Assembly (NCBI RefSeq): GCF_016698645.1
Contig: NZ_CP068047.1
Span: 2,639,001 to 2,703,000 of the forward strand
DNA length: 64,000 bases
Source: Devosia oryziradicis
GTDB taxonomy: Bacteria > Pseudomonadota > Alphaproteobacteria > Rhizobiales > Devosiaceae
Direction: 5' to 3'
Made by a program: the position numbers and the translations under genes. Shown piece after piece: positions 1 through 64,000 of the stretch (positions within the stretch are counted from its first letter, which is position 1; each line of letters begins with the position of its first letter). The notes below the pieces were generated by a model that saw only the letters and a list, made by a program, of their open reading frames with translations, made no database searches and was not told the origin of the DNA.

Positions 1-1845
1 GGTTAACCCGGGTTCGTCGCCGAGCCTGGCGCTGCCGCCATCGATCAACGCAACGCTGAGACCGCGCGCCAGGGCGTCGCTAACCAGCTTCTCCGCCAAA
101 ATCTCGCAGTCGGCATTGGCCGCGTGCGCGGCAAGGATCAGCAGATGGGTGCGGCCGAGAACCAGATCGGAGGAGAGATCGGCCGAGGCGATGATGCCGG
201 GCAGCTCGACGGAGGCCGCGGGCGGCCGGCGCTCGGATCGCGCTGAAACTGCGGGGGTCGGCAGTTCGACGGCGGGCTCATCGACCTCCGCATAGTCCTC
301 GACATCGGCCGGAAGGTCGAGGACCCGCTCCTCGACAACCTCCTCGGTTGCGATGACCGGCTCGGACCACTGCTGTTCCGGTTCCAATTCGGCTTCGATG
401 AAAGGAACTTCATCAAGCTGATCCTGATTGTGGACGGCTTCGCTGGTCGCGACGATGGCACGACCCGAGACGAGTTCGCCAAAGACGATGACACCGATCT
501 GCGTTGCGAGGGCCACCAGCCCCACTGCCAGGAGAATCAGGGGGGTCTTGGGAGAGGCCGGGGTCACGGAAGGCGCCGCTACGCTGACAACGCGAACATC
601 CGGCAAAGCCGAATTGGATTCGATGCGCGAAACTGCCTCGGTGTGGCGTTGCAGGTAACTTTCGAGCAGGTCGCGCTGCGCCTTGGCGTCGCGTTCCAGG
701 CTGTCGAGCGTGACGCCGTCTTGCGTCGCCGTCGAGGCGGACGACTTGGCCCGAGTCAGGTCGGCGCGCAAAGAGGCCTCAAGATCCGCTTCGATCTGCG
801 CCTCTGCTTCGAGCGCATCGGCGACGCGCCTTCCCTCGAGATTGATCTGGTTGTTCAGCTCGGCGATCTGGGCCGTCAGCGCCTGGATCGTCGGGTGATT
901 GGCAAGCAGGGTAGCTGAGCGCTGTGCTTTCTCGCCCTGCAGGCGGCCCTTCTCCTGGCTGAGCTGCTGGATCACAACAGAATCGCGCACATCCGCAACG
1001 CCATCAATGGGTTGCCCCTGCTCGATCATGCGTCGAATCAGAGCCGCACGCGACAAAGCAGCGTTCTTGCGCTCCTGGGCCGCGTTGATCTGGGTCGCAA
1101 TGGTGGAAAGCTGCTGGTCCGCGAGACTGGTATTGTTGGAGCCGACGAAAAGGTCATTGTCGACCTTGAAATTTGCGACGGCGGTCTCTGCCTCGGTTAC
1201 CGAAACCCGCAGCTTGGCAATTTCATTGGCCAGCCAGCCGGACGCTTCAGCGGTGTCGGACAGAGACAGCTGCGCGCGACGCGCCACATGAGCATCAGCC
1301 ACGGCATTGGCGATATCCGCCGCCAGCTGCGGGTCTGTCGAACGCACCAGGACGGAAATGAGGCGCGAGTCGCGCTCCTGGATCACGGTCATGCGATCGT
1401 AGAGCGCACCGAGCACGACTTCGTCGACGCTGACCGGCGTCGCCTTGCGGCCCAGCAGCTGTGAAACCACGGCGAGCGGCGAAAAGCCGCCTGCCCCGGT
1501 ACCGTTGAACTCTGGGACTGAGCGCAGATCGAGCTTGTCGACCACGGTCAGCAGTGTGTCGCGAGACTTGATCAGCTCGATCTGGCTGGACACGACGCCC
1601 GCGTCGGCGCTCGGAGCGCTCTGGGGCTGCTCGCCGGCCGGCCGGGTATAAATATTGCTGCGCGGCTCAACCAGTATGGAAGCAGACGACTCATAGAGGC
1701 GCGGCATGAACATCGTGAGCACGAGAGCGGCTGCCAGCAATGCAGCCGTCACAATCACAACGCGCGGCAACCGCTTGACCACGGCGCCAAGCACCGCGCC
1801 GATATCGATCCGGGCGTCGCGTGCCATTTGCGACTCAAACGCCAT
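1..1845 (-). CDS. Exopolysaccharide co-polymerase, ExoP/Wzc/GumC type (partial, cut by the window edge)
   Basis: The reverse strand is open from ATG 1845-1843 to base 1 (615 codons, no stop), so the C-terminus is missing. The start follows AGAGGG; a second in-frame ATG is at 1827. There is an inner-membrane segment at about residues 21-41, a Wzz-like periplasmic region with long helical stretches (residues about 50-430), a second membrane segment at about 435-455, then an acidic, proline-rich linker and a cytoplasmic ATPase-like domain. This is the layout of polysaccharide co-polymerases that control chain length together with Wza. The ATPase-like part has no recognisable P-loop: where GEGKS is expected it reads AAHAANADCE, and Walker A' reads ALIDGG. 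It may be a pseudo-kinase. It is divergent from the wza-like gene, as expected for an EPS locus. Confidence 0.85.
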   Translation of the reverse strand, partial: MAFESQMARDARIDIGAVLGAVVKRLPRVVIVTAALLAAALVLTMFMPRLYESSASILVEPRSNIYTRPAGEQPQSAPSADAGVVSSQIELIKSRDTLLTVVDKLDLRSVPEFNGTGAGGFSPLAVVSQLLGRKATPVSVDEVVLGALYDRMTVIQERDSRLISVLVRSTDPQLAADIANAVADAHVARRAQLSLSDTAEASGWLANEIAKLRVSVTEAETAVANFKVDNDLFVGSNNTSLADQQLSTIATQINAAQERKNAALSRAALIRRMIEQGQPIDGVADVRDSVVIQQLSQEKGRLQGEKAQRSATLLANHPTIQALTAQIAELNNQINLEGRRVADALEAEAQIEADLEASLRADLTRAKSSASTATQDGVTLDSLERDAKAQRDLLESYLQRHTEAVSRIESNSALPDVRVVSVAAPSVTPASPKTPLILLAVGLVALATQIGVIVFGELVSGRAIVATSEAVHNQDQLDEVPFIEAELEPEQQWSEPVIATEEVVEERVLDLPADVEDYAEVDEPAVELPTPAVSARSERRPPAASVELPGIIASADLSSDLVLGRTHLLILAAHAANADCEILAEKLVSDALARGLSVALIDGGSARLGDEPGLT

Positions 1846-1997
1846 TGCCAACCCTCTTTTGTTGACTGATCTATGGCTCGGACGTGGTAATCAATCCGTT
1901 AACCCTCTCGCAGATCGCGACGCAATCGGCGCAAAAGAAGCAATTTGTTAACCACGCTGGCGTGACATTGGCGCACCCTGAATCGCGCGGGAATCTC
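1846..1997. promoter_or_regulatory. Divergent promoter region with two CAATYYGTTAACC repeats
   Basis: This 152-bp gap separates the divergent co-polymerase and wza-like genes. It holds two copies of CAATYYGTTAACC in the same orientation, at 1892-1904 and 1941-1953, 49 bp apart. Each contains palindromic GTTAAC, which resembles the half-site of the alphaproteobacterial regulator CtrA. A role in joint control of the two export genes is an inference; no convincing -35/-10 pair was assigned. Confidence 0.35.
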
Positions 1998-2549
1998 ATG
2001 CGCTGGCTGCCCGTTCTCACAATCGCCCTGATGCTGCCGCTGGCAGCATGCGCGACCACGCGCCCCGCGACCTACCTGGTGGAAACCAAGGGGCCGTACC
2101 AGCTCGATACGGGCGATACCGTGCGGGTCACCGTCTATGGCGACGCTGAGTTGAGCGACACCTACAAGATCGATGATAGCGGTGCGATCGCCTTTCCGCT
2201 GGTCGGTCCCGTGCAGGTGCGCGGCGTAACCACCAATGTCGCGGCCGGCCGCCTGGCTGCAGCGCTGGCCAATGGCTATATGCGCAGTCCCGATGTCGCG
2301 GTGGAAGTGGCGGAATACCGCCCGTTCTTCATCCAGGGCGAAGTCAAGACCGCCGGACAATTCCAATACGTCTATGGCATGACCGTGCGCGCGGCCATCA
2401 GCACTTCCGGTGGCTTCACCGATACGGCGGATCGTAGCCGGGCGATAGTCTATCGCCGCCAGGGGAACGAGATGGTCAAGGGGACCGTGGATCTCGACTT
2501 CCCGATCTATCCGGGCGACACGGTCGTTATCCTCGAACGTTGGTTCTAG
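1998..2549 (+). CDS. Polysaccharide export lipoprotein, Wza/OPX family
   Basis: This encodes a 183-residue outer-membrane polysaccharide export protein. ATG 1998 was chosen because it gives a proper lipoprotein signal: MRW, a hydrophobic stretch, then the lipobox LAAC at about residue 19. The upstream in-frame ATG at 1884 would bury this signal. The mature part holds a poly_export domain (LDTGDTVRVTVYGDAEL onward) and an SLBB-like segment (IQGEVKTAGQF). It is short like rhizobial ExoF-type proteins rather than the roughly 380-residue enterobacterial Wza. It would form the outer-membrane channel partner of the divergent co-polymerase. The next gene starts 6 bp after its stop. Confidence 0.9.
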   Translation: MRWLPVLTIALMLPLAACATTRPATYLVETKGPYQLDTGDTVRVTVYGDAELSDTYKIDDSGAIAFPLVGPVQVRGVTTNVAAGRLAAALANGYMRSPDVAVEVAEYRPFFIQGEVKTAGQFQYVYGMTVRAAISTSGGFTDTADRSRAIVYRRQGNEMVKGTVDLDFPIYPGDTVVILERWF

Positions 2550-2555
2550 AACAGC

Positions 2556-3683
2556 ATGGCAGGCGGCAAGCTGCGCGTGCTGCAGGTTATGCGGGCGCCT
2601 GTCGGTGGGCTGTTCCGGCATGTCGCCGACCTGACGCGGGCACTGGCCGAGGCCGGCCACGAGGTCGGCCTGGTCGTCGACAGCCTCGCCAACGATGCCC
2701 AGACCGAAGGCAAGCTGGCCGCGTTGCAGCCCTATGCAACGCTGGGCATTCACCGCTTCGCCATGCCGCGCCTGCTCGGCGCTGGGGACCTCAAAACACC
2801 CTTTGCGGTGCGCAAGCTGGCGCAGGTGCTCGACATCGACGTGCTGCATGGGCATGGCGCCAAGGGCGGGTTCTATGCACGGCTGGCGCGCATCGGCGGC
2901 AAAGCGGTCGCGCTCTATACACCCCATGGCGGGGTGCTGCATTTCTCGCGATCGTCGCTATCGGGCCGGGTGTTTCACCGGCTGGAACGTGCGCTGATGG
3001 CGCAGACCGGGGCCATCATCTTCGAGAGCGCCTACGCCCAGGCGACCTATTCCGCGCTGATCGGCCAGCCCACCTGCCCTACGGTCGTCATTCACAACGG
3101 CCTCGCCCCCGACGAGTTCGTACCGGTCGTCCCCGAGACCGATGCAGCCGACTTCGTCTTCGTGGGCGAGTTGCGCGACCTCAAGGGGATATTCGTCCTG
3201 GCGGACGCCCTGGTTGGCGTGACCCGCGCGGATGACAGCCCGGCTACGCTGGTGATGGCCGGCGATGGTCCGAGCCGCGCTCCCTTCGAAGCTCGCATTG
3301 CGCAACTGGGGTTGCAGCAGCGGGTGACGTTGCTGGGTGCCCAGCCCGCACGCCCCACCTTTGCCAAGGGCCGCGTCGCGATCGTGCCTTCCCTGGCCGA
3401 ATCCCTGCCTTATGTCGTGCTCGAAGCGGCGGCTGCGCAGTTGCCAGTCATTGCCACTTCAGTTGGCGGAATTCCGGAGATTTTTGGCCCGACCTCGTCG
3501 CGACTCGTGCCGGCGGGAGACGTTTCGGCCCTGGCGGCCGCAATGCAGGGCACACTCGACGCGCCCGACGCGGCCCAGGCCGAAATGAGGGACCGCCTGG
3601 CCCACATCGAGAGCCGCTTTTCGCTCGCAACCATGGCCGACAGCATCCAGGCCCTCTACCAATCGGTATTGGGACGAGCTTAG
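2556..3683 (+). CDS. Glycosyltransferase family 4 (GT-B fold)
   Basis: A 375-residue cytoplasmic glycosyltransferase probably adding one sugar to the lipid-linked EPS repeat. The N-terminal acceptor domain begins RVLQVMRAPVGGLFRHV, with the glycine-rich loop typical of the family. The C-terminal donor domain has VGELRDLKGI, MAGDGP, and the E-x7-E signature ESLPYVVLE followed by PVIATSVGGIPE. It lies 6 bp after the wza-like gene and 71 bp before the initiating transferase, so it belongs to the EPS operon. Donor and linkage cannot be read from sequence. Confidence 0.85.
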   Translation: MAGGKLRVLQVMRAPVGGLFRHVADLTRALAEAGHEVGLVVDSLANDAQTEGKLAALQPYATLGIHRFAMPRLLGAGDLKTPFAVRKLAQVLDIDVLHGHGAKGGFYARLARIGGKAVALYTPHGGVLHFSRSSLSGRVFHRLERALMAQTGAIIFESAYAQATYSALIGQPTCPTVVIHNGLAPDEFVPVVPETDAADFVFVGELRDLKGIFVLADALVGVTRADDSPATLVMAGDGPSRAPFEARIAQLGLQQRVTLLGAQPARPTFAKGRVAIVPSLAESLPYVVLEAAAAQLPVIATSVGGIPEIFGPTSSRLVPAGDVSALAAAMQGTLDAPDAAQAEMRDRLAHIESRFSLATMADSIQALYQSVLGRA

Positions 3684-3754
3684 GGACCAACTTCACCTGA
3701 TATAAACCCCTTGCGCGGACAATGCCGGGAACAGTTCCGTCCTGGTAACCTTCC

Positions 3755-5278
3755 ATGTATCGAGTTGATCCCAAGCAGGCCGTATTGGAGCACGTATCCA
3801 AGCAGCCCAATGCCAGCGAGCCGGGACCGTCGTTATCGGAACAGGCGGAAGCCATTGTCGCGGCGCCGGTCGAGCGTAGGATTTCAGGCGCGGTGGTCGT
3901 GGGCGTCGCGCAGGCGGTTGAGGCCACGCTCCTGGCAGCGCTCGGATACGGCATTCACGCGTACATGTCGGGCGGCGACCAGGCAGTGTTCTATGTGCCG
4001 GTTATCCTGGCCTCGTGCCTGCTGGCAAACCTGCTCTTCAACGCTGCAAGGGCCCATCGCATCGCCTCTTATCGCACGGTGCTCAGTCAACTCGCCCGGG
4101 TCCTGATCGGATGGACGGTGGTGATGGTGGTGCTGACAGCCACACTGTTCGTGTTCAAAGCCGGCGATCCGGTGTCCCGCATGTGGTTGATCAGCTGGTA
4201 CGCGGGGGGCGCTGTGCTGCTGGCCGGATTCCGGCTGGGCCTGCGAGCGCTCGTGGGACACTGGACGAAGCTGGGCCGGCTGCGCCGGCGCACGGTAATC
4301 GTCGGCGGTGGCAAGGATGCCGAGACCCTGATCGAGCAGATCAATACCAGCGCCAGCGACGATATCATGCTGCTCGGACTGTTCGACGATCGGATCGACG
4401 ACCGCTCGCCCGAAATGGTGTCGGGCTATCCCAAGCTGGGCAAAGTGGCCAAGCTGATAGAATTCGCCCGGCGCACCCCGGTGGACCTGGTAATGGTGTC
4501 CATGCCGCTATCGGCCGAAAAGCGCGTGCTCGACATGCTGACCCAGCTCTGGGTGCTGCCGGTCGACATTCGCCTCTCGGCGCATATGAGCAAGCTCAAA
4601 TTCACCAGCAAGGCCTATTCCTACGTCGGCGACATCGCCGTGTTCGACATGGCGGACCGACCGATCTCGGACTGGAACCTGGTTTTCAAGTGGGTGTTCG
4701 ACAAGGTGGTCGCGTTGACGGCGCTGATCCTGCTGTCACCCATCATGGTCGTTACCGCCATCGCCATCAAGCTCGAGAGCAAGGGGCCGGTTTTCTTCAT
4801 GCAGAACCGGCACGGCTTCAACAACGAGCTGATCAAGATCTACAAATTCCGCTCCATGCGGACCGACATGCTCGACCACAATGCGGTCAAGCAGGTCACC
4901 AAGGACGATCCCCGCGTCACCCGCGTGGGCAAGTTCATCCGCAAGACGTCGATCGACGAGCTGCCGCAGTTGTTCAACGTCCTCAAAGGCGAACTGTCCA
5001 TTGTCGGTCCGCGTCCGCATGCGCTGCAGGCCAAGGCCGACAACCAGCTCTATTACGAGGCTGTCGAAGGCTATTTTGCGCGCCATCGGGTCAAGCCCGG
5101 CATGACGGGTTGGGCGCAGGTCAACGGTTGGCGCGGGGAGACCGACACAATCGACAAGATCATGCAGCGCGTGAACCACGACCTGCACTATATCGAGCAC
5201 TGGTCGATCCTGTTCGACCTTTACATCGTCGCTATCACGCCCATTTCGCTCATCTCCAAAAGTGAGAACGCCTATTGA
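3755..5278 (+). CDS. Undecaprenyl-phosphate sugar phosphotransferase (WcaJ/ExoY type)
   Basis: A 507-residue membrane enzyme that starts EPS repeat assembly by moving a sugar-1-phosphate (usually glucose or galactose) onto undecaprenyl phosphate. Four hydrophobic helices lie in about residues 45-165, followed by a CoA-binding-like Rossmann region (VIVGGGKDAETLI) and a further membrane helix near 315. The C-terminal bacterial sugar transferase domain has KFRSMRTD, RKTSIDELPQL, GPRPH and KPGMTGWAQVNG. This is the full-length WcaJ arrangement, not the short ExoY form. The next gene begins at a TTG overlapping this stop by 4 bases. Confidence 0.92.
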   Translation: MYRVDPKQAVLEHVSKQPNASEPGPSLSEQAEAIVAAPVERRISGAVVVGVAQAVEATLLAALGYGIHAYMSGGDQAVFYVPVILASCLLANLLFNAARAHRIASYRTVLSQLARVLIGWTVVMVVLTATLFVFKAGDPVSRMWLISWYAGGAVLLAGFRLGLRALVGHWTKLGRLRRRTVIVGGGKDAETLIEQINTSASDDIMLLGLFDDRIDDRSPEMVSGYPKLGKVAKLIEFARRTPVDLVMVSMPLSAEKRVLDMLTQLWVLPVDIRLSAHMSKLKFTSKAYSYVGDIAVFDMADRPISDWNLVFKWVFDKVVALTALILLSPIMVVTAIAIKLESKGPVFFMQNRHGFNNELIKIYKFRSMRTDMLDHNAVKQVTKDDPRVTRVGKFIRKTSIDELPQLFNVLKGELSIVGPRPHALQAKADNQLYYEAVEGYFARHRVKPGMTGWAQVNGWRGETDTIDKIMQRVNHDLHYIEHWSILFDLYIVAITPISLISKSENAY

Positions 5279-6561
5279 GCGCAGCCGGCACCCTTGATGG
5301 CGGCAGTCCGCAGGCCGGGTCCAATGGACTCGGCCTTGCTGTCGTTAGGGCCGGTGCCATGCGCTGGCTCGATATCATGGTGGCCGTCTGGATCTTCACC
5401 GGCGGGATGGTTCTGTTCGAGCCCTCGCCCTACGAGCTGACCTTCCTGATCGTGCTGCCGCTGGCTTTCGTGGCGGGGACGGGGCTCTACCGGTCGACCT
5501 TTGGCCTGCTGGCGATCCTCATCGCCTTCACGCCCTTTGCCTTGATCGCCTGCTTCCAGGTCCGCTTCACCCCGATAAACGATGCGCTGCTCTTTTCGAT
5601 CGTCACCGTTTTCCTGCTGCTGACCTCGTACTTCGTCGCCAACTACGTCGCCGAAGATACCGAACGCCGCATGCGACTTGTCATGCGCGCCTACACTGCG
5701 GTAGCCATCATCTCCGCCCTAGTGGGGACGCTGGCCTATCTCGGCCTGATGCCTGCGGCGGACATCTTCCTACGCTATGGGCGCGCCAAGGCTGCGTTCA
5801 ATGATCCGAACGTGTTTGGGCCCTTCCTGATCCTGCCCGCCATGTATGCGCTGCAGCGCTTGCTGCTGGCGTCAGGGCGCTCGGCGATCATCGCTGGGGG
5901 CATCTATATGGTGCTGTTCATCGGAGTCTTTGTCAGCTTCTCCCGCGCTGCCTGGGGTCATTTCGCGCTCTCGTCGGTGATTGTGCTGGTCCTGTGCTTC
6001 TGGCTGGAAGCAGCGGCGCGGGACAAGGTGCGCATCATGATCATGTCGCTGCTCGGCGCAGCGATGCTGGTGGTGGCGCTGGCGGGGCTGCTCAGCATTC
6101 CCTCGGTCGCCGCCCTCTTCGAGCAGCGCGCAGCCGGACAGAACTACGATTCGGGCGAAACCGGCCGCTTCGGCCGCCAGGGCTATGCGTTCGAGCTGGC
6201 GCTCGATCACCCCTTGGGCCTCGGCCCGCACGAATTCCGCAACCTGCGCATTATCGAAGAGCCGCACAACGTCTATGTCACCGTGCTGCATGTCTATGGT
6301 TGGGGTGGCGGGGCGATCTACTACCTGCTGATCATCCTCACCCTTTGGCGCGGTATTGCAGCGCTGACGCGCCCCTCCCCCTATCGCCTCATGATGATCC
6401 CGCTCGTCGCCACCTTCACCATGCTGGTTGGGGAATCAGCGATCATCGACAGCGATCACTGGCGTCACTACTACCTGCTGATCGGCCTCATCTGGGGTGT
6501 CTCGACGGCCATCCAGAACGATCGGCGCGGCAGCATTGCGCGCCAGCGCGTGCTGGTCTAG
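5275..6561 (+). CDS. O-antigen ligase / polysaccharide polymerase-like membrane protein
   Basis: A 428-residue integral membrane protein with about ten or more hydrophobic helices. It carries the Wzy_C/WaaL-type region around NDPNVFGPFLILPA and, in the large periplasmic loop, GRQGYAFELALDHPLGLG followed by EPHNVYVTVLHVYG. The start is TTG 5275 in a TTGA overlap with the preceding stop, indicating translational coupling. Being last in the EPS operon, it is more likely the EPS polymerase than the LPS ligase, but the two cannot be told apart by sequence alone. Its stop shares a palindromic CTAG with the convergent kinase gene. Confidence 0.82.
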   Translation: MSAAGTLDGGSPQAGSNGLGLAVVRAGAMRWLDIMVAVWIFTGGMVLFEPSPYELTFLIVLPLAFVAGTGLYRSTFGLLAILIAFTPFALIACFQVRFTPINDALLFSIVTVFLLLTSYFVANYVAEDTERRMRLVMRAYTAVAIISALVGTLAYLGLMPAADIFLRYGRAKAAFNDPNVFGPFLILPAMYALQRLLLASGRSAIIAGGIYMVLFIGVFVSFSRAAWGHFALSSVIVLVLCFWLEAAARDKVRIMIMSLLGAAMLVVALAGLLSIPSVAALFEQRAAGQNYDSGETGRFGRQGYAFELALDHPLGLGPHEFRNLRIIEEPHNVYVTVLHVYGWGGGAIYYLLIILTLWRGIAALTRPSPYRLMMIPLVATFTMLVGESAIIDSDHWRHYYLLIGLIWGVSTAIQNDRRGSIARQRVLV

Positions 6562-7535
6562 GGCCAGATCGGGCCCCGCAGGTAGCGCTCGGCAAGTTGG
6601 GCGGTGCCATCGGCAAAGCCACGCATGTGCTGCTGGGCCAGCTTCGTGTCGGCATGCGACCCGATCCACGCCAGAAGCGCCATGCGCCGCAGCATGACCA
6701 TGGAGTCGATGGCTGCGATATCGTCCTGAGTCAGCTGGCGCTCGGTCTTGTAGCCCTCGATCCAGGCTGCGCGCAGGGCGGGAACCGCCGGATTGGTTTC
6801 GTGGAACGAGATTGCCGCAGCAAAATCATAGGCGAACCAGCAGAAGCCGCAGTCGTCGAAATCGATGAGGGTGACCTTGTCGCCATCGACCAGCAGGTTG
6901 CCCAGCCGCATGTCGGCATGGATGAGCCCATAGCGGTCCACGCCGGTGCCATAGGCGGCCAGACGCAGCCACAGCGCGGAATCCAGCCGATCCAGGACCG
7001 GACGGGTGCTATCGGTGATGCCAGGCGCCAGGCGCCAATCGCCCCAGGGGCCGTCGGCATCCAGGATGGTGGCGGCCTGCCAGACCTGGCGCTCGAAACC
7101 GGGGGGCCGGTGCCACATGGTCACATGATTGTGCATAATTGCCGCGTAGCGTCCGAGCGTCACGAACAGGTCGCCCAGATTGCTGTCTGGTTGCGGCTCA
7201 TGGCCGTCTATGTAGCGGAAGAGCACGGCAATGCGCGCGCCGTGCGGCGTTTCGAAATGCTGCAGCAGCTTGCCGTCGCGTCCGGGAATGGGCTCGGGGA
7301 TGGCCAGCGCCGTGTCCCGCCGCAGCGCCATCAACCAGGCCAACTCGCTCTCGATCGAGACGCGCGACTGGTAACCCGTGCGGTGCACGCGGAGCGTGAA
7401 TGCGCCCTGCCCCGGCGTCTGGATCAGAAAGGTCTGGTTTTCGGAATGATTGATAAGCCGGGCGCTGCCGTCCTCGGCTTCATCCCAACACGACAAGGCC
7501 GGCCCTACGTCGCGCGCCGTCAATGGCATTGGCAA
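6558..7535 (-). CDS. APH-fold phosphotransferase (kinase), substrate unknown
   Basis: A 325-residue cytoplasmic kinase of the aminoglycoside phosphotransferase/homoserine kinase II fold. The N-lobe shows ENQTFLIQTPGQGAFTLRVHR. The catalytic loop is LIHADMRLGNLLVDGDKV and the metal-binding motif is TLIDFDDCGFCWFAYD. The length matches 'phosphotransferase enzyme family' proteins such as SrkA-like kinases, but the substrate cannot be inferred. It converges with the EPS operon, sharing a CTAG that serves as stop on both strands. A second, only distantly similar APH-fold kinase lies at 21817-22797. Confidence 0.8.
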   Translation of the reverse strand: MPMPLTARDVGPALSCWDEAEDGSARLINHSENQTFLIQTPGQGAFTLRVHRTGYQSRVSIESELAWLMALRRDTALAIPEPIPGRDGKLLQHFETPHGARIAVLFRYIDGHEPQPDSNLGDLFVTLGRYAAIMHNHVTMWHRPPGFERQVWQAATILDADGPWGDWRLAPGITDSTRPVLDRLDSALWLRLAAYGTGVDRYGLIHADMRLGNLLVDGDKVTLIDFDDCGFCWFAYDFAAAISFHETNPAVPALRAAWIEGYKTERQLTQDDIAAIDSMVMLRRMALLAWIGSHADTKLAQQHMRGFADGTAQLAERYLRGPIWP

Positions 7536-7595
7536 GGCTCCAGACTGCAGCGCAATACCGAACTCGGCATAGCAAAACTGAAAGATGGAGAGTGA

Positions 7596-7672
7596 TGGTC
7601 GGAGCGGCCGGATTTGAACCGACGACCCTTTGTCCCCCAGACAAATGCGCTACCAGGCTGCGCTACGCCCCG
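7596..7672 (-). tRNA. tRNA-Pro (anticodon GGG)
   Basis: Read on the reverse strand, this 77-nt gene folds as a full cloverleaf. The acceptor stem pairs CGGGGCG with CGCTCCG (one G-U). The D-arm contains AGCGCAGCCTGGTAGCGC, the anticodon stem TTTGT/ACAAA encloses loop CTGGGGG (anticodon GGG), and the T-arm contains GGTTCAAATCC. The 3' CCA is encoded (7598-7596). It reads CCC proline codons. No tRNA fragment repeat was noticed nearby. Confidence 0.96.
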
Positions 7673-7844
7673 ACTGCGCGGAGACATAGAGAAGGTAAGC
7701 ACCAGAGGCAAGCCCGAATTTTGGGAAAGAATGGCACCTTGCCGGCACAGACGGTGTTACGCGCAAGCGGGCAAAATCCGATGCGGCTCGAGCGGTCCCT
7801 ACCACCCTGATCTTTGCCGCCACGCCTGGCTCATTTTGATTGTG

Positions 7845-8072
7845 TCAACCGCGGTGGATTGGCTTCGGTATCGGTTCGGAACTCTGCAAGGGCGGCGCCG
7901 GCACAAGGCGAAACTTTACGGGCGGCGACGACCAATCCTCCGGAACCGGGAGTACAAGGGTACAATCGGTCAGCAGGCTCTGCGCTTCGGCATTGGCAAC
8001 TTCAAAAACGTAGCCGGGACGCTCCATGGCCTGGCATTCCTCCCAGCGCGAAAAGTCTATCCACTCCGACAT
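7845..8072 (-). CDS. Small hypothetical protein
   Basis: A 75-residue acidic, tryptophan- and proline-rich protein starting MSEWIDFSRWEECQAMERP. It contains YVFEVANAEAQSLLTDC and a C-terminal SSPPVKFRLVPAP stretch. There is no signal peptide, membrane segment or recognised domain. It resembles short conserved hypothetical proteins of alphaproteobacteria, from memory only. ATG 8072 was preferred over the longer reading frame starting at 8168, whose extra residues look random. It stands alone between tRNA-Pro and the type I secretion genes. Confidence 0.55.
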   Translation of the reverse strand: MSEWIDFSRWEECQAMERPGYVFEVANAEAQSLLTDCTLVLPVPEDWSSPPVKFRLVPAPPLQSSEPIPKPIHRG

Positions 8073-8372
8073 CGTCGCTCCGATCCTGGGTTGGGAACCC
8101 ACGAGCACTGCTGGTAGCACGAGACACCGCATGGGCCAACGGGAATGCCGACCGGGCTGGCCACACATCGTTCCGCAAGATTGGTGCGGCTATAGCTGCC
8201 ATGCCGGTGGTCAACAAGTCGTGTGGAGAAGCACACATGGTTTATGCTATCGGCTTGCGCATGAGTATTGTGACGGTGAAGAAAAAGCTTGCCGCCAAGA
8301 CTTTGACATACCACTGCCGTGATCGCGATATGACGCAGCCGAGGTTGCTCGGGTCGCGAATGGAGAATATCG
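8073..8372. other. 300-bp intergenic stretch, no gene recognised
   Basis: The 300 bases before the type I secretion operon hold no credible coding sequence on either strand; overlapping open frames lack family motifs. The stretch should contain the promoter for the secretion operon and perhaps that of the small reverse gene. The only clear signal is GGAG at about 8362-8365, eight bases before the GTG start at 8373. Confidence 0.5.
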
Positions 8373-10100
8373 GTGACCCAGGCGACCCAGACCGCAACCG
8401 AGCAACTTGCAGGAGCGATGCGTGCCAGCCGCGCGGCCCTGATTGGGGTGGGCTTGGTTTCCGCCCTGATCAACGTGCTGTATCTCGCCGGGCCGTTCTT
8501 CATGCTCGAGGTTTACGATCGCGTGCTGCCGAGCCGGAGCATTTCCACGCTCGTCGGTCTGGCGCTCCTGGTTGCACTTCTATACGCCTTTCAAGGCTTC
8601 TTCGACTTTATCCGTGGCCGCGTCCTTGTTCGCATTGGCTCGGCTCTGGGGGAACGGCTTGCTCCAATAGCGTTTCGTGCTCTGGTGCAGTTGCCGCTTC
8701 TGGCTGGGCCAAAGGCCGATGGATTGCAGCCTTTGCGCAGCGTCGATCAGGTCCGCACCTTCCTTGGCGGCATGGGCCCATCGGCGCTATTTGATCTACC
8801 GTGGATGCCTCTCTATCTTTTAATTTGCTTTGCTTTCCACCCGTTGATCGGCTGGATGGCCGCAATTGGCGCAATCCTCTTGGTCACCATCGCGATCCTC
8901 ACGGAGTTTACCGCACGTCGCGCCAGTCGGCTGGCGCAGGATTTTGGGGTCAGGCGTTCAGCGCTGGCGGAAGCTGGACGCCGCAATGCCGATGTTGTCG
9001 GCTCGATGGGCCTTGCGCCGCGACTGCAGGCCGTTTGGGGCGCCGCCAATGAGCAGTCCGTTCTGCATAGTCAGCACGTGGCTGACATCGCGGGTGGCCT
9101 AGGAGCCTTGTCGAAGGTGCTGCGCATGGTGATTCAATCGGCCGTACTGGGCGTTGGCGCCTATCTCGTGATCGCGCAGGAAGCAACCGGCGGACTGATG
9201 ATCGCATCGTCCATTCTGACATCTCGAGCCCTGGCACCAGTCGAGCTGGTCGTGGGCAACTGGCAGTCTCTGCTGGCGGCAAGACAGGGATGGCGCCGAT
9301 TGAAGGAGGCCTTCTCGATGATGCCACCGGATGGTGAACGTCTCGAGCTGGCAACGCCCAAGCGCAGCGTGACCGTCGACAATCTCAGCGTCGTGCCACC
9401 CGGGAGCAGCAAGCTGGTGGTGGCCGACGTGCGATTCTCGCTCGGGGCCGGCGATGGCTTGGGAATCATTGGACCCAGCGCTTCTGGCAAATCGTCTCTG
9501 ATCCGCGCAGTGGCCGGGGTCTGGCGGTCAGTTCGGGGCACCATTCGTCTCGACGGCGCTGCACTCGACCAGTGGAGCATTGAAAAGCTGGGGAGCTGCG
9601 TTGGATACCTACCCCAGACCGTCGAGCTCTTTGCTGGTACGGTGCATCAGAACATCGCTCGGTTCGCGCCCGATGCGGACGCGACGGCAGTAACGGCAGC
9701 TGCAACCGCAGCCGGCGTACACGAGATGATTCTCCGGCTGCCCAAAGGCTATGAAACGGAGGTCGGCGAAGATGGCACTGCCCTCTCGGCTGGGCAGCGG
9801 CAGCGGATCGCCCTTGCTCGCGCGCTTTATGGCGACCCTTTCCTTGTTGTGTTGGATGAGCCTAACTCCAATCTGGATGCCGAGGGGGAAGCGGCGTTAA
9901 CGCAGGCCCTTCTGGGGGTACGGAACCGCGGCGGCGTAATCATTGTCGCGGCTCATCGCCCAAGTGTGCTGGCGGCGGTCAATCTGGTGATGATCATGCA
10001 GGACGGTCGTCCCCAGGCACTCGGCGAAAGAGACAAGATACTCAACAAGCTTTCGCGCGGAGGCAGTGCGCCGGTCGATGTTGCGAGGTCCAACGGATGA
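8373..10100 (+). CDS. Type I secretion ABC transporter permease/ATPase (PrsD-like)
   Basis: A 575-residue inner-membrane exporter. GTG 8373 is supported by GGAG eight bases upstream. A hydrophobic permease domain covers about residues 25-310, starting ALIGVGLVSALINVLYLAGP. The ATPase domain has Walker A GPSASGKSS near residue 367, the signature LSAGQRQRIALARAL near 471, and Walker B LVVLDEPNSNLD near 491. No peptidase C39 domain precedes the permease, so it fits transporters of proteins with uncleaved C-terminal signals (RTX proteins, secreted glycanases). It overlaps the adaptor gene by ATGA. In rhizobia PrsD exports EPS-modifying glycanases; that role here is inferred from the neighbourhood. 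Confidence 0.92.
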   Translation: MTQATQTATEQLAGAMRASRAALIGVGLVSALINVLYLAGPFFMLEVYDRVLPSRSISTLVGLALLVALLYAFQGFFDFIRGRVLVRIGSALGERLAPIAFRALVQLPLLAGPKADGLQPLRSVDQVRTFLGGMGPSALFDLPWMPLYLLICFAFHPLIGWMAAIGAILLVTIAILTEFTARRASRLAQDFGVRRSALAEAGRRNADVVGSMGLAPRLQAVWGAANEQSVLHSQHVADIAGGLGALSKVLRMVIQSAVLGVGAYLVIAQEATGGLMIASSILTSRALAPVELVVGNWQSLLAARQGWRRLKEAFSMMPPDGERLELATPKRSVTVDNLSVVPPGSSKLVVADVRFSLGAGDGLGIIGPSASGKSSLIRAVAGVWRSVRGTIRLDGAALDQWSIEKLGSCVGYLPQTVELFAGTVHQNIARFAPDADATAVTAAATAAGVHEMILRLPKGYETEVGEDGTALSAGQRQRIALARALYGDPFLVVLDEPNSNLDAEGEAALTQALLGVRNRGGVIIVAAHRPSVLAAVNLVMIMQDGRPQALGERDKILNKLSRGGSAPVDVARSNG

Positions 10101-11404
10101 GATCAACCACCCAGGACGCGCGTAAGTCGATCCGCATACACTTGCTTGTGGCTACGGTTGCCGGGGCATTCCTGGTCCTTGGCGCCGGTGGATGGGCGGC
10201 CACTACGAATTTATCGGGTGCAGTCATCGCGCCGGGACGGCTGGTTGCTGAAACCAATGTCAAACTGGTCCAACATCCAACGGGCGGCGTCATCACCGAC
10301 TTAAACGTGTCGGAAGGCGATGTTGTTGAAGCGGGCGATGTGCTTGCACACCTTGATGACACGGCAATCAGGGCGAGCCTTGAAATCGTCGTGCAAAGCC
10401 TTCGCCAGCTTGAGGCCCGACAGGCGCGACTGCAGGCGGAGGTGGAAGGCGCACAGTCCGTCGTGTTTCCGGAATCATTGATGTCACAGTCAAGCAATCC
10501 GGAAGCTGCCGGTCTGATGACTGCCGAAGTCCGCTTGTTTGAACTCCGCCGGATGGCAATAGCCAGTCAGAAAGGCCAACTGCAGGAACGCGTGCTACAG
10601 TTGCGGGATGAAATTACAGGGATCGAAACTCAGATCACCGCGAAGCAGCGCGAAAAGGAATTGCTGGAAACGGAATTGGTCAGCACGCGCGCGCTGCTGG
10701 CGAACAAGCTGGTTTCCAGCGAGAGGGTGGCCGCGCTGGATCGCGAACTTGCTCGAACCGAGGGGCAGCTCGGAGAGCTTGTCGCCGCCGCCGCCCAGGC
10801 GCGGGGCAAGATCGCAGAAGTCGAACTGCAGGCCGCCCAGATCGAGCAGACGTTTCGCAGCGATAGCGCAGTCCAATTGAGCGATGATCGGGCGAAGTCG
10901 GCAGAACTGGAAGAGCGCCGGGTCGCCGGGGAGGTAGAACTCGCCAAGGCTACCATCCGAGCGCCGCAAGGTGGCCAAGTCCATGAGTTGGCCGTGCACA
11001 CACTGGGCGGCGTCCTCGCCGCCGGAGAAGTGCTGATGCGCATCGTGCCGATTGCCGAGGCGCTGACCGTGGAAGTCGATATCGCCCCGCAGGACATCGA
11101 CCAGGTATATATCGGTCAGAAAGTTCTGGTGCGCTTCTCGGCCTTCAATGTCCGCACAACGCCGGAGGCCAAGGGGACGGTCGCCCGCCTTGCTCCGGAC
11201 CTGACACGCGACCAGCGAACCGGAATGGCCTATTATACGGCTCGGATTGTGCTCGACGACGAGGAGGCCTCTGCTCTTCCTGACCTGGCGCTAATTTCTG
11301 GCATGCCAGTGGAAGCGTTCATCCACACCGGCGAACGCACGGCGTTGGGCTATCTGACCAAGCCACTAACGGACCAGATTATGCGCGCTTTCCGCGGCGA
11401 CTGA
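10097..11404 (+). CDS. Type I secretion periplasmic adaptor, HlyD family (PrsE-like)
   Basis: A 435-residue membrane-fusion protein linking the ABC exporter to an outer-membrane TolC-type channel. One N-terminal membrane segment (about residues 15-37, LLVATVAGAFLVLGAGGW) is followed by a biotinyl-lipoyl-like half (VQHPTGGVITDLNVSEGDVV). A long coiled coil follows (about residues 90-270), then the returning lipoyl half (IRAPQGGQVHELAVHT) and the C-terminal beta domain. Start ATG 10097 overlaps the transporter stop by 4 bases. No TolC gene or secreted substrate gene is in the window. Confidence 0.92.
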   Translation: MRSTTQDARKSIRIHLLVATVAGAFLVLGAGGWAATTNLSGAVIAPGRLVAETNVKLVQHPTGGVITDLNVSEGDVVEAGDVLAHLDDTAIRASLEIVVQSLRQLEARQARLQAEVEGAQSVVFPESLMSQSSNPEAAGLMTAEVRLFELRRMAIASQKGQLQERVLQLRDEITGIETQITAKQREKELLETELVSTRALLANKLVSSERVAALDRELARTEGQLGELVAAAAQARGKIAEVELQAAQIEQTFRSDSAVQLSDDRAKSAELEERRVAGEVELAKATIRAPQGGQVHELAVHTLGGVLAAGEVLMRIVPIAEALTVEVDIAPQDIDQVYIGQKVLVRFSAFNVRTTPEAKGTVARLAPDLTRDQRTGMAYYTARIVLDDEEASALPDLALISGMPVEAFIHTGERTALGYLTKPLTDQIMRAFRGD

Positions 11405-11518
11405 TCGGCGCCCGTCGATCGATCCGTCGTCGAGAGTCATCCGCAATTTCCGTCTGGCGCGATTGACCTCGCTACCTCATCCGACAATAAGGAAGCATCC
11501 AAAGGATCAAGCTCGACT

Positions 11519-12583
11519 ATGTTAAGATTTTCGTTGGTGGGTTGCGGGCGTATCGCAAAACGCCATTCCGAACTGCTCGGTCATGGCGCCATCGACGGGG
11601 CGCAGCTTGTTGCCGTGTGCGACGTCAATCTGGCTAAGGCCGAGGCGATATCCGCGCAGTTCGACGTGCCTGCGTTTTCCGATTTTCACGACATGATGAA
11701 GACAGTCGACTGCGACGTTGTGGTCGTACTCACCGAGAGCGGACATCACGCCGAACACGTCGTCGCACTGGCGCCCTATGGCAAACACATCGTCGTCGAA
11801 AAGCCCATGGCACTTACTTTAGAAAGTGCCGATGCCATGATCTCTGCCTGTTCGGATGCAGGCGTCCAGCTTTTCGTGGTCAAGCAGAACCGGTTCAACG
11901 TTCCGGTAGTGAAGCTGCGCGAGGCGGTGGACCTGGGTCGGTTCGGCAAGCTGACCATGGGCACCGTGCGGGTGCGTTGGTGTCGCGACCAGCGGTATTA
12001 TGATCAGGACGATTGGCGGGGTACCTGGGCGCTCGACGGCGGCGTCCTGACCAACCAGGCTAGTCATCATGTCGACCTGCTGGAGTGGATGATGGGTCCG
12101 GTGGAGAGCGTGTTCGCGCATTCCAGCCGCGCGCTGGCAAAGATCGAGGCAGAAGATACCGCGGCCGTTGTCCTGCGCTTCAGGAGCGGAGCGCTGGGGC
12201 TGATCGAGGCTACCACGGCCATCCGGCCCAAAGACCTGGAAGGGTCCATTTCCGTTCTGGGCGAGACTGGTTCAGTCGAAATTGGCGGGTTCGCCGTCAA
12301 TCAGATGAAAGTCTGGAATTTTGTCGACGCGCGGCCGGACGATGCCGAGGTCATGACCCGATTCTCGGTGAACCCGCCAAATGTGTACGGGTTCGGTCAT
12401 CAGGCGTATTATGACCACGTCGTATCCTGTCTGCGGAATGGGGACGCCCCGTCAGTAGACGGTAAGGAAGGCAGAAAGAGCCTCGAACTTATCAATGCGA
12501 TCTACGAGTCGATCGAGTCCGGCAAGGAAGTACGTGTGGGGTCGGTGCGCCATCAGACTCGTTTGGGTCAGCGACGTCCATGA
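11519..12583 (+). CDS. Gfo/Idh/MocA oxidoreductase, WbpB/WlbA-like UDP-sugar dehydrogenase
   Basis: A 354-residue NAD-dependent dehydrogenase. The Rossmann motif is LVGCGRIAKRHSE at the N-terminus, with the family motif EKPMALT near residue 98. The active-site region includes GGVLTNQASHHVDLLEWMMG. WbpB/WlbA enzymes oxidise C3 of UDP-GlcNAcA on the route to 2,3-diamino-uronic acids. That assignment rests on the genes that follow without a gap, a WbpD-like acetyltransferase and a WbpE-like aminotransferase. No WbpA-type UDP-GlcNAc 6-dehydrogenase is in the window, so the substrate must come from elsewhere. An AAAGGA lies about 13 bases before the ATG, longer than usual. Confidence 0.85.
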   Translation: MLRFSLVGCGRIAKRHSELLGHGAIDGAQLVAVCDVNLAKAEAISAQFDVPAFSDFHDMMKTVDCDVVVVLTESGHHAEHVVALAPYGKHIVVEKPMALTLESADAMISACSDAGVQLFVVKQNRFNVPVVKLREAVDLGRFGKLTMGTVRVRWCRDQRYYDQDDWRGTWALDGGVLTNQASHHVDLLEWMMGPVESVFAHSSRALAKIEAEDTAAVVLRFRSGALGLIEATTAIRPKDLEGSISVLGETGSVEIGGFAVNQMKVWNFVDARPDDAEVMTRFSVNPPNVYGFGHQAYYDHVVSCLRNGDAPSVDGKEGRKSLELINAIYESIESGKEVRVGSVRHQTRLGQRRP

Positions 12584-13044
12584 CTGCAAACCTGCGCCAG
12601 GCCGGCATCGTCGATGTGACGACGGGAAGCGGCGTCACGATTACCGAACCTGTCAACCTCTATGGATGCGCACTGGGGGATGGGGTGTTTGTCGGCCCCT
12701 TCGTGGAAATTCAGAAGCAAGTGAGCATAGGTGCGCGCACGCGCATCCAATCGCACAGCTTCATCTGTGAATTCGTGACGATCGGCAGCGATTGCTTTGT
12801 CGGCCATGGCGTCATGTTCATCAACGACACCTTTGCATCTGGCGGCCCGGCACGCGGCGACCGTACGAAGTGGCGGGCGACAAATATTGGTGATGGGGTG
12901 TCCATCGGCAGCAATGCAACCATTATGCCGGTTTCCATCTGCGACGGCGTGGTCATCGGGGCGGGCGCCGTTGTCACACGGGATATCAAAGAACCCGGAA
13001 TCTACGCGGGCAACCCCGCGCGAAAGCTGAGGGCCCTACCTTGA
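12580..13044 (+). CDS. Left-handed beta-helix N-acetyltransferase, WbpD/WlbB-like
   Basis: A 154-residue acyltransferase built of hexapeptide repeats (GDGVFVGPFVEIQ, GARTRIQSHSFIC, GDGVSIGSNATIM). It shows the WbpD-type segment CEFVTIGSDCFVGHGVMFIN and ends AGNPARKLR. WbpD acetylates the C3 amine of UDP-GlcNAc(3N)A. It overlaps both neighbours by 4 bases (ATGA at the start, TTGA at the end), so it is translated with the WbpB- and WbpE-like genes. Confidence 0.85.
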   Translation: MTANLRQAGIVDVTTGSGVTITEPVNLYGCALGDGVFVGPFVEIQKQVSIGARTRIQSHSFICEFVTIGSDCFVGHGVMFINDTFASGGPARGDRTKWRATNIGDGVSIGSNATIMPVSICDGVVIGAGAVVTRDIKEPGIYAGNPARKLRALP

Positions 13045-14141
13045 TCAAGTTTCTCGACCTGCATGCTCAATATCTTTCGATCAAGGAGGAAATGGACGCC
13101 GCCATTGCCGGAGTGATCGAAAGCTCCGCCTTTATCGGCGGCCCTGCAGTTCGGGAGTTCGAAGCCAGCTTCGGCAACTGGGTTGGCTCGCCTCACTGTG
13201 TTGGCGTGGGCAACGGCACGGATGCGCTCGAAATTGCCATCGAGGCCCTGGCGCTTCCGCCCGGCTCGGAAGTGATCCTGCCGGCCAACAGTTTCATTGC
13301 CACTTCGGAAGCCGTGGGCCGGGCCGGGCTGAAGGTGGTGTTCGCCGACGTGGATCACCAAACCTACGTCCTGGATCCCGAATCCGTAAGACAGCACATA
13401 TCGGCCAAGACCAGTGCCATCATCCCGGTTCACCTCTACGGGCACCCGTGTGACATGCCTGCGCTTATGGCATTGGCGGCAGAACATGAACTCAAGGTCA
13501 TCGAGGATTGTGCACAGGCGCATGGCGCCCGCATCGATGGACAGACTGTCGGCACTATTGGCGATTTCGCCACATTCAGCTTTTACCCCGGCAAGAATCT
13601 CGGCGCCTATGGAGATGCCGGAGCGATTACCGCCAAAGATGACGCTCTTGCCAAGCGCGCCCGCATGATTGCCAATCACGGGCGGGTCGCCAAGTACGAA
13701 CACGAGTTTGAAGGTCGCAATTCACGCCTTGATGGGCTGCAGGCAGCTATCCTGTCGACTAAGCTTCGACATCTGGACAAATGGATCGAACGACGCATCG
13801 CGGTCGCCGATAGATACACGGACCGGCTGACAGGAATTGCTGGCATCACGCTTCCCCACCGGGGCAATCGTGCCAGGCATGCCTACCACCTCTTCGTCGT
13901 TCGAACCGCGCAACGCGACGCCTTGGCAATTCACCTGAAGAGCCGAGGAATCGAAACAGGCATTCACTATCCTGTTGCCCTGCCGCGGCTTGCCGCATAT
14001 GCCAATCACCCGCAGGCGCAAGTGGACTTCTTTGCCGCTCGTATGGGCGCAGAAGTGCTCAGCCTTCCAATGGGCGAGCATCTCGAACTCGACCAGGTAG
14101 ATGAGGTCTGCGCGGCAATTCGGGACTTTTTCAAATCATGA
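13041..14141 (+). CDS. DegT/DnrJ/EryC1/StrS aminotransferase, WbpE/WlbC-like
   Basis: A 366-residue PLP-dependent sugar aminotransferase with a TTG start at 13041 overlapping the previous stop. Motifs are VGVGNGTDALEIAIEAL (cofactor phosphate site), VIEDCAQAHGA (aspartate to the PLP ring), and TFSFYPGKNLGAYGDAGAI, which carries the Schiff-base lysine. In context it would install the C3 amine on the 3-keto UDP-GlcNAcA made by the WbpB-like enzyme. Together these three genes give UDP-2,3-diacetamido-2,3-dideoxy-glucuronic acid. It overlaps the flippase gene by ATGA. Confidence 0.88.
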   Translation: MIKFLDLHAQYLSIKEEMDAAIAGVIESSAFIGGPAVREFEASFGNWVGSPHCVGVGNGTDALEIAIEALALPPGSEVILPANSFIATSEAVGRAGLKVVFADVDHQTYVLDPESVRQHISAKTSAIIPVHLYGHPCDMPALMALAAEHELKVIEDCAQAHGARIDGQTVGTIGDFATFSFYPGKNLGAYGDAGAITAKDDALAKRARMIANHGRVAKYEHEFEGRNSRLDGLQAAILSTKLRHLDKWIERRIAVADRYTDRLTGIAGITLPHRGNRARHAYHLFVVRTAQRDALAIHLKSRGIETGIHYPVALPRLAAYANHPQAQVDFFAARMGAEVLSLPMGEHLELDQVDEVCAAIRDFFKS

Positions 14142-15454
14142 GCACCGCGCGGACCGTTCTTGGTCCCGCACTCATCTATGTCGTCGCCAATGTGCTGACC
14201 GCGGCGATACCATTGCTGCTGTTGCCTCTTTTTACGCGCGTCCTGTCTCCGGAAGACTATGGCCGCATCGCTATGTTCGGCGTTGTGGTGCAACTCTTGG
14301 GAGCATTGGCGGGGCTGAGCGTCCACGGCGCCATCGGTGTGCGCTTTTTCGATCGCGAAACGATCGACTTTCCACGATTTGTTGGCTCTTGCCTTGCCGT
14401 ATTGGCAGGCAGCTTGCTCGTGGTATTGGTAGTCGTTGCCGCCGCGCTCCCTTTGCTCGAAACGTTTACCAAGCTGCCTGGGCATTGGCTGCTCATCGCG
14501 GTGGCGGTATCGGGCGCGAATTTCGTCGTCCAGTCGCAGTTGGCTATATTTCAGTCGGCAGCACAGCCGCTTCGCTTTGGCGCGCTGCGCCTGACTCAGG
14601 CCAGCCTGGACCTGGGATTGTCCATGATTTTGGTGCTGGGCATCGGGCTGGCATGGCAAGGTCGCGCGGCCGGAGTTGCCCTGGCAGCCGCGGTCGCGGC
14701 CACGTTGGCCCTTGCGATGATGCGATCGGGGGGGTGGCTACGGCTCCCGGGAACACGGGACTACGCGGCGCAGGCAATCAAGTTCGGCCTGCCCCTGGTC
14801 CCTCATGCCATAGGCGGGCTGCTAATCGCTTCTGTAGACCGTTTCATGATCACCAACATTCTCGATGTCGGGAGCGCCGGCATCTATCTGGTGGCGGTCC
14901 AAATCGGTTTGGTGCTGAACCTGATTACCGATGCAGGCAATCGAGCCTTCGCACCCTGGCTAATGCGCTCGCTGAAGCAGCACGACCCGGACCACGACCT
15001 TATGGTAGTGCGTCTAACGTATCTCGGTTTCGGAATACTAATCATTCTGGGCCTGGCCATGGGGCTTGCGGCGCCCACGGCGCTGGCGTTCCTGGTTGGC
15101 GAGCAATTCCGCTCGGCAGGATCCGTTGTCATCTATATTACGATGGGCCAGGCGTTCGGAGGCATGTATTACCTGGTAACGAACTACGTTTTCTTCGCCG
15201 GTAAGACAGGCAAGCTGGCGGCGGTATCCCTTACCAGCGGCCTTCTAAACATCGGCCTTTCCTATGTTCTTTTGACGACCCGCGGACTAGAAGGGGCCGC
15301 GCAAGCGTTCATGGCCGCGCAACTGCTGCTGTTTCTAGGGACCTGGTCGCTGGCCGCGCGTACCCATCCGATGCCTTGGAACTTGCAGCGGCGATCCCAG
15401 AGAGGCGTAGCACAACCAAGGCCAGCTGCCGTGCCAAAGCCATCGGAGCATTAA
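14138..15454 (+). CDS. Lipid-linked oligosaccharide flippase, Wzx/MOP superfamily
   Basis: A 438-residue polytopic membrane protein with roughly twelve hydrophobic helices and no soluble domain. The N-terminus (ALIYVVANVLTAAIPLLLLP, then FTRVLSPEDYGRI) is typical of Wzx and other polysaccharide-specific MOP transporters. It would flip undecaprenyl-linked O-units to the periplasmic face for polymerisation. It is the only flippase in the window, so it may serve both polysaccharides unless another lies outside. The ATG overlaps the aminotransferase stop by 4 bases. Confidence 0.88.
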   Translation: MSTARTVLGPALIYVVANVLTAAIPLLLLPLFTRVLSPEDYGRIAMFGVVVQLLGALAGLSVHGAIGVRFFDRETIDFPRFVGSCLAVLAGSLLVVLVVVAAALPLLETFTKLPGHWLLIAVAVSGANFVVQSQLAIFQSAAQPLRFGALRLTQASLDLGLSMILVLGIGLAWQGRAAGVALAAAVAATLALAMMRSGGWLRLPGTRDYAAQAIKFGLPLVPHAIGGLLIASVDRFMITNILDVGSAGIYLVAVQIGLVLNLITDAGNRAFAPWLMRSLKQHDPDHDLMVVRLTYLGFGILIILGLAMGLAAPTALAFLVGEQFRSAGSVVIYITMGQAFGGMYYLVTNYVFFAGKTGKLAAVSLTSGLLNIGLSYVLLTTRGLEGAAQAFMAAQLLLFLGTWSLAARTHPMPWNLQRRSQRGVAQPRPAAVPKPSEH

Positions 15455-15478
15455 TGTGAACAGCGTAAATCTAGTGAT

Positions 15479-16918
15479 ATGATGCAAAGCAAGGCGATCT
15501 ACGCCGAGCCTGAGGTCGCGGAGATGATCCAGGACTTCGAGCAGCGCAGCGGCGCCTTTGCCATCCGCGAAGGCGGTGTATCGCTCTGGCGGCTGATGCG
15601 TTTCGAAGCGTCAGTGCAATTGCAGAATCTGGAGCTTCGCCGGGCCGCTATTCCCCGTTCGCAATTGATGCGATCGCTTCCACGTGCTGCCTGGCAATTC
15701 GCGTTCGCCAAGCGGGGCTTACGGTATATTGGCAAAACGTCAAATTCGGGCCTTCGAGACAAACGAAATGGCACCTACCGGGACATCTATTTCGATGATC
15801 TTGTCGACGCCGTCCCAGGGGGAGCCATGTTCTCCTCGCTCGATACAGCCGGCTTTGAAGAAGCTAGCCGCAATGCCCATCGACAGCCCGTGTTTGACGA
15901 TACGGCAGTGGTCATAAGTAGTGCGGTACTCGGACGACTACTTGGGCGCCGCCCCCCCTCTCCCGCAAGCGCGCAACTGGCGGGCCTCATCGCCGACGGA
16001 CTCGGTCTTTCCGAGTTTACTCCCGCGCGGGTACAGCAGAAGTACGATGTGTTTCGTTGGCGCGCAGCGATCTACAAAAAAGTCCTCAGACGATTTGGGG
16101 TGGGAATTGTGCTGGCTGCCAATACGGGTCTGCACTCTCTGATCGCGGCTGCCAGGTCGGTTGGAATACCGTATGTGGAAATCCAGCACGGGGATTTCGG
16201 CGAGCATCACCCCGAGTCACTGCCGACCTCGGCGCTCAAGACCGGACTTGAGGGTCTCCTGCTGCCGGACCGGCTCGCGGTTTTCGGCGAGCGCGACCTT
16301 GATCGGCTTTCCGGCACCGCCTTGGGCCAACTTGGACGCTTGCGCGCTGTTGGCGCGCCAGCCATTGCGAATGGCCGAGCGCTGCGGGAGAGCAATTTCC
16401 GGGCAGACCCTGCACTGCCGGTCATTACATTCACGTCGCAGGGCTTTGCCCTGGACCAGGTGGATCGGTTTATCACCGACTTCCTCGCCATCAGTCACGA
16501 ACCCTTTCGCCTCATCATACGGCTTCACCCGGGCTATGAAGGTGATGGTGCGAACTATCGTTCGATCGCTGAAACCGATCCGCGGCTCATTGTGATGCCA
16601 GGCGACGCTGCGCCCGCCACGCATGAGGTCATAGCCTTGTCTGATTTGCACTTAAGCATATCTTCTACCTGTCACTACGACGCGCTTGGCATCGGGACCC
16701 CCACGCGGGTGCTCGGGCTGCCCGGACATGCGAGTATGGCCGAACTGGTGGACACGGGCATGGCGAAGCGCATCGATACTCCCGAGCAACTAGCCCTTGT
16801 GGTAAAGCAGCGCGATTGGGGCTCGGTGACTGCCGGGCAATCAAGCTACTTTTTCAAACCCGGCTACATCGACAACATGGTCGAACTGTTGGCTGAGTTG
16901 GATGTCGGGACGCAATGA
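15479..16918 (+). CDS. Unclassified GT-B-like glycosyltransferase of a polysaccharide cluster
   Basis: A 479-residue cytoplasmic protein. Two ATGs are adjacent (15479 and 15482). The N-terminal 200 residues match no domain I know (for example EGGVSLWRLMRFEASVQL). The second half looks GT-B-like: YVEIQHGDFGEHHP, LIIRLHPGYEGDG, and an 'SSTCHYDALGIGTPTRVLG' segment reminiscent of the nucleotide-site region in UDP-GlcNAc epimerase-fold and capsule transferases. It has no GT4 E-x7-E motif. The neighbours (flippase upstream, HisH overlapping by 4 bases) suggest it adds one sugar of the O-unit. Function is inferred from context only. Confidence 0.6.
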   Translation: MMQSKAIYAEPEVAEMIQDFEQRSGAFAIREGGVSLWRLMRFEASVQLQNLELRRAAIPRSQLMRSLPRAAWQFAFAKRGLRYIGKTSNSGLRDKRNGTYRDIYFDDLVDAVPGGAMFSSLDTAGFEEASRNAHRQPVFDDTAVVISSAVLGRLLGRRPPSPASAQLAGLIADGLGLSEFTPARVQQKYDVFRWRAAIYKKVLRRFGVGIVLAANTGLHSLIAAARSVGIPYVEIQHGDFGEHHPESLPTSALKTGLEGLLLPDRLAVFGERDLDRLSGTALGQLGRLRAVGAPAIANGRALRESNFRADPALPVITFTSQGFALDQVDRFITDFLAISHEPFRLIIRLHPGYEGDGANYRSIAETDPRLIVMPGDAAPATHEVIALSDLHLSISSTCHYDALGIGTPTRVLGLPGHASMAELVDTGMAKRIDTPEQLALVVKQRDWGSVTAGQSSYFFKPGYIDNMVELLAELDVGTQ

Positions 16919-17532
16919 TCACGATCGTAGACTATGGAACAAGTAATCTCGGTTCGATGACCAACATGCTGCGCAAGATCGGTCAGGCGTCCCGGATTGC
17001 GTCAACACCTGATCAACTCGCAGATGCCAGCAAAATCATTCTGCCCGGGGTAGGCTCATTCGATGCCGGGATGCGAAAACTCGCGCAATCGGGCATGATT
17101 CCAATGCTCAATCGGAAGGTCGTCGAAGAGCGGGTTCCGACCCTAGGCGTTTGCCTTGGGATGCACCTCATGACGCGGGGCAGTGAGGAGGGCGACCTCC
17201 CGGGCCTAGGCTGGCTACCCGCGGAAACCGTCAGGTTCGACCAGGTGGCAGAGCCGACACTGCGGGTTCCGCACATGGGCTGGAACCAGGTCCACGCCGC
17301 CAAAAGCAGTGTGGTGACGGAAGCCATGCCCGAGGAGACCCGTTTCTACTTCGCCCATTCCTACTTTGTGCGGCCTGATGACCCATCCGATATTTTGTTC
17401 GAAGCGCAGTACGGGGCGTCTCGTTTCGCGGCGGCGCTGGCGAAGGGCAACATTGTCGCTGGCCAGTTCCATCCAGAAAAGAGCCACCGTTACGGCATGT
17501 GGCTGCTCAAAAATTTCGCGGAGCGGTTCTGA
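16915..17532 (+). CDS. hisH: HisH-type glutamine amidotransferase subunit, sugar amidination module 1
   Basis: A 205-residue class I glutaminase related to imidazole glycerol phosphate synthase HisH. The nucleophile elbow is GVCLGMHL (Cys80) and the partner His-Glu pair is in GQFHPEKS. It would release ammonia for the HisF encoded immediately downstream (1-base overlap). Placement beside a WbpG-like gene matches P. aeruginosa hisH2-hisF2-wbpG, where ammonia is used to turn an acetamido group into an acetamidino group. It is therefore probably not the histidine-pathway copy. It overlaps the preceding gene by 4 bases. Confidence 0.88.
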   Translation: MITIVDYGTSNLGSMTNMLRKIGQASRIASTPDQLADASKIILPGVGSFDAGMRKLAQSGMIPMLNRKVVEERVPTLGVCLGMHLMTRGSEEGDLPGLGWLPAETVRFDQVAEPTLRVPHMGWNQVHAAKSSVVTEAMPEETRFYFAHSYFVRPDDPSDILFEAQYGASRFAAALAKGNIVAGQFHPEKSHRYGMWLLKNFAERF

Positions 17533-18287
17533 TGCTCAAGACGCGCGTGATACCAACCTTGCTTCTGCGTGGAGAAGGACTGGTCAAAACCACAGGTTTC
17601 CGCAACCCGAAATACGTCGGCGATCCAATCAACGCGATCAAGATATTCAACGACAAGGAAGTCGATGAACTGATCCTGCTGGACATCAACGCGACAAACA
17701 CATCCAAGGGGCCAGCCTTCGACACGCTAGAAGACATAGCCGGCGAGTGCTTCATGCCGGTGGCCTATGGCGGAGGGATCAGCAACGTCGAGCAGATCCG
17801 CCGCATTCTGGGCATCGGCATCGAAAAGGTGGTGATCAACTCCGCAGCTATCAAAAATCCAGATCTGATTGCAACGGCAGCGCGAGAATTCGGCAATCAA
17901 GCCGTTGTGGTGTCCATTGACGTCAAGAAGACACTGCTGGGCCGGTACGAGGTCCGCAGCCATTCCGGCAGCAAAGGCACTAGCTTGGATCCGGCAGCAT
18001 GGGCCCGTCAGGTCCAGGATCTGGGTGCCGGGGAGATCATGCTGACCAGTATCGAACGGGATGGAACGATGCGCGGCTACGACATCGATCTTGTCCGCAA
18101 AGTTAGCGAAGCAACAAACGTCCCGCTGATTGCCGCCGGGGGCGCTGGCAAACTGGCCGATTTCGGCGCTGCTGTGGCAAACGGTGCAGATGCGGTCGCG
18201 GCTGGCGCAATGTTCGTATTCCATGGCCCTCACCGGGCCGTATTGATCACGTATCCGTCGCGCGTTGATCTGGAAGCGGTGTTGTAA
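17532..18287 (+). CDS. hisF: HisF-type cyclase-like subunit, sugar amidination module 1
   Basis: A 251-residue (beta-alpha)8 barrel of the HisF family; ATG 17532 overlaps the HisH stop by one base. The barrel keeps the phosphate-binding loops (PVAYGGGISN, IAAGGAGKLADF). Of the two catalytic aspartates of histidine-pathway HisF, Asp130 is present (VSIDVKK), but the position of Asp11 is leucine (IPTLLLRGEGLVKT). This argues against imidazole glycerol phosphate synthesis and for a role as ammonia channel in sugar amidination, as proposed for HisF2 in P. aeruginosa O-antigen clusters. The polymerase-like gene starts at its stop codon. Confidence 0.88.
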   Translation: MLKTRVIPTLLLRGEGLVKTTGFRNPKYVGDPINAIKIFNDKEVDELILLDINATNTSKGPAFDTLEDIAGECFMPVAYGGGISNVEQIRRILGIGIEKVVINSAAIKNPDLIATAAREFGNQAVVVSIDVKKTLLGRYEVRSHSGSKGTSLDPAAWARQVQDLGAGEIMLTSIERDGTMRGYDIDLVRKVSEATNVPLIAAGGAGKLADFGAAVANGADAVAAGAMFVFHGPHRAVLITYPSRVDLEAVL

Positions 18288-19522
18288 TGCCCTTCCGCTA
18301 CATTGTCTTGTTCTGTTTTGCCGCACCGCTTGTCGGCATCATGCAGATGGAGGCTGGGAGTTACGGCGGCTCTGTATTGCAAAGTGGCCATCCTAACAGC
18401 GCTACATTGGCGTTTGGCTTGGGGATCGCGGCGTTTACTGCTTCCTTGATGCTGGCCCGAGCGTTGATTTCCTTCCGCTTTGACTGGCTCTCCCCTCGTC
18501 CTGCGCCAGTTCCTGACGACCGGATATGGATCCTGGCAACGCTGTCGCTGGCCGGCATGGCGCTTTTCACCATGTTTGTCGCGGGCGGAATCAATGTCAT
18601 TTCCCGTACCATTGGCCGTGGCGATTTCCGTACCGAGTTGGGCGATGCCGGCGCCATCAGCTATTTGATCCTCAAATACTACTCCCCGGCGATCATGGCC
18701 TACTTGGCCCTCATCTACGCGCGGCGACCATGGTACGACGCAGCGATCCCGCTTGCCGTGCCGGCAATCATTGTTGCGCTCATTGCGTTGTCGTTCGGCT
18801 TCAAATCCGGGGTCGTGCTGGCATTCCTGCCTGCCGCGGTGGTTTATTTCTGGCGGGTGCCTGACTGGATGGTCATCCCTCTCGCCGCCCTAGCATTCTT
18901 GGGCATTTATGTTGGCTACAGCTTCTTTGATGGCCTCTCTGACCCGTCGACCATTCTTGACCGCTTGTTCTACCGATTGACGGTCCTCCAGGGCGACGTT
19001 GCATGGAAAATCTGGGACCTCCATGCACGCGGGGACGTGCTGCCCAGCTACATCGCTTCGCTACCAGCTATATTTGGGGACCGGGTTTTCACCCTGGTTA
19101 CCGGTATTGACCGAACCATGGAACTCGATTGGGTCGCTACCCACTTCGGCCTACTCACCACATATCTGTCGGGATACCCCATCCACGTCATCATGGCCGG
19201 CCATAACAATACCGCCACAATCTTTTCGGAAGGCGTCCTGATCGGAGGACTGAGCGGCGTGATTGGCATTTTCGCTTTCGCGGGCGTTCTGACGGCGGCG
19301 CTTTACGACTTCATCCGGGTTTGCCTCCAGAGAAACCGTTATGTAGAAGCCTCGCTTGCCTCGAGCTACTTCGTTTTTGCCCTGATGGCCTGGCTATTGG
19401 GTGGCGGCATTACCGCAATCCTGCACATTTCGATTCTGGCCGGGCTCGTTACGGGCTACGTCCTGCTCAAGATCATTGAAGGGCGGCGCGGGGATACCGG
19501 CGCCGAAGTCTATGCAATATAA
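18287..19522 (+). CDS. O-unit polymerase-like membrane protein (Wzy candidate)
   Basis: A 411-residue protein with about ten to twelve hydrophobic helices and a large polar loop (about residues 225-310: RLFYRLTVLQGDVAWKIWDL, then GLLTTYLSG and GHNNTATIFSEG). Wzy proteins have little sequence conservation, so the call rests on topology, on the loop between late helices, and on position inside the O-unit module. It starts at ATG 18287 overlapping the HisF stop by one base and runs 11 bases into the amidotransferase gene. Its insertion between HisF and its WbpG-like partner is unusual. Confidence 0.72.
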   Translation: MPFRYIVLFCFAAPLVGIMQMEAGSYGGSVLQSGHPNSATLAFGLGIAAFTASLMLARALISFRFDWLSPRPAPVPDDRIWILATLSLAGMALFTMFVAGGINVISRTIGRGDFRTELGDAGAISYLILKYYSPAIMAYLALIYARRPWYDAAIPLAVPAIIVALIALSFGFKSGVVLAFLPAAVVYFWRVPDWMVIPLAALAFLGIYVGYSFFDGLSDPSTILDRLFYRLTVLQGDVAWKIWDLHARGDVLPSYIASLPAIFGDRVFTLVTGIDRTMELDWVATHFGLLTTYLSGYPIHVIMAGHNNTATIFSEGVLIGGLSGVIGIFAFAGVLTAALYDFIRVCLQRNRYVEASLASSYFVFALMAWLLGGGITAILHISILAGLVTGYVLLKIIEGRRGDTGAEVYAI

Positions 19523-20624
19523 GACCTGTACGCGCTGCATCATGGACACCACCGATCCCGACATCGTCTTCGACGAGAATGGGGTCTGCAGCCATTGCCA
19601 TCGCTACGATCGGGTGGCCGGGCAGCGTCTGGTGCCCCTCGACGAGCGCAAGGACAAGCTGGCGGCGCTTGTCGCAGAGATCAAAGCGTCCGGCCAAGGC
19701 AAGCCATATGACTGCGTGATCGGGGTCAGCGGCGGTGTCGACAGCACGTATGTCGCATACATCGTCAAGGAGCTTGACCTGCGTCCGCTAGCCATCCACC
19801 TCGACAATGGCTGGAATTCCGAACTGGCCGTCGCCAATATCCAGAAGACCCTAGAAAAGCTGGGTATCGACCTGCACACCCATGTGATCGACTGGATGGA
19901 GTTCCGCGACCTCCAGTTGTCGTTCCTCAAGGCGGCGACGCCGGACGGCGAAGTGCCAACCGACCACGCCATCTTCGCCCTGCTCTATGAGATGGCCGCC
20001 AAGCACAATCTCAAGCACGTCATCACCGGCACCAATGTGGTCTCGGAGGCGATACTTCCGGAGAAGTGGGGCTACGGCTATTTCGACTGGGCCTATGTAA
20101 AGGACGTACACAGACGCTTTGGCACGTCTCGGCTTGCCACCTATCCGCATTTCTCGCTGGCAAAGCTGGCATATTACATCTTCGTTCGGAAGATTCGCCT
20201 CGTCTCGATCCTCAACTTCATCGACTATGACAAGAAAGTCGCGATGGACGTCCTGCAGAATGAGCTGGGATGGGTCTATTACGGGGGCAAGCACTACGAG
20301 TCGATTTACACCCGCTTTTACCAAGCCTACCTGCTGCCGCGAAAGTTCGACATCGACAAGCGCAAGGCTCACTACTCCAACCTGGTCCTGTCCGGCCAGA
20401 TGACGCGAGACCAAGCGCTCGCGGCCATGCAGGAGCCGGTCTATCCGGAAAAACTCCTGATCGAGGATCGGGACTATGTGACCAAGAAACTTGGGCTTAA
20501 GGGACCGGAGCTCGACGCGATCGTCGCTTCCCCCAACAAAACCTTCGAGGATTACAAGACCAGCCATGGGCTGTTCGAAACGGCGAAGCGGCTCGTCAAT
20601 GCCACGCGCCGCTACATAGGCTGA
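19512..20624 (+). CDS. N-acetyl sugar amidotransferase, WbpG/PseA type, module 1
   Basis: A 370-residue ATP-pyrophosphatase-fold enzyme. ATG 19512 places the zinc-type cysteines at the N-terminus: C6-x2-C9 and C26-x2-C29. The PP-loop VIGVSGGVDSTYV lies near residues 71-83. Enzymes of this family activate a sugar N-acetyl group with ATP and replace its oxygen with nitrogen supplied by HisH/HisF, giving an acetamidino group. Here the likely substrate is the 2,3-diacetamido-uronic acid of this module. The upstream in-frame ATG at 19401 was rejected because the added residues are an out-of-frame reading of the polymerase gene. Confidence 0.88.
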   Translation: MQYKTCTRCIMDTTDPDIVFDENGVCSHCHRYDRVAGQRLVPLDERKDKLAALVAEIKASGQGKPYDCVIGVSGGVDSTYVAYIVKELDLRPLAIHLDNGWNSELAVANIQKTLEKLGIDLHTHVIDWMEFRDLQLSFLKAATPDGEVPTDHAIFALLYEMAAKHNLKHVITGTNVVSEAILPEKWGYGYFDWAYVKDVHRRFGTSRLATYPHFSLAKLAYYIFVRKIRLVSILNFIDYDKKVAMDVLQNELGWVYYGGKHYESIYTRFYQAYLLPRKFDIDKRKAHYSNLVLSGQMTRDQALAAMQEPVYPEKLLIEDRDYVTKKLGLKGPELDAIVASPNKTFEDYKTSHGLFETAKRLVNATRRYIG

Positions 20625-21884
20625 TTGTTGAAAGTCCTGTACATCCACATGATCGGCGCCTTCGGCGGCGCCTCACGCAGCTTGACCGAAGCAGTCGGCG
20701 CCTTCCCGCCAGGATCGGTGGACCCGTACTTCGTCACTGCGGCGGGCTCGGTGGAACCGTTTTTTGCGCGCCTCGGACCTGTCGAGACCGCTCGCGGGGT
20801 GAGCCAGTTCGACAATACGCGCTACAGCCACTATCGCGGCTTGCGCTGGCTGGTTGCCCTGCGCGAAGTCGCCTATCTGCCCGCTACCGTGCTCGCTCTG
20901 CTGCGCGCCAGAAGGCGGTGGGGCAAGGTTGACCTGATCCACGTCAATGAATTCACCGGCATTGTGCCGTGGTGGCTGGCCCGCCGCTTGTTTGGCGCGC
21001 CCGTAGTTGTGCATGTGCGGTCCGTTGCCCGCAACGACGCGCACTCGCTACGCACACGCTTCGTAACCTGGATGTTACGGAAGCGGGCAGAAGCCATTGT
21101 GGCGATTGACGAAACGGTGCGAGCCAGCCTACCCGCTGACCTGGCTGTCAGCGTGATCCACAATGCCTTTACGCCGCATCGCGTCGCCGTCGACGCGCCG
21201 CCACTGCCTGTTCCAAGCGGGCTCCGGTCCGGCTGGTTGCGTGTTGGTTTTGTCGGCAACCTGCTCAAGGTCAAGGGCATCCACGAACTCGTGGCCGCTG
21301 CCGCCATTGCGCGCGACCGTGGGCTCAACGTCGAATTCATCGTGGTGGGTGACGACGCTGCGCCGTCACGGGGCATAAAGGCCGGCCTGCTGCGGCAGCT
21401 TGGTTTGGGTCAAAACGCCAAGGAAGAGGTGTTGGCGGAGATAGAGCGGCTCAAGCTATCCGACCGCTTCCACATGCTGGGTTTCACTCAGCGAATCGCG
21501 GAGGCGTACGGCCTGATGGACGTGCTCTGCTTCCCCTCGCATTTCGATGCACCTGGCCGGCCCGTCTTCGAGGCGGCGTTTGGCGGCAAACCGGCAATTG
21601 TCTGCCTGTCCGATCCCAAGCCGGACACGCTAATTCACGGCGTTACCGGACTCGCAATTCCGGCCCGCGATCCTGTCGCGCTGGCCGATGCCATCGAGCG
21701 CCTCTGTCGCGACCCTGCCTTGGTACAGACGATGGGAGAGGCGGCCGCCGAAATGGCCCACCGCACTTTCGATCCACAAAGAAATGCAGCAGAACTGCTC
21801 GCGGTCTATCGCAGGGTCACGGCCGCAGACCGGCCTCGACAAGCATCTGTTGCCACATCTGCCAATTTGCCAACAGGCCGATGA
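20625..21884 (+). CDS. Glycosyltransferase family 4
   Basis: A 419-residue GT-B glycosyltransferase beginning at TTG 20625 or the adjacent TTG 20628, immediately after the amidotransferase stop. It has the glycine-rich IHMIGAFGGASRSL at the start, VGFVGNLLKVKGIHELVAAA in the donor domain, and CFPSHFDAPGRPVFEAAFGGKP as its E-x7-E-like region. It is the last gene of the first O-unit module. Its 3' end overlaps the convergent kinase gene by 68 bases, so the last 22 codons lie over the other gene's C-terminus. Confidence 0.85.
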   Translation: MLKVLYIHMIGAFGGASRSLTEAVGAFPPGSVDPYFVTAAGSVEPFFARLGPVETARGVSQFDNTRYSHYRGLRWLVALREVAYLPATVLALLRARRRWGKVDLIHVNEFTGIVPWWLARRLFGAPVVVHVRSVARNDAHSLRTRFVTWMLRKRAEAIVAIDETVRASLPADLAVSVIHNAFTPHRVAVDAPPLPVPSGLRSGWLRVGFVGNLLKVKGIHELVAAAAIARDRGLNVEFIVVGDDAAPSRGIKAGLLRQLGLGQNAKEEVLAEIERLKLSDRFHMLGFTQRIAEAYGLMDVLCFPSHFDAPGRPVFEAAFGGKPAIVCLSDPKPDTLIHGVTGLAIPARDPVALADAIERLCRDPALVQTMGEAAAEMAHRTFDPQRNAAELLAVYRRVTAADRPRQASVATSANLPTGR

Positions 21885-22797
21885 ACTTTTCATGCTCGGC
21901 CTGCCAACCTGGGTCGTCCCATCGAGGGTTGGCGTGAAGGATACCCAGGCTGAAGAGCAATCGGGCCGTAGCAATGCATTCCAGCTCGCCGGCCGATAGG
22001 TCCGCCAGGCCGCGACCGTAGCCGCCCAAAAAAGCCGCCGAAAGACGGGCACCGAGCGCCGGTGCGGCGCCGGCGAGACAGAAGCGCTCAAGCCCAATGG
22101 CGAGGTCGATCAGTGGCGAGCCGGTTGCGGCAATAGCATCATCGAAGTCGAGCACGGCCACTACCCCCTCGGGTCCCATCAGCACGTTTCCGCGATGATA
22201 GTCGTTGTGGATGAGTTGACTGCCTTGGTCCAACATATCGACAACCGCCTCCCACCGGGACAGAATGTCGGCGGCTTTTTCGCCCACCAATGGGTCTTGC
22301 GACGCGCAATTCCGTAGGCGCAGGATGACGGCGTGCCATTGCTCCGATATCTTTGCCGGTGCCACTGACGGGGCAATCGAGGACAGTGCTTCGTGTATGC
22401 CTCGCAGGGCGGCCCCAACCTGCCCCGCCTCGGACGTGCTGTCCTGTGCAAATCGCTCGGGGATGTAGGGATAGATCAGGCCCATCGCATCTTCTGTAAT
22501 GTGCAGGGGTGCGCCGAGCATGGGCTGCACAGGGCACCCTGCCCCTTGCAGTTGCGTTACCAAAGCCTGGACAGCCTGGACATGCGAAAGGCGCTCCCGC
22601 GGTGAAACCTTTACGAAGAGTGCCTGCTCGCCTGTCACCCGATAATAGCCATACGGAGCCGCATGCGCCGTCCTGGCCCGATCTACAGCTCTGGCGCCCA
22701 GGTCCCGCCTGAGGGTATCTGCCACCTCGCCCGATATCGGTTCATAGTGCAGCGGCAACGGCCGGAGCGCTGGGTGCGCTGGAAGATCAACTGCCAT
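21817..22797 (-). CDS. APH-fold phosphotransferase in the reverse-strand cassette
   Basis: A kinase of about 326 residues with the aminoglycoside/choline kinase fold. The catalytic loop is QLIHNDYHRGNVLMGPEG and the metal-binding motif is VVAVLDFDDAIA; the N-lobe has YGYYRVTGEQALFVKVSP. ATG 22797 (MAVDLPAHPAL) gives an 11-base overlap with the upstream gene; in-frame ATGs at 22809 and 22818 are alternatives. It is last in an apparent three-gene operon with a NeuB-like protein and a glycosyltransferase/methyltransferase fusion, so its substrate may be a sugar or small alcohol made or attached there. That is inference; the substrate is unknown. Confidence 0.78.
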   Translation of the reverse strand: MAVDLPAHPALRPLPLHYEPISGEVADTLRRDLGARAVDRARTAHAAPYGYYRVTGEQALFVKVSPRERLSHVQAVQALVTQLQGAGCPVQPMLGAPLHITEDAMGLIYPYIPERFAQDSTSEAGQVGAALRGIHEALSSIAPSVAPAKISEQWHAVILRLRNCASQDPLVGEKAADILSRWEAVVDMLDQGSQLIHNDYHRGNVLMGPEGVVAVLDFDDAIAATGSPLIDLAIGLERFCLAGAAPALGARLSAAFLGGYGRGLADLSAGELECIATARLLFSLGILHANPRWDDPGWQAEHEKFIGLLANWQMWQQMLVEAGLRP

Positions 22798-23842
22798 CGT
22801 CGATGTCATCGGCCACAATCGGCTGTCCGGCGGTCAGAGGCCTTGCAAGTCGGCGCCCCTCGACGCTATCCCACATCTCGACCCCGAGGCCCGCGGCCGG
22901 AAAGCTAAAGCGAACCTTAGCGCGTGACAGCGCGGTACCCGTCGGCAAATCGGCGTTGGCGACCAGCCCCATCCGATCCGGCGGACGCGGTCGATCTGCG
23001 GGAAAGGACCGCTGGGAATCGCCCAGCGATTGATAGACCCGCTCAATACGCTGCAGCAGTTCAGGTAGCTGGGAGATCGGCAGCGCATGGGCCAGGTCGA
23101 TGTCGCCGTGCGCGGCGTCAGCGCGAATGCCCTTCTCGAGCGCATGCGCCCCCAGCGCCACGGCCGTCAGTACGCTTTCAGTGCCCTGGTCGTGGTCGGA
23201 CAGGCCGCACAACGTGGCATGGGTCTTCCCGAGAGCAGCCATCATGCGGAGGTTGAATGCTGAGACCGCGGCGGGGGGGCCAGGCGGGCTATGCTGGATT
23301 AGCATTTTTTCCGCACCCGCCGCACGGGCCCAGCCGACGGCGCGGGCAATCTCGTCCATGCTTGAGCGGCCGGTGTCAATAATCAGCGGCAGCCCAGTTG
23401 CTGACAGCGAGCGAATGAGCGGCGCATGCACAATGTTGCTGCTGGCCACCTTGACAGCATCGACCTGCATGTCGCGCGCAAATGCCAGCCCTTCGTCGTC
23501 ATAGATGCTCATGACCAGGTCTAGTCCCGCGTCTCGCGCAGCAGTCATGATCACCTCAAGATCGCTGAGCCGAACAACATGACGCTCCAGCACAGCACGG
23601 TAGCTTTCTTGCACCATGCCGCGGCCGGGGACAAAATACTGCGTGTCCCCATGAGGTGCGGCAAGTGTCACGTCGTGGATTATGGCACCCTTGAGTACCG
23701 TGGCACCGGACGCCGCGATCCGAGCCACAAGGTCCAGAGCCAAGCCGAGATCTGCCTTGAAGTAGACGTCGATATCCGGGAAAAAAGCCGGAGGATGTCC
23801 CGGACCGACTGCAGTCCTGCCGATATTAAATGGTTGATTCAA
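22787..23842 (-). CDS. Divergent NeuB-like (sialic acid synthase family) protein with SAF domain
   Basis: A 351-residue protein, TTG start at 23842 overlapping the upstream stop. The barrel follows NeuB in outline: VDAVKVASSNIVHAPLIRS for the KIPSGE region, LIIDTGRSSMDEI for ISTGM, LIQHSPPGPPAAVSAFNLR for LHCTS-YPA-NLR, and GLSDHDQGTES for GYSDHT-G. A SAF-like domain follows (residues about 285-350). Several landmarks are altered: the usual EAGxNH N-terminus is absent, KFQ is replaced by LKG, the SGE glutamate is lost and EKHF reads EKGI, so one of the two metal-binding histidines of NeuB is missing. A different or degenerate reaction is likely. Compare the canonical NeuB at 36479-37510. Confidence 0.75.
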   Translation of the reverse strand: MNQPFNIGRTAVGPGHPPAFFPDIDVYFKADLGLALDLVARIAASGATVLKGAIIHDVTLAAPHGDTQYFVPGRGMVQESYRAVLERHVVRLSDLEVIMTAARDAGLDLVMSIYDDEGLAFARDMQVDAVKVASSNIVHAPLIRSLSATGLPLIIDTGRSSMDEIARAVGWARAAGAEKMLIQHSPPGPPAAVSAFNLRMMAALGKTHATLCGLSDHDQGTESVLTAVALGAHALEKGIRADAAHGDIDLAHALPISQLPELLQRIERVYQSLGDSQRSFPADRPRPPDRMGLVANADLPTGTALSRAKVRFSFPAAGLGVEMWDSVEGRRLARPLTAGQPIVADDIDDGS

Positions 23843-25938
23843 TTGTCCTCAGCCAATTCGATTTTGAGGCAGTGCATGGGCAGTTGCATGATGCCGTTGC
23901 GTAGCGTGCGCCTTCCCTCCCCCGCTGCCTCCGTCCAGGAGCGCACCGGGTCGGGCTGCGGAGCAAGATCGAATGGAAGTTCGAAGGGCAGGAATTCTGC
24001 ACCAGCGACGCGGCGCTGCCCGGCCAGGAAAGCCCTCACGCTTTCCATTGACGCCATGTTGTAGCCGGGATGCCACGGGGCGTCCCACTGGGCCGGATAG
24101 CGCCAGTGAATGCGGGCATCCAGCGGAAATGGGTTGAACAGTCCGGTGACCAGGACGGTGCCACCTCCCTTTGCTACGCGAATGCACTCAGCAAGCGAGG
24201 TGCGGAAGTCTTCAAAGATGCTGTGTGTGCCGGTCATGAGCACAACCTCGAATTGCCCCGAAGTAAGGTCGCGCAGATCGTTGGCGTCACCCTGCACGAC
24301 TGGCCGGCCACGTTCGCGGCCTTGCGCCACCAAGGCCGGATCAAATTCGATGCCCTGGAGTTCCGCTTGTGGAAAACGATCCGCCGCATAGGACAGAAAA
24401 TCGCCGGCTGCTGCACCGACATCGAGCAGGCTTGCCGGCTGATCGTGCCGCCGCTCAATCTGGTCGCCCAACCAAACGAACATGTGCTTGGGCCGAGTGG
24501 GCTGGGCGTTTGGGGCGTAGACCGACGCTCGGCTATATCCGGTATCGCCGCGCACTGCCTTGTTGGGCCTGCCGGCTATCCAGCGGTCGACTTCCTTGAG
24601 GATGCGTTCGCCTGCGCGTCCATCGAGCACACCCCATTCCGCCCCCCTGGCGCGCTGCTGCGCCGCCAGGCGCGCGTAGGTGCCGTCTACGCTGGCCATG
24701 GCCAACAGAAGGCGCTCGACACCGTCCATTTCGCGCAGTTCGACAACACCGGCCACGCCCTCGTAGGTGGAAAGATCGAGCCGATACATATCGTAGTTGA
24801 CGACAGGTTTGCCGCACGCGATCGCCCACCGGCTGGTGCTGGAAAATGACGTCAGCAGAACGTCATGTCGAGGAATGAGCTCAATGATCCACTGTTCGGA
24901 GATTGCAACACCTTGCGCAGCCCAAAGCGCACGATCCTCAGCGAGGGTCGCAGGATGAAGGCTGACCGTCACATCAGCGCGGCCGCCGCATTTTGCCGCT
25001 GCCACGAAGCGCCGGACCGTCTCAGCGTATGTGGCGAACTCGGCCAATTTCGCGTGGGTGTCGTGGCGGCTTGGCGGTGGCGCCAGTAATACGCTTAACC
25101 GCTCTGGTTCCATTGGGCGGCCATATGCCGCCGTCTGGGCCAACGCCGGCTGTGCGGCCAGCACCGACGCAACGGCGTCAGCGTAAAAACTGCCGGTCAT
25201 TACCAGTTTTTCCGCCGGAACTCCCTCCCGGCGATAGATGCGCTCCATTGCCGGCGATTCAACAAGCAGCGCGTCAGCGGACCCACCGTGCACAACCCAG
25301 GGCTGCTCGATATCGAGTCCTACGGCCACTCGTGCGAGAATGACCTCGACCGGCATCAGGGTAGCATCGCCCTGCTCGATCGTCTTGATCCAGTTTCCAG
25401 CATAGCGCCTTAGGTTGGTGCCGGCTTCCGAAGTCGGCACCAAGTTGAGATTGCCCTCTCTGGCCCTGTCTCGGAGGGCATTGTCGTAGTCCCTGCTCTC
25501 GCCGATGCCGAATGGCATATCCAGCACGGGAATCCGCCGATCTTTTGCAGCCGCTATCAATGCCGCGCACCCTCCTGGTCCGTCTTCACAGACCAGCAAC
25601 AAGCTCGCATCAGCCTCGTCTAGCATCAGCCGGGCCGCTTTGCGCTGGCCGGAGAACATGGCGCGATAGGAAAGTTCACCTTCGGTCGGCGTCCACGCGG
25701 TCAGCTCCGCCAGAGACACAGTTTCCGCATCGCTCAATTCGGTCCTGGCCACTCGCTCCACAAAGTCCGCGAACTGCATTCCGGCCGCCTCGGCTCCCGT
25801 CCGAATTGCGGCGCTGACGCCTGACAGCTCGCTGAAGTTGACCATCAAGACCTCGTGGCCCTGCCGCTGCATCGCGTTGGCAGCGAGTTGGAGAAGCGTG
25901 AGTTGTGAGATCGAGGAAGCAGCGAAAATGATCATCAT
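23839..25938 (-). CDS. Glycosyltransferase-like / SAM methyltransferase fusion protein
   Basis: A 699-residue two-part protein. Residues 1 to about 460 look GT-B-like: MIIFAASSISQLTLLQLAAN at the N-terminus, SLHPATLAEDRALW, then LLTSFSSTSRWAIACGKP and VVNYDMYR in the nucleotide-site region. A linker of about 40 residues leads to a class I methyltransferase (residues about 504-690) with motif I LLDVGAAAGDFLSYA, the acidic ribose-binding loop GIEFDPALV, and VVQGDANDL. It is first in the reverse operon; the NeuB-like gene overlaps its stop by TTGA. The fusion suggests transfer and methylation of the same residue. No exact family is recognised. Confidence 0.72.
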   Translation of the reverse strand: MMIIFAASSISQLTLLQLAANAMQRQGHEVLMVNFSELSGVSAAIRTGAEAAGMQFADFVERVARTELSDAETVSLAELTAWTPTEGELSYRAMFSGQRKAARLMLDEADASLLLVCEDGPGGCAALIAAAKDRRIPVLDMPFGIGESRDYDNALRDRAREGNLNLVPTSEAGTNLRRYAGNWIKTIEQGDATLMPVEVILARVAVGLDIEQPWVVHGGSADALLVESPAMERIYRREGVPAEKLVMTGSFYADAVASVLAAQPALAQTAAYGRPMEPERLSVLLAPPPSRHDTHAKLAEFATYAETVRRFVAAAKCGGRADVTVSLHPATLAEDRALWAAQGVAISEQWIIELIPRHDVLLTSFSSTSRWAIACGKPVVNYDMYRLDLSTYEGVAGVVELREMDGVERLLLAMASVDGTYARLAAQQRARGAEWGVLDGRAGERILKEVDRWIAGRPNKAVRGDTGYSRASVYAPNAQPTRPKHMFVWLGDQIERRHDQPASLLDVGAAAGDFLSYAADRFPQAELQGIEFDPALVAQGRERGRPVVQGDANDLRDLTSGQFEVVLMTGTHSIFEDFRTSLAECIRVAKGGGTVLVTGLFNPFPLDARIHWRYPAQWDAPWHPGYNMASMESVRAFLAGQRRVAGAEFLPFELPFDLAPQPDPVRSWTEAAGEGRRTLRNGIMQLPMHCLKIELAEDN

Positions 25939-26069
25939 GGTCCTGACGCCAGCGCCCTCGGTTCACTCATGTGCGGTTGAGGCAAGACAAGCTATGTCGT
26001 GAGCAACGGTTGCGCTTGCGCCGGCGGGAAACTATCGCCAGATTTGTCCAGCAACAACAAGGCCTTTCC

Positions 26070-27167
26070 TTGCCGAAAGTTCTCCTCTCCGCACGGGATG
26101 CCGCTGCAGCCCACCACATTGCCGAAATGGTCAGTCTTGCCGCCCAGCCGGGCTGGCAAGTGGTCGTTGTCGCACAGGCCCCGGCCCTGCTGATCCTGCA
26201 AGCGCTCGGCGTTGACTGCATCCCGGTACTGCTTCCGCCCGTTACTGTCGGAAGCGATGCCGAAGCCATGCTGCACCTTGCCAAAGGCCTCCTTGACGCA
26301 GAAAAGCCCGATATCATCGTCGCTGGCCTGTCGTCTCCGGGGGACGGCGGTATCGATGAAGCTCTGCTTGCCGTACGCAAGGTACCTGCGTTGCTTATGC
26401 AGGACTTCTGGGGCGAGCAGAACCGCTTTTTCGGTAGCGGAGCCGATGCCTTCCTGGCGTTGGACGAGTATGCTCGGACGGTCAATCAGGCCAAGCATGG
26501 TAAGTCCAGCTTCGTCGTCGGTTCGCCCCGGCATGCCAGGTTGGCGCGCCTGGACCTTGCCGCAGAACGCCGTAAGATACGGTCAAAACTAAATATTTCT
26601 GAGAACCAGTCGGTCTATGGTTGGTTCGGTCAGTCGCTACACCATATTCCTGGCTACCGAAAATCTCTTGCCGCCTGGATTGAAGCGATTGCCGATACCG
26701 GTTGCCAGCTAGTCTATAAGCCTCATCCTCGGGAGAGTGCCGCGGGGCAGCAGGCAACAGAGTCCCTGTTCGCCGCCGCTGGAGTAACCCAACGCACCTT
26801 GTCGGATTGGACAATTGAGTCTGCCCTTTTGGCTTGCGACGTTGCGACCAGTATTTTGTCGAACTGCCTATACGACGCAGCCTATTTGAACTATTTCTCC
26901 GCCACGCCTTTGATCGCTCCCGTTGCGTGGCTGACCGAGCAGGAAGTCCGGGCTGTCTTCGATGCAGTGACCAGCGTTCACGACCTTCCCTATCAAAGCG
27001 CAGGGATTGCTCATCTGGTTCAAGAACGGGCCGACATGAACAGGGTCCGCTCAGCCGCGTTGCCCGAAACGCGCAGGCAACTCTGGCAGGCAGCGCGCGC
27101 CAATTTGACTGATCCCAGAGAGGCGGGCGACCGCGTGGCGGCAGCAATACTGGCAACCCTCAATTAG
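26070..27167 (+). CDS. Unclassified GT-B-like glycosyltransferase
   Basis: About 365 residues if started at TTG 26070 (LPKVLLSARDAAAAHHIAEM). The open frame extends upstream to GTG 25971, but those 33 residues are arginine/glutamine-rich and no ribosome binding site precedes that GTG, while AAGG precedes the TTG. Features are a Rossmann-like N-terminus, LQDFWGEQNRFF, the segment VYGWFGQSLHHIPGYRKS, LVYKPHPRESAAG, and SILSNCLYDAAYLNYFSATP. The pattern of a phosphate-type HP motif followed by a serine-rich loop recalls capsule and UDP-GlcNAc-epimerase-fold transferases. It is divergent from the fusion gene. Substrate unknown. Confidence 0.6.
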   Translation: MPKVLLSARDAAAAHHIAEMVSLAAQPGWQVVVVAQAPALLILQALGVDCIPVLLPPVTVGSDAEAMLHLAKGLLDAEKPDIIVAGLSSPGDGGIDEALLAVRKVPALLMQDFWGEQNRFFGSGADAFLALDEYARTVNQAKHGKSSFVVGSPRHARLARLDLAAERRKIRSKLNISENQSVYGWFGQSLHHIPGYRKSLAAWIEAIADTGCQLVYKPHPRESAAGQQATESLFAAAGVTQRTLSDWTIESALLACDVATSILSNCLYDAAYLNYFSATPLIAPVAWLTEQEVRAVFDAVTSVHDLPYQSAGIAHLVQERADMNRVRSAALPETRRQLWQAARANLTDPREAGDRVAAAILATLN

Positions 27168-27270
27168 GTTCGTCCTGCGCAGATTGCCACTGCAGGCACG
27201 TCCAGGGCTTCGCAATCGGTGGAGCAAGACTTCTGGTGCTCTGGCGAAGTGGAGACCGGCGTGCCGAGTG

Positions 27271-28125
27271 TCAGGAGCGCCGCCACTTTAACGCCTGGCG
27301 AAGCCGTAGCAGCTTTTGTGATCCCGAAGAAGTGCGGGCGGCGCGACGCACTGCTTCGCGGCCGAAGGCAAAGCACAGCACCAGAAAAACGGCGATTCCT
27401 ACGCTCGCTACGATAACTGCCCGTAGGCTTCGCTCTAGGGCGGAGGTCGGCAAGCTGGGGGGCGTAACGACGATATCGCTGCTTCCTTTGAGCTTGAGCT
27501 CCACGTCCAGTAGTTCATTTTCACGCTTTGCTTGCTGATCCAGCAACATAGCGACCGACCGCGCATATGCGTCGCTCTCGGAACGGGGAATGGTGCCTTG
27601 TGCCTCAGCAACGAGACGCGAGCTGATGAGGTCGAGGTCGTCTATAGCCTTTAGTATGCGCGCCTTGGAACGCTGGAGTAGTTCCGTCTGCGCCGCGTCA
27701 GGTGCAGTCTCAGCTTTGAAAGCTTGGATCACCCCGTCGAGGCCGGTCTGTGCCGCCGCCGGAGAGCCTGCGCGGAATGACACGAGGTATGAGGCGGAAA
27801 GGGAGTCCTCCCCCGCGTTCATGTGGCTTAGATCCAACGACCACATTGCCCTGTCAACGCCGGTCCGCTCTAGAAAATCGGGGGCAGAAAATCTGGCCAA
27901 CTGCACCGGATCCAATACTACGACCGCCTGCGACTCGTAGACTTTTGGTTGTATCTGGTAGTATCCAAAGCCAATCGCCGCCGCCAGAATACAAGCGACA
28001 ACCAACTCCTTCCAAACTTCCGCTACAACGACAATGGCGTCCAGCAGGCCGAAGTATTCATCGGCCCGCAGGGTCTCTGGTCTGCTATCGTTGCTCAAGG
28101 TGACCTCCAAGGGCCTGATAGTCAT
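27271..28125 (-). CDS. Chain-length determinant protein, Wzz-like
   Basis: About 284 residues from ATG 28125 (MTIRPLEVTLSND); the frame is open to TTG 28227 but the extra residues look unlike family N-termini. There are two membrane segments, one near the N-terminus (ELVVACILAAAIGFGYYQI) and one at the C-terminus (AVIVASVGIAVFLVLCFAFG). They bracket a periplasmic domain with an alpha-helical arm (about residues 120-220) and a proline-containing stretch (VVTPPSLPTSAL) before the second segment. There is no kinase domain, unlike the co-polymerase at 1-1845. It probably sets O-antigen length. Confidence 0.78.
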   Translation of the reverse strand: MTIRPLEVTLSNDSRPETLRADEYFGLLDAIVVVAEVWKELVVACILAAAIGFGYYQIQPKVYESQAVVVLDPVQLARFSAPDFLERTGVDRAMWSLDLSHMNAGEDSLSASYLVSFRAGSPAAAQTGLDGVIQAFKAETAPDAAQTELLQRSKARILKAIDDLDLISSRLVAEAQGTIPRSESDAYARSVAMLLDQQAKRENELLDVELKLKGSSDIVVTPPSLPTSALERSLRAVIVASVGIAVFLVLCFAFGREAVRRAARTSSGSQKLLRLRQALKWRRS

Positions 28126-28303
28126 GGCTTCGTAGACAGGATGCGTTCGTTGCACCGTTAGCTTGATCCGCTTCTGCGGTACAGGGCGGTTGCGCATTTG
28201 AACCGACATTTGATCCGCAGTGGTCAATCCGGGTTTTCATGGTAATGGAGCCGTGCCTCGCCGGTGCGGGGCGTAATGTTCCAAACGTCCAGCGGGACTC
28301 AGC

Positions 28304-29344
28304 ATGGTGACCAACATCTTCCACGACTCGTGCCTGATGGTTACGGGCGGTACGGGCTCATTCGGGGATGCGGTCCTTCGTCGTTTCCTTGCTTCCTCGA
28401 TCCGGGAGATTCGCGTCTTCAGTCGGGACGAGAAGAAGCAGGACGACATGCGCAAGCGTTATGCGAGCGATAAACTCAAATTCTATCTTGGCGACGTCCG
28501 CGACCCGCAAAGCCTTATCGCCGCGACACGTGGCGTGGATTATATTTTCCATGCCGCAGCACTCAAGCAGGTGCCCTCCTGCGAGTTTCACCCAATGGAG
28601 GCCGTAAAGACAAATGTCCTGGGTACCGAAAACGTGCTCGAAGCGGCTATCGCCAATGGGGTAAAGCGCGTTGTCTGCCTATCCACTGACAAAGCTGTCT
28701 ATCCGATCAATGCCATGGGCATCTCGAAGGCCCTGATGGAAAAGGTGATGGTGGCCAAGTCTCGCGAACTAGGCGGCGGTCAAACCATTCTCTGTGGAAC
28801 GCGCTACGGCAATGTCATGGCCTCGCGGGGTTCGGTCATCCCCCTGTTTGCCCAGCAGATCGGAATGGGGAGGCCGATTACCATCACCGACCCCGAAATG
28901 ACGCGCTTCATGATGACCCTGGACGACGCCGTCGAACTGGTAATGTACGCCTTCACCAATGGTCAGAACGGCGACATCTTCGTTCAGAAGGCGCCAGCAG
29001 CGACTATCAGCACGCTGGCAGCATCCATGCTGCAATTGCTTGGCCTTCCCGATCATCCCATAGAAGTCATCGGCACGCGCCACGGCGAAAAGCTCTTCGA
29101 AACCCTGTTGAGCCGGGAGGAAATGGCCAGTGCCCTGGATCTTGGCGGATATTATCGAATTCCACCCGACCTGCGGGATCTTAACTACGCAAAATATGTC
29201 GAACTGGGCGAAGCCCGTATCAACCAGGTCACCGAATACAACTCGCACAATACGCATCGCCTTGATGTCGCACAGATGACCGACCTGCTGAGGCGGCTCG
29301 ACTACATGCAGGAAAGCATGGCAGGGGGCGGAGCAAACTCATGA
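28304..29344 (+). CDS. fnlA: UDP-GlcNAc 4,6-dehydratase/5-epimerase, FnlA/WbjB/CapE type
   Basis: A 346-residue extended SDR enzyme making the first step of UDP-L-FucNAc. It has the NAD site VTGGTGSFGDAVLRRFL, the active-site segment CLSTDKAVYPINAMGISKAL with the SDK and MxxxK pattern of the FlaA1/CapD family, and GTRYGNVMASRGSVIPLF. The length and the HGEKLFETLLSREEM ending match the soluble CapE group rather than the long membrane form at 40734-42611. It overlaps fnlB by ATGA and heads a four-gene unit. Confidence 0.9.
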   Translation: MVTNIFHDSCLMVTGGTGSFGDAVLRRFLASSIREIRVFSRDEKKQDDMRKRYASDKLKFYLGDVRDPQSLIAATRGVDYIFHAAALKQVPSCEFHPMEAVKTNVLGTENVLEAAIANGVKRVVCLSTDKAVYPINAMGISKALMEKVMVAKSRELGGGQTILCGTRYGNVMASRGSVIPLFAQQIGMGRPITITDPEMTRFMMTLDDAVELVMYAFTNGQNGDIFVQKAPAATISTLAASMLQLLGLPDHPIEVIGTRHGEKLFETLLSREEMASALDLGGYYRIPPDLRDLNYAKYVELGEARINQVTEYNSHNTHRLDVAQMTDLLRRLDYMQESMAGGGANS

Positions 29345-30453
29345 CGATTGTTGCGGTTACCGGTGCAAGCGGCTTTATCGGGCGCAATCTAGTTTTGCGG
29401 CTGCGGGAGTTGAACCACACCGTCGTCAGCATTCCGCATACGGCTGACAGTGCCGCCTTAGGCGCGGCGCTTGCACAAGCGGAGGTAGTGTTCCATCTCG
29501 CGGGGGTAAACCGGCCCGAAACCACCGATGAATTCGAAACCGGTAACGTCGGCATGACGGAGCGGCTGGTTGCCGCAATGCGCCAGCTCCCTTCCCCGCC
29601 ATCGGTGGTATATGCCTCTTCGATCCAGGCCGCGGCGGATAACCCTTACGGTCGGTCGAAGCAGGCTGCCGAGGCATCGATTGCGAATTACGCGCAAGGT
29701 GCTGACGTCTCGAGCTGGATCTTTCGCCTGCCCAACGTCTTCGGCAAATGGTGTCGCCCGAACTACAATTCGGTTGTTGCCACTTTTTGCCACAACGTTT
29801 CGCGCGGCCTGCCACTGACCATCAATGATCCCGCGGCCGCGCTCAAGCTGGTCTATATCGACGATGTCGTGGAGCAGTTTGCCACCATTGCGGCCGCGCC
29901 GTCGGATCGCTCAATTTCCTCGGATGTATCCCCGGTCTATGAGACTACCGTTGGCGAACTGGCCAAACAGCTGGAACAGTTCCGTGACAGCCGCATCAAT
30001 CTGGTGACGGGCGCCGTTGGCACCGGCTTCCTGCGCGCCTTGCACGCGACCTATGTCAGCTATCTCGACCCGGCCAACTTCGCCTATCCGCTCAAGGCAC
30101 ACACGGATCCTCGCGGGATGTTCGTGGAGATGTTGCGGACACCCGATAGCGGCCAGTTCTCATTCTTCACCGCGCATCCAGGCATCACGCGCGGTGGACA
30201 CTATCACCACAGCAAGACCGAGAAATTCCTCGTGGTGCAGGGTCGCGCCCGCTTCGGCTTCCGCAACGTGCTTACCGATGAGGTCTTTACCGTCGAAACC
30301 TCGGGCGAAACGCCAACGGTGGTCGAAACGGTGCCCGGCTGGTCCCACGACATTACCAATATCGGCGATGACATGATGCTCGTCATGTTGTGGGCCAACG
30401 AGCTGTTCGATCCGCAGCGCCCCGATACCATTGCGGCCAAGGTACTACCCTGA
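29341..30453 (+). CDS. fnlB: UDP-2-acetamido-2,6-dideoxy-hexose 3-epimerase/4-reductase, FnlB/WbjC/CapF type
   Basis: A 370-residue bifunctional protein. The N-terminal SDR domain begins [19 protein letters not shown], with [11 protein letters not shown] at the YxxxK site. The C-terminal cupin domain (about residues 255-365: [37 protein letters not shown]) is diagnostic of CapF, which epimerises C3 with its cupin and reduces C4 with its SDR domain. Order and overlaps with FnlA and FnlC match the L-FucNAc pathway. Confidence 0.92.
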
Positions 30454-31586
30454 TGGAAAAGCTTCGCGTCGTCACCGTGGTGGGAACCCGCCCCGAGATC
30501 ATCCGGCTGTCTCGTGTCATCGCGCGCCTGGATCAGTATTGCGAGCACATTCTGGTCCATACCGGGCAGAACTACGACTATGAACTCAACGGTATCTTCT
30601 TTGCCGACCTGGGTATTCGGCAGCCCGATATCTTCCTTGAAGCTGCCGGGGGCAGCGCGGCCGAGACCATTGGGAAGATCATCATCGCCTTCGACAAGGT
30701 ACTGGCAGAAAAGCAGCCGGATGCGCTTCTGGTGTTAGGCGATACCAATAGCTGCCTGGCCGCGATTCCCGCCAAGCGCCGCAAAGTGCCCATTTTCCAC
30801 ATGGAGGCGGGGAACCGATGCTTTGACCAACGTGTGCCCGAGGAAACCAATCGGCGCATCGTCGACCACACGGCTGACATCAACCTCACCTATTCCGACA
30901 TAGCCCGGGAATATCTGCTGCGCGAAGGCCTGCCACCAGACCGGATCATCAAGACCGGCTCGCCGATGCTGGAGGTGATCAGCCACTATCGTTCGGCCAT
31001 TGACTCTTCGCGCGTTCTCGAGACGCTGGGGCTGAAACCATTGAACTATGTCGTAGTCAGCGCGCATCGAGAAGAAAACATCGACTCCGAAATCAACTTC
31101 AGCAAGCTGTACAACGTCCTCAACGGCATTGCCGCCCAGTGGAACACACCCGTCATTGTTTCAACGCATCCAAGGACACAAAAGCGCATCGATGCTGCGG
31201 GCATCAGTTTCGATCCCAGGGTCCAGTTGCTGAAGCCCCTCGGCTTTACGGACTATGTGAACCTGCAAATGAACGCCCGCGTGGTGCTGTCCGACAGCGG
31301 CACCATTACCGAGGAGTCCTCGATCCTCAACTTTCCGGCGATAAATATCCGCGAGGCGCATGAGCGCCCCGAGGGCATGGAGGAAGCTTCGGTCATGATG
31401 ACGGGGCTCGACCTCGAACGCATCCTGCAGGCGATGAACATCTTGGGCGACCAGGGCCGTGGTGAGCACCGAACACTGCGCGCGGTCGCCGACTATTCCA
31501 TGCCGCAGGTATCCGAGAAGGTCGTACGGATCATCCATAGCTACCGCGACTATGTTATGCGGACGGTCTGGCGGCAGACCATCTGA
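30453..31586 (+). CDS. fnlC: UDP-N-acetyl sugar 2-epimerase, FnlC/WbjD/CapG type
   Basis: A 377-residue enzyme of the UDP-GlcNAc 2-epimerase family. ATG 30453 overlaps the fnlB stop by one base; the upstream ATG at 30390 is a shadow of fnlB. Motifs are [70 protein letters not shown] and [20 protein letters not shown]. CapG/WbjD converts UDP-L-PneNAc to UDP-L-FucNAc, the last step after FnlA and FnlB. It could also be read as WbpI (2-epimerase for diamino-uronic acid), but its position decides for FnlC. Confidence 0.88.
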
Positions 31587-32839
31587 TGAGACTGCTCGTC
31601 GTCAGCCAGTATTTCTGGCCCGAGAATTTTCGCATCAATGACCTGGTTGCAGAACTGGTGCGCCGCGGGCACCAGGTGACCGTCCTTACGGGAGAGCCAA
31701 ACTACCCGCAGGGCGAGATCTTTGCAGAGTATGCCCGAGACAAAGCTGCGTTTGATGCCTACGAAGGCGCCGAGGTGATCCGCGTGCCGCTTCGACCACG
31801 GCACAAGGGCAATTTGAATCTGGCGCTGAACTACATCAGCTTCGTCGTGTCCGCGGCAATCCGGGGGCCATGGGTGCTCCGTGGCAGGCGGTTCGATGCG
31901 ATGTTCGTCTATCAGCCGTCGCCGGTCACGGTCGGCCTGCCGGCGATGTTGCTCAAGGCCATCAAGCGGGTACCCATGGCCTTCTGGGTGCTTGATCTCT
32001 GGCCGCAATCTCTCTCTGCGGTTGGGGTGACGCGCTCCCCGGCCATCCTCGGGGCGGTGGAAGCACTCGTACGGCTCATCTATCGAAGCGTTGACCTCAT
32101 CCTGGTCCAGTCACGCAGTTTTGTGGTGGAGATCGCTCGGCAGGCTGGGGGAAGCGAGAAGATCGGCTACTTCCCGAGTTGGTCGGACGATCGCGCCCCC
32201 GTCGACGACGCTGAGCCGGCCCCCGAGGTAGCGGCGGCAGATGGCGTGTTTTCCATTATGTTTACCGGCAATGTTGGCGACGCACAGGACTTCCCTGCCA
32301 TTCTGGATACCGCGCACCTGTTGCGGCATGAGCCAGTGCGTTGGCTTATCGTGGGAGACGGTCGCCGCTCGGACTGGCTGGCGGCAGAGGTTGCCCGTCG
32401 CGAGTTGGGCAAGCAGGTGCTCCTGCTCGGCCGGCACCCACTGGAGCGTATGCCCTCTTTCTTGAAGCATGCTGATGCTGCTCTCGTGGCTCTGCGGCCT
32501 GAGCCGGCCTTTGCCATGACCATACCAGGCAAGGTGCAAACCTATCTTGCTGCCGGAAAGCCCATCTTGGCCATGATCGACGGGGAAGGCGCGGAGGTCG
32601 TCCGTCTGGCCGAGGCTGGGCTTACGGCCCCTGCCGGCGATGCAGCGGCATTCGCCGCTGCTGTGCGCCAAATGATGGCGATGCCGCCTGTGCAACGCCT
32701 GGCAATGGGGCGCCGCGGCAGCGAATATGCGCGGCGTGAATTCGATCGAGATTCCGTGGTCAGCCGATTGGAGAATTGGCTGGAAGACTTAGTTGTTCGG
32801 CAAAGAACTAGTCCCCCTGCCAATCGCCCCACCAGATAG
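31586..32839 (+). CDS. Glycosyltransferase family 4, WbuB-like (candidate L-FucNAc transferase)
   Basis: A 417-residue GT-B enzyme with the typical WbuB start [20 protein letters not shown] followed by TVLTGEPNYPQGEIF. It also has PMAFWVLDLWPQSL and IMFTGNVGDAQDFPAILDTA. The ATG overlaps the fnlC stop by one base. Proximity to the UDP-L-FucNAc genes, the same order as in E. coli O26 and P. aeruginosa O11-type clusters, suggests it adds L-FucNAc. Donor specificity is inferred from context. Confidence 0.85.
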   Translation: MRLLVVSQYFWPENFRINDLVAELVRRGHQVTVLTGEPNYPQGEIFAEYARDKAAFDAYEGAEVIRVPLRPRHKGNLNLALNYISFVVSAAIRGPWVLRGRRFDAMFVYQPSPVTVGLPAMLLKAIKRVPMAFWVLDLWPQSLSAVGVTRSPAILGAVEALVRLIYRSVDLILVQSRSFVVEIARQAGGSEKIGYFPSWSDDRAPVDDAEPAPEVAAADGVFSIMFTGNVGDAQDFPAILDTAHLLRHEPVRWLIVGDGRRSDWLAAEVARRELGKQVLLLGRHPLERMPSFLKHADAALVALRPEPAFAMTIPGKVQTYLAAGKPILAMIDGEGAEVVRLAEAGLTAPAGDAAAFAAAVRQMMAMPPVQRLAMGRRGSEYARREFDRDSVVSRLENWLEDLVVRQRTSPPANRPTR

Positions 32840-32841
32840 GA

Positions 32842-32875
32842 CAGGAAGGCACTTGGCGTAATTTTCGCCTTCCTG
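32842..32875. other. Inverted repeat downstream of the FucNAc operon
   Basis: CAGGAAGGC (32842-32850) and GCCTTCCTG (32867-32875) form a perfect 9-bp stem with a 16-nt loop just after the glycosyltransferase stop. There is no T-run behind it, so it is at best a weak terminator or processing hairpin separating the FucNAc operon from the following amidotransferase operon. Confidence 0.4.
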
Positions 32876-32995
32876 CCCGGGACGAATTATGTTTAACGAT
32901 GGCACGGATTTATTGCGGCGCCCGCGATTTCTAGATAACGCACCCTACGTTTTCCCGCTGGCGGCCGGCTAGCCATACTGAAGAAGGAAGCTTGA

Positions 32996-34312
32996 ATGGA
33001 ACGGATCCCGTCGCCGCGCGGAGTGGACAAGAGTCAGTTTTCGGCAGATCTGGCCGATCCGGGCACGATGTACGGCCTCCCCCAGGAAGTGGTGTTCTGC
33101 AAGCGTTGCGTGATCTCCAACCAGCGCCCGAACTCGGCTGTCGAATACCAGCACACCAAAGCTTCCAAGAAGAAGACCATTCACTTCGACGAGGAAGGCA
33201 TCTGCGACGCCTGCCGCTTTGCTGAGCGCAAGAACCAGGTGATCGATTGGGAAGAGCGTGAGCGTGCCCTGATCGAGGTCTGCAACCAGCATCGCAGCAC
33301 CGATGGCAGCTATGACTGCATTGTCCCCGGCTCCGGCGGCAAGGACAGCTTCTATGCATCGCATATCCTGCGCACCAAGTATGGTATGCACCCCCTGACG
33401 GTCACCTGGGCGCCCCACATCTACACCGAATGGGGTTGGAAGAACTTCCAGAGCTGGATCCATGCCGGCCACGACAACATGTTGATGACGCCCAATGGCC
33501 GCGCCCACCGGCTGCTGACCCGCCTCGCCGTCGATCTGCTGTTCCATCCCTTCCAGGCCTTCATGTTCGGCCAGAAGTCGCTGGCACCCAAGATGGCCCT
33601 GCTGCACAAGATTCCCTTGGTCTTCTACGGCGAGAACGAAGCCGAATATGGCAATCCGATCGCCGACACCGAAACGGCCAAGCGTGACTGGTCCTACTTC
33701 ACGGCAGCGGATCAGTCCAAGGTGCATCTGGGCGGCGTTTCGGTGACCGACCTCAAGAGCCAGTTTGGTCTCGTCCACCAGGACCTGCTACCCTATCTGC
33801 CGGCCGATCCTAACCAGATTGAGGAACAGAAGGTCGAAGTCCACTACCTCGGTTACTATCTCAAGTGGCATCCGCAGAGTGCCTACTACTACGCGGTGGA
33901 ACATGGTGGGTTTATCCCGTCCCCCGAGCGCACTCCTGGCACCTACTCCAAGTATAACAGCATCGACGACCGCATCGATGACTTCCATTACTACACGACC
34001 GGCACCAAGTTCGGTCTGGGACGAGCCAGCTACGACGCGGCGCAGGAAATCCGTTCTGGCGACATCGACCGCGATGAGGGTGTGGCCCTGGTCAAGCGCT
34101 TCGACCATGAGTTCCCCGAGCGCTTCGCCGATGAGATCTTCCGCTACCTGAGCATCCCGGAAAATGAGTTCCCCGAGGCGAACAAGATGTTCGAGGAACC
34201 GATCATGGACCGTGATTACTTCACGCGGCTGACAGACACGTTCCGCTCACCGCATCTCTGGAAGTGGCAAGACGACAAGTGGCAGCTGCGCCACGCCGTC
34301 TGGAATCAGTAA
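32996..34312 (+). CDS. N-acetyl sugar amidotransferase, WbpG/PseA type, module 2
   Basis: A 438-residue ATP-pyrophosphatase-fold enzyme with GAAGGAAG before ATG 32996. Zinc-type cysteines are C35-x2-C38 and C70-x2-C73, separated by an insert containing a lysine run (TKASKKKTI). The PP-loop PGSGGKDSFYASH is near residue 112. It is longer than the module-1 enzyme (370 residues) and clearly diverged from it. In Campylobacter the related PseA/LegA types amidinate nonulosonic acids; the genes after it encode HisF, HisH and a nonulosonate pathway, so an amidinated legionaminic-type acid is the likely product. A strong hairpin follows the stop. Confidence 0.88.
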   Translation: MERIPSPRGVDKSQFSADLADPGTMYGLPQEVVFCKRCVISNQRPNSAVEYQHTKASKKKTIHFDEEGICDACRFAERKNQVIDWEERERALIEVCNQHRSTDGSYDCIVPGSGGKDSFYASHILRTKYGMHPLTVTWAPHIYTEWGWKNFQSWIHAGHDNMLMTPNGRAHRLLTRLAVDLLFHPFQAFMFGQKSLAPKMALLHKIPLVFYGENEAEYGNPIADTETAKRDWSYFTAADQSKVHLGGVSVTDLKSQFGLVHQDLLPYLPADPNQIEEQKVEVHYLGYYLKWHPQSAYYYAVEHGGFIPSPERTPGTYSKYNSIDDRIDDFHYYTTGTKFGLGRASYDAAQEIRSGDIDRDEGVALVKRFDHEFPERFADEIFRYLSIPENEFPEANKMFEEPIMDRDYFTRLTDTFRSPHLWKWQDDKWQLRHAVWNQ

Positions 34313-34322
34313 GCCACCCCTA

Positions 34323-34351
34323 GGGCCTGCCGCCAGCCGGCGGCAAGGCCC
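34323..34351 (+). other. Strong GC hairpin between amidotransferase and hisF
   Basis: GGGCCTGCCGCC (34323-34334) pairs with GGCGGC-A-AGGCCC (34339-34351) in a 12-bp stem with one bulged A and an AGCC loop. It starts 10 bases after the amidotransferase stop and ends 14 bases before the hisF start. No T-run follows, so an mRNA stabiliser or partial attenuator separating the expression of two partner proteins is more likely than full termination. Confidence 0.6.
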
Positions 34352-34365
34352 AGAAGTGAGGTCGA

Positions 34366-35127
34366 ATGAGCAATCTGCGCATAATTCCGCGTCTGGACAT
34401 CAAGGGCAAGAACCTGATCAAGGGCGTCCAGCTCGAGGGTCTGCGCGTCATGGGCGACCCCAACGACTTCGCCCTGCGCTACTATGAGGCTGGGGCCGAC
34501 GAATTGGTGTTCATGGATATCGTTGCCAGCCTTTACGGCCGCAACAATCTTTCCGACATCATCTCGCGAGCCGCCGACCAGGTGTTCATTCCGATCACCG
34601 TGGGCGGCGGCATCCGCTCGACCGACGATGCGCGCCACATCCTGCGCTCGGGTGCCGACAAGGTGGCGATCAACACGGCGGCCGTGAGCCGTCCCGAACT
34701 GATCACCGAAATTGCGCACCATTTCGGTTCGCAAGCCATGGTTCTGTCGATCGAGGCAAAGCTGGTTGCCCCAGGTCGATGGGAGGTCTTCACTGACAAC
34801 GGTCGGGAACGAACCGGGCTCGATGTGCTCGAATGGGCGGTCAAGGGTGTCACGCTGGGTGCTGGCGAAATCCTGCTGACCTCTGTTGACCGTGAGGGTA
34901 CACGGAAAGGCTTCGATGTTGACCTGGTCCGCAAGGTCAGCGACGCAGTCACTGTGCCGGTGATCGCCAGTGGCGGCATGGGCACGCTGGATCACTTTGT
35001 CGACGCTGCCGCAAAGGGACGCGCTGACGCCGTCTCCATGGCGCATGTTCTCCACTACAAGACCCTGACTCTTGGCGACATACGCGCGCGCGCCCTTGCC
35101 GAAGGCTTGGGAGTAAGGCAGATATGA
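34366..35127 (+). CDS. hisF: HisF-type cyclase-like subunit, sugar amidination module 2
   Basis: A 253-residue HisF-fold barrel with GAGG upstream of ATG 34366. It keeps Asp11 (IPRLDIKGKNLIKG) and the phosphate loops (ITVGGGIRST, IASGGMGTLDHF), but the second catalytic aspartate of histidine-pathway HisF, Asp130, is glutamate (VLSIEAK, Glu130). This is the reverse of the module-1 HisF, which lost position 11. Both are thus poorly suited to imidazole glycerol phosphate synthesis. It overlaps hisH by ATGA and presumably channels ammonia to the amidotransferase encoded upstream. Confidence 0.88.
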   Translation: MSNLRIIPRLDIKGKNLIKGVQLEGLRVMGDPNDFALRYYEAGADELVFMDIVASLYGRNNLSDIISRAADQVFIPITVGGGIRSTDDARHILRSGADKVAINTAAVSRPELITEIAHHFGSQAMVLSIEAKLVAPGRWEVFTDNGRERTGLDVLEWAVKGVTLGAGEILLTSVDREGTRKGFDVDLVRKVSDAVTVPVIASGGMGTLDHFVDAAAKGRADAVSMAHVLHYKTLTLGDIRARALAEGLGVRQI

Positions 35128-35777
35128 CCACCTCCCGCAGTGTCACCCTGCTCGACTACGGCATGTGCAACATGCTCAATGTCGCACGCGCCTTTGAGCG
35201 GGCTGGTGCCGACCTCAAGGTTACCGAAGATCCGCGCGATGCTGCGACGGCCGAGCGTTTGGTTGTGCCGGGTGTGGGCGCCTTTGGCGACAGCATGATC
35301 GAAGTGACGCGTCGCGGTCATGGCGATGCCATCCGCGCATTTGCCGAAACGGGGCGGCCGCTCCTGGGCATCTGCGTCGGCATGCAGATCCTGTTCGAAG
35401 GCAGCGAAGAGTTCGGCGATAGCCCAGGCCTGGGTGTCATTGCAGGCCGCGTCATGGCGGTGCCACCAAGGACGACGGCAGGCATTTCCCAACGCGTTCC
35501 CCACATCGGCTGGAACGAACTGCTCCTCCCCCCGTCCCGCAACACGTGGGACGGCACGATGATGCAGTCACAGGCGTCCGGGCCGCCGGCAGTCTATTTC
35601 GTGCATTCGTTCGTTCCGCACCCAACAGACCCCACGGACCGACTCGCAGATTTTGACTACGGCGGGCATCGCCTCTGCGCAGCGATCAAACGGGACAATA
35701 TTACAGCAACGCAGTTCCATCCCGAACGCAGCGGTGAGGTGGGGCTGGCCTTGCTGGCGAGCTTTGTCGGCTCCTGA
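35124..35777 (+). CDS. hisH: HisH-type glutamine amidotransferase subunit, sugar amidination module 2
   Basis: A 217-residue class I glutaminase. The start is TLLDYGMCNMLNVARAFERA, the nucleophile is in LLGICVGMQILFEGSEEFG (Cys84), and the His-Glu pair is in ATQFHPERSGEVG. Gene order is the reverse of module 1 (amidotransferase-HisF-HisH here, HisH-HisF-polymerase-amidotransferase there), so the two modules are not a simple recent duplication. It is followed after 3 bases by the nucleotidyltransferase gene. Confidence 0.88.
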   Translation: MTTSRSVTLLDYGMCNMLNVARAFERAGADLKVTEDPRDAATAERLVVPGVGAFGDSMIEVTRRGHGDAIRAFAETGRPLLGICVGMQILFEGSEEFGDSPGLGVIAGRVMAVPPRTTAGISQRVPHIGWNELLLPPSRNTWDGTMMQSQASGPPAVYFVHSFVPHPTDPTDRLADFDYGGHRLCAAIKRDNITATQFHPERSGEVGLALLASFVGS

Positions 35778-35780
35778 GGT

Positions 35781-36482
35781 ATGAGGACGCTTGCAGTCAT
35801 ACCGGCCCGGGGTGGCTCCAAGCGGTTGCCCGGCAAGAACATCAGGCCATTCCTGGGTGTCCCGCTGATCGCCTGGTCCATAAGGTTTGCCTTGGGCTAT
35901 GCGGGCTTTGACCGCGTGGTTGTTTCTACGGATGCGCCCGACATTGCCGCGGTGGCAGCGGCCGAAGGAATCGAGGTTCCGCGGTTACGACCACCGCATC
36001 TTGCGTCCGATACGGCAGCAACCATCGACGCTGTGCTGGATGTCATCGACCATGAGGCGGCCCAAGGTCGCCAATTTGACACCGTAGCGTTGCTGCAGCC
36101 AACCTCTCCAATTCGCTTGGCGTCGCGGTGGGACGCTGCCCGCGATTTGCTAGGTGATAGTGAGATCGACGCCGTAGTGGGAGTTGCGCCAGCCCGGACG
36201 CATCCCTTTCACACATTCTCGCTGGGCGACCGAGGCCAATTAACATCAATGCATAGTGCTGATTTGCTCAAACTGCGCGGTCAGGACTTACCTGCGGCCG
36301 TTTCGGTAGCCGGTAACCTCTACCTGGCGCGAACTGCTGCCCTACACGAGCAACGAACCTTCTTTCCCTCGCGGATCGCGGGTGTATTGTGCGACCAGCC
36401 TTTCGAAGCTGCCGACATCGACGACGAGCTCGATTGGCTCATCGCCGAAACCATCGCCACCAAATACGGGATCACACCGTGA
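35781..36482 (+). CDS. CMP-nonulosonic acid cytidylyltransferase (NeuA/LegF/PseF family)
   Basis: A 233-residue nucleotidyltransferase that activates a nonulosonic acid with CTP. The signature VIPARGGSKRLPGKNIRPF covers the N-terminus, with VVVSTDAPDIAAVA and LLQPTSPIR further on and the metal-binding ADIDDELDWL near the C-terminus. It overlaps the NeuB gene by 3 bases (GTG start inside its end). The legionaminic (LegF) reading follows from the neighbouring NeuC- and NeuD-type genes; pseudaminate (PseF) is less likely because no PseG or PseH type is seen. Confidence 0.88.
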   Translation: MRTLAVIPARGGSKRLPGKNIRPFLGVPLIAWSIRFALGYAGFDRVVVSTDAPDIAAVAAAEGIEVPRLRPPHLASDTAATIDAVLDVIDHEAAQGRQFDTVALLQPTSPIRLASRWDAARDLLGDSEIDAVVGVAPARTHPFHTFSLGDRGQLTSMHSADLLKLRGQDLPAAVSVAGNLYLARTAALHEQRTFFPSRIAGVLCDQPFEAADIDDELDWLIAETIATKYGITP

Positions 36483-37510
36483 GCACCTTCATTATTGCCG
36501 AAGCTGGGGTCAACCATGATGGCGACAGCGAGCAAGCCATGCGGCTCGTTGAGGTTGCAGCGCAAAGTGGCGCCGACGCCGTCAAATTCCAGACCTTCTC
36601 AGCCGACAAGCTCACTCGCAAGGGTGCGGAAAAAGCAGAATACCAGAAGAAGATGACGGGGGACGGCGATCAGCATGCCATGCTGGCCAAGCTCGAAATG
36701 TCCCACGAGCTTCATGAGGCACTGGTCCGGCGCAGCGCGGAACTGGGCATCGAGTTCATGTCGACGGCATTCGACGAAGATGCGCTGGATTTCCTGGTTT
36801 CCATGGGAATCCGCCGGATCAAGGTACCCTCGGGCGAGATCACTAACTTGCCCTTCCTTGCCCACATGGCATCGAAGAACCTTCCCATGATCGTCTCCAC
36901 CGGCATGGCAGATATGGGAGAGGTCAAGCAGGCGGTGGCCGCCATAGCTGCGGAGCGCAGCCGAAACGGATTTTCAGCTCCGCTCGAAGAAATCGTCACC
37001 ATTCTTCATTGCACGTCCAACTATCCGGCCGCCGCTAGCGATGTGAACCTGCGGGCTATGCTGAGCATGGCGGAGGAAATCGGAATGCCCATCGGGTATT
37101 CGGATCATACGCTGGGGATCGCAATCTCCACCGCAGCGGTCGCAATGGGTGCCACGGTTATCGAGAAGCACTTTACTCTGGACAAGACCTTGCCCGGCCC
37201 GGACCATGCGGCATCCCTCGAACCCGATGAGCTCAAGGCGCTGATAAAGGCCATTCGCGACGTGGAGTCGGCGCGGGGTGACGGAATCAAGGCGCCGACC
37301 GCTTCCGAATTGCCCGTGCGCGCCCTCGTCCGTCGCAGCGTCACCACCCTCCGCGACATCGCCGCCGGCGCGTCGATCGGACCTGAGGATGTTGCCCTCC
37401 TACGCCCGGGCACAGGCATACCACCTGCCGAGTTCCAGAACGTGTTAGGCAAGCGCGCCCGTCACCCCATCGCTGCCGGACAGACCGTGCAGTGGACTGA
37501 TCTGCAGTGA
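36479..37510 (+). CDS. neuB: Nonulosonic acid synthase, NeuB/LegI family
   Basis: A 343-residue enzyme condensing phosphoenolpyruvate with a hexosamine-type sugar. GTG 36479 was chosen because STFIIAEAGVNHDGD follows directly; the upstream ATG 36389 is a shadow of the preceding gene. All landmarks are intact: DAVKFQTF, FMSTAFDED, KVPSGEITNLPFL, IVSTGMAD, LHCTSNYPA, IGYSDHTLG, IEKHFTLD, and GPDHAASL, with a C-terminal SAF domain ending AGQTVQWTDL. With the NeuC-like gene downstream, synthesis of N,N'-diacetyllegionaminic acid from 2,4-diacetamido-2,4,6-trideoxymannose is the best reading. Confidence 0.92.
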   Translation: MSTFIIAEAGVNHDGDSEQAMRLVEVAAQSGADAVKFQTFSADKLTRKGAEKAEYQKKMTGDGDQHAMLAKLEMSHELHEALVRRSAELGIEFMSTAFDEDALDFLVSMGIRRIKVPSGEITNLPFLAHMASKNLPMIVSTGMADMGEVKQAVAAIAAERSRNGFSAPLEEIVTILHCTSNYPAAASDVNLRAMLSMAEEIGMPIGYSDHTLGIAISTAAVAMGATVIEKHFTLDKTLPGPDHAASLEPDELKALIKAIRDVESARGDGIKAPTASELPVRALVRRSVTTLRDIAAGASIGPEDVALLRPGTGIPPAEFQNVLGKRARHPIAAGQTVQWTDLQ

Positions 37511-38646
37511 CGCCAGTCCGTCACATCCTCTATGTCACCGGGACCCGCGCTGACTTTGGCCTCATGCAGTCCACGCTGAAACGCCTTGAGGCCGACCCTC
37601 GCCTGTCAGTCAGCGTCCTGGTGACCGGCATGCACCTCGATCCGGCCTACGGGCTGACTGTGGGCGAGATCGAGAAGGCCGGGCTGACGATTGCGGCGCG
37701 GGTCGGAATCGAGGCGGGCACGCCTACCGGAGCGCTGATGGGCGCCAATGTCGGTCGGATGCTCACCGGATTTGTACCGGTCCTCCAAGCGGAAGCTCCA
37801 GACGTGGTTTTGCTGCTGGGCGATCGCGGCGAGATGCTAGCGGGTGCGATTGCGGCGATCCACCTCAACATCCCCGTTGCGCATATTCACGGCGGCGAGC
37901 GTTCGGGAACGGTGGACGAGCCGGTCAGGCATGCTATTTCCAAGCTCTCCAGCCTGCATCTCGTTGCTACCCAGGATAGCCGCAAGCGGCTTATCTCGAT
38001 GGGCGAGGCCGAAGCAGATATCCACGTTGTCGGCGCACCAGGGCTGGACGGATTGGATAAACTGCCATGTCGCAATCGGCAGGCACTGGTGGCGGACTAT
38101 GGCCTTGATCCGGAGCGAGCATTGGGCCTCTTGGTCTACCATCCGGTCTTGCAAGAAGCGTCAGCTGCGGGCGCGCATGTCGCATCCATTGTCGATGCCC
38201 TGTTGGCCGCTGATGTTCAAGTCGTCGCTCTCAAGCCAAACTCGGATGCCGGCAGTGCCGGCGTGCGTGACAGGCTTGAAACCCTGGCCTCGGCAGGAAA
38301 ATTACAGCTTTTCACCCACTTGCCTCGCCCTACTTTTGTCGAGTTCATGGCCGCCGCCGATCTGATGGTCGGCAATTCGAGCAGTGGGATCATCGAAGCA
38401 GCAACTTTTGGCACCCCGGTCATAAACATCGGCTCCCGCCAGAACTTGCGGGAGCGCAACGCGAACATAATCGATGTAGGGGTCGATCAGGAGGGTATTG
38501 CTGCCGCGATCGGTGCTGCCCTGGCCCAACGCAGATATCCCGCCAACAACGTGTATGGCGATGGCCGTGCCGGGGAGCGCATCGCCGAGGTTTTGGCCAC
38601 TGCGGACCTGGCGCGGCTTTCCGCGGGAAAAACCAATGCATATTGA
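37507..38646 (+). CDS. neuC: Hydrolysing UDP-sugar 2-epimerase, NeuC/LegG family
   Basis: A 379-residue UDP-GlcNAc 2-epimerase-family enzyme that hydrolyses as it epimerises. GTG 37507 overlaps the NeuB stop. Motifs are YVTGTRADFGLMQSTLKRL, VTGMHLDPAYGLTVGEI, LLGDRGEMLAGAIAA, AHIHGGERSGTVDEPVRHA and VGNSSSGIIEAATFGTPVIN. The NeuC/LegG type, rather than the PseG glycosidase type, is the main reason to assign this module to legionaminic and not pseudaminic acid. It overlaps the next gene by 11 bases. Confidence 0.9.
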   Translation: MTPVRHILYVTGTRADFGLMQSTLKRLEADPRLSVSVLVTGMHLDPAYGLTVGEIEKAGLTIAARVGIEAGTPTGALMGANVGRMLTGFVPVLQAEAPDVVLLLGDRGEMLAGAIAAIHLNIPVAHIHGGERSGTVDEPVRHAISKLSSLHLVATQDSRKRLISMGEAEADIHVVGAPGLDGLDKLPCRNRQALVADYGLDPERALGLLVYHPVLQEASAAGAHVASIVDALLAADVQVVALKPNSDAGSAGVRDRLETLASAGKLQLFTHLPRPTFVEFMAAADLMVGNSSSGIIEAATFGTPVINIGSRQNLRERNANIIDVGVDQEGIAAAIGAALAQRRYPANNVYGDGRAGERIAEVLATADLARLSAGKTNAY

Positions 38647-39256
38647 GAGCATTCGCCTCGTTGGTTCAGGTGGCCATGCGCTGGTTGTGCTCGACAGCCT
38701 GGCCGCTCTAGGCGTACCTACCGAGGCGATTGCTGTTTTCGATCAGAACGATGCGCGTGTTGGCCACCAGATTGGTGAGCATAAGGTACAGGCTTTTGAC
38801 CCTGCAAACTTTTCCGGCAGGGCAGTCCATATCTGTATAGGCGACAACAAAGCGCGCGAACGTGTTTCCTCTGAAATTGCAAAGCTTGGCTGCAACCTTC
38901 AAACAATAATCCACCCACGCGCCATTGTTTCGGCGAGAGCGGTTATTGGAGAAGGTACATTTGTGGCCGCCGGTGCAATTGTGTCTGCGCAAGCTGTGAC
39001 AGGCAAAAGCTGTATAATTAATCATGCTTCTGTTGTTGATCATGAGTGCATATTGTCCGATTTTGTGCATATTGCGCCGGGGGCAACACTGGGGGGCGCC
39101 GTTTCGGTCGGGCATCGCAGCTTGATTGGTGCGGGCGCCAATATTTTGCCCCGTGTGGCCATTGCTCCCGATGTCACGATTGGCGCAGGGGCAGTGCTTA
39201 TTAAGAACGTTACCGAATCCGCAGTTTACGTAGGCGTGCCTGCGAAAAAGGTCTGA
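38636..39256 (+). CDS. Acetyltransferase, NeuD/PglD/LegH family
   Basis: A 206-residue acyltransferase. The N-terminal Rossmann-like half is RLVGSGGHALVVLDSLAAL. A left-handed beta-helix follows with INHASVVDHECILSDFVHIA (the histidine typical of PglD) and GATLGGAVSVGHRSLIGAGA, ending YVGVPAKKV. It would acetylate the C4 amine made by the following aminotransferase, giving UDP-diNAc-bacillosamine, the substrate of LegG. Its second half is visibly AT-richer than its neighbours. ATG 38636 lies inside the NeuC gene; the upstream ATG 38498 was rejected as shadow. Confidence 0.85.
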   Translation: MHIESIRLVGSGGHALVVLDSLAALGVPTEAIAVFDQNDARVGHQIGEHKVQAFDPANFSGRAVHICIGDNKARERVSSEIAKLGCNLQTIIHPRAIVSARAVIGEGTFVAAGAIVSAQAVTGKSCIINHASVVDHECILSDFVHIAPGATLGGAVSVGHRSLIGAGANILPRVAIAPDVTIGAGAVLIKNVTESAVYVGVPAKKV

Positions 39257-39260
39257 AAAA

Positions 39261-40754
39261 ATGTCTCGAAATCTTGAATCAATCAGTCTGTCACGCACGT
39301 CGACAATTCGGGATGCCCTTGCTGCGCTTGACGTTGCGGCCGTTGGCGTGTTGCTCCTGGTCGATGGCGATGGGCGTTTTGAACGCACCGTCACCGATGG
39401 TGACCTGCGCCGACTGTTACTCGATGGCAAGACATTGAACGATGACCTGAGTACCCTGCCCGCACTCAAGTCAGTCGTATTGGAAGATGGCTATACCCGT
39501 CGCCACGCGCTGACATTGATGCAGCAGGCAGTGATTAACCACATACCCGTCGTCAACGCCGACGGACGCGTGACTGACCTGATCGAGCGCTCCCAAGTAG
39601 ATCAGCAGGTACTGCTCTCGACGCCCCACATGGGCGAAGCGGAGCTGGAGTTCGTTGCCGAGGCATTCCGAACCAATTGGATAGCCCCGCTGGGTCCAAA
39701 CGTTGATGCGTTTGAAAGCGAGTTGGCCGCGATGGTTGGGGTTAAGCACGCGGTCGCCCTAAGCTCAGGTACGGCCGCGATCCACATTGCGCTGCGCCTT
39801 CTCGAAATTGGCGCGGGTGATGTGGTCTTCTGCTCGACCCTAACATTCATCGCCAGCATTAATCCCGCCCTGTATCAGGGCGCGCGCCCGGTTTTCATCG
39901 ATTCGGAACCGGAAAGCTGGAACATGTCCCCGCAGGCCCTCGAGCGCGCCCTGCAGGCCGCAAAGGCTGCCGGCCAACTGCCCAAGGCGGTAATTATTGT
40001 AAGCCTCTATGGGCAGAGTGCGGACATGGATCCGCTGGTTGCCCTATGTGACCAATATGGGGTTCCCGTCATCGAGGATGCGGCCGAGTCGCTGGGCGCA
40101 AGGTATCGCGGTCGCGCGTCCGGGACGTTCGGCAAGATCGGCATCTACTCTTTCAATGGAAACAAGATCATCACGACTTCAGGCGGCGGCATGCTGGTTA
40201 CCGACTCCGCCGAGATGGCCGCACGCGCCCGCTTCCTTGCCACTCAGGCCCGCGATCCGGCGCCGCACTACCAGCATAGCGTCGTCGGTTACAACTACCG
40301 GATGAGCAACATCCTGGCCGGGGTTGGGCGCGGTCAATTGAAAGTACTTGAGGAGCGCGTGGCGGCACGTCGGCGCGTGTTCGAAACTTATCGCACTGCT
40401 CTGGCCCATATTGACTGGCTGGAGTGGATGCCTGAACCCGAATGGAGTTTTTCGACCCACTGGCTCGCCGCCTGTGTGCTCAAGCCGCATGCGCCGATAA
40501 CAGTCAACAAGCTCATAGAGGCGCTCTCTGACGAGTTTATCGAAGCACGGCCGATGTGGAAGCCGATGCATCTGCAGCCGGTTTTCGCCGATGCTGAATA
40601 CTACCGCCACTCCAACGAGTCGGTTTCGGATGGGCTGTTCGAACGGGGTATCTGCCTGCCCTCTGGCTCAAACCTGACCGATGGCCAGATTTCTCGAGTG
40701 GTCGACGTAATCACTGGGCTGGAGCGTGCAACACTATTGGATAAAGCCGAATAG
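39261..40754 (+). CDS. CBS-pair / DegT aminotransferase fusion (PglE/LegC-like)
   Basis: A 497-residue protein. Residues about 1-115 form two CBS motifs (GVLLLVDGDGRFERTVTDGD and HIPVVNADGRVTDLIERS). The rest is a PLP aminotransferase of the bacillosamine/LegC group: ALSSGTAAIHIALRLL, VIEDAAESLGARYRG and SFNGNKIITTSGGGML, whose Lys302 should bind PLP. It would aminate the 4-keto sugar from the CapD/WbpM-like dehydratase. CBS pairs usually sense adenine nucleotides, so the enzyme may be regulated by energy state; that is inferred. Its 3' end overlaps the convergent dehydratase gene by 21 bases. Confidence 0.88.
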   Translation: MSRNLESISLSRTSTIRDALAALDVAAVGVLLLVDGDGRFERTVTDGDLRRLLLDGKTLNDDLSTLPALKSVVLEDGYTRRHALTLMQQAVINHIPVVNADGRVTDLIERSQVDQQVLLSTPHMGEAELEFVAEAFRTNWIAPLGPNVDAFESELAAMVGVKHAVALSSGTAAIHIALRLLEIGAGDVVFCSTLTFIASINPALYQGARPVFIDSEPESWNMSPQALERALQAAKAAGQLPKAVIIVSLYGQSADMDPLVALCDQYGVPVIEDAAESLGARYRGRASGTFGKIGIYSFNGNKIITTSGGGMLVTDSAEMAARARFLATQARDPAPHYQHSVVGYNYRMSNILAGVGRGQLKVLEERVAARRRVFETYRTALAHIDWLEWMPEPEWSFSTHWLAACVLKPHAPITVNKLIEALSDEFIEARPMWKPMHLQPVFADAEYYRHSNESVSDGLFERGICLPSGSNLTDGQISRVVDVITGLERATLLDKAE

Positions 40755-42611
40755 TATTCGGCGCACGTCGGGTTCATTCCCAGCATCCAGCGCCTCCCGG
40801 AGCTCAGCAAGGGCTTCCTCGACTCGGCTGCTGTTCGCCGCGCCACGCGCCCGCATGATCTTGGGGTGCTTGGTCTTGGTTGCAGCCGCCTCGTCGTAAA
40901 ACAGCTCCTCGTACATTTTCTCGCCCGGCCTTTTGCCTGTGACGACCAGTTCGATCTCGCCGCGAGGATTGGCCTCGTCCCGGACACTGAAGCCGGCAAG
41001 CCGGATCATGTTTTCTGCCAGGGTCTTGATCAGAACCGGATTGCCCATTTCGAGAAGAAAGACGTCCCCGCCCTCCGACAACGCACCTGCCTGAACAATC
41101 AGCTCGGCCGCCTCGTGAATTGACATAAAGTACCGGGTCATCTCCGGATCGGTCAGAGTCACTGGCCCTCCACGGCTGATTTGCTCCTTGAACAGAGGCA
41201 CCACCGATCCGTTCGAGCCGAGGACATTACCGAACCGAACGGCCGTAAAGCGTTGGCCCGTCTGCTTGGCGGCGGCCGCGGTGGCCATGTGGCCGATGAT
41301 GAATTCCGCCCAGCGCTTCGTCGCGCCCATGACATTGGTCGGCCGCACAGCCTTGTCCGATGAGATGAGTACGAAGGTTTCGACGTCGTGCTTCAGTGCC
41401 AAACTGGCAACGGTCAGCGTTCCCAAAACGTTGTTGCGCACGCCTTCCAGGACATTGGCCTCAACCAGCGGAACATGCTTGTGGGCCGCGGCGTGGAATA
41501 CGACCTGCACATTGTTGCTGGCCATAGTGCGGGCCACGCACGCGCTATCTGTAATGGAGCCCAGCACTGGAACGACGACCACGTCTGTAAGCGCCGCGAG
41601 TTCGCGCTCGATAGTGTAGAGTGCAAATTCATTCGCTTCGAACAACACCAGTCTCTGTGGCGACGATTTAGCGACAAGCCGACAAAGCTCGGACCCGATC
41701 GACCCTCCGGCGCCCGTCACCATGATCGAATGCCCCTCGATCATATCCGCTATAAGCGCCGGGTCCGCTGGCACGGACGAACGGCCCAAGAGATCGTCTA
41801 TGTCGATCTCCCGAATACGATTGATCGAATACTTCCCGCTCACCAAATCCGTGATGGCGGGCAGCGTCCTGATCTTGACGCCCAGACCACTGATCTTGGC
41901 CAGGATTTCCTGCCGGCGTGTTGCGGTCAGCGACGGTATGGAAAGGATAACTTCCTGTACGCCGTACTGCTCATGCAGCGTTGATAGGTGGCTCGGCGGG
42001 AATACCCTGATCCCCGCCACGTCGCTGCCTTGAACCCGCGGACTATCATCCAGGAACCCGACGACGAACATCCGTCCTTCGCGGGCGATGGCGGCCGAAA
42101 GCTGCGCACCAGCACTTCCAGCACCGTAGATGACGATGGGTTTGCGAATGCCCAGCGCCTCTTCCCGCGGCCAAAGCAGCTTTTTAGCCGCAAAACGGCT
42201 ACCCCCGATCAGCATGGTGCCGAGGGCCCAATAAAGCAGTGGCACGGACCGCGGAACGACCGTCCTACCCGACATCTCCAGCAAAAACACCACCAGCACC
42301 CAGACAAGCGTCGCGATGGTCATCGCCTGCACAATGGTCCAGAGGGCTTTTTCTGGCAGGTAGCGGATCACTGCGCGATAGAGTCCGTGACGCACGAATA
42401 CCGGGATGGCCACCATCGGAGCAGTAAGAACGGTCAGAAACTGATCGACGGTATTGGGTGGCGTCCAAACGCCGAAGCGCAAAGCAAATGCGGCCCAGAG
42501 CGCAACTGACAATGCGACCGCATCGAATGACAACAGAATTACGCGCTTCCAGAATCGAGGCGTATTTCTGACGCGGACAACAAGCTGACGGTATATATCT
42601 GAAAGGTGCAA
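40734..42611 (-). CDS. Membrane UDP-GlcNAc 4,6-dehydratase, CapD/WbpM/PglF type
   Basis: A 625-residue inner-membrane SDR enzyme. Four hydrophobic helices cover about residues 25-130, a first Rossmann region (VIYGAGSAGAQLSAAIA) lies near 155, and the catalytic NAD domain (VTGAGGSIGSELCRLVA) near 300. The active site is LISSDKAVRPTNVMGATKRW, with RFGNVLGSNGSVVPLF downstream. The length matches WbpM and PglF. It should make the UDP-4-keto-6-deoxy sugar used by the convergent CBS-aminotransferase, linking it to the legionaminic route although it is on the other strand. Confidence 0.9.
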   Translation of the reverse strand: MHLSDIYRQLVVRVRNTPRFWKRVILLSFDAVALSVALWAAFALRFGVWTPPNTVDQFLTVLTAPMVAIPVFVRHGLYRAVIRYLPEKALWTIVQAMTIATLVWVLVVFLLEMSGRTVVPRSVPLLYWALGTMLIGGSRFAAKKLLWPREEALGIRKPIVIYGAGSAGAQLSAAIAREGRMFVVGFLDDSPRVQGSDVAGIRVFPPSHLSTLHEQYGVQEVILSIPSLTATRRQEILAKISGLGVKIRTLPAITDLVSGKYSINRIREIDIDDLLGRSSVPADPALIADMIEGHSIMVTGAGGSIGSELCRLVAKSSPQRLVLFEANEFALYTIERELAALTDVVVVPVLGSITDSACVARTMASNNVQVVFHAAAHKHVPLVEANVLEGVRNNVLGTLTVASLALKHDVETFVLISSDKAVRPTNVMGATKRWAEFIIGHMATAAAAKQTGQRFTAVRFGNVLGSNGSVVPLFKEQISRGGPVTLTDPEMTRYFMSIHEAAELIVQAGALSEGGDVFLLEMGNPVLIKTLAENMIRLAGFSVRDEANPRGEIELVVTGKRPGEKMYEELFYDEAAATKTKHPKIMRARGAANSSRVEEALAELREALDAGNEPDVRRILFGFIQ

Positions 42612-42851
42612 ATCTAACCCGCTGTGGACAATAGGCGCGTAAAGTCACGGCGTGAGTAGCCGCGATCGGTCGAGGACCGGTATCCGGTTGACCCTTTCCA
42701 TGCAAGCGCTAATCGGGCGCAACCGACTTCGGACCACATCAGCCGGGCGATAACGGGCGGCAAAATCCCCCAAAAAGATGTCGAGCCGCTAGGCACTGAC
42801 TTTGAAAGGGCCCGATTTCGGGATATTGACGTCCTGCACTATGGGCACCCT

Positions 42852-43880
42852 ATGACAAGCACGACTTATCTGTTCCTGGCTGTTGGAGCTTTTGCTGGCG
42901 GCTGGCTCGGAACAATGGCCGTTCGCCGGTTCGCTTCGCGCTTTGGTTTGGTTCAAAGCCCAAACGAGCGGTCATCCCACTCTCGTCCTACCCCGCAGGG
43001 CGGGGGCCTTTCTATCGCGGTCATCGCTATTTTGGCGGCCGCGGCAATCGGTGCTTTCGAGCCCAGCTTCCTGATCCTGGCTGGGCTGAGCACGATAGTA
43101 GCGGCCATAGGTCTAGCTGACGACGTCTTTGAACTATCCCCTGCGCTTCGCTTTCCCATTCAGGGCATAGTGCTGGCGGCACTGATCGGATGGGCCCTGC
43201 CCTTGCCCGATTTACTGCTGCCATTCGGCGGGACGATCGGCGGGTGGTTCTTGCCGCCTTTGGTCTGGCTGTTTGCGCTGTGGTGGCTGAACCTGTTCAA
43301 CTTCATGGACGGCATCGATGGTATAGCCGCCAGTCAAGCAGTCGTGATGCTCGTGGGCGCTTTGGTACTGGCACTGACCACCGATCATACCTTCCTCACG
43401 GCCCCGCTCGGGACGATGGCTCTTGTTACCGCCGCTGCAACTGGCGGTTTCCTGGTCGTCAACTGGTCGCCTGCCCGCATCTTTATGGGTGATGCGGGAT
43501 CCAATGCGCTGGCGCTGCTGATCTTTGCCATCTGCCTTGGTACGGTGCAAAAGGGCTTGATCGGGTATCCTGCCTGGCTGATCCTGCTTTCCGTCTTTGC
43601 AACCGATACAACGGTTGCGCTGCTCCGCCGGACGGGGCGCGGCGAGCGCCCGTGGCGTGCCCACCGAAGGCACGGCTATCAGCAGCTTGCCAGGCGTTTC
43701 GGACACGCGCGCGTCACAGTGCTCTACACCGCTGCGACCGCATTGGCCTTGCTGCCGCTGGCAATAGTCGCCCAACATCATCCTTCGATTGCCTGGCCGC
43801 TTGTCGGACTGACTTATCTAGTACTGGCAATCCTGATGTTTTGGGCAGGTTCGGGCGACGCCGCCGAACACGGGCCGTAG
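42852..43880 (+). CDS. Undecaprenyl-phosphate HexNAc-1-phosphate transferase (WecA/WbpL-like)
   Basis: A 342-residue polytopic enzyme of the MraY/WecA family that starts O-unit synthesis by moving a HexNAc-1-phosphate to undecaprenyl phosphate. About ten hydrophobic helices are present. Motifs are SSHSRPTPQGGGLSI, GLADDVFELSP (the DD pair), NLFNFMDGIDGIA, FMGDAGSNAL and the cytoplasmic AHRRHGYQQLARR. This is the second initiating enzyme in the window and of a different class from that at 3755-5278, which suggests two separate polysaccharides. A 240-bp gap divides it from the divergent dehydratase gene. Confidence 0.9.
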   Translation: MTSTTYLFLAVGAFAGGWLGTMAVRRFASRFGLVQSPNERSSHSRPTPQGGGLSIAVIAILAAAAIGAFEPSFLILAGLSTIVAAIGLADDVFELSPALRFPIQGIVLAALIGWALPLPDLLLPFGGTIGGWFLPPLVWLFALWWLNLFNFMDGIDGIAASQAVVMLVGALVLALTTDHTFLTAPLGTMALVTAAATGGFLVVNWSPARIFMGDAGSNALALLIFAICLGTVQKGLIGYPAWLILLSVFATDTTVALLRRTGRGERPWRAHRRHGYQQLARRFGHARVTVLYTAATALALLPLAIVAQHHPSIAWPLVGLTYLVLAILMFWAGSGDAAEHGP

Positions 43881-43953
43881 GCGGACCTTCGTTTGCATCA
43901 CCGAACCCGTTATGTCATAGGCAGGCCGCTCGCCATGACCGACAGAGGTTGCG

Positions 43954-45282
43954 TTGAAGATTACGATTTTTGGCTCGGGTTACGTGGGCTTGGTCACCGG
44001 TGCCTGTCTTGCAGACGTTGGGCATGTGGTCACCTGCGTCGACGTCGATACCGCCAAGGTCGAACGGCTTCGGGCGGGCGACGTGATGATTTACGAGCCT
44101 GGCCTGACCGAGTTGGTACGTCGCAACCTGAATGCCAACAGGCTGCTCTTCACGGCCGATCCGGCGGAGGCCGTCGCGGCGGCCGACATCATCTTCATAG
44201 CCGTTGGCACGCCGGCAGACGAAGACGGCTCGGCAGACCTGCGATCGGTGCTCGCGGTCGCGCAGACGATTGGCACGCACATGTCGACGCCCAAGGTCGT
44301 CGTCGACAAGTCGACCGTCCCCGTAGGAACCGCCGAAAGGGTGCGAGACGTTATTGCCGAACGGTTGACCGCGCGCGGATTGGATATCGGCTTCGAGGTT
44401 TGCTCGAACCCGGAATTTCTCAAGGAAGGCTCGGCAATTGCCGACTTCACGCGCGCCGCCCGGATCATTGTAGGAACCGATTCCGCCCGGGTGCGGGAGG
44501 TGATGCAGCGATGCTACGCGCCCTACAACCGCAACCATAACAAGATAATGTTCATGGACATCCGGTCGGCCGAGCTGACCAAATACGCGGCCAATGCCAT
44601 GCTTGCGGCCCGGATCAGCTTCATGAACGAAATCGCCCGCGTGGCGGAGCATGTCGGCGCCGATATCGAGCAAGTCCGGCTCGGTGTGGGCTCGGATCCC
44701 CGTATCGGCTTTGACTTTCTCTATGCCGGCGCGGGCTATGGCGGCAGCTGCTTTCCCAAGGACGTCCGCGCGCTTGCCCACACAGCGCGCAGCGTCGGGC
44801 ATGAGCCTGTCCTGCTCAGCGCCGTCGAAGCAGTCAACACGGCCCAGAAGAACTGGCTGTTCGACAAGCTCTTGCAAGGCCTGGGTGGCAACGTTGCGGG
44901 CAAGACCGTTGCGGTGTGGGGATTAGCGTTCAAACCCAATACGGACGACATGCGCGAGGCGCCGAGCCGCGTCGTGGTCCAGTCGCTCTGGAATTACGGG
45001 GCCAAGGTGCAGGCTTTCGACCCGCAGGCGCGGCGCGAGGCCGAACGCATCTGGGGCGCGCGGGATGACCTGAAGCTCGCTAACAGCGCGGATGAGGCTC
45101 TGGTCGGCGCCGATGCCCTCGTGATCTGCACGGAGTGGTCAACGTTCCGCGGGGCGGACCTTGCAGCAGTGAAGACCCTCATGAAGGGCGACCTGATCGT
45201 GGATGGACGAAATCTCTACGACCCGGTTGCCGTCAGCGAGGCTGGCTTGCGCTATCTTTCGGTCGGCCGATCTGGCACCTAG
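43954..45282 (+). CDS. ugd: UDP-glucose 6-dehydrogenase
   Basis: A 442-residue dehydrogenase making UDP-glucuronic acid. TTG 43954 follows GACAGAGG. The N-terminal NAD domain begins [20 protein letters not shown], the catalytic cysteine lies in [16 protein letters not shown], and the C-terminal UDP-binding domain has [17 protein letters not shown]. The motif style is that of Ugd/RkpK, not of WbpA-type UDP-GlcNAc dehydrogenases (which read GLGYVGLPLA), so it does not obviously supply the WbpB-like enzyme. It may feed uronic acid into the EPS or LPS core. Confidence 0.9.
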
Positions 45283-45307
45283 CGTCGGGAAGCAACAGGA
45301 ACGACCC

Positions 45308-46495
45308 GTGCCATCCAGATTCGCCTCAACGCTCCTTGTGGTCGCCGTTGCGGCGACAATCCTGCCGCCTGGCTATCCGGCCTATATCGGTACCTACATC
45401 GCCCTGGTCGCGGCAATCCTGGGATTGGTCGCGTACGGCTGGAGCGAACGGGAGACATTTGCGCATCCCACATCCCTTGCCATCGTGGGTGCCATTGCGC
45501 TGGTGGGGCTTGCAGTTCCCTTCGTCTATCGTGGCCCGCAGGACATCGTGGGACCGGTGCTGATCCTGCCGATGCTTGCGACGGTCGCGCTGGGACTTCT
45601 GGCCCGCCCTGCCCGCTGGGTACCGAACCCGGAGACTTTCGCCCTAATCTGTCTGGCGGGCGCGCTGATCGCCCTGCTCGGCGGGGGCTATGAAGACGTC
45701 GTCCTGGGACGCTACCGGCCGGGCCTGGGTAACAATCCCATTCATTATGCTTCTCTGGCCGCTATGTCGGGGTGCCTTGCCATGGTTGGCGTAGTCGCCA
45801 GCCATCGTCGCTCGCGCTACTTTTTCCTCCTTGGCCCGATTTTCGGGCTCGGCTGCGCCGTGATCGCCGACTCGCGCGGGCCGATGTTGGGGGTGGTGGC
45901 CATGTCGGGCGTCGGCCTCGTCCTGCTCACCACCTGGCTCTGGCGAGAAAAGCCTTTCCGGATCGCGATCCTGCTCAGTGTGGCAGGGGCGGCAGTGGTG
46001 ACGTTCTATCTTGTCGGTACTGGCAATGCGCGCATCGCCGGGATTGTCACAAGCGGGCTCGATATCTTTCGTTTTACCGGTGGTCCGGACGACATCCGGG
46101 CAGCTCTCTATGCCTCGGCCCTGGAAATCCTCAAAACCTCTCCCCTTTTCGGCATCGGCCTGGGGCAGATAATGGTTCCGGCCCAGACCCTGTACCCCAG
46201 CTTGCTGGCGGGGACGGGTCTCGAAAACCTCCACGCCGACTGGGCCAATTTTGCTGCCATGGCGGGAATATTGGGGCTGCTGGCATGGTTTCTGCTGCTG
46301 GGCGCACCCCTCTTCCTGCTGCTTGACGCTCGCGCCAGGCAGGATCGGCCCATTGTCTTGGGCGCGTTGCTGCTCACCACGGGCCAACTGGCGCTGGGGG
46401 TCAGCAACGCAACATTCGGCATTCTGCCGCAGACGGTGATCTACGCCGTTGCGCTCGGCTATTTCCTCGTGCGGGCCCGCCGACTGGGTGATTGA
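45308..46495 (+). CDS. O-antigen ligase-like membrane protein (WaaL/Wzy_C family)
   Basis: A 395-residue protein with about eleven hydrophobic helices. GTG 45308 is preceded by AGGAA at optimal spacing; the longer frame from 45203 overlaps ugd and adds an unlikely N-terminus. The Wzy_C region carries the loop TSPLFGIGLGQIMVPAQ followed by LENLHADWANFAAMAGILGL, with the conserved periplasmic histidine. It may be the LPS ligase joining O-antigen to lipid A-core; the paralogue at 5275-6561 sits in the EPS operon. Ligase and polymerase roles cannot be separated by sequence alone. Confidence 0.82.
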   Translation: MPSRFASTLLVVAVAATILPPGYPAYIGTYIALVAAILGLVAYGWSERETFAHPTSLAIVGAIALVGLAVPFVYRGPQDIVGPVLILPMLATVALGLLARPARWVPNPETFALICLAGALIALLGGGYEDVVLGRYRPGLGNNPIHYASLAAMSGCLAMVGVVASHRRSRYFFLLGPIFGLGCAVIADSRGPMLGVVAMSGVGLVLLTTWLWREKPFRIAILLSVAGAAVVTFYLVGTGNARIAGIVTSGLDIFRFTGGPDDIRAALYASALEILKTSPLFGIGLGQIMVPAQTLYPSLLAGTGLENLHADWANFAAMAGILGLLAWFLLLGAPLFLLLDARARQDRPIVLGALLLTTGQLALGVSNATFGILPQTVIYAVALGYFLVRARRLGD

Positions 46496-46627
46496 CAGGT
46501 GCCAGTCGGCTGGCTTCGTGGCTGACGCGCCACGCGCCGTTTGGAACATTGCGTTTACCCAACCCGACTACCTTGATGGGAAAGTCAACTCCGCCCTCGG
46601 CGCTGGGCACTAGTGTTGTGGGAACGC

Positions 46628-47584
46628 ATGAGCGACTTTGACCTGTTTGCCGACGACACGGGTGACGCAGAAGCCGCAACGCTGACGCAGCAAACTCTCG
46701 TCGATACGCAGCAGAACCTGGGCAAGATGCTCGACCTGATGCCAATTGGCCTATTGATCCATACCGAGCAGGGTGTGGTCTTTGCCAATCGACAGGCCTG
46801 CAGTTTCCTGCAGACGGATGCGACGCAACTCCGAGGTCAGCATCTGCTCGACTTTGCCTCCCCGGAGGACCTGGGCGCGATTAGCCAAGCGCTGCAAATG
46901 ACCTTTTCAGACCCCCAGGCCACCTTCGACATCGAGTGCGCCATCATGCGTCCCGACAATACGAGCCGCCTGATGAAGGTGATTACCAGTTCACTGCCAT
47001 GGCCTGGCACACCGGTGATCCAGGTGCTGATGCAGGACATAACCGATCAGAAACGGGCGGAAGTTTCGCTGCGGCAGATGACCATCACCGACGAGTTGAC
47101 GGGGTCATACAACCGGCGCCATGCCACCTACGAAGCGGGCCTGTATCTCGATGCCGCCGCGGCAGGCGGCATGCCGCTGAGCGTGGTGATGGTCGATATC
47201 GACCACTTCAAGCATGTCAACGACACCTATGGCCATGACGCAGGCGACCTGGTTCTCAAGGCGCTGGCCCGGCTGGCCCACGAATTTTTGGCCACCAACA
47301 CCAAGCTCAATTCCCCCCTCTTCGCCCGGTTCGGCGGCGAGGAGTTCCTGTTTCTACTCCCCGGGGCCAGCGAGCAGGCAGGGTTCGCGCTCGCGAACAG
47401 CTTTCGCCAGCGGGTCGAACGGCTCAACGTCGCGCTGCCGCAGACCAAGCTCAAAATCACCATCTCCGCGGGAACGGCCGGTTGGAGGGAAGGTGATACG
47501 CTCGACACGATGCTGAAACGTGCCGATACCGCGCTCTATGCGGCCAAAGCCGGTGGCCGCAATCGCGTTTGTCGTTCCGACTAG
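46628..47584 (+). CDS. PAS-GGDEF diguanylate cyclase
   Basis: A 318-residue cytoplasmic protein with a PAS domain (about residues 35-140; LIHTEQGVVFANRQACSFL, then VLMQDITDQKRAEVSL) and a GGDEF domain (residues about 150-315). The active half-site is RFGGEEFLFLLPG near residue 235, and VMVDIDHFKHVNDTYGHDAG supplies the metal and substrate loop. No RxxD inhibitory site is seen just before GGEEF. It should make cyclic di-GMP, a common activator of exopolysaccharide synthesis. ATG 46628 was preferred to GTG 46613. It shares a CTAG stop overlap with the convergent cyclase gene. Confidence 0.9.
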   Translation: MSDFDLFADDTGDAEAATLTQQTLVDTQQNLGKMLDLMPIGLLIHTEQGVVFANRQACSFLQTDATQLRGQHLLDFASPEDLGAISQALQMTFSDPQATFDIECAIMRPDNTSRLMKVITSSLPWPGTPVIQVLMQDITDQKRAEVSLRQMTITDELTGSYNRRHATYEAGLYLDAAAAGGMPLSVVMVDIDHFKHVNDTYGHDAGDLVLKALARLAHEFLATNTKLNSPLFARFGGEEFLFLLPGASEQAGFALANSFRQRVERLNVALPQTKLKITISAGTAGWREGDTLDTMLKRADTALYAAKAGGRNRVCRSD

Positions 47585-49680
47585 GCGACTGTCCGCAGCG
47601 GCGCAAAGTCACCTGGTCGCGTCAGGCAGGCATCATAGAAATCGACAAGCCGCGGGTCGATTGCCATTGCCAGCTCGCGGCAGCGGTCCAACTCCGGCCT
47701 CGCGTCCGCGCCGATGCTCCAGACGGCCAACAGGGCTTCGTGCGCCGCTGCCAACGCTTGGAACGCCTCGGACTGCGCGAGCTCTGCATTCCCGACCAGC
47801 AGGTGGACCGGTTCGGGCTGGCTGATGCCTTTCAGTCCAACCGACCCGCCGGCCAGAAAGGCAAGCTCCGGCGCCGCGGCGCGCGTCTCCGTGGTCACGA
47901 CGATGTCGTAGCAGACCGTCTTGCAAGCGCCTTCTATGCGGCTGGCAACGTTTACCGTGTCGCCGATACATGAATAGTCGAAGCGGGCTTCAAAACCCAT
48001 ATTGCCTACCAGAGCGGGCCCGGTGGAAATGCCGATACCGATGGCGATGGGTTCGACGCCGCCCTGTTCCGCATTGAGTGTCCGCAGTGCCTTGCGCATG
48101 TCGAGCGCTGCCTCGCAGGCGTGACGGGCGTGACGCGGTACGTCCACGGGGGCGTTCCAGAATGCCATGATGGCGTCGCCCATGAATTTGTCGATGGTTC
48201 CCAGATGCGCTACGATAGCCGCGCCCAGGCCGGCAAACAGGCGGTTGAGCATTGCCACCAGTTCAGCCGGCGATGTGCGTTCGCTCAGAGCAGTGAAATT
48301 GCGCACGTCGGAAAACATCACGGTCATTTCACGCACATCGCCACCCAGCTTGAGCAGGCCGGCATCGGCCTCAATCTGGGTGAGCAGCGAGGGTTCGACA
48401 TAGTGCGCGAATGCCCGCCGAATGCGCCGCTTGTCGGCGTCGGTCACGGCAAAGCGGAAGAAGGCCATGGCGGCGTAGACGACCAGCGCAGTGAAGAGCG
48501 CAAAGCTGGGATCGAGCAGGACGCCGAACTGGCTGAAGGCCAGCCAGCCGCCCGCGGTGGCCACGGCAGCGATCATCACGGAAAACAGTAACCCGACCAT
48601 TGGTCCGGTCAGCATTAGGACCAGCACGACAGCCAGGCCGCAAGTGGCGATAATCAACAGTTCCAGCCCGGCAACCCAGTCGGCCCGTTGCAGGAAGGTG
48701 CCGGTCAGCATCTGCTCGATGGCCTGGAGGTGAATGGAGACGCCCGGTACGGCTTCGCCCAAGGCGCTCACCCGGATGTCGAGCAGTCCAGTGGCCGAGG
48801 CCCCCACCAGCACGATGTGTCCGTTCAGGAGCGGAGCCAGGTTGCCATAGTCGTCGCCGAGGAGGTCTGCGGCAGGCACGAAGGTCGATTCCGGAAGGTC
48901 ACGATAGTAGAGCCAGATGTCGCCGCTCGGGCCGGTGGGGACATCGAGGGTGCCGATGCGAAGGCCGGCCACGGTGGGTGACCCCGATGCGTCGCCGAGA
49001 ACAACCAGCGTCGAAACACCCTGGGCGACGCGCAGCGCCTCGACCGCCAAGGTGGGCAGCGGGGCGGCGCCATTGGACCACAGCAACGGCAGGCGTCGTG
49101 CCACCCCCGCCCCTTCGCGATCCAGGCTGGCAACCCCCAGCCCCGTTGCCGCTGCTGCAAGCATGGGCAGCGGCGCCGCAACGCCATCGAGGATCGGGAG
49201 GCTCGCCAGCGGATCGGTTCCTGTCATGGCAAAACCGGCCTTAGGCGCGGGCGCGGGAACGCCGGTTCCTACCCGACTCATCACCAGCACGTTTGGACCT
49301 GCCGCAAGGGTTTGGGCAAAGAGCGCATCATAGTCGTCGCCGCTACCCAGGATATTGGACGGCGACAGCCGGTCGGGCTCGGGAAACAAGATGTCGAACA
49401 CAACGGCGGCAGCGCCGAGTTCGGCCAGCCGGCTGGCGATCCGGGCCATGTCCTGTCGCGACCAGGGCCATTGGCCGATGGCCGCCAGCGACGCTTCGTC
49501 GATATCGACGATGCGCACCGGAAGGTCCGCTGGCGCCGTGCGTGGCTTGAGCTGCTGGAACGTGTCGAACGTGGTTTCCCGCGCCACGCGCACCGCATAC
49601 GGATCGGCAGCGCGAAGCATTATCAGCCCGACAACCACCGCCGCGCCGAACAACAGGGCAGTCAGCCGCCGCTTCCACAT
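47581..49680 (-). CDS. CHASE2-domain class III adenylate/guanylate cyclase
   Basis: A 699-residue membrane protein. An N-terminal membrane segment is followed by a periplasmic CHASE2 sensor (about residues 35-330; PVRIVDIDEASLAAIGQWPW, FDILFPEPDRLS), three or so membrane helices (about 340-420) and a class III cyclase domain (about 450-650). Catalytic landmarks are intact: VMFSDVRNFTALSERT and DKFMGDAIMAFWNAP for the metal aspartates, and CIGDTVNVASRIEGACK for the transition-state Asn-x3-Arg. It would turn an unknown external signal into cAMP or cGMP. It is convergent with the diguanylate cyclase gene. Confidence 0.92.
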   Translation of the reverse strand: MWKRRLTALLFGAAVVVGLIMLRAADPYAVRVARETTFDTFQQLKPRTAPADLPVRIVDIDEASLAAIGQWPWSRQDMARIASRLAELGAAAVVFDILFPEPDRLSPSNILGSGDDYDALFAQTLAAGPNVLVMSRVGTGVPAPAPKAGFAMTGTDPLASLPILDGVAAPLPMLAAAATGLGVASLDREGAGVARRLPLLWSNGAAPLPTLAVEALRVAQGVSTLVVLGDASGSPTVAGLRIGTLDVPTGPSGDIWLYYRDLPESTFVPAADLLGDDYGNLAPLLNGHIVLVGASATGLLDIRVSALGEAVPGVSIHLQAIEQMLTGTFLQRADWVAGLELLIIATCGLAVVLVLMLTGPMVGLLFSVMIAAVATAGGWLAFSQFGVLLDPSFALFTALVVYAAMAFFRFAVTDADKRRIRRAFAHYVEPSLLTQIEADAGLLKLGGDVREMTVMFSDVRNFTALSERTSPAELVAMLNRLFAGLGAAIVAHLGTIDKFMGDAIMAFWNAPVDVPRHARHACEAALDMRKALRTLNAEQGGVEPIAIGIGISTGPALVGNMGFEARFDYSCIGDTVNVASRIEGACKTVCYDIVVTTETRAAAPELAFLAGGSVGLKGISQPEPVHLLVGNAELAQSEAFQALAAAHEALLAVWSIGADARPELDRCRELAMAIDPRLVDFYDACLTRPGDFAPLRTVA

Positions 49681-49683
49681 AAG

Positions 49684-50601
49684 CTAGTTGATGCGTCCGG
49701 TAGCGGGTGATTGGACGGTCACCGGCGCACTTGGGCGGCAACGCACGTCGCGTCGGAAATCAGTCGGCGACATGCCGGCGATCTTGCGGAACGACTTGTT
49801 GAATGCACTGAGTGAACCGAAGCCGCTATCCATCGCCACCTGAAGCACATTTGCCTCTTCCTGCATCAGCAGCGCCTGGGCGTAGCTGAGCCGCATCAGG
49901 TTGACATAGTCATTGAGCGTCATTCCCGTACTCTTCTTGAAGACGCTCATCGCATATTTCGGATGGATGTCGGCCGCGCTGGCAATGTCGGTCGAGTCGA
50001 TATCCTCGCGGAAGTTGTCGGCGATGAAATCGCATATGCGCACCACGATGGGCGACGAATGATGATCAAGACCGATTCCGGCGTTGATTGCGTCGGCAGG
50101 GCCGGGCAGCAGAGTATACTCGTCGAAGCGGATACGCTCGATGCGCAGCAGCAGTTCGTCGACCGCAATGCCCGCCTTCATCGGATCGCCAGAGCGGGCA
50201 TATTCATTCCATCGCGCAAAATTGAGCGTGTCGGACGCATCGGTGGCGCGGGTAATCAGCGTGGCTCCCTGCATCAGCCGGGATTGCACATCCTGGGGCA
50301 ACCGCAGCCGGAAGAAGTGCACAAGCGGCAGGTGGCCGCCGGCGTAGACAACATCGTCTGCCGCGTCATCCAACTGATGGGGCAACCCACCCCAGAACAG
50401 GGCCAGTTCGCCGGCGTTGAGGCGAATGTCGTGACCACTCATCTTATAATGGGCCCAGCCGCGGACGATGTAGTTGACCTCCACCTGCGCGTGCCAGTGG
50501 GCCGTTCGCATAACCGGCGGCGCCGCGTGAAACATGGAGAGCACCGTCGGGAGTCGCTCGACCCCATCCGGACGAGGCTCATAATACACCCGTTCACTCA
50601 T
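49684..50601 (-). CDS. AraC-family transcriptional regulator (MelR-like)
   Basis: About 305 residues from ATG 50601 (MSERVYYEPRPDG), preceded by GGAAAG; the frame extends to 50658 without support. The N-terminal cupin-like sugar-sensing domain includes AHWHAQVEVNYIVRGWAHY and ALFWGGLPHQ. The C-terminal double HTH includes DIASAADIHPKYAMSVFKKS, then VAMDSGFGSLSAFNKSFRKI and AGMSPTDFRRD. It is divergent from the sugar transporter operon, which it probably controls; two inverted repeats lie in the shared gap. Confidence 0.9.
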   Translation of the reverse strand: MSERVYYEPRPDGVERLPTVLSMFHAAPPVMRTAHWHAQVEVNYIVRGWAHYKMSGHDIRLNAGELALFWGGLPHQLDDAADDVVYAGGHLPLVHFFRLRLPQDVQSRLMQGATLITRATDASDTLNFARWNEYARSGDPMKAGIAVDELLLRIERIRFDEYTLLPGPADAINAGIGLDHHSSPIVVRICDFIADNFREDIDSTDIASAADIHPKYAMSVFKKSTGMTLNDYVNLMRLSYAQALLMQEEANVLQVAMDSGFGSLSAFNKSFRKIAGMSPTDFRRDVRCRPSAPVTVQSPATGRIN

Positions 50602-50621
50602 CTTACTTTCCGCCAACTCCG

Positions 50622-50682
50622 CATGCCGATTGGCATGGACGCATTGCACCAGAGGCATAGCTTAGGAAGCGCTCGACCTAAG
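50622..50682. promoter_or_regulatory. Inverted repeats between araC-like gene and transporter operon
   Basis: Two inverted repeats sit in the 105-bp divergent gap. CATGCC-GATT-GGCATG is a perfect 16-base palindrome at 50622-50637, and CTTAGG (50661-50666) with CCTAAG (50677-50682) has a 10-base spacer. The second is just upstream of the transporter ribosome binding site GGGAGG (50695-50700). They are candidate operators for the AraC-type regulator or another repressor; AraC proteins usually bind direct repeats, so this is uncertain. Confidence 0.4.
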
Positions 50683-50706
50683 AGCAAATGAAAAGGGAGG
50701 ACTTTT

Positions 50707-51981
50707 ATGATCCGCATTACCTCGCGGTGGCGCAATTCGCTGGCCGTCGCACTGACGGGCGTGAGCCTGTTCAGCGTTACCGCCGCTTCGGCCGGAGAAA
50801 TTTCCGTCTGGGTCTGGGACAAGGCCTTTAACGGCGACACCATGCGCGAAGCTGGCGCGCTCTACACGGCGGACCATCCGGACACCACTTTCAACGTCGA
50901 CGATACTGCCAGCCAGGACGACATCCGCGCCAAGCTGCAGACCCAGCTGCTAGCCGGCAGCACCGAAGGTCTGCCGGACGTCGTGCTGATCCAGGACGAC
51001 ATTGCCCAGAAATACCTGCAGTCCTTCCCCGGTGCGTTCGAGCCTCTTTCGGACTCGATCGATATGTCCGTCTTTGCGCCCTACAAGGTCGCTGCTGCCA
51101 CCGTGGACGGCAAGTCGTACTCCGTACCGTTCGACTCGGGCGTTACCGGCCTGTTCTATCGTTCGGACTATCTCGAAGAAGCTGGCTTTACCGGCGCCGA
51201 CCTTGAAAACATCACGTGGGACCGCCTCATCGAGATCGGCACTGCGGTCAAGGAAAAGACCGGCAAGCCGTTGCTCGACCTCGACCTCAACGATACCGGC
51301 GTCGTCCGCATGATGATGCAGTCGGCCGGCGAGTGGTACTTCAACGAGGATGGCAGCCTCCACATCACCGACAATGCCGCGCTCAAGAAGGCCCTCGAGA
51401 CCTACGCCAAGTTCTATCAGGCAGATCTCGTCAAGCCCGTTTCGGGATGGGCCGAATATACCGGCGCGTTCACCGCGGGCGAAGTTGCCGTGGTTCCCGT
51501 CGGTGTGTGGATCACCGCAACGATCAAGGCCAATGCCGATCAGTCCGGCAAGTGGGGCGTCGCCCCCATTCCGCGCCTCGACATGGAGGGCTCAGTCAAC
51601 GCGTCCAACCAGGGCGGTTCGAGCTGGTTCGTGCTGTCGTCGTCGGACAACAAGGAAGAGGTCATCGATTTCTTCAAGACCGTCTGGGCCGGCAATACCG
51701 ACTTCTATCAGGACATTCTGATCAAGCGCGGCGCTGTGGGTTCGCTCCTGGCCGCTCGTGAAGGCGAAGCCTACAAGGCCTCTGACGATTTCTTCGGTGG
51801 CCAGCCGGTATGGCAAAACTTCTCGACCTGGCTGGGCCAGATCCCGTCGGTCGACTACGGTACCTTCACCGCTGAAGTCGATGCTGCCGTTGCCTCCCAG
51901 CTGCCCACGATCATCCAGGGCGGTGATATCGACGCTGCGTTGCAGGCCATCCAGGACCAGGCGCAGCAACAGATGCAGTAA
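50707..51981 (+). CDS. Sugar ABC transporter substrate-binding protein (LacE-like)
   Basis: A 424-residue periplasmic binding protein, preceded by GGGAGG. A signal peptide covers residues 1-29 with likely cleavage after TAASA. The mature protein begins GEISVWVWDKAFNGDTMREA and has LAGSTEGLPDVVLIQDDIAQ, KYLQSFPGAFEPL and YSVPFDSGVTGLFYRSDYL. This resembles the lactose-binding LacE of Agrobacterium, remembered rather than searched, so a beta-galactoside or related disaccharide is a reasonable guess. Two tandem hairpins follow the stop and separate it from the permease genes. Confidence 0.9.
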   Translation: MIRITSRWRNSLAVALTGVSLFSVTAASAGEISVWVWDKAFNGDTMREAGALYTADHPDTTFNVDDTASQDDIRAKLQTQLLAGSTEGLPDVVLIQDDIAQKYLQSFPGAFEPLSDSIDMSVFAPYKVAAATVDGKSYSVPFDSGVTGLFYRSDYLEEAGFTGADLENITWDRLIEIGTAVKEKTGKPLLDLDLNDTGVVRMMMQSAGEWYFNEDGSLHITDNAALKKALETYAKFYQADLVKPVSGWAEYTGAFTAGEVAVVPVGVWITATIKANADQSGKWGVAPIPRLDMEGSVNASNQGGSSWFVLSSSDNKEEVIDFFKTVWAGNTDFYQDILIKRGAVGSLLAAREGEAYKASDDFFGGQPVWQNFSTWLGQIPSVDYGTFTAEVDAAVASQLPTIIQGGDIDAALQAIQDQAQQQMQ

Positions 51982-51988
51982 TCGAGGG

Positions 51989-52041
51989 CGGAAAGCGCTC
52001 TAGTGCGCTTTCCGGGCCGGGCACCATTCTGGTGCCTGGCC
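51989..52041 (+). terminator. Two tandem hairpins after the binding-protein gene (partial terminator/stabiliser)
   Basis: Hairpin 1 pairs CGGAAAGCGC (51989-51998) with GCGCTTTCCG (52005-52014), a perfect 10-bp stem. Directly after it, hairpin 2 pairs GGCCGGGCACCA (52015-52026) with TGGTGCCTGGCC (52030-52041), 12 bp with one G-U. A CCCTTTGATTATT stretch follows. Such structures often protect upstream mRNA and reduce read-through, giving more binding protein than permease. The permease start follows about 40 bases later. Confidence 0.75.
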
Positions 52042-52079
52042 CCCTTTGATTATTGTGGTTGAACAGCGGAGGGCGACAA

Positions 52080-52973
52080 TTGGCACAGGCGCGACTTGAT
52101 CGCAGGGAGAATATCACCGGTTGGGTGTTCATCGCCCCTGCCCTGATCTTGCTCGGACTGTTCATGATCTATCCGATTGTATGGTCGCTCTGGATGAGCT
52201 TCCAGGTCGGCAAGGGCATGAACCTCAGCTTTGGCGGCTTCGCCAATATCCTCCGGTTGACCAAGGATCCGGTCTTCCTGCGAGCGCTGGGTAACACGTT
52301 CACGTTCTTCATCTTCCAAGTGCCGATCATGATCGTGCTGGCGCTGCTGTTCGCGGTGGCGCTCAACGATTCGACGCTGAAGTTCCGCGGCTTTTTCCGC
52401 ACGGCGATCTTCCTGCCCTGCGCCACCTCGCTGATTGCCTATTCCACCGTCTTCAAGTCGATGTTCGCCATCGACGGCGTGGTGAACCAGACGCTGATGC
52501 AGCTTCACATCATCAACGGGCCAATCTCCTGGCTGGGCGACCCGTTCTGGGCCAAGGTCCTGATCATCATGGCCATCACCTGGCGGTGGACCGGATACAA
52601 CATGATCTTCTACCTGGCGGCGCTGCAGAATATCGACCGCTCGATCTATGAGGCTGCGCGTATCGACGGCGTCCCCGCCTGGGCGCGCTTCCGCTATCTC
52701 ACTATCCCGATGCTGAAGCCGGTAATTCTGTTCACGACCGTTATCTCGACCATCGGCACGCTGCAGTTGTTCGACGAAGTCGCAAACTTCACAGCCGGCA
52801 CGGGTGGCCCGTCCGACTCGACACTTACCCTGTCGCTCTACATCTACAACCTGACCTTCAAGTTCATGCCCAGCTTCGGCTATTCCGCTACCGTGTCCTG
52901 GGTGATCGTGGTGCTGGTCGGCATCCTGAGCTTCCTGCAGTTCCTCATCGCGCGCGACCGGAGGACGTCATGA
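52080..52973 (+). CDS. Sugar ABC transporter permease (LacF/MalF-like)
   Basis: A 297-residue inner-membrane permease. TTG 52080 was chosen because GGAGG lies at 52068-52072; the frame could extend to 52053 but would then cover that site. It has six hydrophobic helices (first WVFIAPALILLGLFMIYPIV) and the EAA loop EAARIDGVPAWARFRYLTIP, which contacts the ATPase. It overlaps the second permease by ATGA. Confidence 0.9.
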   Translation: MAQARLDRRENITGWVFIAPALILLGLFMIYPIVWSLWMSFQVGKGMNLSFGGFANILRLTKDPVFLRALGNTFTFFIFQVPIMIVLALLFAVALNDSTLKFRGFFRTAIFLPCATSLIAYSTVFKSMFAIDGVVNQTLMQLHIINGPISWLGDPFWAKVLIIMAITWRWTGYNMIFYLAALQNIDRSIYEAARIDGVPAWARFRYLTIPMLKPVILFTTVISTIGTLQLFDEVANFTAGTGGPSDSTLTLSLYIYNLTFKFMPSFGYSATVSWVIVVLVGILSFLQFLIARDRRTS

Positions 52974-53845
52974 CCGCATCCTCGATGACATCCGCCGCCG
53001 ATCGCGCGGTTGCCCAGGCCAAGGCTCCCGCCAATCCGTGGCGGCCCGTGCGGCGCGCAATCGTCTATGTGCTGCTGTCGGTGGCTGCCTTCGTCTCGGT
53101 GTTCCCCTTCTATTGGATGATCGTTGGCGCGACCAATACGTCGGCCGACATCATCAAGGGCAAGACGTCAGTTGGTTCGGCCCTGGTCACGAATGCCATG
53201 ACCTTCTTTACCCAGGTGGATGCCGTCCGCGTCTTCTGGAATTCGGGCGTAATCGCGGTTGTTGCCACCGTGCTCACCCTGGCGATTTCCTCCCTGGCAG
53301 GCTACGGCTTTGAGATGTTCCGTTCGCGCACGCGGGAACGCCTCTTCGCCTTTTTGCTGCTCCTGTTGTCCATCCCCTTCGCCGCGATGATGGTGCCGCT
53401 GTTCGTCATGTTCAGCCAGGCCAAGCTGGTCAACACGTTCACGGCGGTCATCCTGCCGACCGTGGCCTCCATCTTCATCATCTTCTACTTTCGCCAGACG
53501 ACCAAGGCGTTTCCGACCGAACTGCGTGATGCCGCCAGGATCGACGGCCTAAAGGAATGGCAGATCTTCCTCTTCGTTTATCTGCCGGTCATGCGGTCGA
53601 CCTATGCGGCCGCCACGATCATCGTCTTCATGGCCAACTGGAACAATTACCTCTGGCCCCTCGTGGTGCTGCAGACCGCTGAGAACAAGACCATCACGCT
53701 GATCCTGTCGGGGCTCACGGCGGCCTACACCCCCGACTACGGCCTGATCCTGTTCGGCACCGTTCTCGCTACCCTGCCCACCCTCATCATTTTCTTCCTG
53801 CTCCAGCGCCGTTTCGTCGAAGGCATGCTGGGCGCGGTTAAATAA
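52970..53845 (+). CDS. Sugar ABC transporter permease (LacG/MalG-like)
   Basis: A 291-residue inner-membrane permease with six hydrophobic helices after a polar N-terminus of about 30 residues. The first helix region is AIVYVLLSVAAFVSVFPFYW, and the EAA loop reads ELRDAARIDGLKEWQIFLFV. It pairs with the permease encoded just upstream (4-base overlap) to form the membrane channel. The ATPase gene follows after 12 bases. Confidence 0.9.
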   Translation: MTASSMTSAADRAVAQAKAPANPWRPVRRAIVYVLLSVAAFVSVFPFYWMIVGATNTSADIIKGKTSVGSALVTNAMTFFTQVDAVRVFWNSGVIAVVATVLTLAISSLAGYGFEMFRSRTRERLFAFLLLLLSIPFAAMMVPLFVMFSQAKLVNTFTAVILPTVASIFIIFYFRQTTKAFPTELRDAARIDGLKEWQIFLFVYLPVMRSTYAAATIIVFMANWNNYLWPLVVLQTAENKTITLILSGLTAAYTPDYGLILFGTVLATLPTLIIFFLLQRRFVEGMLGAVK

Positions 53846-53857
53846 GGTTCAGAACCC

Positions 53858-54937
<1,080 letters not shown>

Positions 54938-54951
54938 CCTGCCCACGAACC

Positions 54952-55026
54952 GCGTCATGCCCGCGAGGGCGGAAGTCCAACCTCCATTTCACGAGGAATG
55001 GACCCCGCCCCCTCGGGGATGACGCC
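54952..55026. repeat. REP-like imperfect palindrome
   Basis: GCGTCATGCCCGCGAGGGCGG (54952-54972) and CCGCCCCCTCGGGGATGACGCC (55005-55026) are near-perfect inverted copies enclosing a smaller pair, TCCATT/AATGGA. The CGTCAT-CCCCG-type arms are like the intergenic palindromic repeats that occur in many copies in alphaproteobacterial genomes. It lies between the ATPase gene and the fused oxidoreductase and may act as a transcript end or stabiliser. Only this one copy was noticed in the window. Confidence 0.65.
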
Positions 55027-55051
55027 GAGATCAGAACCAAGGACCAGTTTC

Positions 55052-57058
55052 ATGACCGACCAAAAGATCCGCTGGGGCATCATCGGGCCCGGCAGCATTG
55101 CCAAGGCCTTCCGAGACGGGGTTGCCAACTCCAAGCATGGCGTGCTGGAAGCCATCGCCACCCGCGATCCGAGCAAGCCGAACCTCGCCACCGATTTCCC
55201 TGGTATCCGTGTGGTCAAGGGCTATGACGCTCTGCTCGCCGACCCCAATATCGACGCGGTCTATATCGCCGTGCCGCATACCGGCCACGCCGAATGGGCC
55301 ATCAAGGCCGCCGAAGCCGGCAAGCACGTGCTTGTTGAAAAGCCGCTGGCCCTGTCGGCGCATGAAGCCGACGCAGTGTTCCACGCCCACCGCAAGGCCG
55401 GCACTTTTGCCGGCGAAGCCTTCATGTATCGCCTGCATCCGCAGACTGCCAAGATCATCGAACTGGTCAAGTCCGGCACAATCGGCGAAATCAGGATGAT
55501 CCAGTCCAGCTTCGGCTTCAATATGGGCAAGTTCCAGCCGCAGCACAGGCTGTTCGCCTCGGCGTTGGCTGGCGGTGGCATCATGGACGTGGGTTGCTAC
55601 CCAGTATCGATGGCCCGCCTGATCGCGGGCGCCGTGGCCGGTCAGGGTTTTGCCGACCCGGTCAAGGTTTCGGGCACCGCGCAGCTCAACGCGGAAGGCA
55701 CCGATGACTATGCCGCGGCCCTGCTGACCTTTGGCAATGGCATCGTCGCCCAGGTCTCCTGCGCCGTGATGGCAAACCTGGACAACGTGCTGCGCATTCA
55801 CGGCTCGGACGGCCGCATCGAGGTTCCGGATTTCTGGTTCGCCGGCGGCAATCGTGACCAGGGCCTGGGCAAGATCGACATCATCAAGGGCGGCAAGACC
55901 GAAACGGTCAGCGTCAACGAATCCGCTCATGTCTATTCCTTCGAGGCCGAGGCCGCCTCGTTGGCTATCATCGAGAAGCGCCAGGAATTCTCGGCGCCCG
56001 GCATGAGTTGGGCCGATACGCTGGGCAATCTCCGCGTGCTCGACGCCTGGCGCAAGGATGCGGGCATCGAATTCTCGGTCGAGAAATCGGTCAACCGGGT
56101 CAACACGCTCGACAACCGCAAGCTCGGCCCCAATACCGGTGTCATTCCCAAGCGCTCCATTCCGGGCCTGGACAAGCAGGCTTCGGCCGTCGCGCTCGGC
56201 TTCGAAGATTTCCGCACCTTCGCCTCGGGCGCCATTCTGCTCGACGCCTTCTGGGAGCGCGGTGGCAACATCTTTGACACCGCATTCATTTATGCCGGTG
56301 GCTACACCGAAAAGCTGTTCGGTGAGTGGCACAAGAGCCGCGGCACACGCGAGCAGGCCGTGCTGATCGGCAAGGGCGCCCATAGCCCGCTGGTCTATCC
56401 TGACGTCATTGCCAAGCAGTTGACCCAGTCGCTGGATCGCCTGCAAACCGACTACGTCGACGTCTACTTCATGCATCGTGATAACGTCGAAGTCCCGGTG
56501 GGCGAATTCGTCGACGCCATGGATGCCGAGGTGAAGAAGGGGCGCATTCGCGGGCCCTTCGGTGGTTCGAACTGGACGATGGAGCGCTTCGACGAAGCCG
56601 TCGCCTATGCCGAACGCACCGGCAAGACCAAGCCGATGGCGCTGTCGAACAACTTCGCGCTTTCGGAAATGCTGGTGCCGATCTGGGACGGCTGCGTCAC
56701 CGCCTCAACCGATGCGTGGAAGGCGTGGCTGAAGCAAAAGCAGGTGACCAACTTCTCCTGGTCCAGCCAGGGCCGGGGCTTCTTCACCGACCGTGCCGGC
56801 CGCGACAAGACCGACAATGAGGAGCTGGTGCGCTGCTGGTACAACGACAAGAATTTCGCCCGTCGTGACCGCGCCATCGAGCTGGCCAAGCAACTCGGCC
56901 AGAACCCGATCCACATCGCGCTGGCTTTCGTGTTGGCGCAGGACTTCCCGTCGATCCCGCTCATCGGACCACGCACCCTGGCCGAGTTGGACGACAGCCT
57001 CAAGACCTTCGATTTCAAGCTGACGCCCGAACAGGTTGCCTGGCTCGATAACGGCTAG
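55052..57058 (+). CDS. Gfo/Idh/MocA oxidoreductase / aldo-keto reductase fusion
   Basis: A 668-residue protein; AAGGA precedes ATG 55052, and the upstream ATG 54998 lies inside the repeat. Residues 1 to about 330 are a Gfo/Idh/MocA dehydrogenase: WGIIGPGSIAKAFRDGV for NAD(P), VEKPLALSAHEAD, and GGGIMDVGCYPVSMARLIAG near the active site. Residues about 355-668 are an aldo-keto reductase with the tetrad regions FDTAFIYAGGY, LIGKGAHSP and DVYFMHRDN, and IPLIGPRTLAELDDSL near the C-terminus. Two redox domains in one chain could oxidise and reduce a sugar with cofactor recycling. It follows the sugar transporter on the same strand; the substrate is unknown. Confidence 0.88.
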   Translation: MTDQKIRWGIIGPGSIAKAFRDGVANSKHGVLEAIATRDPSKPNLATDFPGIRVVKGYDALLADPNIDAVYIAVPHTGHAEWAIKAAEAGKHVLVEKPLALSAHEADAVFHAHRKAGTFAGEAFMYRLHPQTAKIIELVKSGTIGEIRMIQSSFGFNMGKFQPQHRLFASALAGGGIMDVGCYPVSMARLIAGAVAGQGFADPVKVSGTAQLNAEGTDDYAAALLTFGNGIVAQVSCAVMANLDNVLRIHGSDGRIEVPDFWFAGGNRDQGLGKIDIIKGGKTETVSVNESAHVYSFEAEAASLAIIEKRQEFSAPGMSWADTLGNLRVLDAWRKDAGIEFSVEKSVNRVNTLDNRKLGPNTGVIPKRSIPGLDKQASAVALGFEDFRTFASGAILLDAFWERGGNIFDTAFIYAGGYTEKLFGEWHKSRGTREQAVLIGKGAHSPLVYPDVIAKQLTQSLDRLQTDYVDVYFMHRDNVEVPVGEFVDAMDAEVKKGRIRGPFGGSNWTMERFDEAVAYAERTGKTKPMALSNNFALSEMLVPIWDGCVTASTDAWKAWLKQKQVTNFSWSSQGRGFFTDRAGRDKTDNEELVRCWYNDKNFARRDRAIELAKQLGQNPIHIALAFVLAQDFPSIPLIGPRTLAELDDSLKTFDFKLTPEQVAWLDNG

Positions 57059-57067
57059 AACGAACAA

Positions 57068-57091
57068 GAAGGGCTCCCAACGGAGCCCTTC
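57068..57091 (+). terminator. Hairpin after the fused oxidoreductase gene
   Basis: GAAGGGCTCC (57068-57077) pairs perfectly with GGAGCCCTTC (57082-57091) around a CAAC loop, starting ten bases after the stop. GCCTTG follows rather than a T-run, so termination may be weak. It also lies downstream of the convergent small membrane protein gene and could serve both directions. Confidence 0.65.
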
Positions 57092-57132
57092 GCCTTGAGA
57101 CGAGCTGGACTGTTCATGTCCAATCCCTCATG

Positions 57133-57468
57133 TCAGCCGCGGTTCTGGCGAAGCATGGCGATCAGCGTCACTCCGGCCCCAGCGGCAATCGCGATGGCCA
57201 TTGCCGGGTGCAGCAGCGATGTGAGGCTGGCGCTGGGGTCGGCGCGAAACAGCCATGTGAAGAACGGCCCAACTAACATTCCCACGGTCAGCCCAATCCA
57301 GGCGCGCACCGGTGCAAGACGAGGATCGCGCAAGGCAGCGATCCCGAGAATGGCAATGGGAAGCGTGGTGACCAGCCCAAAGCCGGTGAGGATCAGCGTC
57401 GGCACGGCGGCGGCGGTCCAGAAAGCGTAGTGGGGGATGGCCGAGGTGGAGACGGTGGTGGCAGACAT
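57133..57468 (-). CDS. Small hypothetical membrane protein
   Basis: A 111-residue hydrophobic protein with three probable membrane helices (WTAAAVPTLILTGFGLVTTL; AWIGLTVGMLVGPFFTWLF; MAIAIAAGAGVTLIAML). No family is recognised. It lies downstream of the SDR-type gene on the same strand, 36 bases after its stop, and may be co-transcribed with it. Codon use looks normal for the window. Confidence 0.65.
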   Translation of the reverse strand: MSATTVSTSAIPHYAFWTAAAVPTLILTGFGLVTTLPIAILGIAALRDPRLAPVRAWIGLTVGMLVGPFFTWLFRADPSASLTSLLHPAMAIAIAAGAGVTLIAMLRQNRG

Positions 57469-57504
57469 GAGGATACTCCTGTGTTGCGGCCTGGCAGCGT
57501 TTGC

Positions 57505-58491
57505 TCAGGCAGGTTTGATGGCGGTGGCTGCAGGGGTGGGCGCAGGCAGGCAACCGAGATCCATCAGGCTGGCCCGGATGGCCTGATCGATCGGGGTTCG
57601 TGGCTCGGCGCCGATCAATTCGACGAGGCGCGCATTGTCGAGGCGGACAGGATGGCGCCAATACTGGGCAATTTCAGCCGCTTCCCGCGGAAAGCCACCA
57701 AGCGGGGACAGAAGGTGCATGGCCCACCAGGGGAAGCCCGCGCGGCGAATGGTTTTGCCAGCCACCCGCGCGACAGCGTCGACAATCTCGGTACCCGACT
57801 GGTCGTAGTAGCCGGCGAACTGTACCCGTTCGAAGGGTTCCAGTTTTTCACCGGCGTCGAGCAGGAGCGCCATCGCTTCGGCCAGATCAGGCAGGTAAGC
57901 CCAGCTATGGCCGCCGCTGCGATCGAGATTCTTTACGACGGACACAGGCTGGCCGGGCGTGACCATGGCCTGCCCAAACCAGTTCGATCGAGCGCCAGGG
58001 CCGAAGAAATCACCCGCACGCAGGATCAACACTGGAACATTGGACGATGCCGCTTCCAGGCGGCGCTCGAGCTCCACCCGTATGGACCCCTTGCGGCTGC
58101 GGGGCTGTTGCGGACTGTCTGCCCGGATTACCGGCGTTAGGGCAGGATCAAAATTGTAGATCGTCCCCGGCAGGACGATCCGGGCACCAACTGCCTTGGC
58201 AGCCGCGATCGTGTTGTCGATCATCGGAAGGACGAGCTTGTCCCAGTTGGCGTAGTTCGGCGGGTTCACTGCGTGGATGATAACCGTCGCACCTTGCGCC
58301 GCAGCGCGGACATCCGCGCCGTTCATCGCATCCCCTTGCACCCAATCGATATTGGCCCTGAGCTTGCGAGCAGCCGCGGCATCGCGAGCCATGCCCCTAA
58401 CGGTCCAGCCGTGGCGGAGCAACGCGTCCGCGATGACGCCTCCGATGCCACCGGTTGCGCCGAGGACGAGAACTTTCTTTGCGGTAGTCAT
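57505..58491 (-). CDS. NAD(P)-dependent epimerase/NmrA-like SDR protein
   Basis: About 328 residues from ATG 58491 (MTTAKKVLVLGATGGIGGVI); the frame extends to 58536 without support. The glycine-rich NAD(P) motif is at the N-terminus, with VQGDAMNGADVRAAAQGATV and IIHAVNPPNYANWDKL further on. No clear YxxxK active site is evident, which points to the atypical NmrA/epimerase group. It is divergent from the LysR-type regulator, which probably controls it. Confidence 0.82.
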   Translation of the reverse strand: MTTAKKVLVLGATGGIGGVIADALLRHGWTVRGMARDAAAARKLRANIDWVQGDAMNGADVRAAAQGATVIIHAVNPPNYANWDKLVLPMIDNTIAAAKAVGARIVLPGTIYNFDPALTPVIRADSPQQPRSRKGSIRVELERRLEAASSNVPVLILRAGDFFGPGARSNWFGQAMVTPGQPVSVVKNLDRSGGHSWAYLPDLAEAMALLLDAGEKLEPFERVQFAGYYDQSGTEIVDAVARVAGKTIRRAGFPWWAMHLLSPLGGFPREAAEIAQYWRHPVRLDNARLVELIGAEPRTPIDQAIRASLMDLGCLPAPTPAATAIKPA

Positions 58492-58587
58492 GGTCACTGC
58501 TCCATCAGTGTTGCGATGGAGTGAAGATGCGCGCATCTTGCCTGTAACAGAATTGGCTATATTCCTGCATTAGCTGTAAGGTTTTTT

Positions 58588-59478
58588 ATGAGCAACACCC
58601 CGTCCTGGGATGACCATCGCATCTTTCTGGCGGTGCTGGAGGCAGGTAGCCTTGCAGGCGCGGCGCGGGCTTTGGGTCTGTCACACCCGACTGTGCGCTC
58701 GCGGATCGAGGCGCTCGAGCAGGCACTCGGAACGGTGCTTTTCACCCGGTCGGTCAATGGCCTCAGTCCGACCGAGACTGCCGAGGCACTACGCGAGGCG
58801 GCACAGACCATGGCCAATGCGGCCGACCTTTTCCAGCGGCAGGCATCGGCGCCGACAGGCGAGATCGCCGGCAGCGTACGCATGAGCGTTCCCGACATAA
58901 TGGGGGTCGAGATGATCCCGGCAATGTTGCAGCCCATGCTCGTCGCGCATCCGCGATTGCGTATCGAGCTTGCCCTCAGCAACGCCGAGGCGGACGTGCT
59001 GGCGCACGAAGTCGATATTGCGGTGCGCACCGTTGCGCCCCGGCAAGGCTCGCTGGTCGCGCGGAAGATTGCCCGCTACCCGATCGGTTTCTTCGCGTCC
59101 CCCGCCTATCTCGAACGCCACGGCGTCCCGAGCAGGGTAGCGGACCTGGCGCACCATGCGCTGGTCGGCCCTGACCGGAACCCGACCGATCTTGCCATCG
59201 CTGCCCGCCTTGGGCCGAACTTTACACCCGACCACTTCGTGCTTCGGACCGACAGCCACCCAGCCCAGGTCTCGGCCGCCAGAAGCGGCATCGGCCTAGC
59301 CGTGTGCCCGATTCCCCTTGGGATCAGCGATCCAGGCCTTGTCCGCGTACTACCGGATTTCGATCTTCATATGCTGGAAGTGTGGACAGTGACGCATGAG
59401 AACCTGTCCAGGGTGCTACGCATTCGAGTCGTGCTGGACCATCTCGCTGCGACCTTTGCGAATTTGGCTACACATTGA
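58588..59478 (+). CDS. LysR-family transcriptional regulator
   Basis: A 296-residue regulator. The N-terminal winged HTH is HRIFLAVLEAGSLAGAARAL followed by GLSHPTVRSRIEALEQALG. The LysR substrate-binding domain spans about residues 90-290 (AGSVRMSVPDIMGVEMIPAM, PIGFFASPAYLERHGVP). The 96-bp gap to the divergent SDR gene contains two CTGTAA copies and should hold the operator. Effector unknown. Confidence 0.92.
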   Translation: MSNTPSWDDHRIFLAVLEAGSLAGAARALGLSHPTVRSRIEALEQALGTVLFTRSVNGLSPTETAEALREAAQTMANAADLFQRQASAPTGEIAGSVRMSVPDIMGVEMIPAMLQPMLVAHPRLRIELALSNAEADVLAHEVDIAVRTVAPRQGSLVARKIARYPIGFFASPAYLERHGVPSRVADLAHHALVGPDRNPTDLAIAARLGPNFTPDHFVLRTDSHPAQVSAARSGIGLAVCPIPLGISDPGLVRVLPDFDLHMLEVWTVTHENLSRVLRIRVVLDHLAATFANLATH

Positions 59479-59613
59479 GGCAAAGCATGATCCGTTGTTT
59501 GCAGACGGAATTTCTCCATTGTTCGCTGACGACGCACAGTTACACCTTTGTGTCTACTTGTCGGGGCATTCACCCTACCCTATCTTGGCTGTCGTGGCAC
59601 GGTAAGTGCTGCA

Positions 59614-59757
59614 TGTTCTCAGGGCGGGGTGCAATTCCCCACCGGCGGTAAAGGCGGCAACGCCAAGCCCGCGAGCGCCTTTGGACCACGGGTCCATTGG
59701 GTCAGCAGATCCGGTGTAATTCCGGAGCCGACGGTATAGTCCGGATGAAAGAGAACG
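59614..59757 (+). ncRNA. FMN riboswitch (RFN element)
   Basis: The sequence has the hallmark RFN core, including AGGGCGGGGTGCAATTCCCC, ACCGGCGGTAA, TCAGCAGATCCGGTG, and TCCGGAGCCGACGGTATAGT followed by GGATGAAAGAGAAC. The closing stem pairs GTTCTC at the 5' end (59615-59620) with GAGAAC at 59751-59756. It precedes a RibN-type transporter gene by about 105 bases and should reduce its expression when FMN binds. Confidence 0.97.
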
Positions 59758-59781
59758 GGACCAACGCTGGCTTGTCGGCGT

Positions 59782-59856
59782 CCGTAACCCGTTTCGGGCC
59801 GGGCGCGGCATCGGCGGGACTTCCCGTAACCCTGAGGAAACTGGTTACGGAAAGGA
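59782..59856 (+). promoter_or_regulatory. Expression platform of the FMN riboswitch
   Basis: CCGTAACC occurs twice, at 59782-59789 and 59824-59831, and its complement GGTTACGG once, at 59843-59850. The near copy makes an 8-bp hairpin ending directly at the ribosome binding site AAAGGA (59851-59856), seven bases before the ATG. The far copy can pair with the same strand instead. This suggests two alternative structures whose choice depends on FMN binding; no T-run follows, so control of translation is more likely than termination. Confidence 0.6.
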
Positions 59857-59862
59857 CGTTCA

Positions 59863-60840
59863 ATGAGCCAGGTTTCCTCGAATTTCCACGACGGCGCCGC
59901 CACTGGCGCCTTCTTCATGATAGCGGCAAGCCTGGCGTTTGCCGGCAGCAACCTGCTGCAATCTGCCCTACCCACGCCTGTCGAATATGGCGGCTACGGA
60001 ATGAGCTCCACGGGCATGGCGTTCTGGCAATATGTCATCGCCTCGGTGCTGGCCCTCCCCCTGATCCTGCGCATTGGCTTGGGCAATCTGCGCACGAGCC
60101 ACCCGCTCGCCCATGAAATCCGCGCCTTCGTTTCGGCCCTGGGCGTCCACGTATTTGTCTATGGTTTCGCTATGGGCGTGCCGATCTGGCAGATGGTGAC
60201 CCTCTTGGCCACCGGGCCGCTGTTCATCATCCTCGGCTCGACCCTGTTCCTGGGCGAGCGCGCTTCCAGTGTCCGCATCGGTGCGGCGCTGGTCGGCTTT
60301 GTCGGTGCCATACTAGTGTCTGGTATCGGGGCGGATGGCCTGACGTGGTCGACCCTCATCCCGATCGCCGCTGCCGCGCTCTGGGCCACCACGGACGTCT
60401 TGACGAAGTATCTCAGCAAACAGGGCGAAAGCCCCGAGACGCTGACGGTCTCATTGCTGGTGCTGGTGACGCCGAACCACCTGCTGATCCTGCTCGCCGT
60501 CTGGGCGCTCGGCGGATTGACGCCCGGCCTTCTACCCGCGGGGCTGGCCGACAACGTCTTCGCCCTGCCCGGCGGCACTGCCCTGGGCCTGCTGGTCCTC
60601 CTCGGCGCGCTGACGGCCGCCGCGCAATATCTGCTGGCCGTGGCCTACAAGGCGGCCGACGCGACGTATTTGCAGCCCTTCGGCGACCTCAAGGTGCCAC
60701 TCAGCGGCCTTTTGGGCTGGATTTTGCTGTCGCAGGTGCCGTCCGGCTGGTTCTGGCCAGGCGCCGCGCTGATCCTGGCGGCCTCGACGGTGATATTCCT
60801 GGTCGAATCCGGTCGCAGCAGGACGCTCAGCGTCGCCTAG
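59863..60840 (+). CDS. ribN: Riboflavin transporter, RibN type (EamA/DMT superfamily)
   Basis: A 325-residue inner-membrane protein with about ten hydrophobic helices arranged as two EamA repeats. AAAGGA precedes ATG 59863. The first repeat includes FMIAASLAFAGSNLLQSALP and MVTLLATGPLFIILGSTLFL. The upstream FMN riboswitch is the main evidence for riboflavin as substrate; RibN proteins in rhizobia and other alphaproteobacteria share this arrangement. A hairpin follows the gene. Confidence 0.82.
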   Translation: MSQVSSNFHDGAATGAFFMIAASLAFAGSNLLQSALPTPVEYGGYGMSSTGMAFWQYVIASVLALPLILRIGLGNLRTSHPLAHEIRAFVSALGVHVFVYGFAMGVPIWQMVTLLATGPLFIILGSTLFLGERASSVRIGAALVGFVGAILVSGIGADGLTWSTLIPIAAAALWATTDVLTKYLSKQGESPETLTVSLLVLVTPNHLLILLAVWALGGLTPGLLPAGLADNVFALPGGTALGLLVLLGALTAAAQYLLAVAYKAADATYLQPFGDLKVPLSGLLGWILLSQVPSGWFWPGAALILAASTVIFLVESGRSRTLSVA

Positions 60841-60847
60841 CACCAAG

Positions 60848-60873
60848 CTGCTCCCGGCAATGGTCGGGAGCAG
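60848..60873 (+). terminator. Hairpin terminator between convergent ribN and merR-type genes
   Basis: CTGCTCCCG (60848-60856) and CGGGAGCAG (60865-60873) form a perfect 9-bp stem with an 8-base loop, starting eight bases after the ribN stop. TTCGTTC follows on the forward strand. It lies between convergent genes and most likely ends ribN transcription. Confidence 0.7.
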
Positions 60874-60932
60874 TTCGTTCACCTGCAGGGATTGCGAGCG
60901 CACGGGTTTTGCGAACGTGCCAAAAGCCGGTC

Positions 60933-61388
60933 TCAGGCTTCCCTGGCGCGCTCGAGGATGCGCTTGCATTCGAGCAGTTCGCGCAGGACGTCGGAGAGCT
61001 TGTCGCGCGACTCGCGATCGAGGCCCGGGCTGGCCAGCATCACGGCTTCTTCGATTTCCGCCTCGTCGCCAGCGGCCTCGGCCTGCTCGATCATTGGCAG
61101 GATTTCTTCGAGCGGCTTGCCCTCGCCGACAGCGATCACATAGCGGCTGCCCTGATCCTTGAGGATGCGCTGCACGCCCTTAATGGTAAAGCCTTGATCG
61201 TAGAGCAGGTGGCGGATGCCGCGTAGTAGCAGCACGTCTTCGGGGCGATAGTAGCGTCGCCCGCCGCCGCGCTTCAGCGGCTTTATGGTGGAGAAACGCG
61301 TCTCCCAGAAGCGCAGGACGTGCTGGGGCAGGTCCAGCTCATCGGCGGCTTCGGATATCGTCCGGAAGGCGTCTGGCGACTTGTCCAC
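60933..61388 (-). CDS. MerR-family transcriptional regulator
   Basis: A 151-residue protein. The N-terminal winged HTH reads [31 protein letters not shown], then [20 protein letters not shown]. The C-terminal half is charged and helical and has no metal-binding cysteines. This MerR-like gene is typically placed after ihfA in alphaproteobacterial plsX-fabH-ihfA clusters, as here (24 bases after ihfA). Its targets are not evident from the sequence. Confidence 0.9.
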
Positions 61389-61412
61389 GGAGGCTGAGAC
61401 TCGCTGGATGGC

Positions 61413-61724
61413 TTATTTTCCAGCACGAACCATAGATTTGTTGATCTTGGACTTCAACACGTTGGATGGCTTGAACACAAGAACCTGGCGAGGGAGGATC
61501 GGGACCTCTTCGCCAGTCTTGGGATTGCGGCCGATACGCTCATTTTTCGAGCGGACCTGGAAGGAACCGAAAGACGATAGCTTGACGTTTGCCCCGGTGA
61601 TGAGGGCGTCGCCGATAAGTTCGAGCACCCGTTCCACCAGTTCCGCCGACTCGGTCCGTGACAATCCGACGGTGCCATAGACTGCTTCGGCCAGATCGGC
61701 CCGCGTTATCGTCTTCTGCGTCAT
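61413..61724 (-). CDS. ihfA: Integration host factor alpha subunit
   Basis: A 103-residue DNA-bending protein. ATG 61724 begins [20 protein letters not shown]; the longer frame to 61832 adds an unrelated N-terminus. HU/IHF motifs are [20 protein letters not shown] and [20 protein letters not shown], which contains the minor-groove proline arm. It sits between fabH and the merR-type gene as in many alphaproteobacteria. The 250-bp gap to fabH holds no other gene that I could recognise and probably its own promoter. Confidence 0.95.
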
Positions 61725-61974
61725 TCGTACCCCCGTGTTGCCGAGAGGTGCAAATCCCCACGCCGGGACGCGTTGGCTGTCGTCCCTGATCACAATAGTT
61801 GCCGGCACGACTCGTACATCGAGTCGAGCCATGACCGCGGGAATCCTTCCGCTCGCTCAGCGATACCAGACCGTCACTTACCCCTCATGCGGCCGGTTTC
61901 TACGCTGGGTTCCTCCACCCAAAAAGGACACTAACGCCTTGAAACGCCTAAGGTCAATCGCCCAACGGCGGCTG

Positions 61975-62952
61975 CTACCAGCGAATGAGGGACGCACCCC
62001 AAGTAAAGCCGCCGCCCATCGCTTCGAGCATGACGAGGTCGCCCTGCTTGATCCGGCCATCGGCCACGGCGGTGCTCAAGGCCAGTGGCACGGAGGCGGC
62101 TGAGGTGTTGGCATGAAGGTCCACGGTGAGGACCACCTTTTCGGGCGGCAGGCCGAGCTTGTTGCCGGCGCCCTCGATGATCCGGCGGTTCGCCTGGTGC
62201 GGCACGAACCAGTCGAGGTCATCAACGGTGTATCCGGTCTTTTCGAGGGTGGCATAGACCACGTCGGTAATCTTGCCCACGGCATGGCGGAAGACTTCGG
62301 GGCCCTGCATGTGCACGTGGCCGGTGGTGCCCGTCGTGGACGGACCGCCATCGACATAGAGCTTGTCCCAATGGTGGCCGTCGGACCGAAGCGCCGAGGC
62401 CAGAACGCCACGCTCCGGCGCATCGTCGACAAGCTCGATCTTCTCGAGCACCACGGCCCCTGCCCCGTCGCCGAACAGCACGCAGGTCGTACGGTCGGTC
62501 CAATCGAGCAGGCGGGAGAAGGTCTCGGCGCCGATCACCAGAGCGCGGGTCGCGAGGCCATTCTTGATGTAGCTGTCAGCCGTAGCGATGGCGTAGACGA
62601 AACCGGAACACACCGCCTGGATGTCGAATGCCATGCCGTGATGAATGCCCAGCTTCATCTGCACCAGCGTTGCGGCGGCCGGAAAGGTATAGTCGGGTGT
62701 CGTAGTGGCCACCACGATCAGATCGATATCCTCTGGCGTGACGCCTGCCGCAACCATGGCCTTGCGGGCGGCTTCCACCGCCAGGTCCGACGTGAACTGC
62801 CCTTCGGCAGCGATATGGCGCTCCTTGATGCCAACGCGCTGCTGAATCCACTCGTCGGTCGTATCGACCATGGTGGCCAACTCGGCGTTGGTCAGCACCT
62901 TCTCGGGAAGATAGCCGCCGACACCGCGGATGATGGTACGCGTCTTGGTCAC
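61975..62952 (-). CDS. fabH: 3-oxoacyl-ACP synthase III (FabH)
   Basis: A 325-residue condensing enzyme starting fatty acid synthesis from acetyl-CoA and malonyl-ACP. GTG 62952 overlaps the plsX stop by 4 bases. The catalytic cysteine is in [16 protein letters not shown], the histidine in [14 protein letters not shown] and the asparagine in [13 protein letters not shown]. It ends [15 protein letters not shown], the usual FabH C-terminus. It acts in the cytoplasm. Confidence 0.96.
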
Positions 62953-64000
62953 GCCGGTTTCGCCTCGGGTTCTGCTTCCGGAGTCTCGGAGACCACCTTG
63001 ATGGGGAAGCGCTGCATGGTGTCGCCGATCTTGTCGATGAGGCGACTGCGGGCCATTTCGTAGGAGAGGCTCAGCGCACTCTTGTAGCCAATTTCGTCCG
63101 TGCCGCCATGGGATTTGATAACGATGCCGTTCAGGCCCATGAACACGCCGCCATTGACGGTGCGCGGGTCCATCTTGCGCCGCAGGGCATTGAGCGCCGA
63201 GGTGGCAAACAAGGCCCCGATACGGCTCATGAGGTTCGATTTGAGGGCATTGCGGAGATACGATCCGACCTGTCGCGCGGTGCCTTCGGCGGTCTTGAGC
63301 GCGATGTTGCCGGTGAAGCCCTCGGTGACGACCACGTCGACCGTACCCTTGCCGATGTCGTCGCCCTCGACAAAGCCATGATAGGTGAAACCAGAGCCGC
63401 TGGCCTCGGTCAGGATCTTGCCGGCTTCCTTGATATAGTCGAGGCCCTTGACCTCTTCGGTGCCCACATTGAGCAGGCCAACCGTAGGGGCGTCATCATC
63501 GAACAGACAACGGGCTAGGGCCGAACCAAGAATGGCGTAGTCGACCAGTTGCTTGGCGTCGGCCCCGATCGTGGCGCCCATGTCCAGCACGATGATGTCA
63601 CTGCGCAGCGTGGGCCAGATAGCCGCAATCCCGGGACGGGAAATGCCCTGCATCGGCCGCAGGCAGAAAGTGGCCATGGCCATCAGCGCGCCGGTATTGC
63701 CGCCGGAAATGGCGACATCGGCCTCTCCGTCCTTGACCGACTGGATGGCCATCCACATCGAGGACGTGCCTTTGCCCTTGCGCAGCGCCTGGCTGGGCTT
63801 TTCGTCCATGGCGATCACCTGCTCGCAGTGTCGGACTGTCGAGGCAGGCTTGAGTTCGGAAAATTCGTCGAGCAGCGGCGCAATCTGCTCCTGCCGCCCA
63901 TGAAAGATGAAACGGGTGTTCTTGCGCTCGCGCAGGGCCAGGGACGCTCCGTGGATCACCGCGCGCGGAGCGTTATCGCCGCCCATGGCATCCACTGATA
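62949..64000 (-). CDS. plsX: Phosphate acyltransferase PlsX (partial, start outside the window)
   Basis: At least 350 residues; the frame stays open through base 64000. The family N-terminus normally reads ISVDAMGGD, and the visible codons give [20 protein letters not shown], so GTG at 63995 is an internal valine and the real start lies a few codons outside. Further motifs are [34 protein letters not shown] and [16 protein letters not shown]. PlsX makes acyl-phosphate from acyl-ACP for phospholipid synthesis. Confidence 0.95.

What the first reader, a model, noticed from the sequence alone, without database searches (positions are those of the whole stretch)
21817..27167. Reverse-strand cassette of kinase, degenerate NeuB-like protein and glycosyltransferase/methyltransferase fusion
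Three overlapping reverse genes interrupt two forward polysaccharide modules: an APH-fold kinase, a NeuB/SAF protein with altered catalytic landmarks, and a GT-like/methyltransferase fusion. A divergent unclassified GT-like gene accompanies them. I know no described pathway with this set. One reading is a terminal modification unit: in E. coli O9a, WbdD combines kinase and methyltransferase activities to cap O-antigen chains, and here a kinase and a methyltransferase are co-encoded with a transferase and a sugar-acid synthase relative. That reading is inference; the overlaps and domain contents are seen directly.
Basis: partly seen in the sequence, partly recalled or inferred. Interest (0 to 1): 0.72.

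Follow-up and report, generated by a model that had tools for sequence, protein, structure and literature searches.

The report
NeuB-like sugar-decoration gene cassette
A set of neighbouring genes (a rebuilt relative of the sialic-acid-making enzyme NeuB, a small-molecule kinase, sugar-transferase-like proteins and a methyltransferase) recurs as one unit beside the genes for a rare sialic-acid-like sugar in many bacteria, so it probably makes and attaches an extra decoration to that surface sugar.

Summary
On the minus strand lie KIN (APH-fold kinase), NEUB' (NeuB+SAF) and FUS (GT-B domain fused to a methyltransferase); GTL, also GT-B, is divergent on the plus strand. NEUB' is not a decayed NeuB: it belongs to a clade (SH-aLRT 100) in which NeuB residues E134, Y186, H236 and R314 are replaced in 42 of 42 aligned members, while K129, S213, H215 and E234 are kept. 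The genes are not scattered. In 29 stretches (27 GTDB loci, one same-genus genome, the window) KIN follows NEUB' in 27 of 27 where the contig goes on; GTL is present in 23 of 29. The unit accompanies a canonical NeuB and the WbuX amidotransferase, hence probably an acetamidino-legionaminic-type sugar: WbuX in 26 of 29 genomes against 34 of 140 NeuB-bearing genomes of a phylum sample. It occurs in polysaccharide and in flagellin loci, which argues against an O-chain-ending (WbdD) role. By published annotation the Legionella pneumophila Sg1 region ORF8-ORF11 (methyltransferase, neuB family, phosphotransferase, hypothetical) looks like the same unit; its sequence could not be reached. Best reading: an accessory module that makes and attaches a methylatable substituent to a legionaminic-type sugar. 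The chemistry is unknown.

The parts
21817..22818 (-). KIN: APH-fold small-molecule kinase, catalytic H-x-D....N and following D motif intact
   Evidence: Pfam APH 66.9 bits; H204, D206, N211, D224 invariant in 18 aligned members; downstream of NEUB' in relatives
22787..23842 (-). NEUB': NeuB-fold TIM barrel plus SAF domain with remodelled active site (no E134, Y186, H236, R314)
   Evidence: separate clade, SH-aLRT 100
24499..25938 (-). FUS residues 1-480: GT-B fold glycosyltransferase-like domain (FUSN), a separate gene in the relatives
23839..24498 (-). FUS residues 481-699: SAM-dependent methyltransferase domain, a separate gene in the relatives
   Evidence: Methyltransf_11 46.4 bits at 505-596; homologues
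25971..27167 (+). GTL: GT-B fold protein of no named family, divergent from FUS; true start possibly TTG 26070
32996..34312 (+). WbuX-type N-acetyl sugar amidotransferase (partner pathway)
   Evidence: TIGR03573 385.1 bits, cut-off 203.2
34366..35777 (+). HisF-type and HisH-type amidotransferase subunits (partner pathway)
   Evidence: TIGR00735 hisF 297.5 (cut-off 294.55), WbuZ 284.1 (cut-off 299.7); hisH 183.1 (cut-off 105.4) bits
35781..39256 (+). PseF-like cytidylyltransferase, canonical NeuB, NeuC, NeuD (nonulosonic acid pathway)
   Evidence: PseF 150.9 (below cut-off 205.7), NeuB_NnaB 435.9 (cut-off 399.65), NeuC 389.7 (235.9), NeuD 187.6 (160.8) bits
39261..40754 (+). LegC-family-like aminotransferase
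   Evidence: TIGR04181 371.9 bits, below the cut-off 420

Best explanation
The cassette is an accessory module of a legionaminic-type nonulosonic acid (NulO) pathway, usually one that makes the acetamidino form (NeuB/NeuC/NeuD/LegC plus WbuX/HisH/HisF). NEUB' and KIN act in sequence in the cytoplasm to make a phosphorylated or otherwise prepared substituent; GTL and/or the FUS N-domain (GT-B fold) attach it to, or act on, the NulO residue; the methyltransferase domain, where present, methylates it. Shown: gene content, conservation as a unit, the family-wide active-site change in NEUB', intact kinase motifs, predicted GT-B folds, association with the NulO and amidotransferase genes. Inferred: the sugar, the order of steps, the substrate, and that NEUB' is still a carbon-carbon bond enzyme using PEP or a similar 3-carbon donor without the H236 metal ligand.
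For: Unit: KIN on the same strand after NEUB' in 27 of 27 stretches with DNA downstream (L018 has a gene between), GTL in 23 of 29, methyltransferase 16 of 29, FUSN 13 of 29; divergences correlate, NEUB'-KIN r 0.83 (26 loci), NEUB'-GTL 0.81 (23), KIN-GTL 0.76 (23), 0 of 2000 permutations as high in each. Pathway link: canonical NeuB in the same stretch in 19 of 29 (2 partial) and in 28 of 29 genomes (19 over the TIGR03569 cut-off); WbuX over cut-off in 26 of 29 genomes against 40 of 397 other phylum-sample genomes and 34 of 140 of those with a NeuB, Fisher p 4e-11 (relatedness not corrected). Embedding: L012, L021 and L025 run LegB-LegC-NeuD-NeuB-NeuC-WbuX-HisF-HisH-NEUB'-KIN-GTL-NeuA and PtmE-like (either order)-Maf-flagellin. 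Enzyme: 29 invariant columns in 42 NEUB', so under selection; K53, K129, S213, H215, E234, D247 equivalents kept in 42 of 42, S132 in 41. Literature lead: an L. pneumophila orf8 mutant lacks N-methyl on legionaminic acid (PMC13306086, passages); ORF8-12 predicted as one operon, and ORF8 or ORF11 disruption in strain 130b loses mAb 20/1 reactivity (PMC3766260, section 10).
Against: No substrate or product is known. The sugar is inferred: in the window LegC and the cytidylyltransferase score below their cut-offs, and in 10 of 29 genomes the best NeuB other than NEUB' is below the TIGR03569 cut-off (6 of them at 360-397 bits, two near 290, one partial, one absent), so some may make another NulO. 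3 of 29 genomes lack WbuX, and loci L011 and L017 carry a deacetylase and a formyltransferase where others have WbuX (read by eye). 13 of 29 stretches show no methyltransferase of this family. GT-B folds closest to UDP-GlcNAc 2-epimerases do not prove transferase activity. In L. pneumophila the O-chain is described as a legionaminic homopolymer (PMC7867332, passages), no second sugar; transcript data in strain Paris give an operon without ORF8, and in other mAb-subgroups ORF8 and ORF9 are only about 31% alike and lie in opposite directions (PMC3766260).
Confidence: 0.6

Rival explanations
1. Chain-ending cap, WbdD-like: KIN phosphorylates and the methyltransferase methylates the non-reducing end of the polysaccharide and so stops growth.
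For: A kinase and a methyltransferase are co-encoded; the annotated L. pneumophila counterpart lies beside wzm/wzt, an ABC-transporter O-antigen system (PMC3766260), the class in which capping is known (recalled).
Against: The window has a Wzx-type flippase and a polymerase-like protein (TIGR04370 35.8 bits, cut-off 40); 5 of 29 stretches are Maf/flagellin loci; methyltransferase in 16 of 29; a NeuB relative has no role in WbdD (recalled).
Confidence: 0.1
2. NEUB' acts on the legionaminic-type sugar itself: a retro-aldol/aldol or related reaction that changes stereochemistry (for example a C4 or C8 epimer), with KIN preparing or trapping the substrate.
For: Same fold and several kept residues as the synthase that makes this kind of sugar, but the N-acyl contact R314 is lost in 42 of 42; epi-legionaminic acids exist in nature (recalled).
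Against: Does not explain the ever-present kinase; E134 and H236, thought to be needed for the aldol-type step (recalled), are gone.
Confidence: 0.15
3. NEUB' is a catalytically dead partner that regulates or scaffolds the canonical NeuB.
For: Loss of H236, E134 and R314 equivalents.
Against: New invariant D156, H139, H252, G238 and near-invariant R159 (38 of 42), and 29 invariant columns in all, look like a new active site; NEUB' is linked to KIN (27 of 27) more tightly than to canonical NeuB (19 of 29 stretches); its divergence correlates better with KIN (r 0.83) than with NeuB (0.67).
Confidence: 0.08
4. The whole unit serves only N-methylation of the acetimidoyl group, as reported for L. 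pneumophila ORF8.
For: ORF8 N-methyltransferase mutant (PMC13306086); ORF8 and ORF11 disruptions share a serological phenotype (PMC3766260); strong link to the amidotransferase.
Against: 13 of 29 stretches lack this methyltransferase; a methyltransferase needs no kinase or NeuB relative; L017 has NEUB' and KIN but no WbuX in its genome.
Confidence: 0.07

Closest known systems
L. pneumophila Sg1 LPS region ORF8-ORF12 (lpg0769-lpg0765)
   Same: By published annotation: methyltransferase (ORF8), neuB family (ORF9), phosphotransferase (ORF10), hypothetical protein (ORF11) in a row beside an acetamidino-legionaminic pathway (PMC3766260, PMC12308824)
   Different: Homology not tested by sequence here; ABC-transporter O-antigen; the passages read do not discuss the active site of its neuB protein; ORF8/ORF9 vary between strains
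Canonical NeuB / LegI / PseI synthases
   Same: TIM barrel plus SAF domain; K129, S213, H215, E234 equivalents kept
   Different: 126.4 and 128.5 bits against cut-offs of 399.65 and 340.25; E134, Y186, H236, R314 replaced in 42 of 42
Shewanella oneidensis sfmABCDE
   Same: An extra NeuB-domain protein (SfmA) and a methyltransferase in an operon needed for flagellin modification by a NulO whose added moiety can carry methyl groups (PMC3765264, passages)
   Different: No kinase in the operon as described; TPP enzyme, reductase and ATP-grasp proteins instead
E. coli O9a WbdD
   Same: Kinase and methyltransferase activities serving a surface polysaccharide (recalled)
   Different: One fused protein that caps the chain end; no NeuB relative (recalled)

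Membership tests
Canonical NeuB (TIGR03569) / PseI (TIGR03586) | Pfam NeuB and SAF domains | tested here: met
   135.5 and 35.4 bits
Canonical NeuB (TIGR03569) / PseI (TIGR03586) | Score above the curated cut-off | tested here: not met
   126.4 vs 399.65; 128.5 vs 340.25
Canonical NeuB (TIGR03569) / PseI (TIGR03586) | E134, H236 and R314 (Nme numbering) | tested here: not met
   replaced in 42 of 42 NEUB'; H236 and R314 kept in 22 of 22 comparison rows, E134 in 20 (D in 2)
WbdD | Kinase and methyltransferase in one polypeptide | tested here: not met
   KIN is separate; the methyltransferase is fused to a GT-B domain
WbdD | Caps the non-reducing end and sets chain length | not testable with these tools
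   needs glycan analysis
L. pneumophila ORF8-ORF12 unit | Methyltransferase, NeuB-family and phosphotransferase genes in a row, beside an acetamidino-NulO pathway | tested here: met
   window; the Legionella side rests on annotation in PMC3766260 and PMC12308824 only
L. pneumophila ORF8-ORF12 unit | Sequence homology of each gene, NEUB'-type substitutions in lpg0768 | not tested
   no Legionella sequence reached
Shewanella sfm operon | NeuB-domain, TPP enzyme, reductase, methyltransferase, ATP-grasp proteins | tested here: not met
   no TPP, reductase or ATP-grasp family in the four cassette genes
APH-fold kinases | Catalytic H-x-D....N and following D motif | tested here: met
   H204, D206, N211, D224 invariant in 18 of 18
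GT-B fold proteins (GTL, FUS N-domain) | Two-domain GT-B fold | tested here: met
   predicted models only; activity untested

The most novel reading that the evidence does not exclude
NEUB' is a new enzyme class on the NeuB scaffold (metal ligand H236 and E134 lost, new invariant D156/H139/H252) that makes an undescribed ulosonic-acid-type or small acid building block; KIN phosphorylates it and GT-B enzymes mount it on acetamidino-legionaminic acid in O-antigens, exopolysaccharides and flagella alike, an unrecognised pathway that would also explain orphan genes of the L. pneumophila Sg1 LPS locus.
Probability: 0.3. Interest if true: 0.78.

Novelty: new variant of a known kind. Interest (0 to 1): 0.62.

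Why it matters
It turns an odd three-gene observation into a defined, widespread module with a testable enzyme: a NeuB relative whose catalytic residues have been exchanged as a set and which, in every stretch that could be checked, travels with a kinase. It predicts an undescribed decoration on legionaminic-type sugars and, through the annotated match, offers a function for the neuB-family, phosphotransferase and hypothetical genes of a much-studied LPS locus; the function of the neuB-family gene there is called not fully understood (PMC12308824).

Tried and rejected
Viral contigs (one relative's sequence as query): no relative. Plasmids: only distant NeuB/PseI-type matches (45 and 37 records, all below 60% identity; of the 30 listed in each none above 35%), so no sign of plasmid carriage. 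PDB by sequence: only canonical NeuB/PseI/SpsE-type chains for NEUB', nothing convincing for GTL. The pseudoenzyme and WbdD readings were considered and set low (see rivals). The HP motif of GTL was first taken as a sign of a CMP-sugar transferase; since GTL matches UDP-GlcNAc 2-epimerases best, it is not used. In that sample of 201 genomes only G069 has NEUB' (581.6 and 471.3 bits, all other matches under 200).

Literature: searches searches listed no paper that I recognised as describing the NEUB' substitutions, or this gene set as a unit outside Legionella; only listings and the passages cited were seen, and subscription papers are mostly missing from that library. Passages of PMC7371886, PMC11340318, PMC8660822, PMC3091632 and PMC3694923 were also looked at and added nothing on the function of this set.

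Full report

The NeuB relative. A search with NEUB' found 87 proteins, with a fall from 39-100% identity (E 2e-47 or better, rows P0001-P0078) to 33% and lower (E 5e-32 and weaker, rows P0079-P0087). 42 of the first 78, aligned, have 29 invariant columns. Against 22 canonical or other NeuB-family rows NEUB' has, in 42 of 42, D for E25, P for Y186, G for H236, and F, W or L for R314; N (41) or G (1) for E134; A (38) or E (4) for Q55. It keeps K53, K129, S213, H215, E234 and D247 in 42 of 42 and S132 in 41. Nme numbering was read from the alignments; the list of catalytic-site residues (E25, Q55, T110, F112, K129, N184, Y186, S213, H215, E234, R314 among others) and the need for R314 are from passages of PMC6795526; the roles of E134, H236, K53 and D247 are recalled. 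The clade is one side of a branch with SH-aLRT 100 in a quick tree of 51 rows (21 NEUB'). It is a distinct family under selection, not a decayed gene.

The unit. A scan of the genome collection (84,980 species genomes by its description) with three conserved motifs gave 63 stretches, 27 of them relatives, in Alpha-, Beta- and Gammaproteobacteria and Vampirovibrio by record title (it sees only exact motif matches; L027 and L028 are contigs of the same length, 4,147 bases, and the same gene content in two bins, and are counted as two). With G010 (same genus as the window) and the window this makes 29 stretches. KIN follows NEUB' on the same strand in 27 of 27 where the contig continues (L024 and L029 end in NEUB'; in L018 one gene lies between; in L011 KIN is cut by the contig end). 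GTL is in 23 of 29; the six without it are L017 and five on contigs of at most 6.5 kb. The methyltransferase is in 16 of 29 (the window's as part of FUS) and FUSN in 13 of 29. In L003, L005 and L006 (Hoeflea and a Hyphomicrobiales MAG) GTL is divergent from FUSN-methyltransferase-NEUB'-KIN as in the window. Pairwise divergences correlate: NEUB'-KIN 0.83, NEUB'-GTL 0.81, KIN-GTL 0.76; NEUB' with canonical NeuB 0.67 and with WbuX 0.66; canonical NeuB with WbuX 0.80 (L028 left out); species relatedness is not removed from these figures.

The pathway. The window holds a canonical NeuB, NeuC, NeuD, a LegC-like aminotransferase, a cytidylyltransferase and a WbuX/HisF/HisH set, besides FnlA-, WbjC- and WecB-type genes and a second WbuX/HisH/HisF set. 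Canonical NeuB is in the stretch in 19 of 29 (two partial). At genome level a NeuB match other than NEUB' is in 28 of 29: 19 over the TIGR03569 cut-off, six at 360-397 bits, two near 290 bits (G066, G085), one partial at a contig end (G087); none in G076, a 2.5 Mb MAG. WbuX over cut-off is in 26 of 29 genomes (not in G075, G076, G085), against 41 of 398 in an even sample of the phylum, own genome included. Among sample genomes with a NeuB at E 1e-75 or better, own genome removed, it is 34 of 140, and among those over the NeuB cut-off 21 of 68; Fisher p 4e-11 and 9e-8, relatedness uncorrected; the two Vampirovibrio genomes very probably lie outside the window's phylum. NEUB' itself is rare: in the phylum sample of 398 only the window's own genome has it (E 1e-70), and 2 of 61 near relatives, own included, have it by score (514.6 and 391 bits, the rest about 190 or less). 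Against a strict link to amidination: L017 (no WbuX in its genome) and L011 carry a PIG-L-type deacetylase and a formyltransferase in that place (read by eye).

Context varies. Five stretches (L012, L017, L020, L021, L025) put the cassette in a run with Maf and flagellin genes; the window and G010 put it in a polysaccharide locus with a polymerase-like gene, the window also with a Wzx-type flippase. A role at the level of the sugar residue fits both; a role in ending O-chains does not.

Known parallels. In L. pneumophila Sg1, ORF8 (lpg0769, methyltransferase), ORF9 (lpg0768, neuB family) and ORF10-ORF12 are predicted as one operon next to the acetamidino-legionaminic pathway, and ORF8 or ORF11 disruption in strain 130b loses the same antibody reactivity (PMC3766260, sections 9 and 10 read, further passages). 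Against a tidy picture, transcript data in strain Paris leave ORF8 out of the operon, and in some mAb-subgroups ORF8 and ORF9 are about 31% alike to the others and lie in opposite directions. In strain Paris lpp0833 (ORF9) is annotated N-acetylneuraminate synthase family, lpp0832 (ORF10) phosphotransferase, lpp0831 (ORF11) hypothetical; these genes collected mutations during laboratory passage in hosts, and the function of lpp0833 is called not fully understood (PMC12308824, passages). [quoted passage not shown] ORF9-ORF10-ORF11 would be the order NEUB'-KIN-GTL of our gamma loci. I could not reach the Legionella sequences, so this is a match of annotation, not of sequence. Shewanella sfmABCDE is a looser parallel: an extra NeuB-domain protein and a methyltransferase in an operon needed for flagellin modification, where the moiety on the NulO can carry methyl groups (PMC3765264, passages).

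Mechanism. Most likely the module makes and mounts a substituent on the legionaminic-type residue: NEUB' and KIN prepare it, GTL and/or the FUS N-domain transfer it, the methyltransferase finishes it. That the unit belongs to NulO decoration I hold at about 0.85; that NEUB' is still a carbon-carbon bond enzyme at about 0.45; that its product is new to chemistry at about 0.3. Nothing here identifies a substrate.

Noticed in passing
window 16915-20624 and 32996-35777: Two separate WbuX/HisH/HisF amidotransferase sets in one locus; the first HisF is over the AglZ/HisF2 cut-off (361.8 vs 310), the second set is the one shared with the relatives. The FnlA/WbjC/WecB-type genes suggest that one set amidinates an L-FucNAc-type sugar (inference).
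   Followed up: partly
window 15479-16918: 479-aa protein between a Wzx-type flippase and HisH with no Pfam (E 1e-5) or NCBIfam (E 1e-6) family and no BLAST match (E 1e-6) among the reading frames of loci L003-L044.
   Followed up: no
window 39261-40754: LegC-like aminotransferase with about 115 extra N-terminal residues and a CBS-domain match (PF00571, 30.7 bits).
   Followed up: no
L011 and L017: In these two loci a PIG-L-type deacetylase and a formyltransferase stand where other loci have WbuX/HisF/HisH, suggesting a swap of the N-acyl group on the same sugar (the L017 proteins were read by eye, the L011 ones are in the same clusters).
   Followed up: partly
G069 (genome of L011, Methyloprofundus MAG): Eleven NeuB-type matches in one genome, two of them NEUB' by score.
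   Followed up: no
L007, L008 (Vampirovibrio MAGs): The order GTL-methyltransferase-NEUB'-KIN occurs in Vampirovibrio records, far from the Proteobacteria.
   Followed up: no
L003 15850-17487, L005 15704-17281, L006 15839-17851: A second FUSN-like GT-B protein about 4 kb beyond KIN; in L003 the gene before it is an ABC exporter with membrane and ATPase domains.
   Followed up: no
L045 12058-12786: In the same-genus genome G010 a second NeuA-like cytidylyltransferase lies directly upstream of FUSN and NEUB'; a possible hint that the cassette product is CMP-activated there.
   Followed up: no
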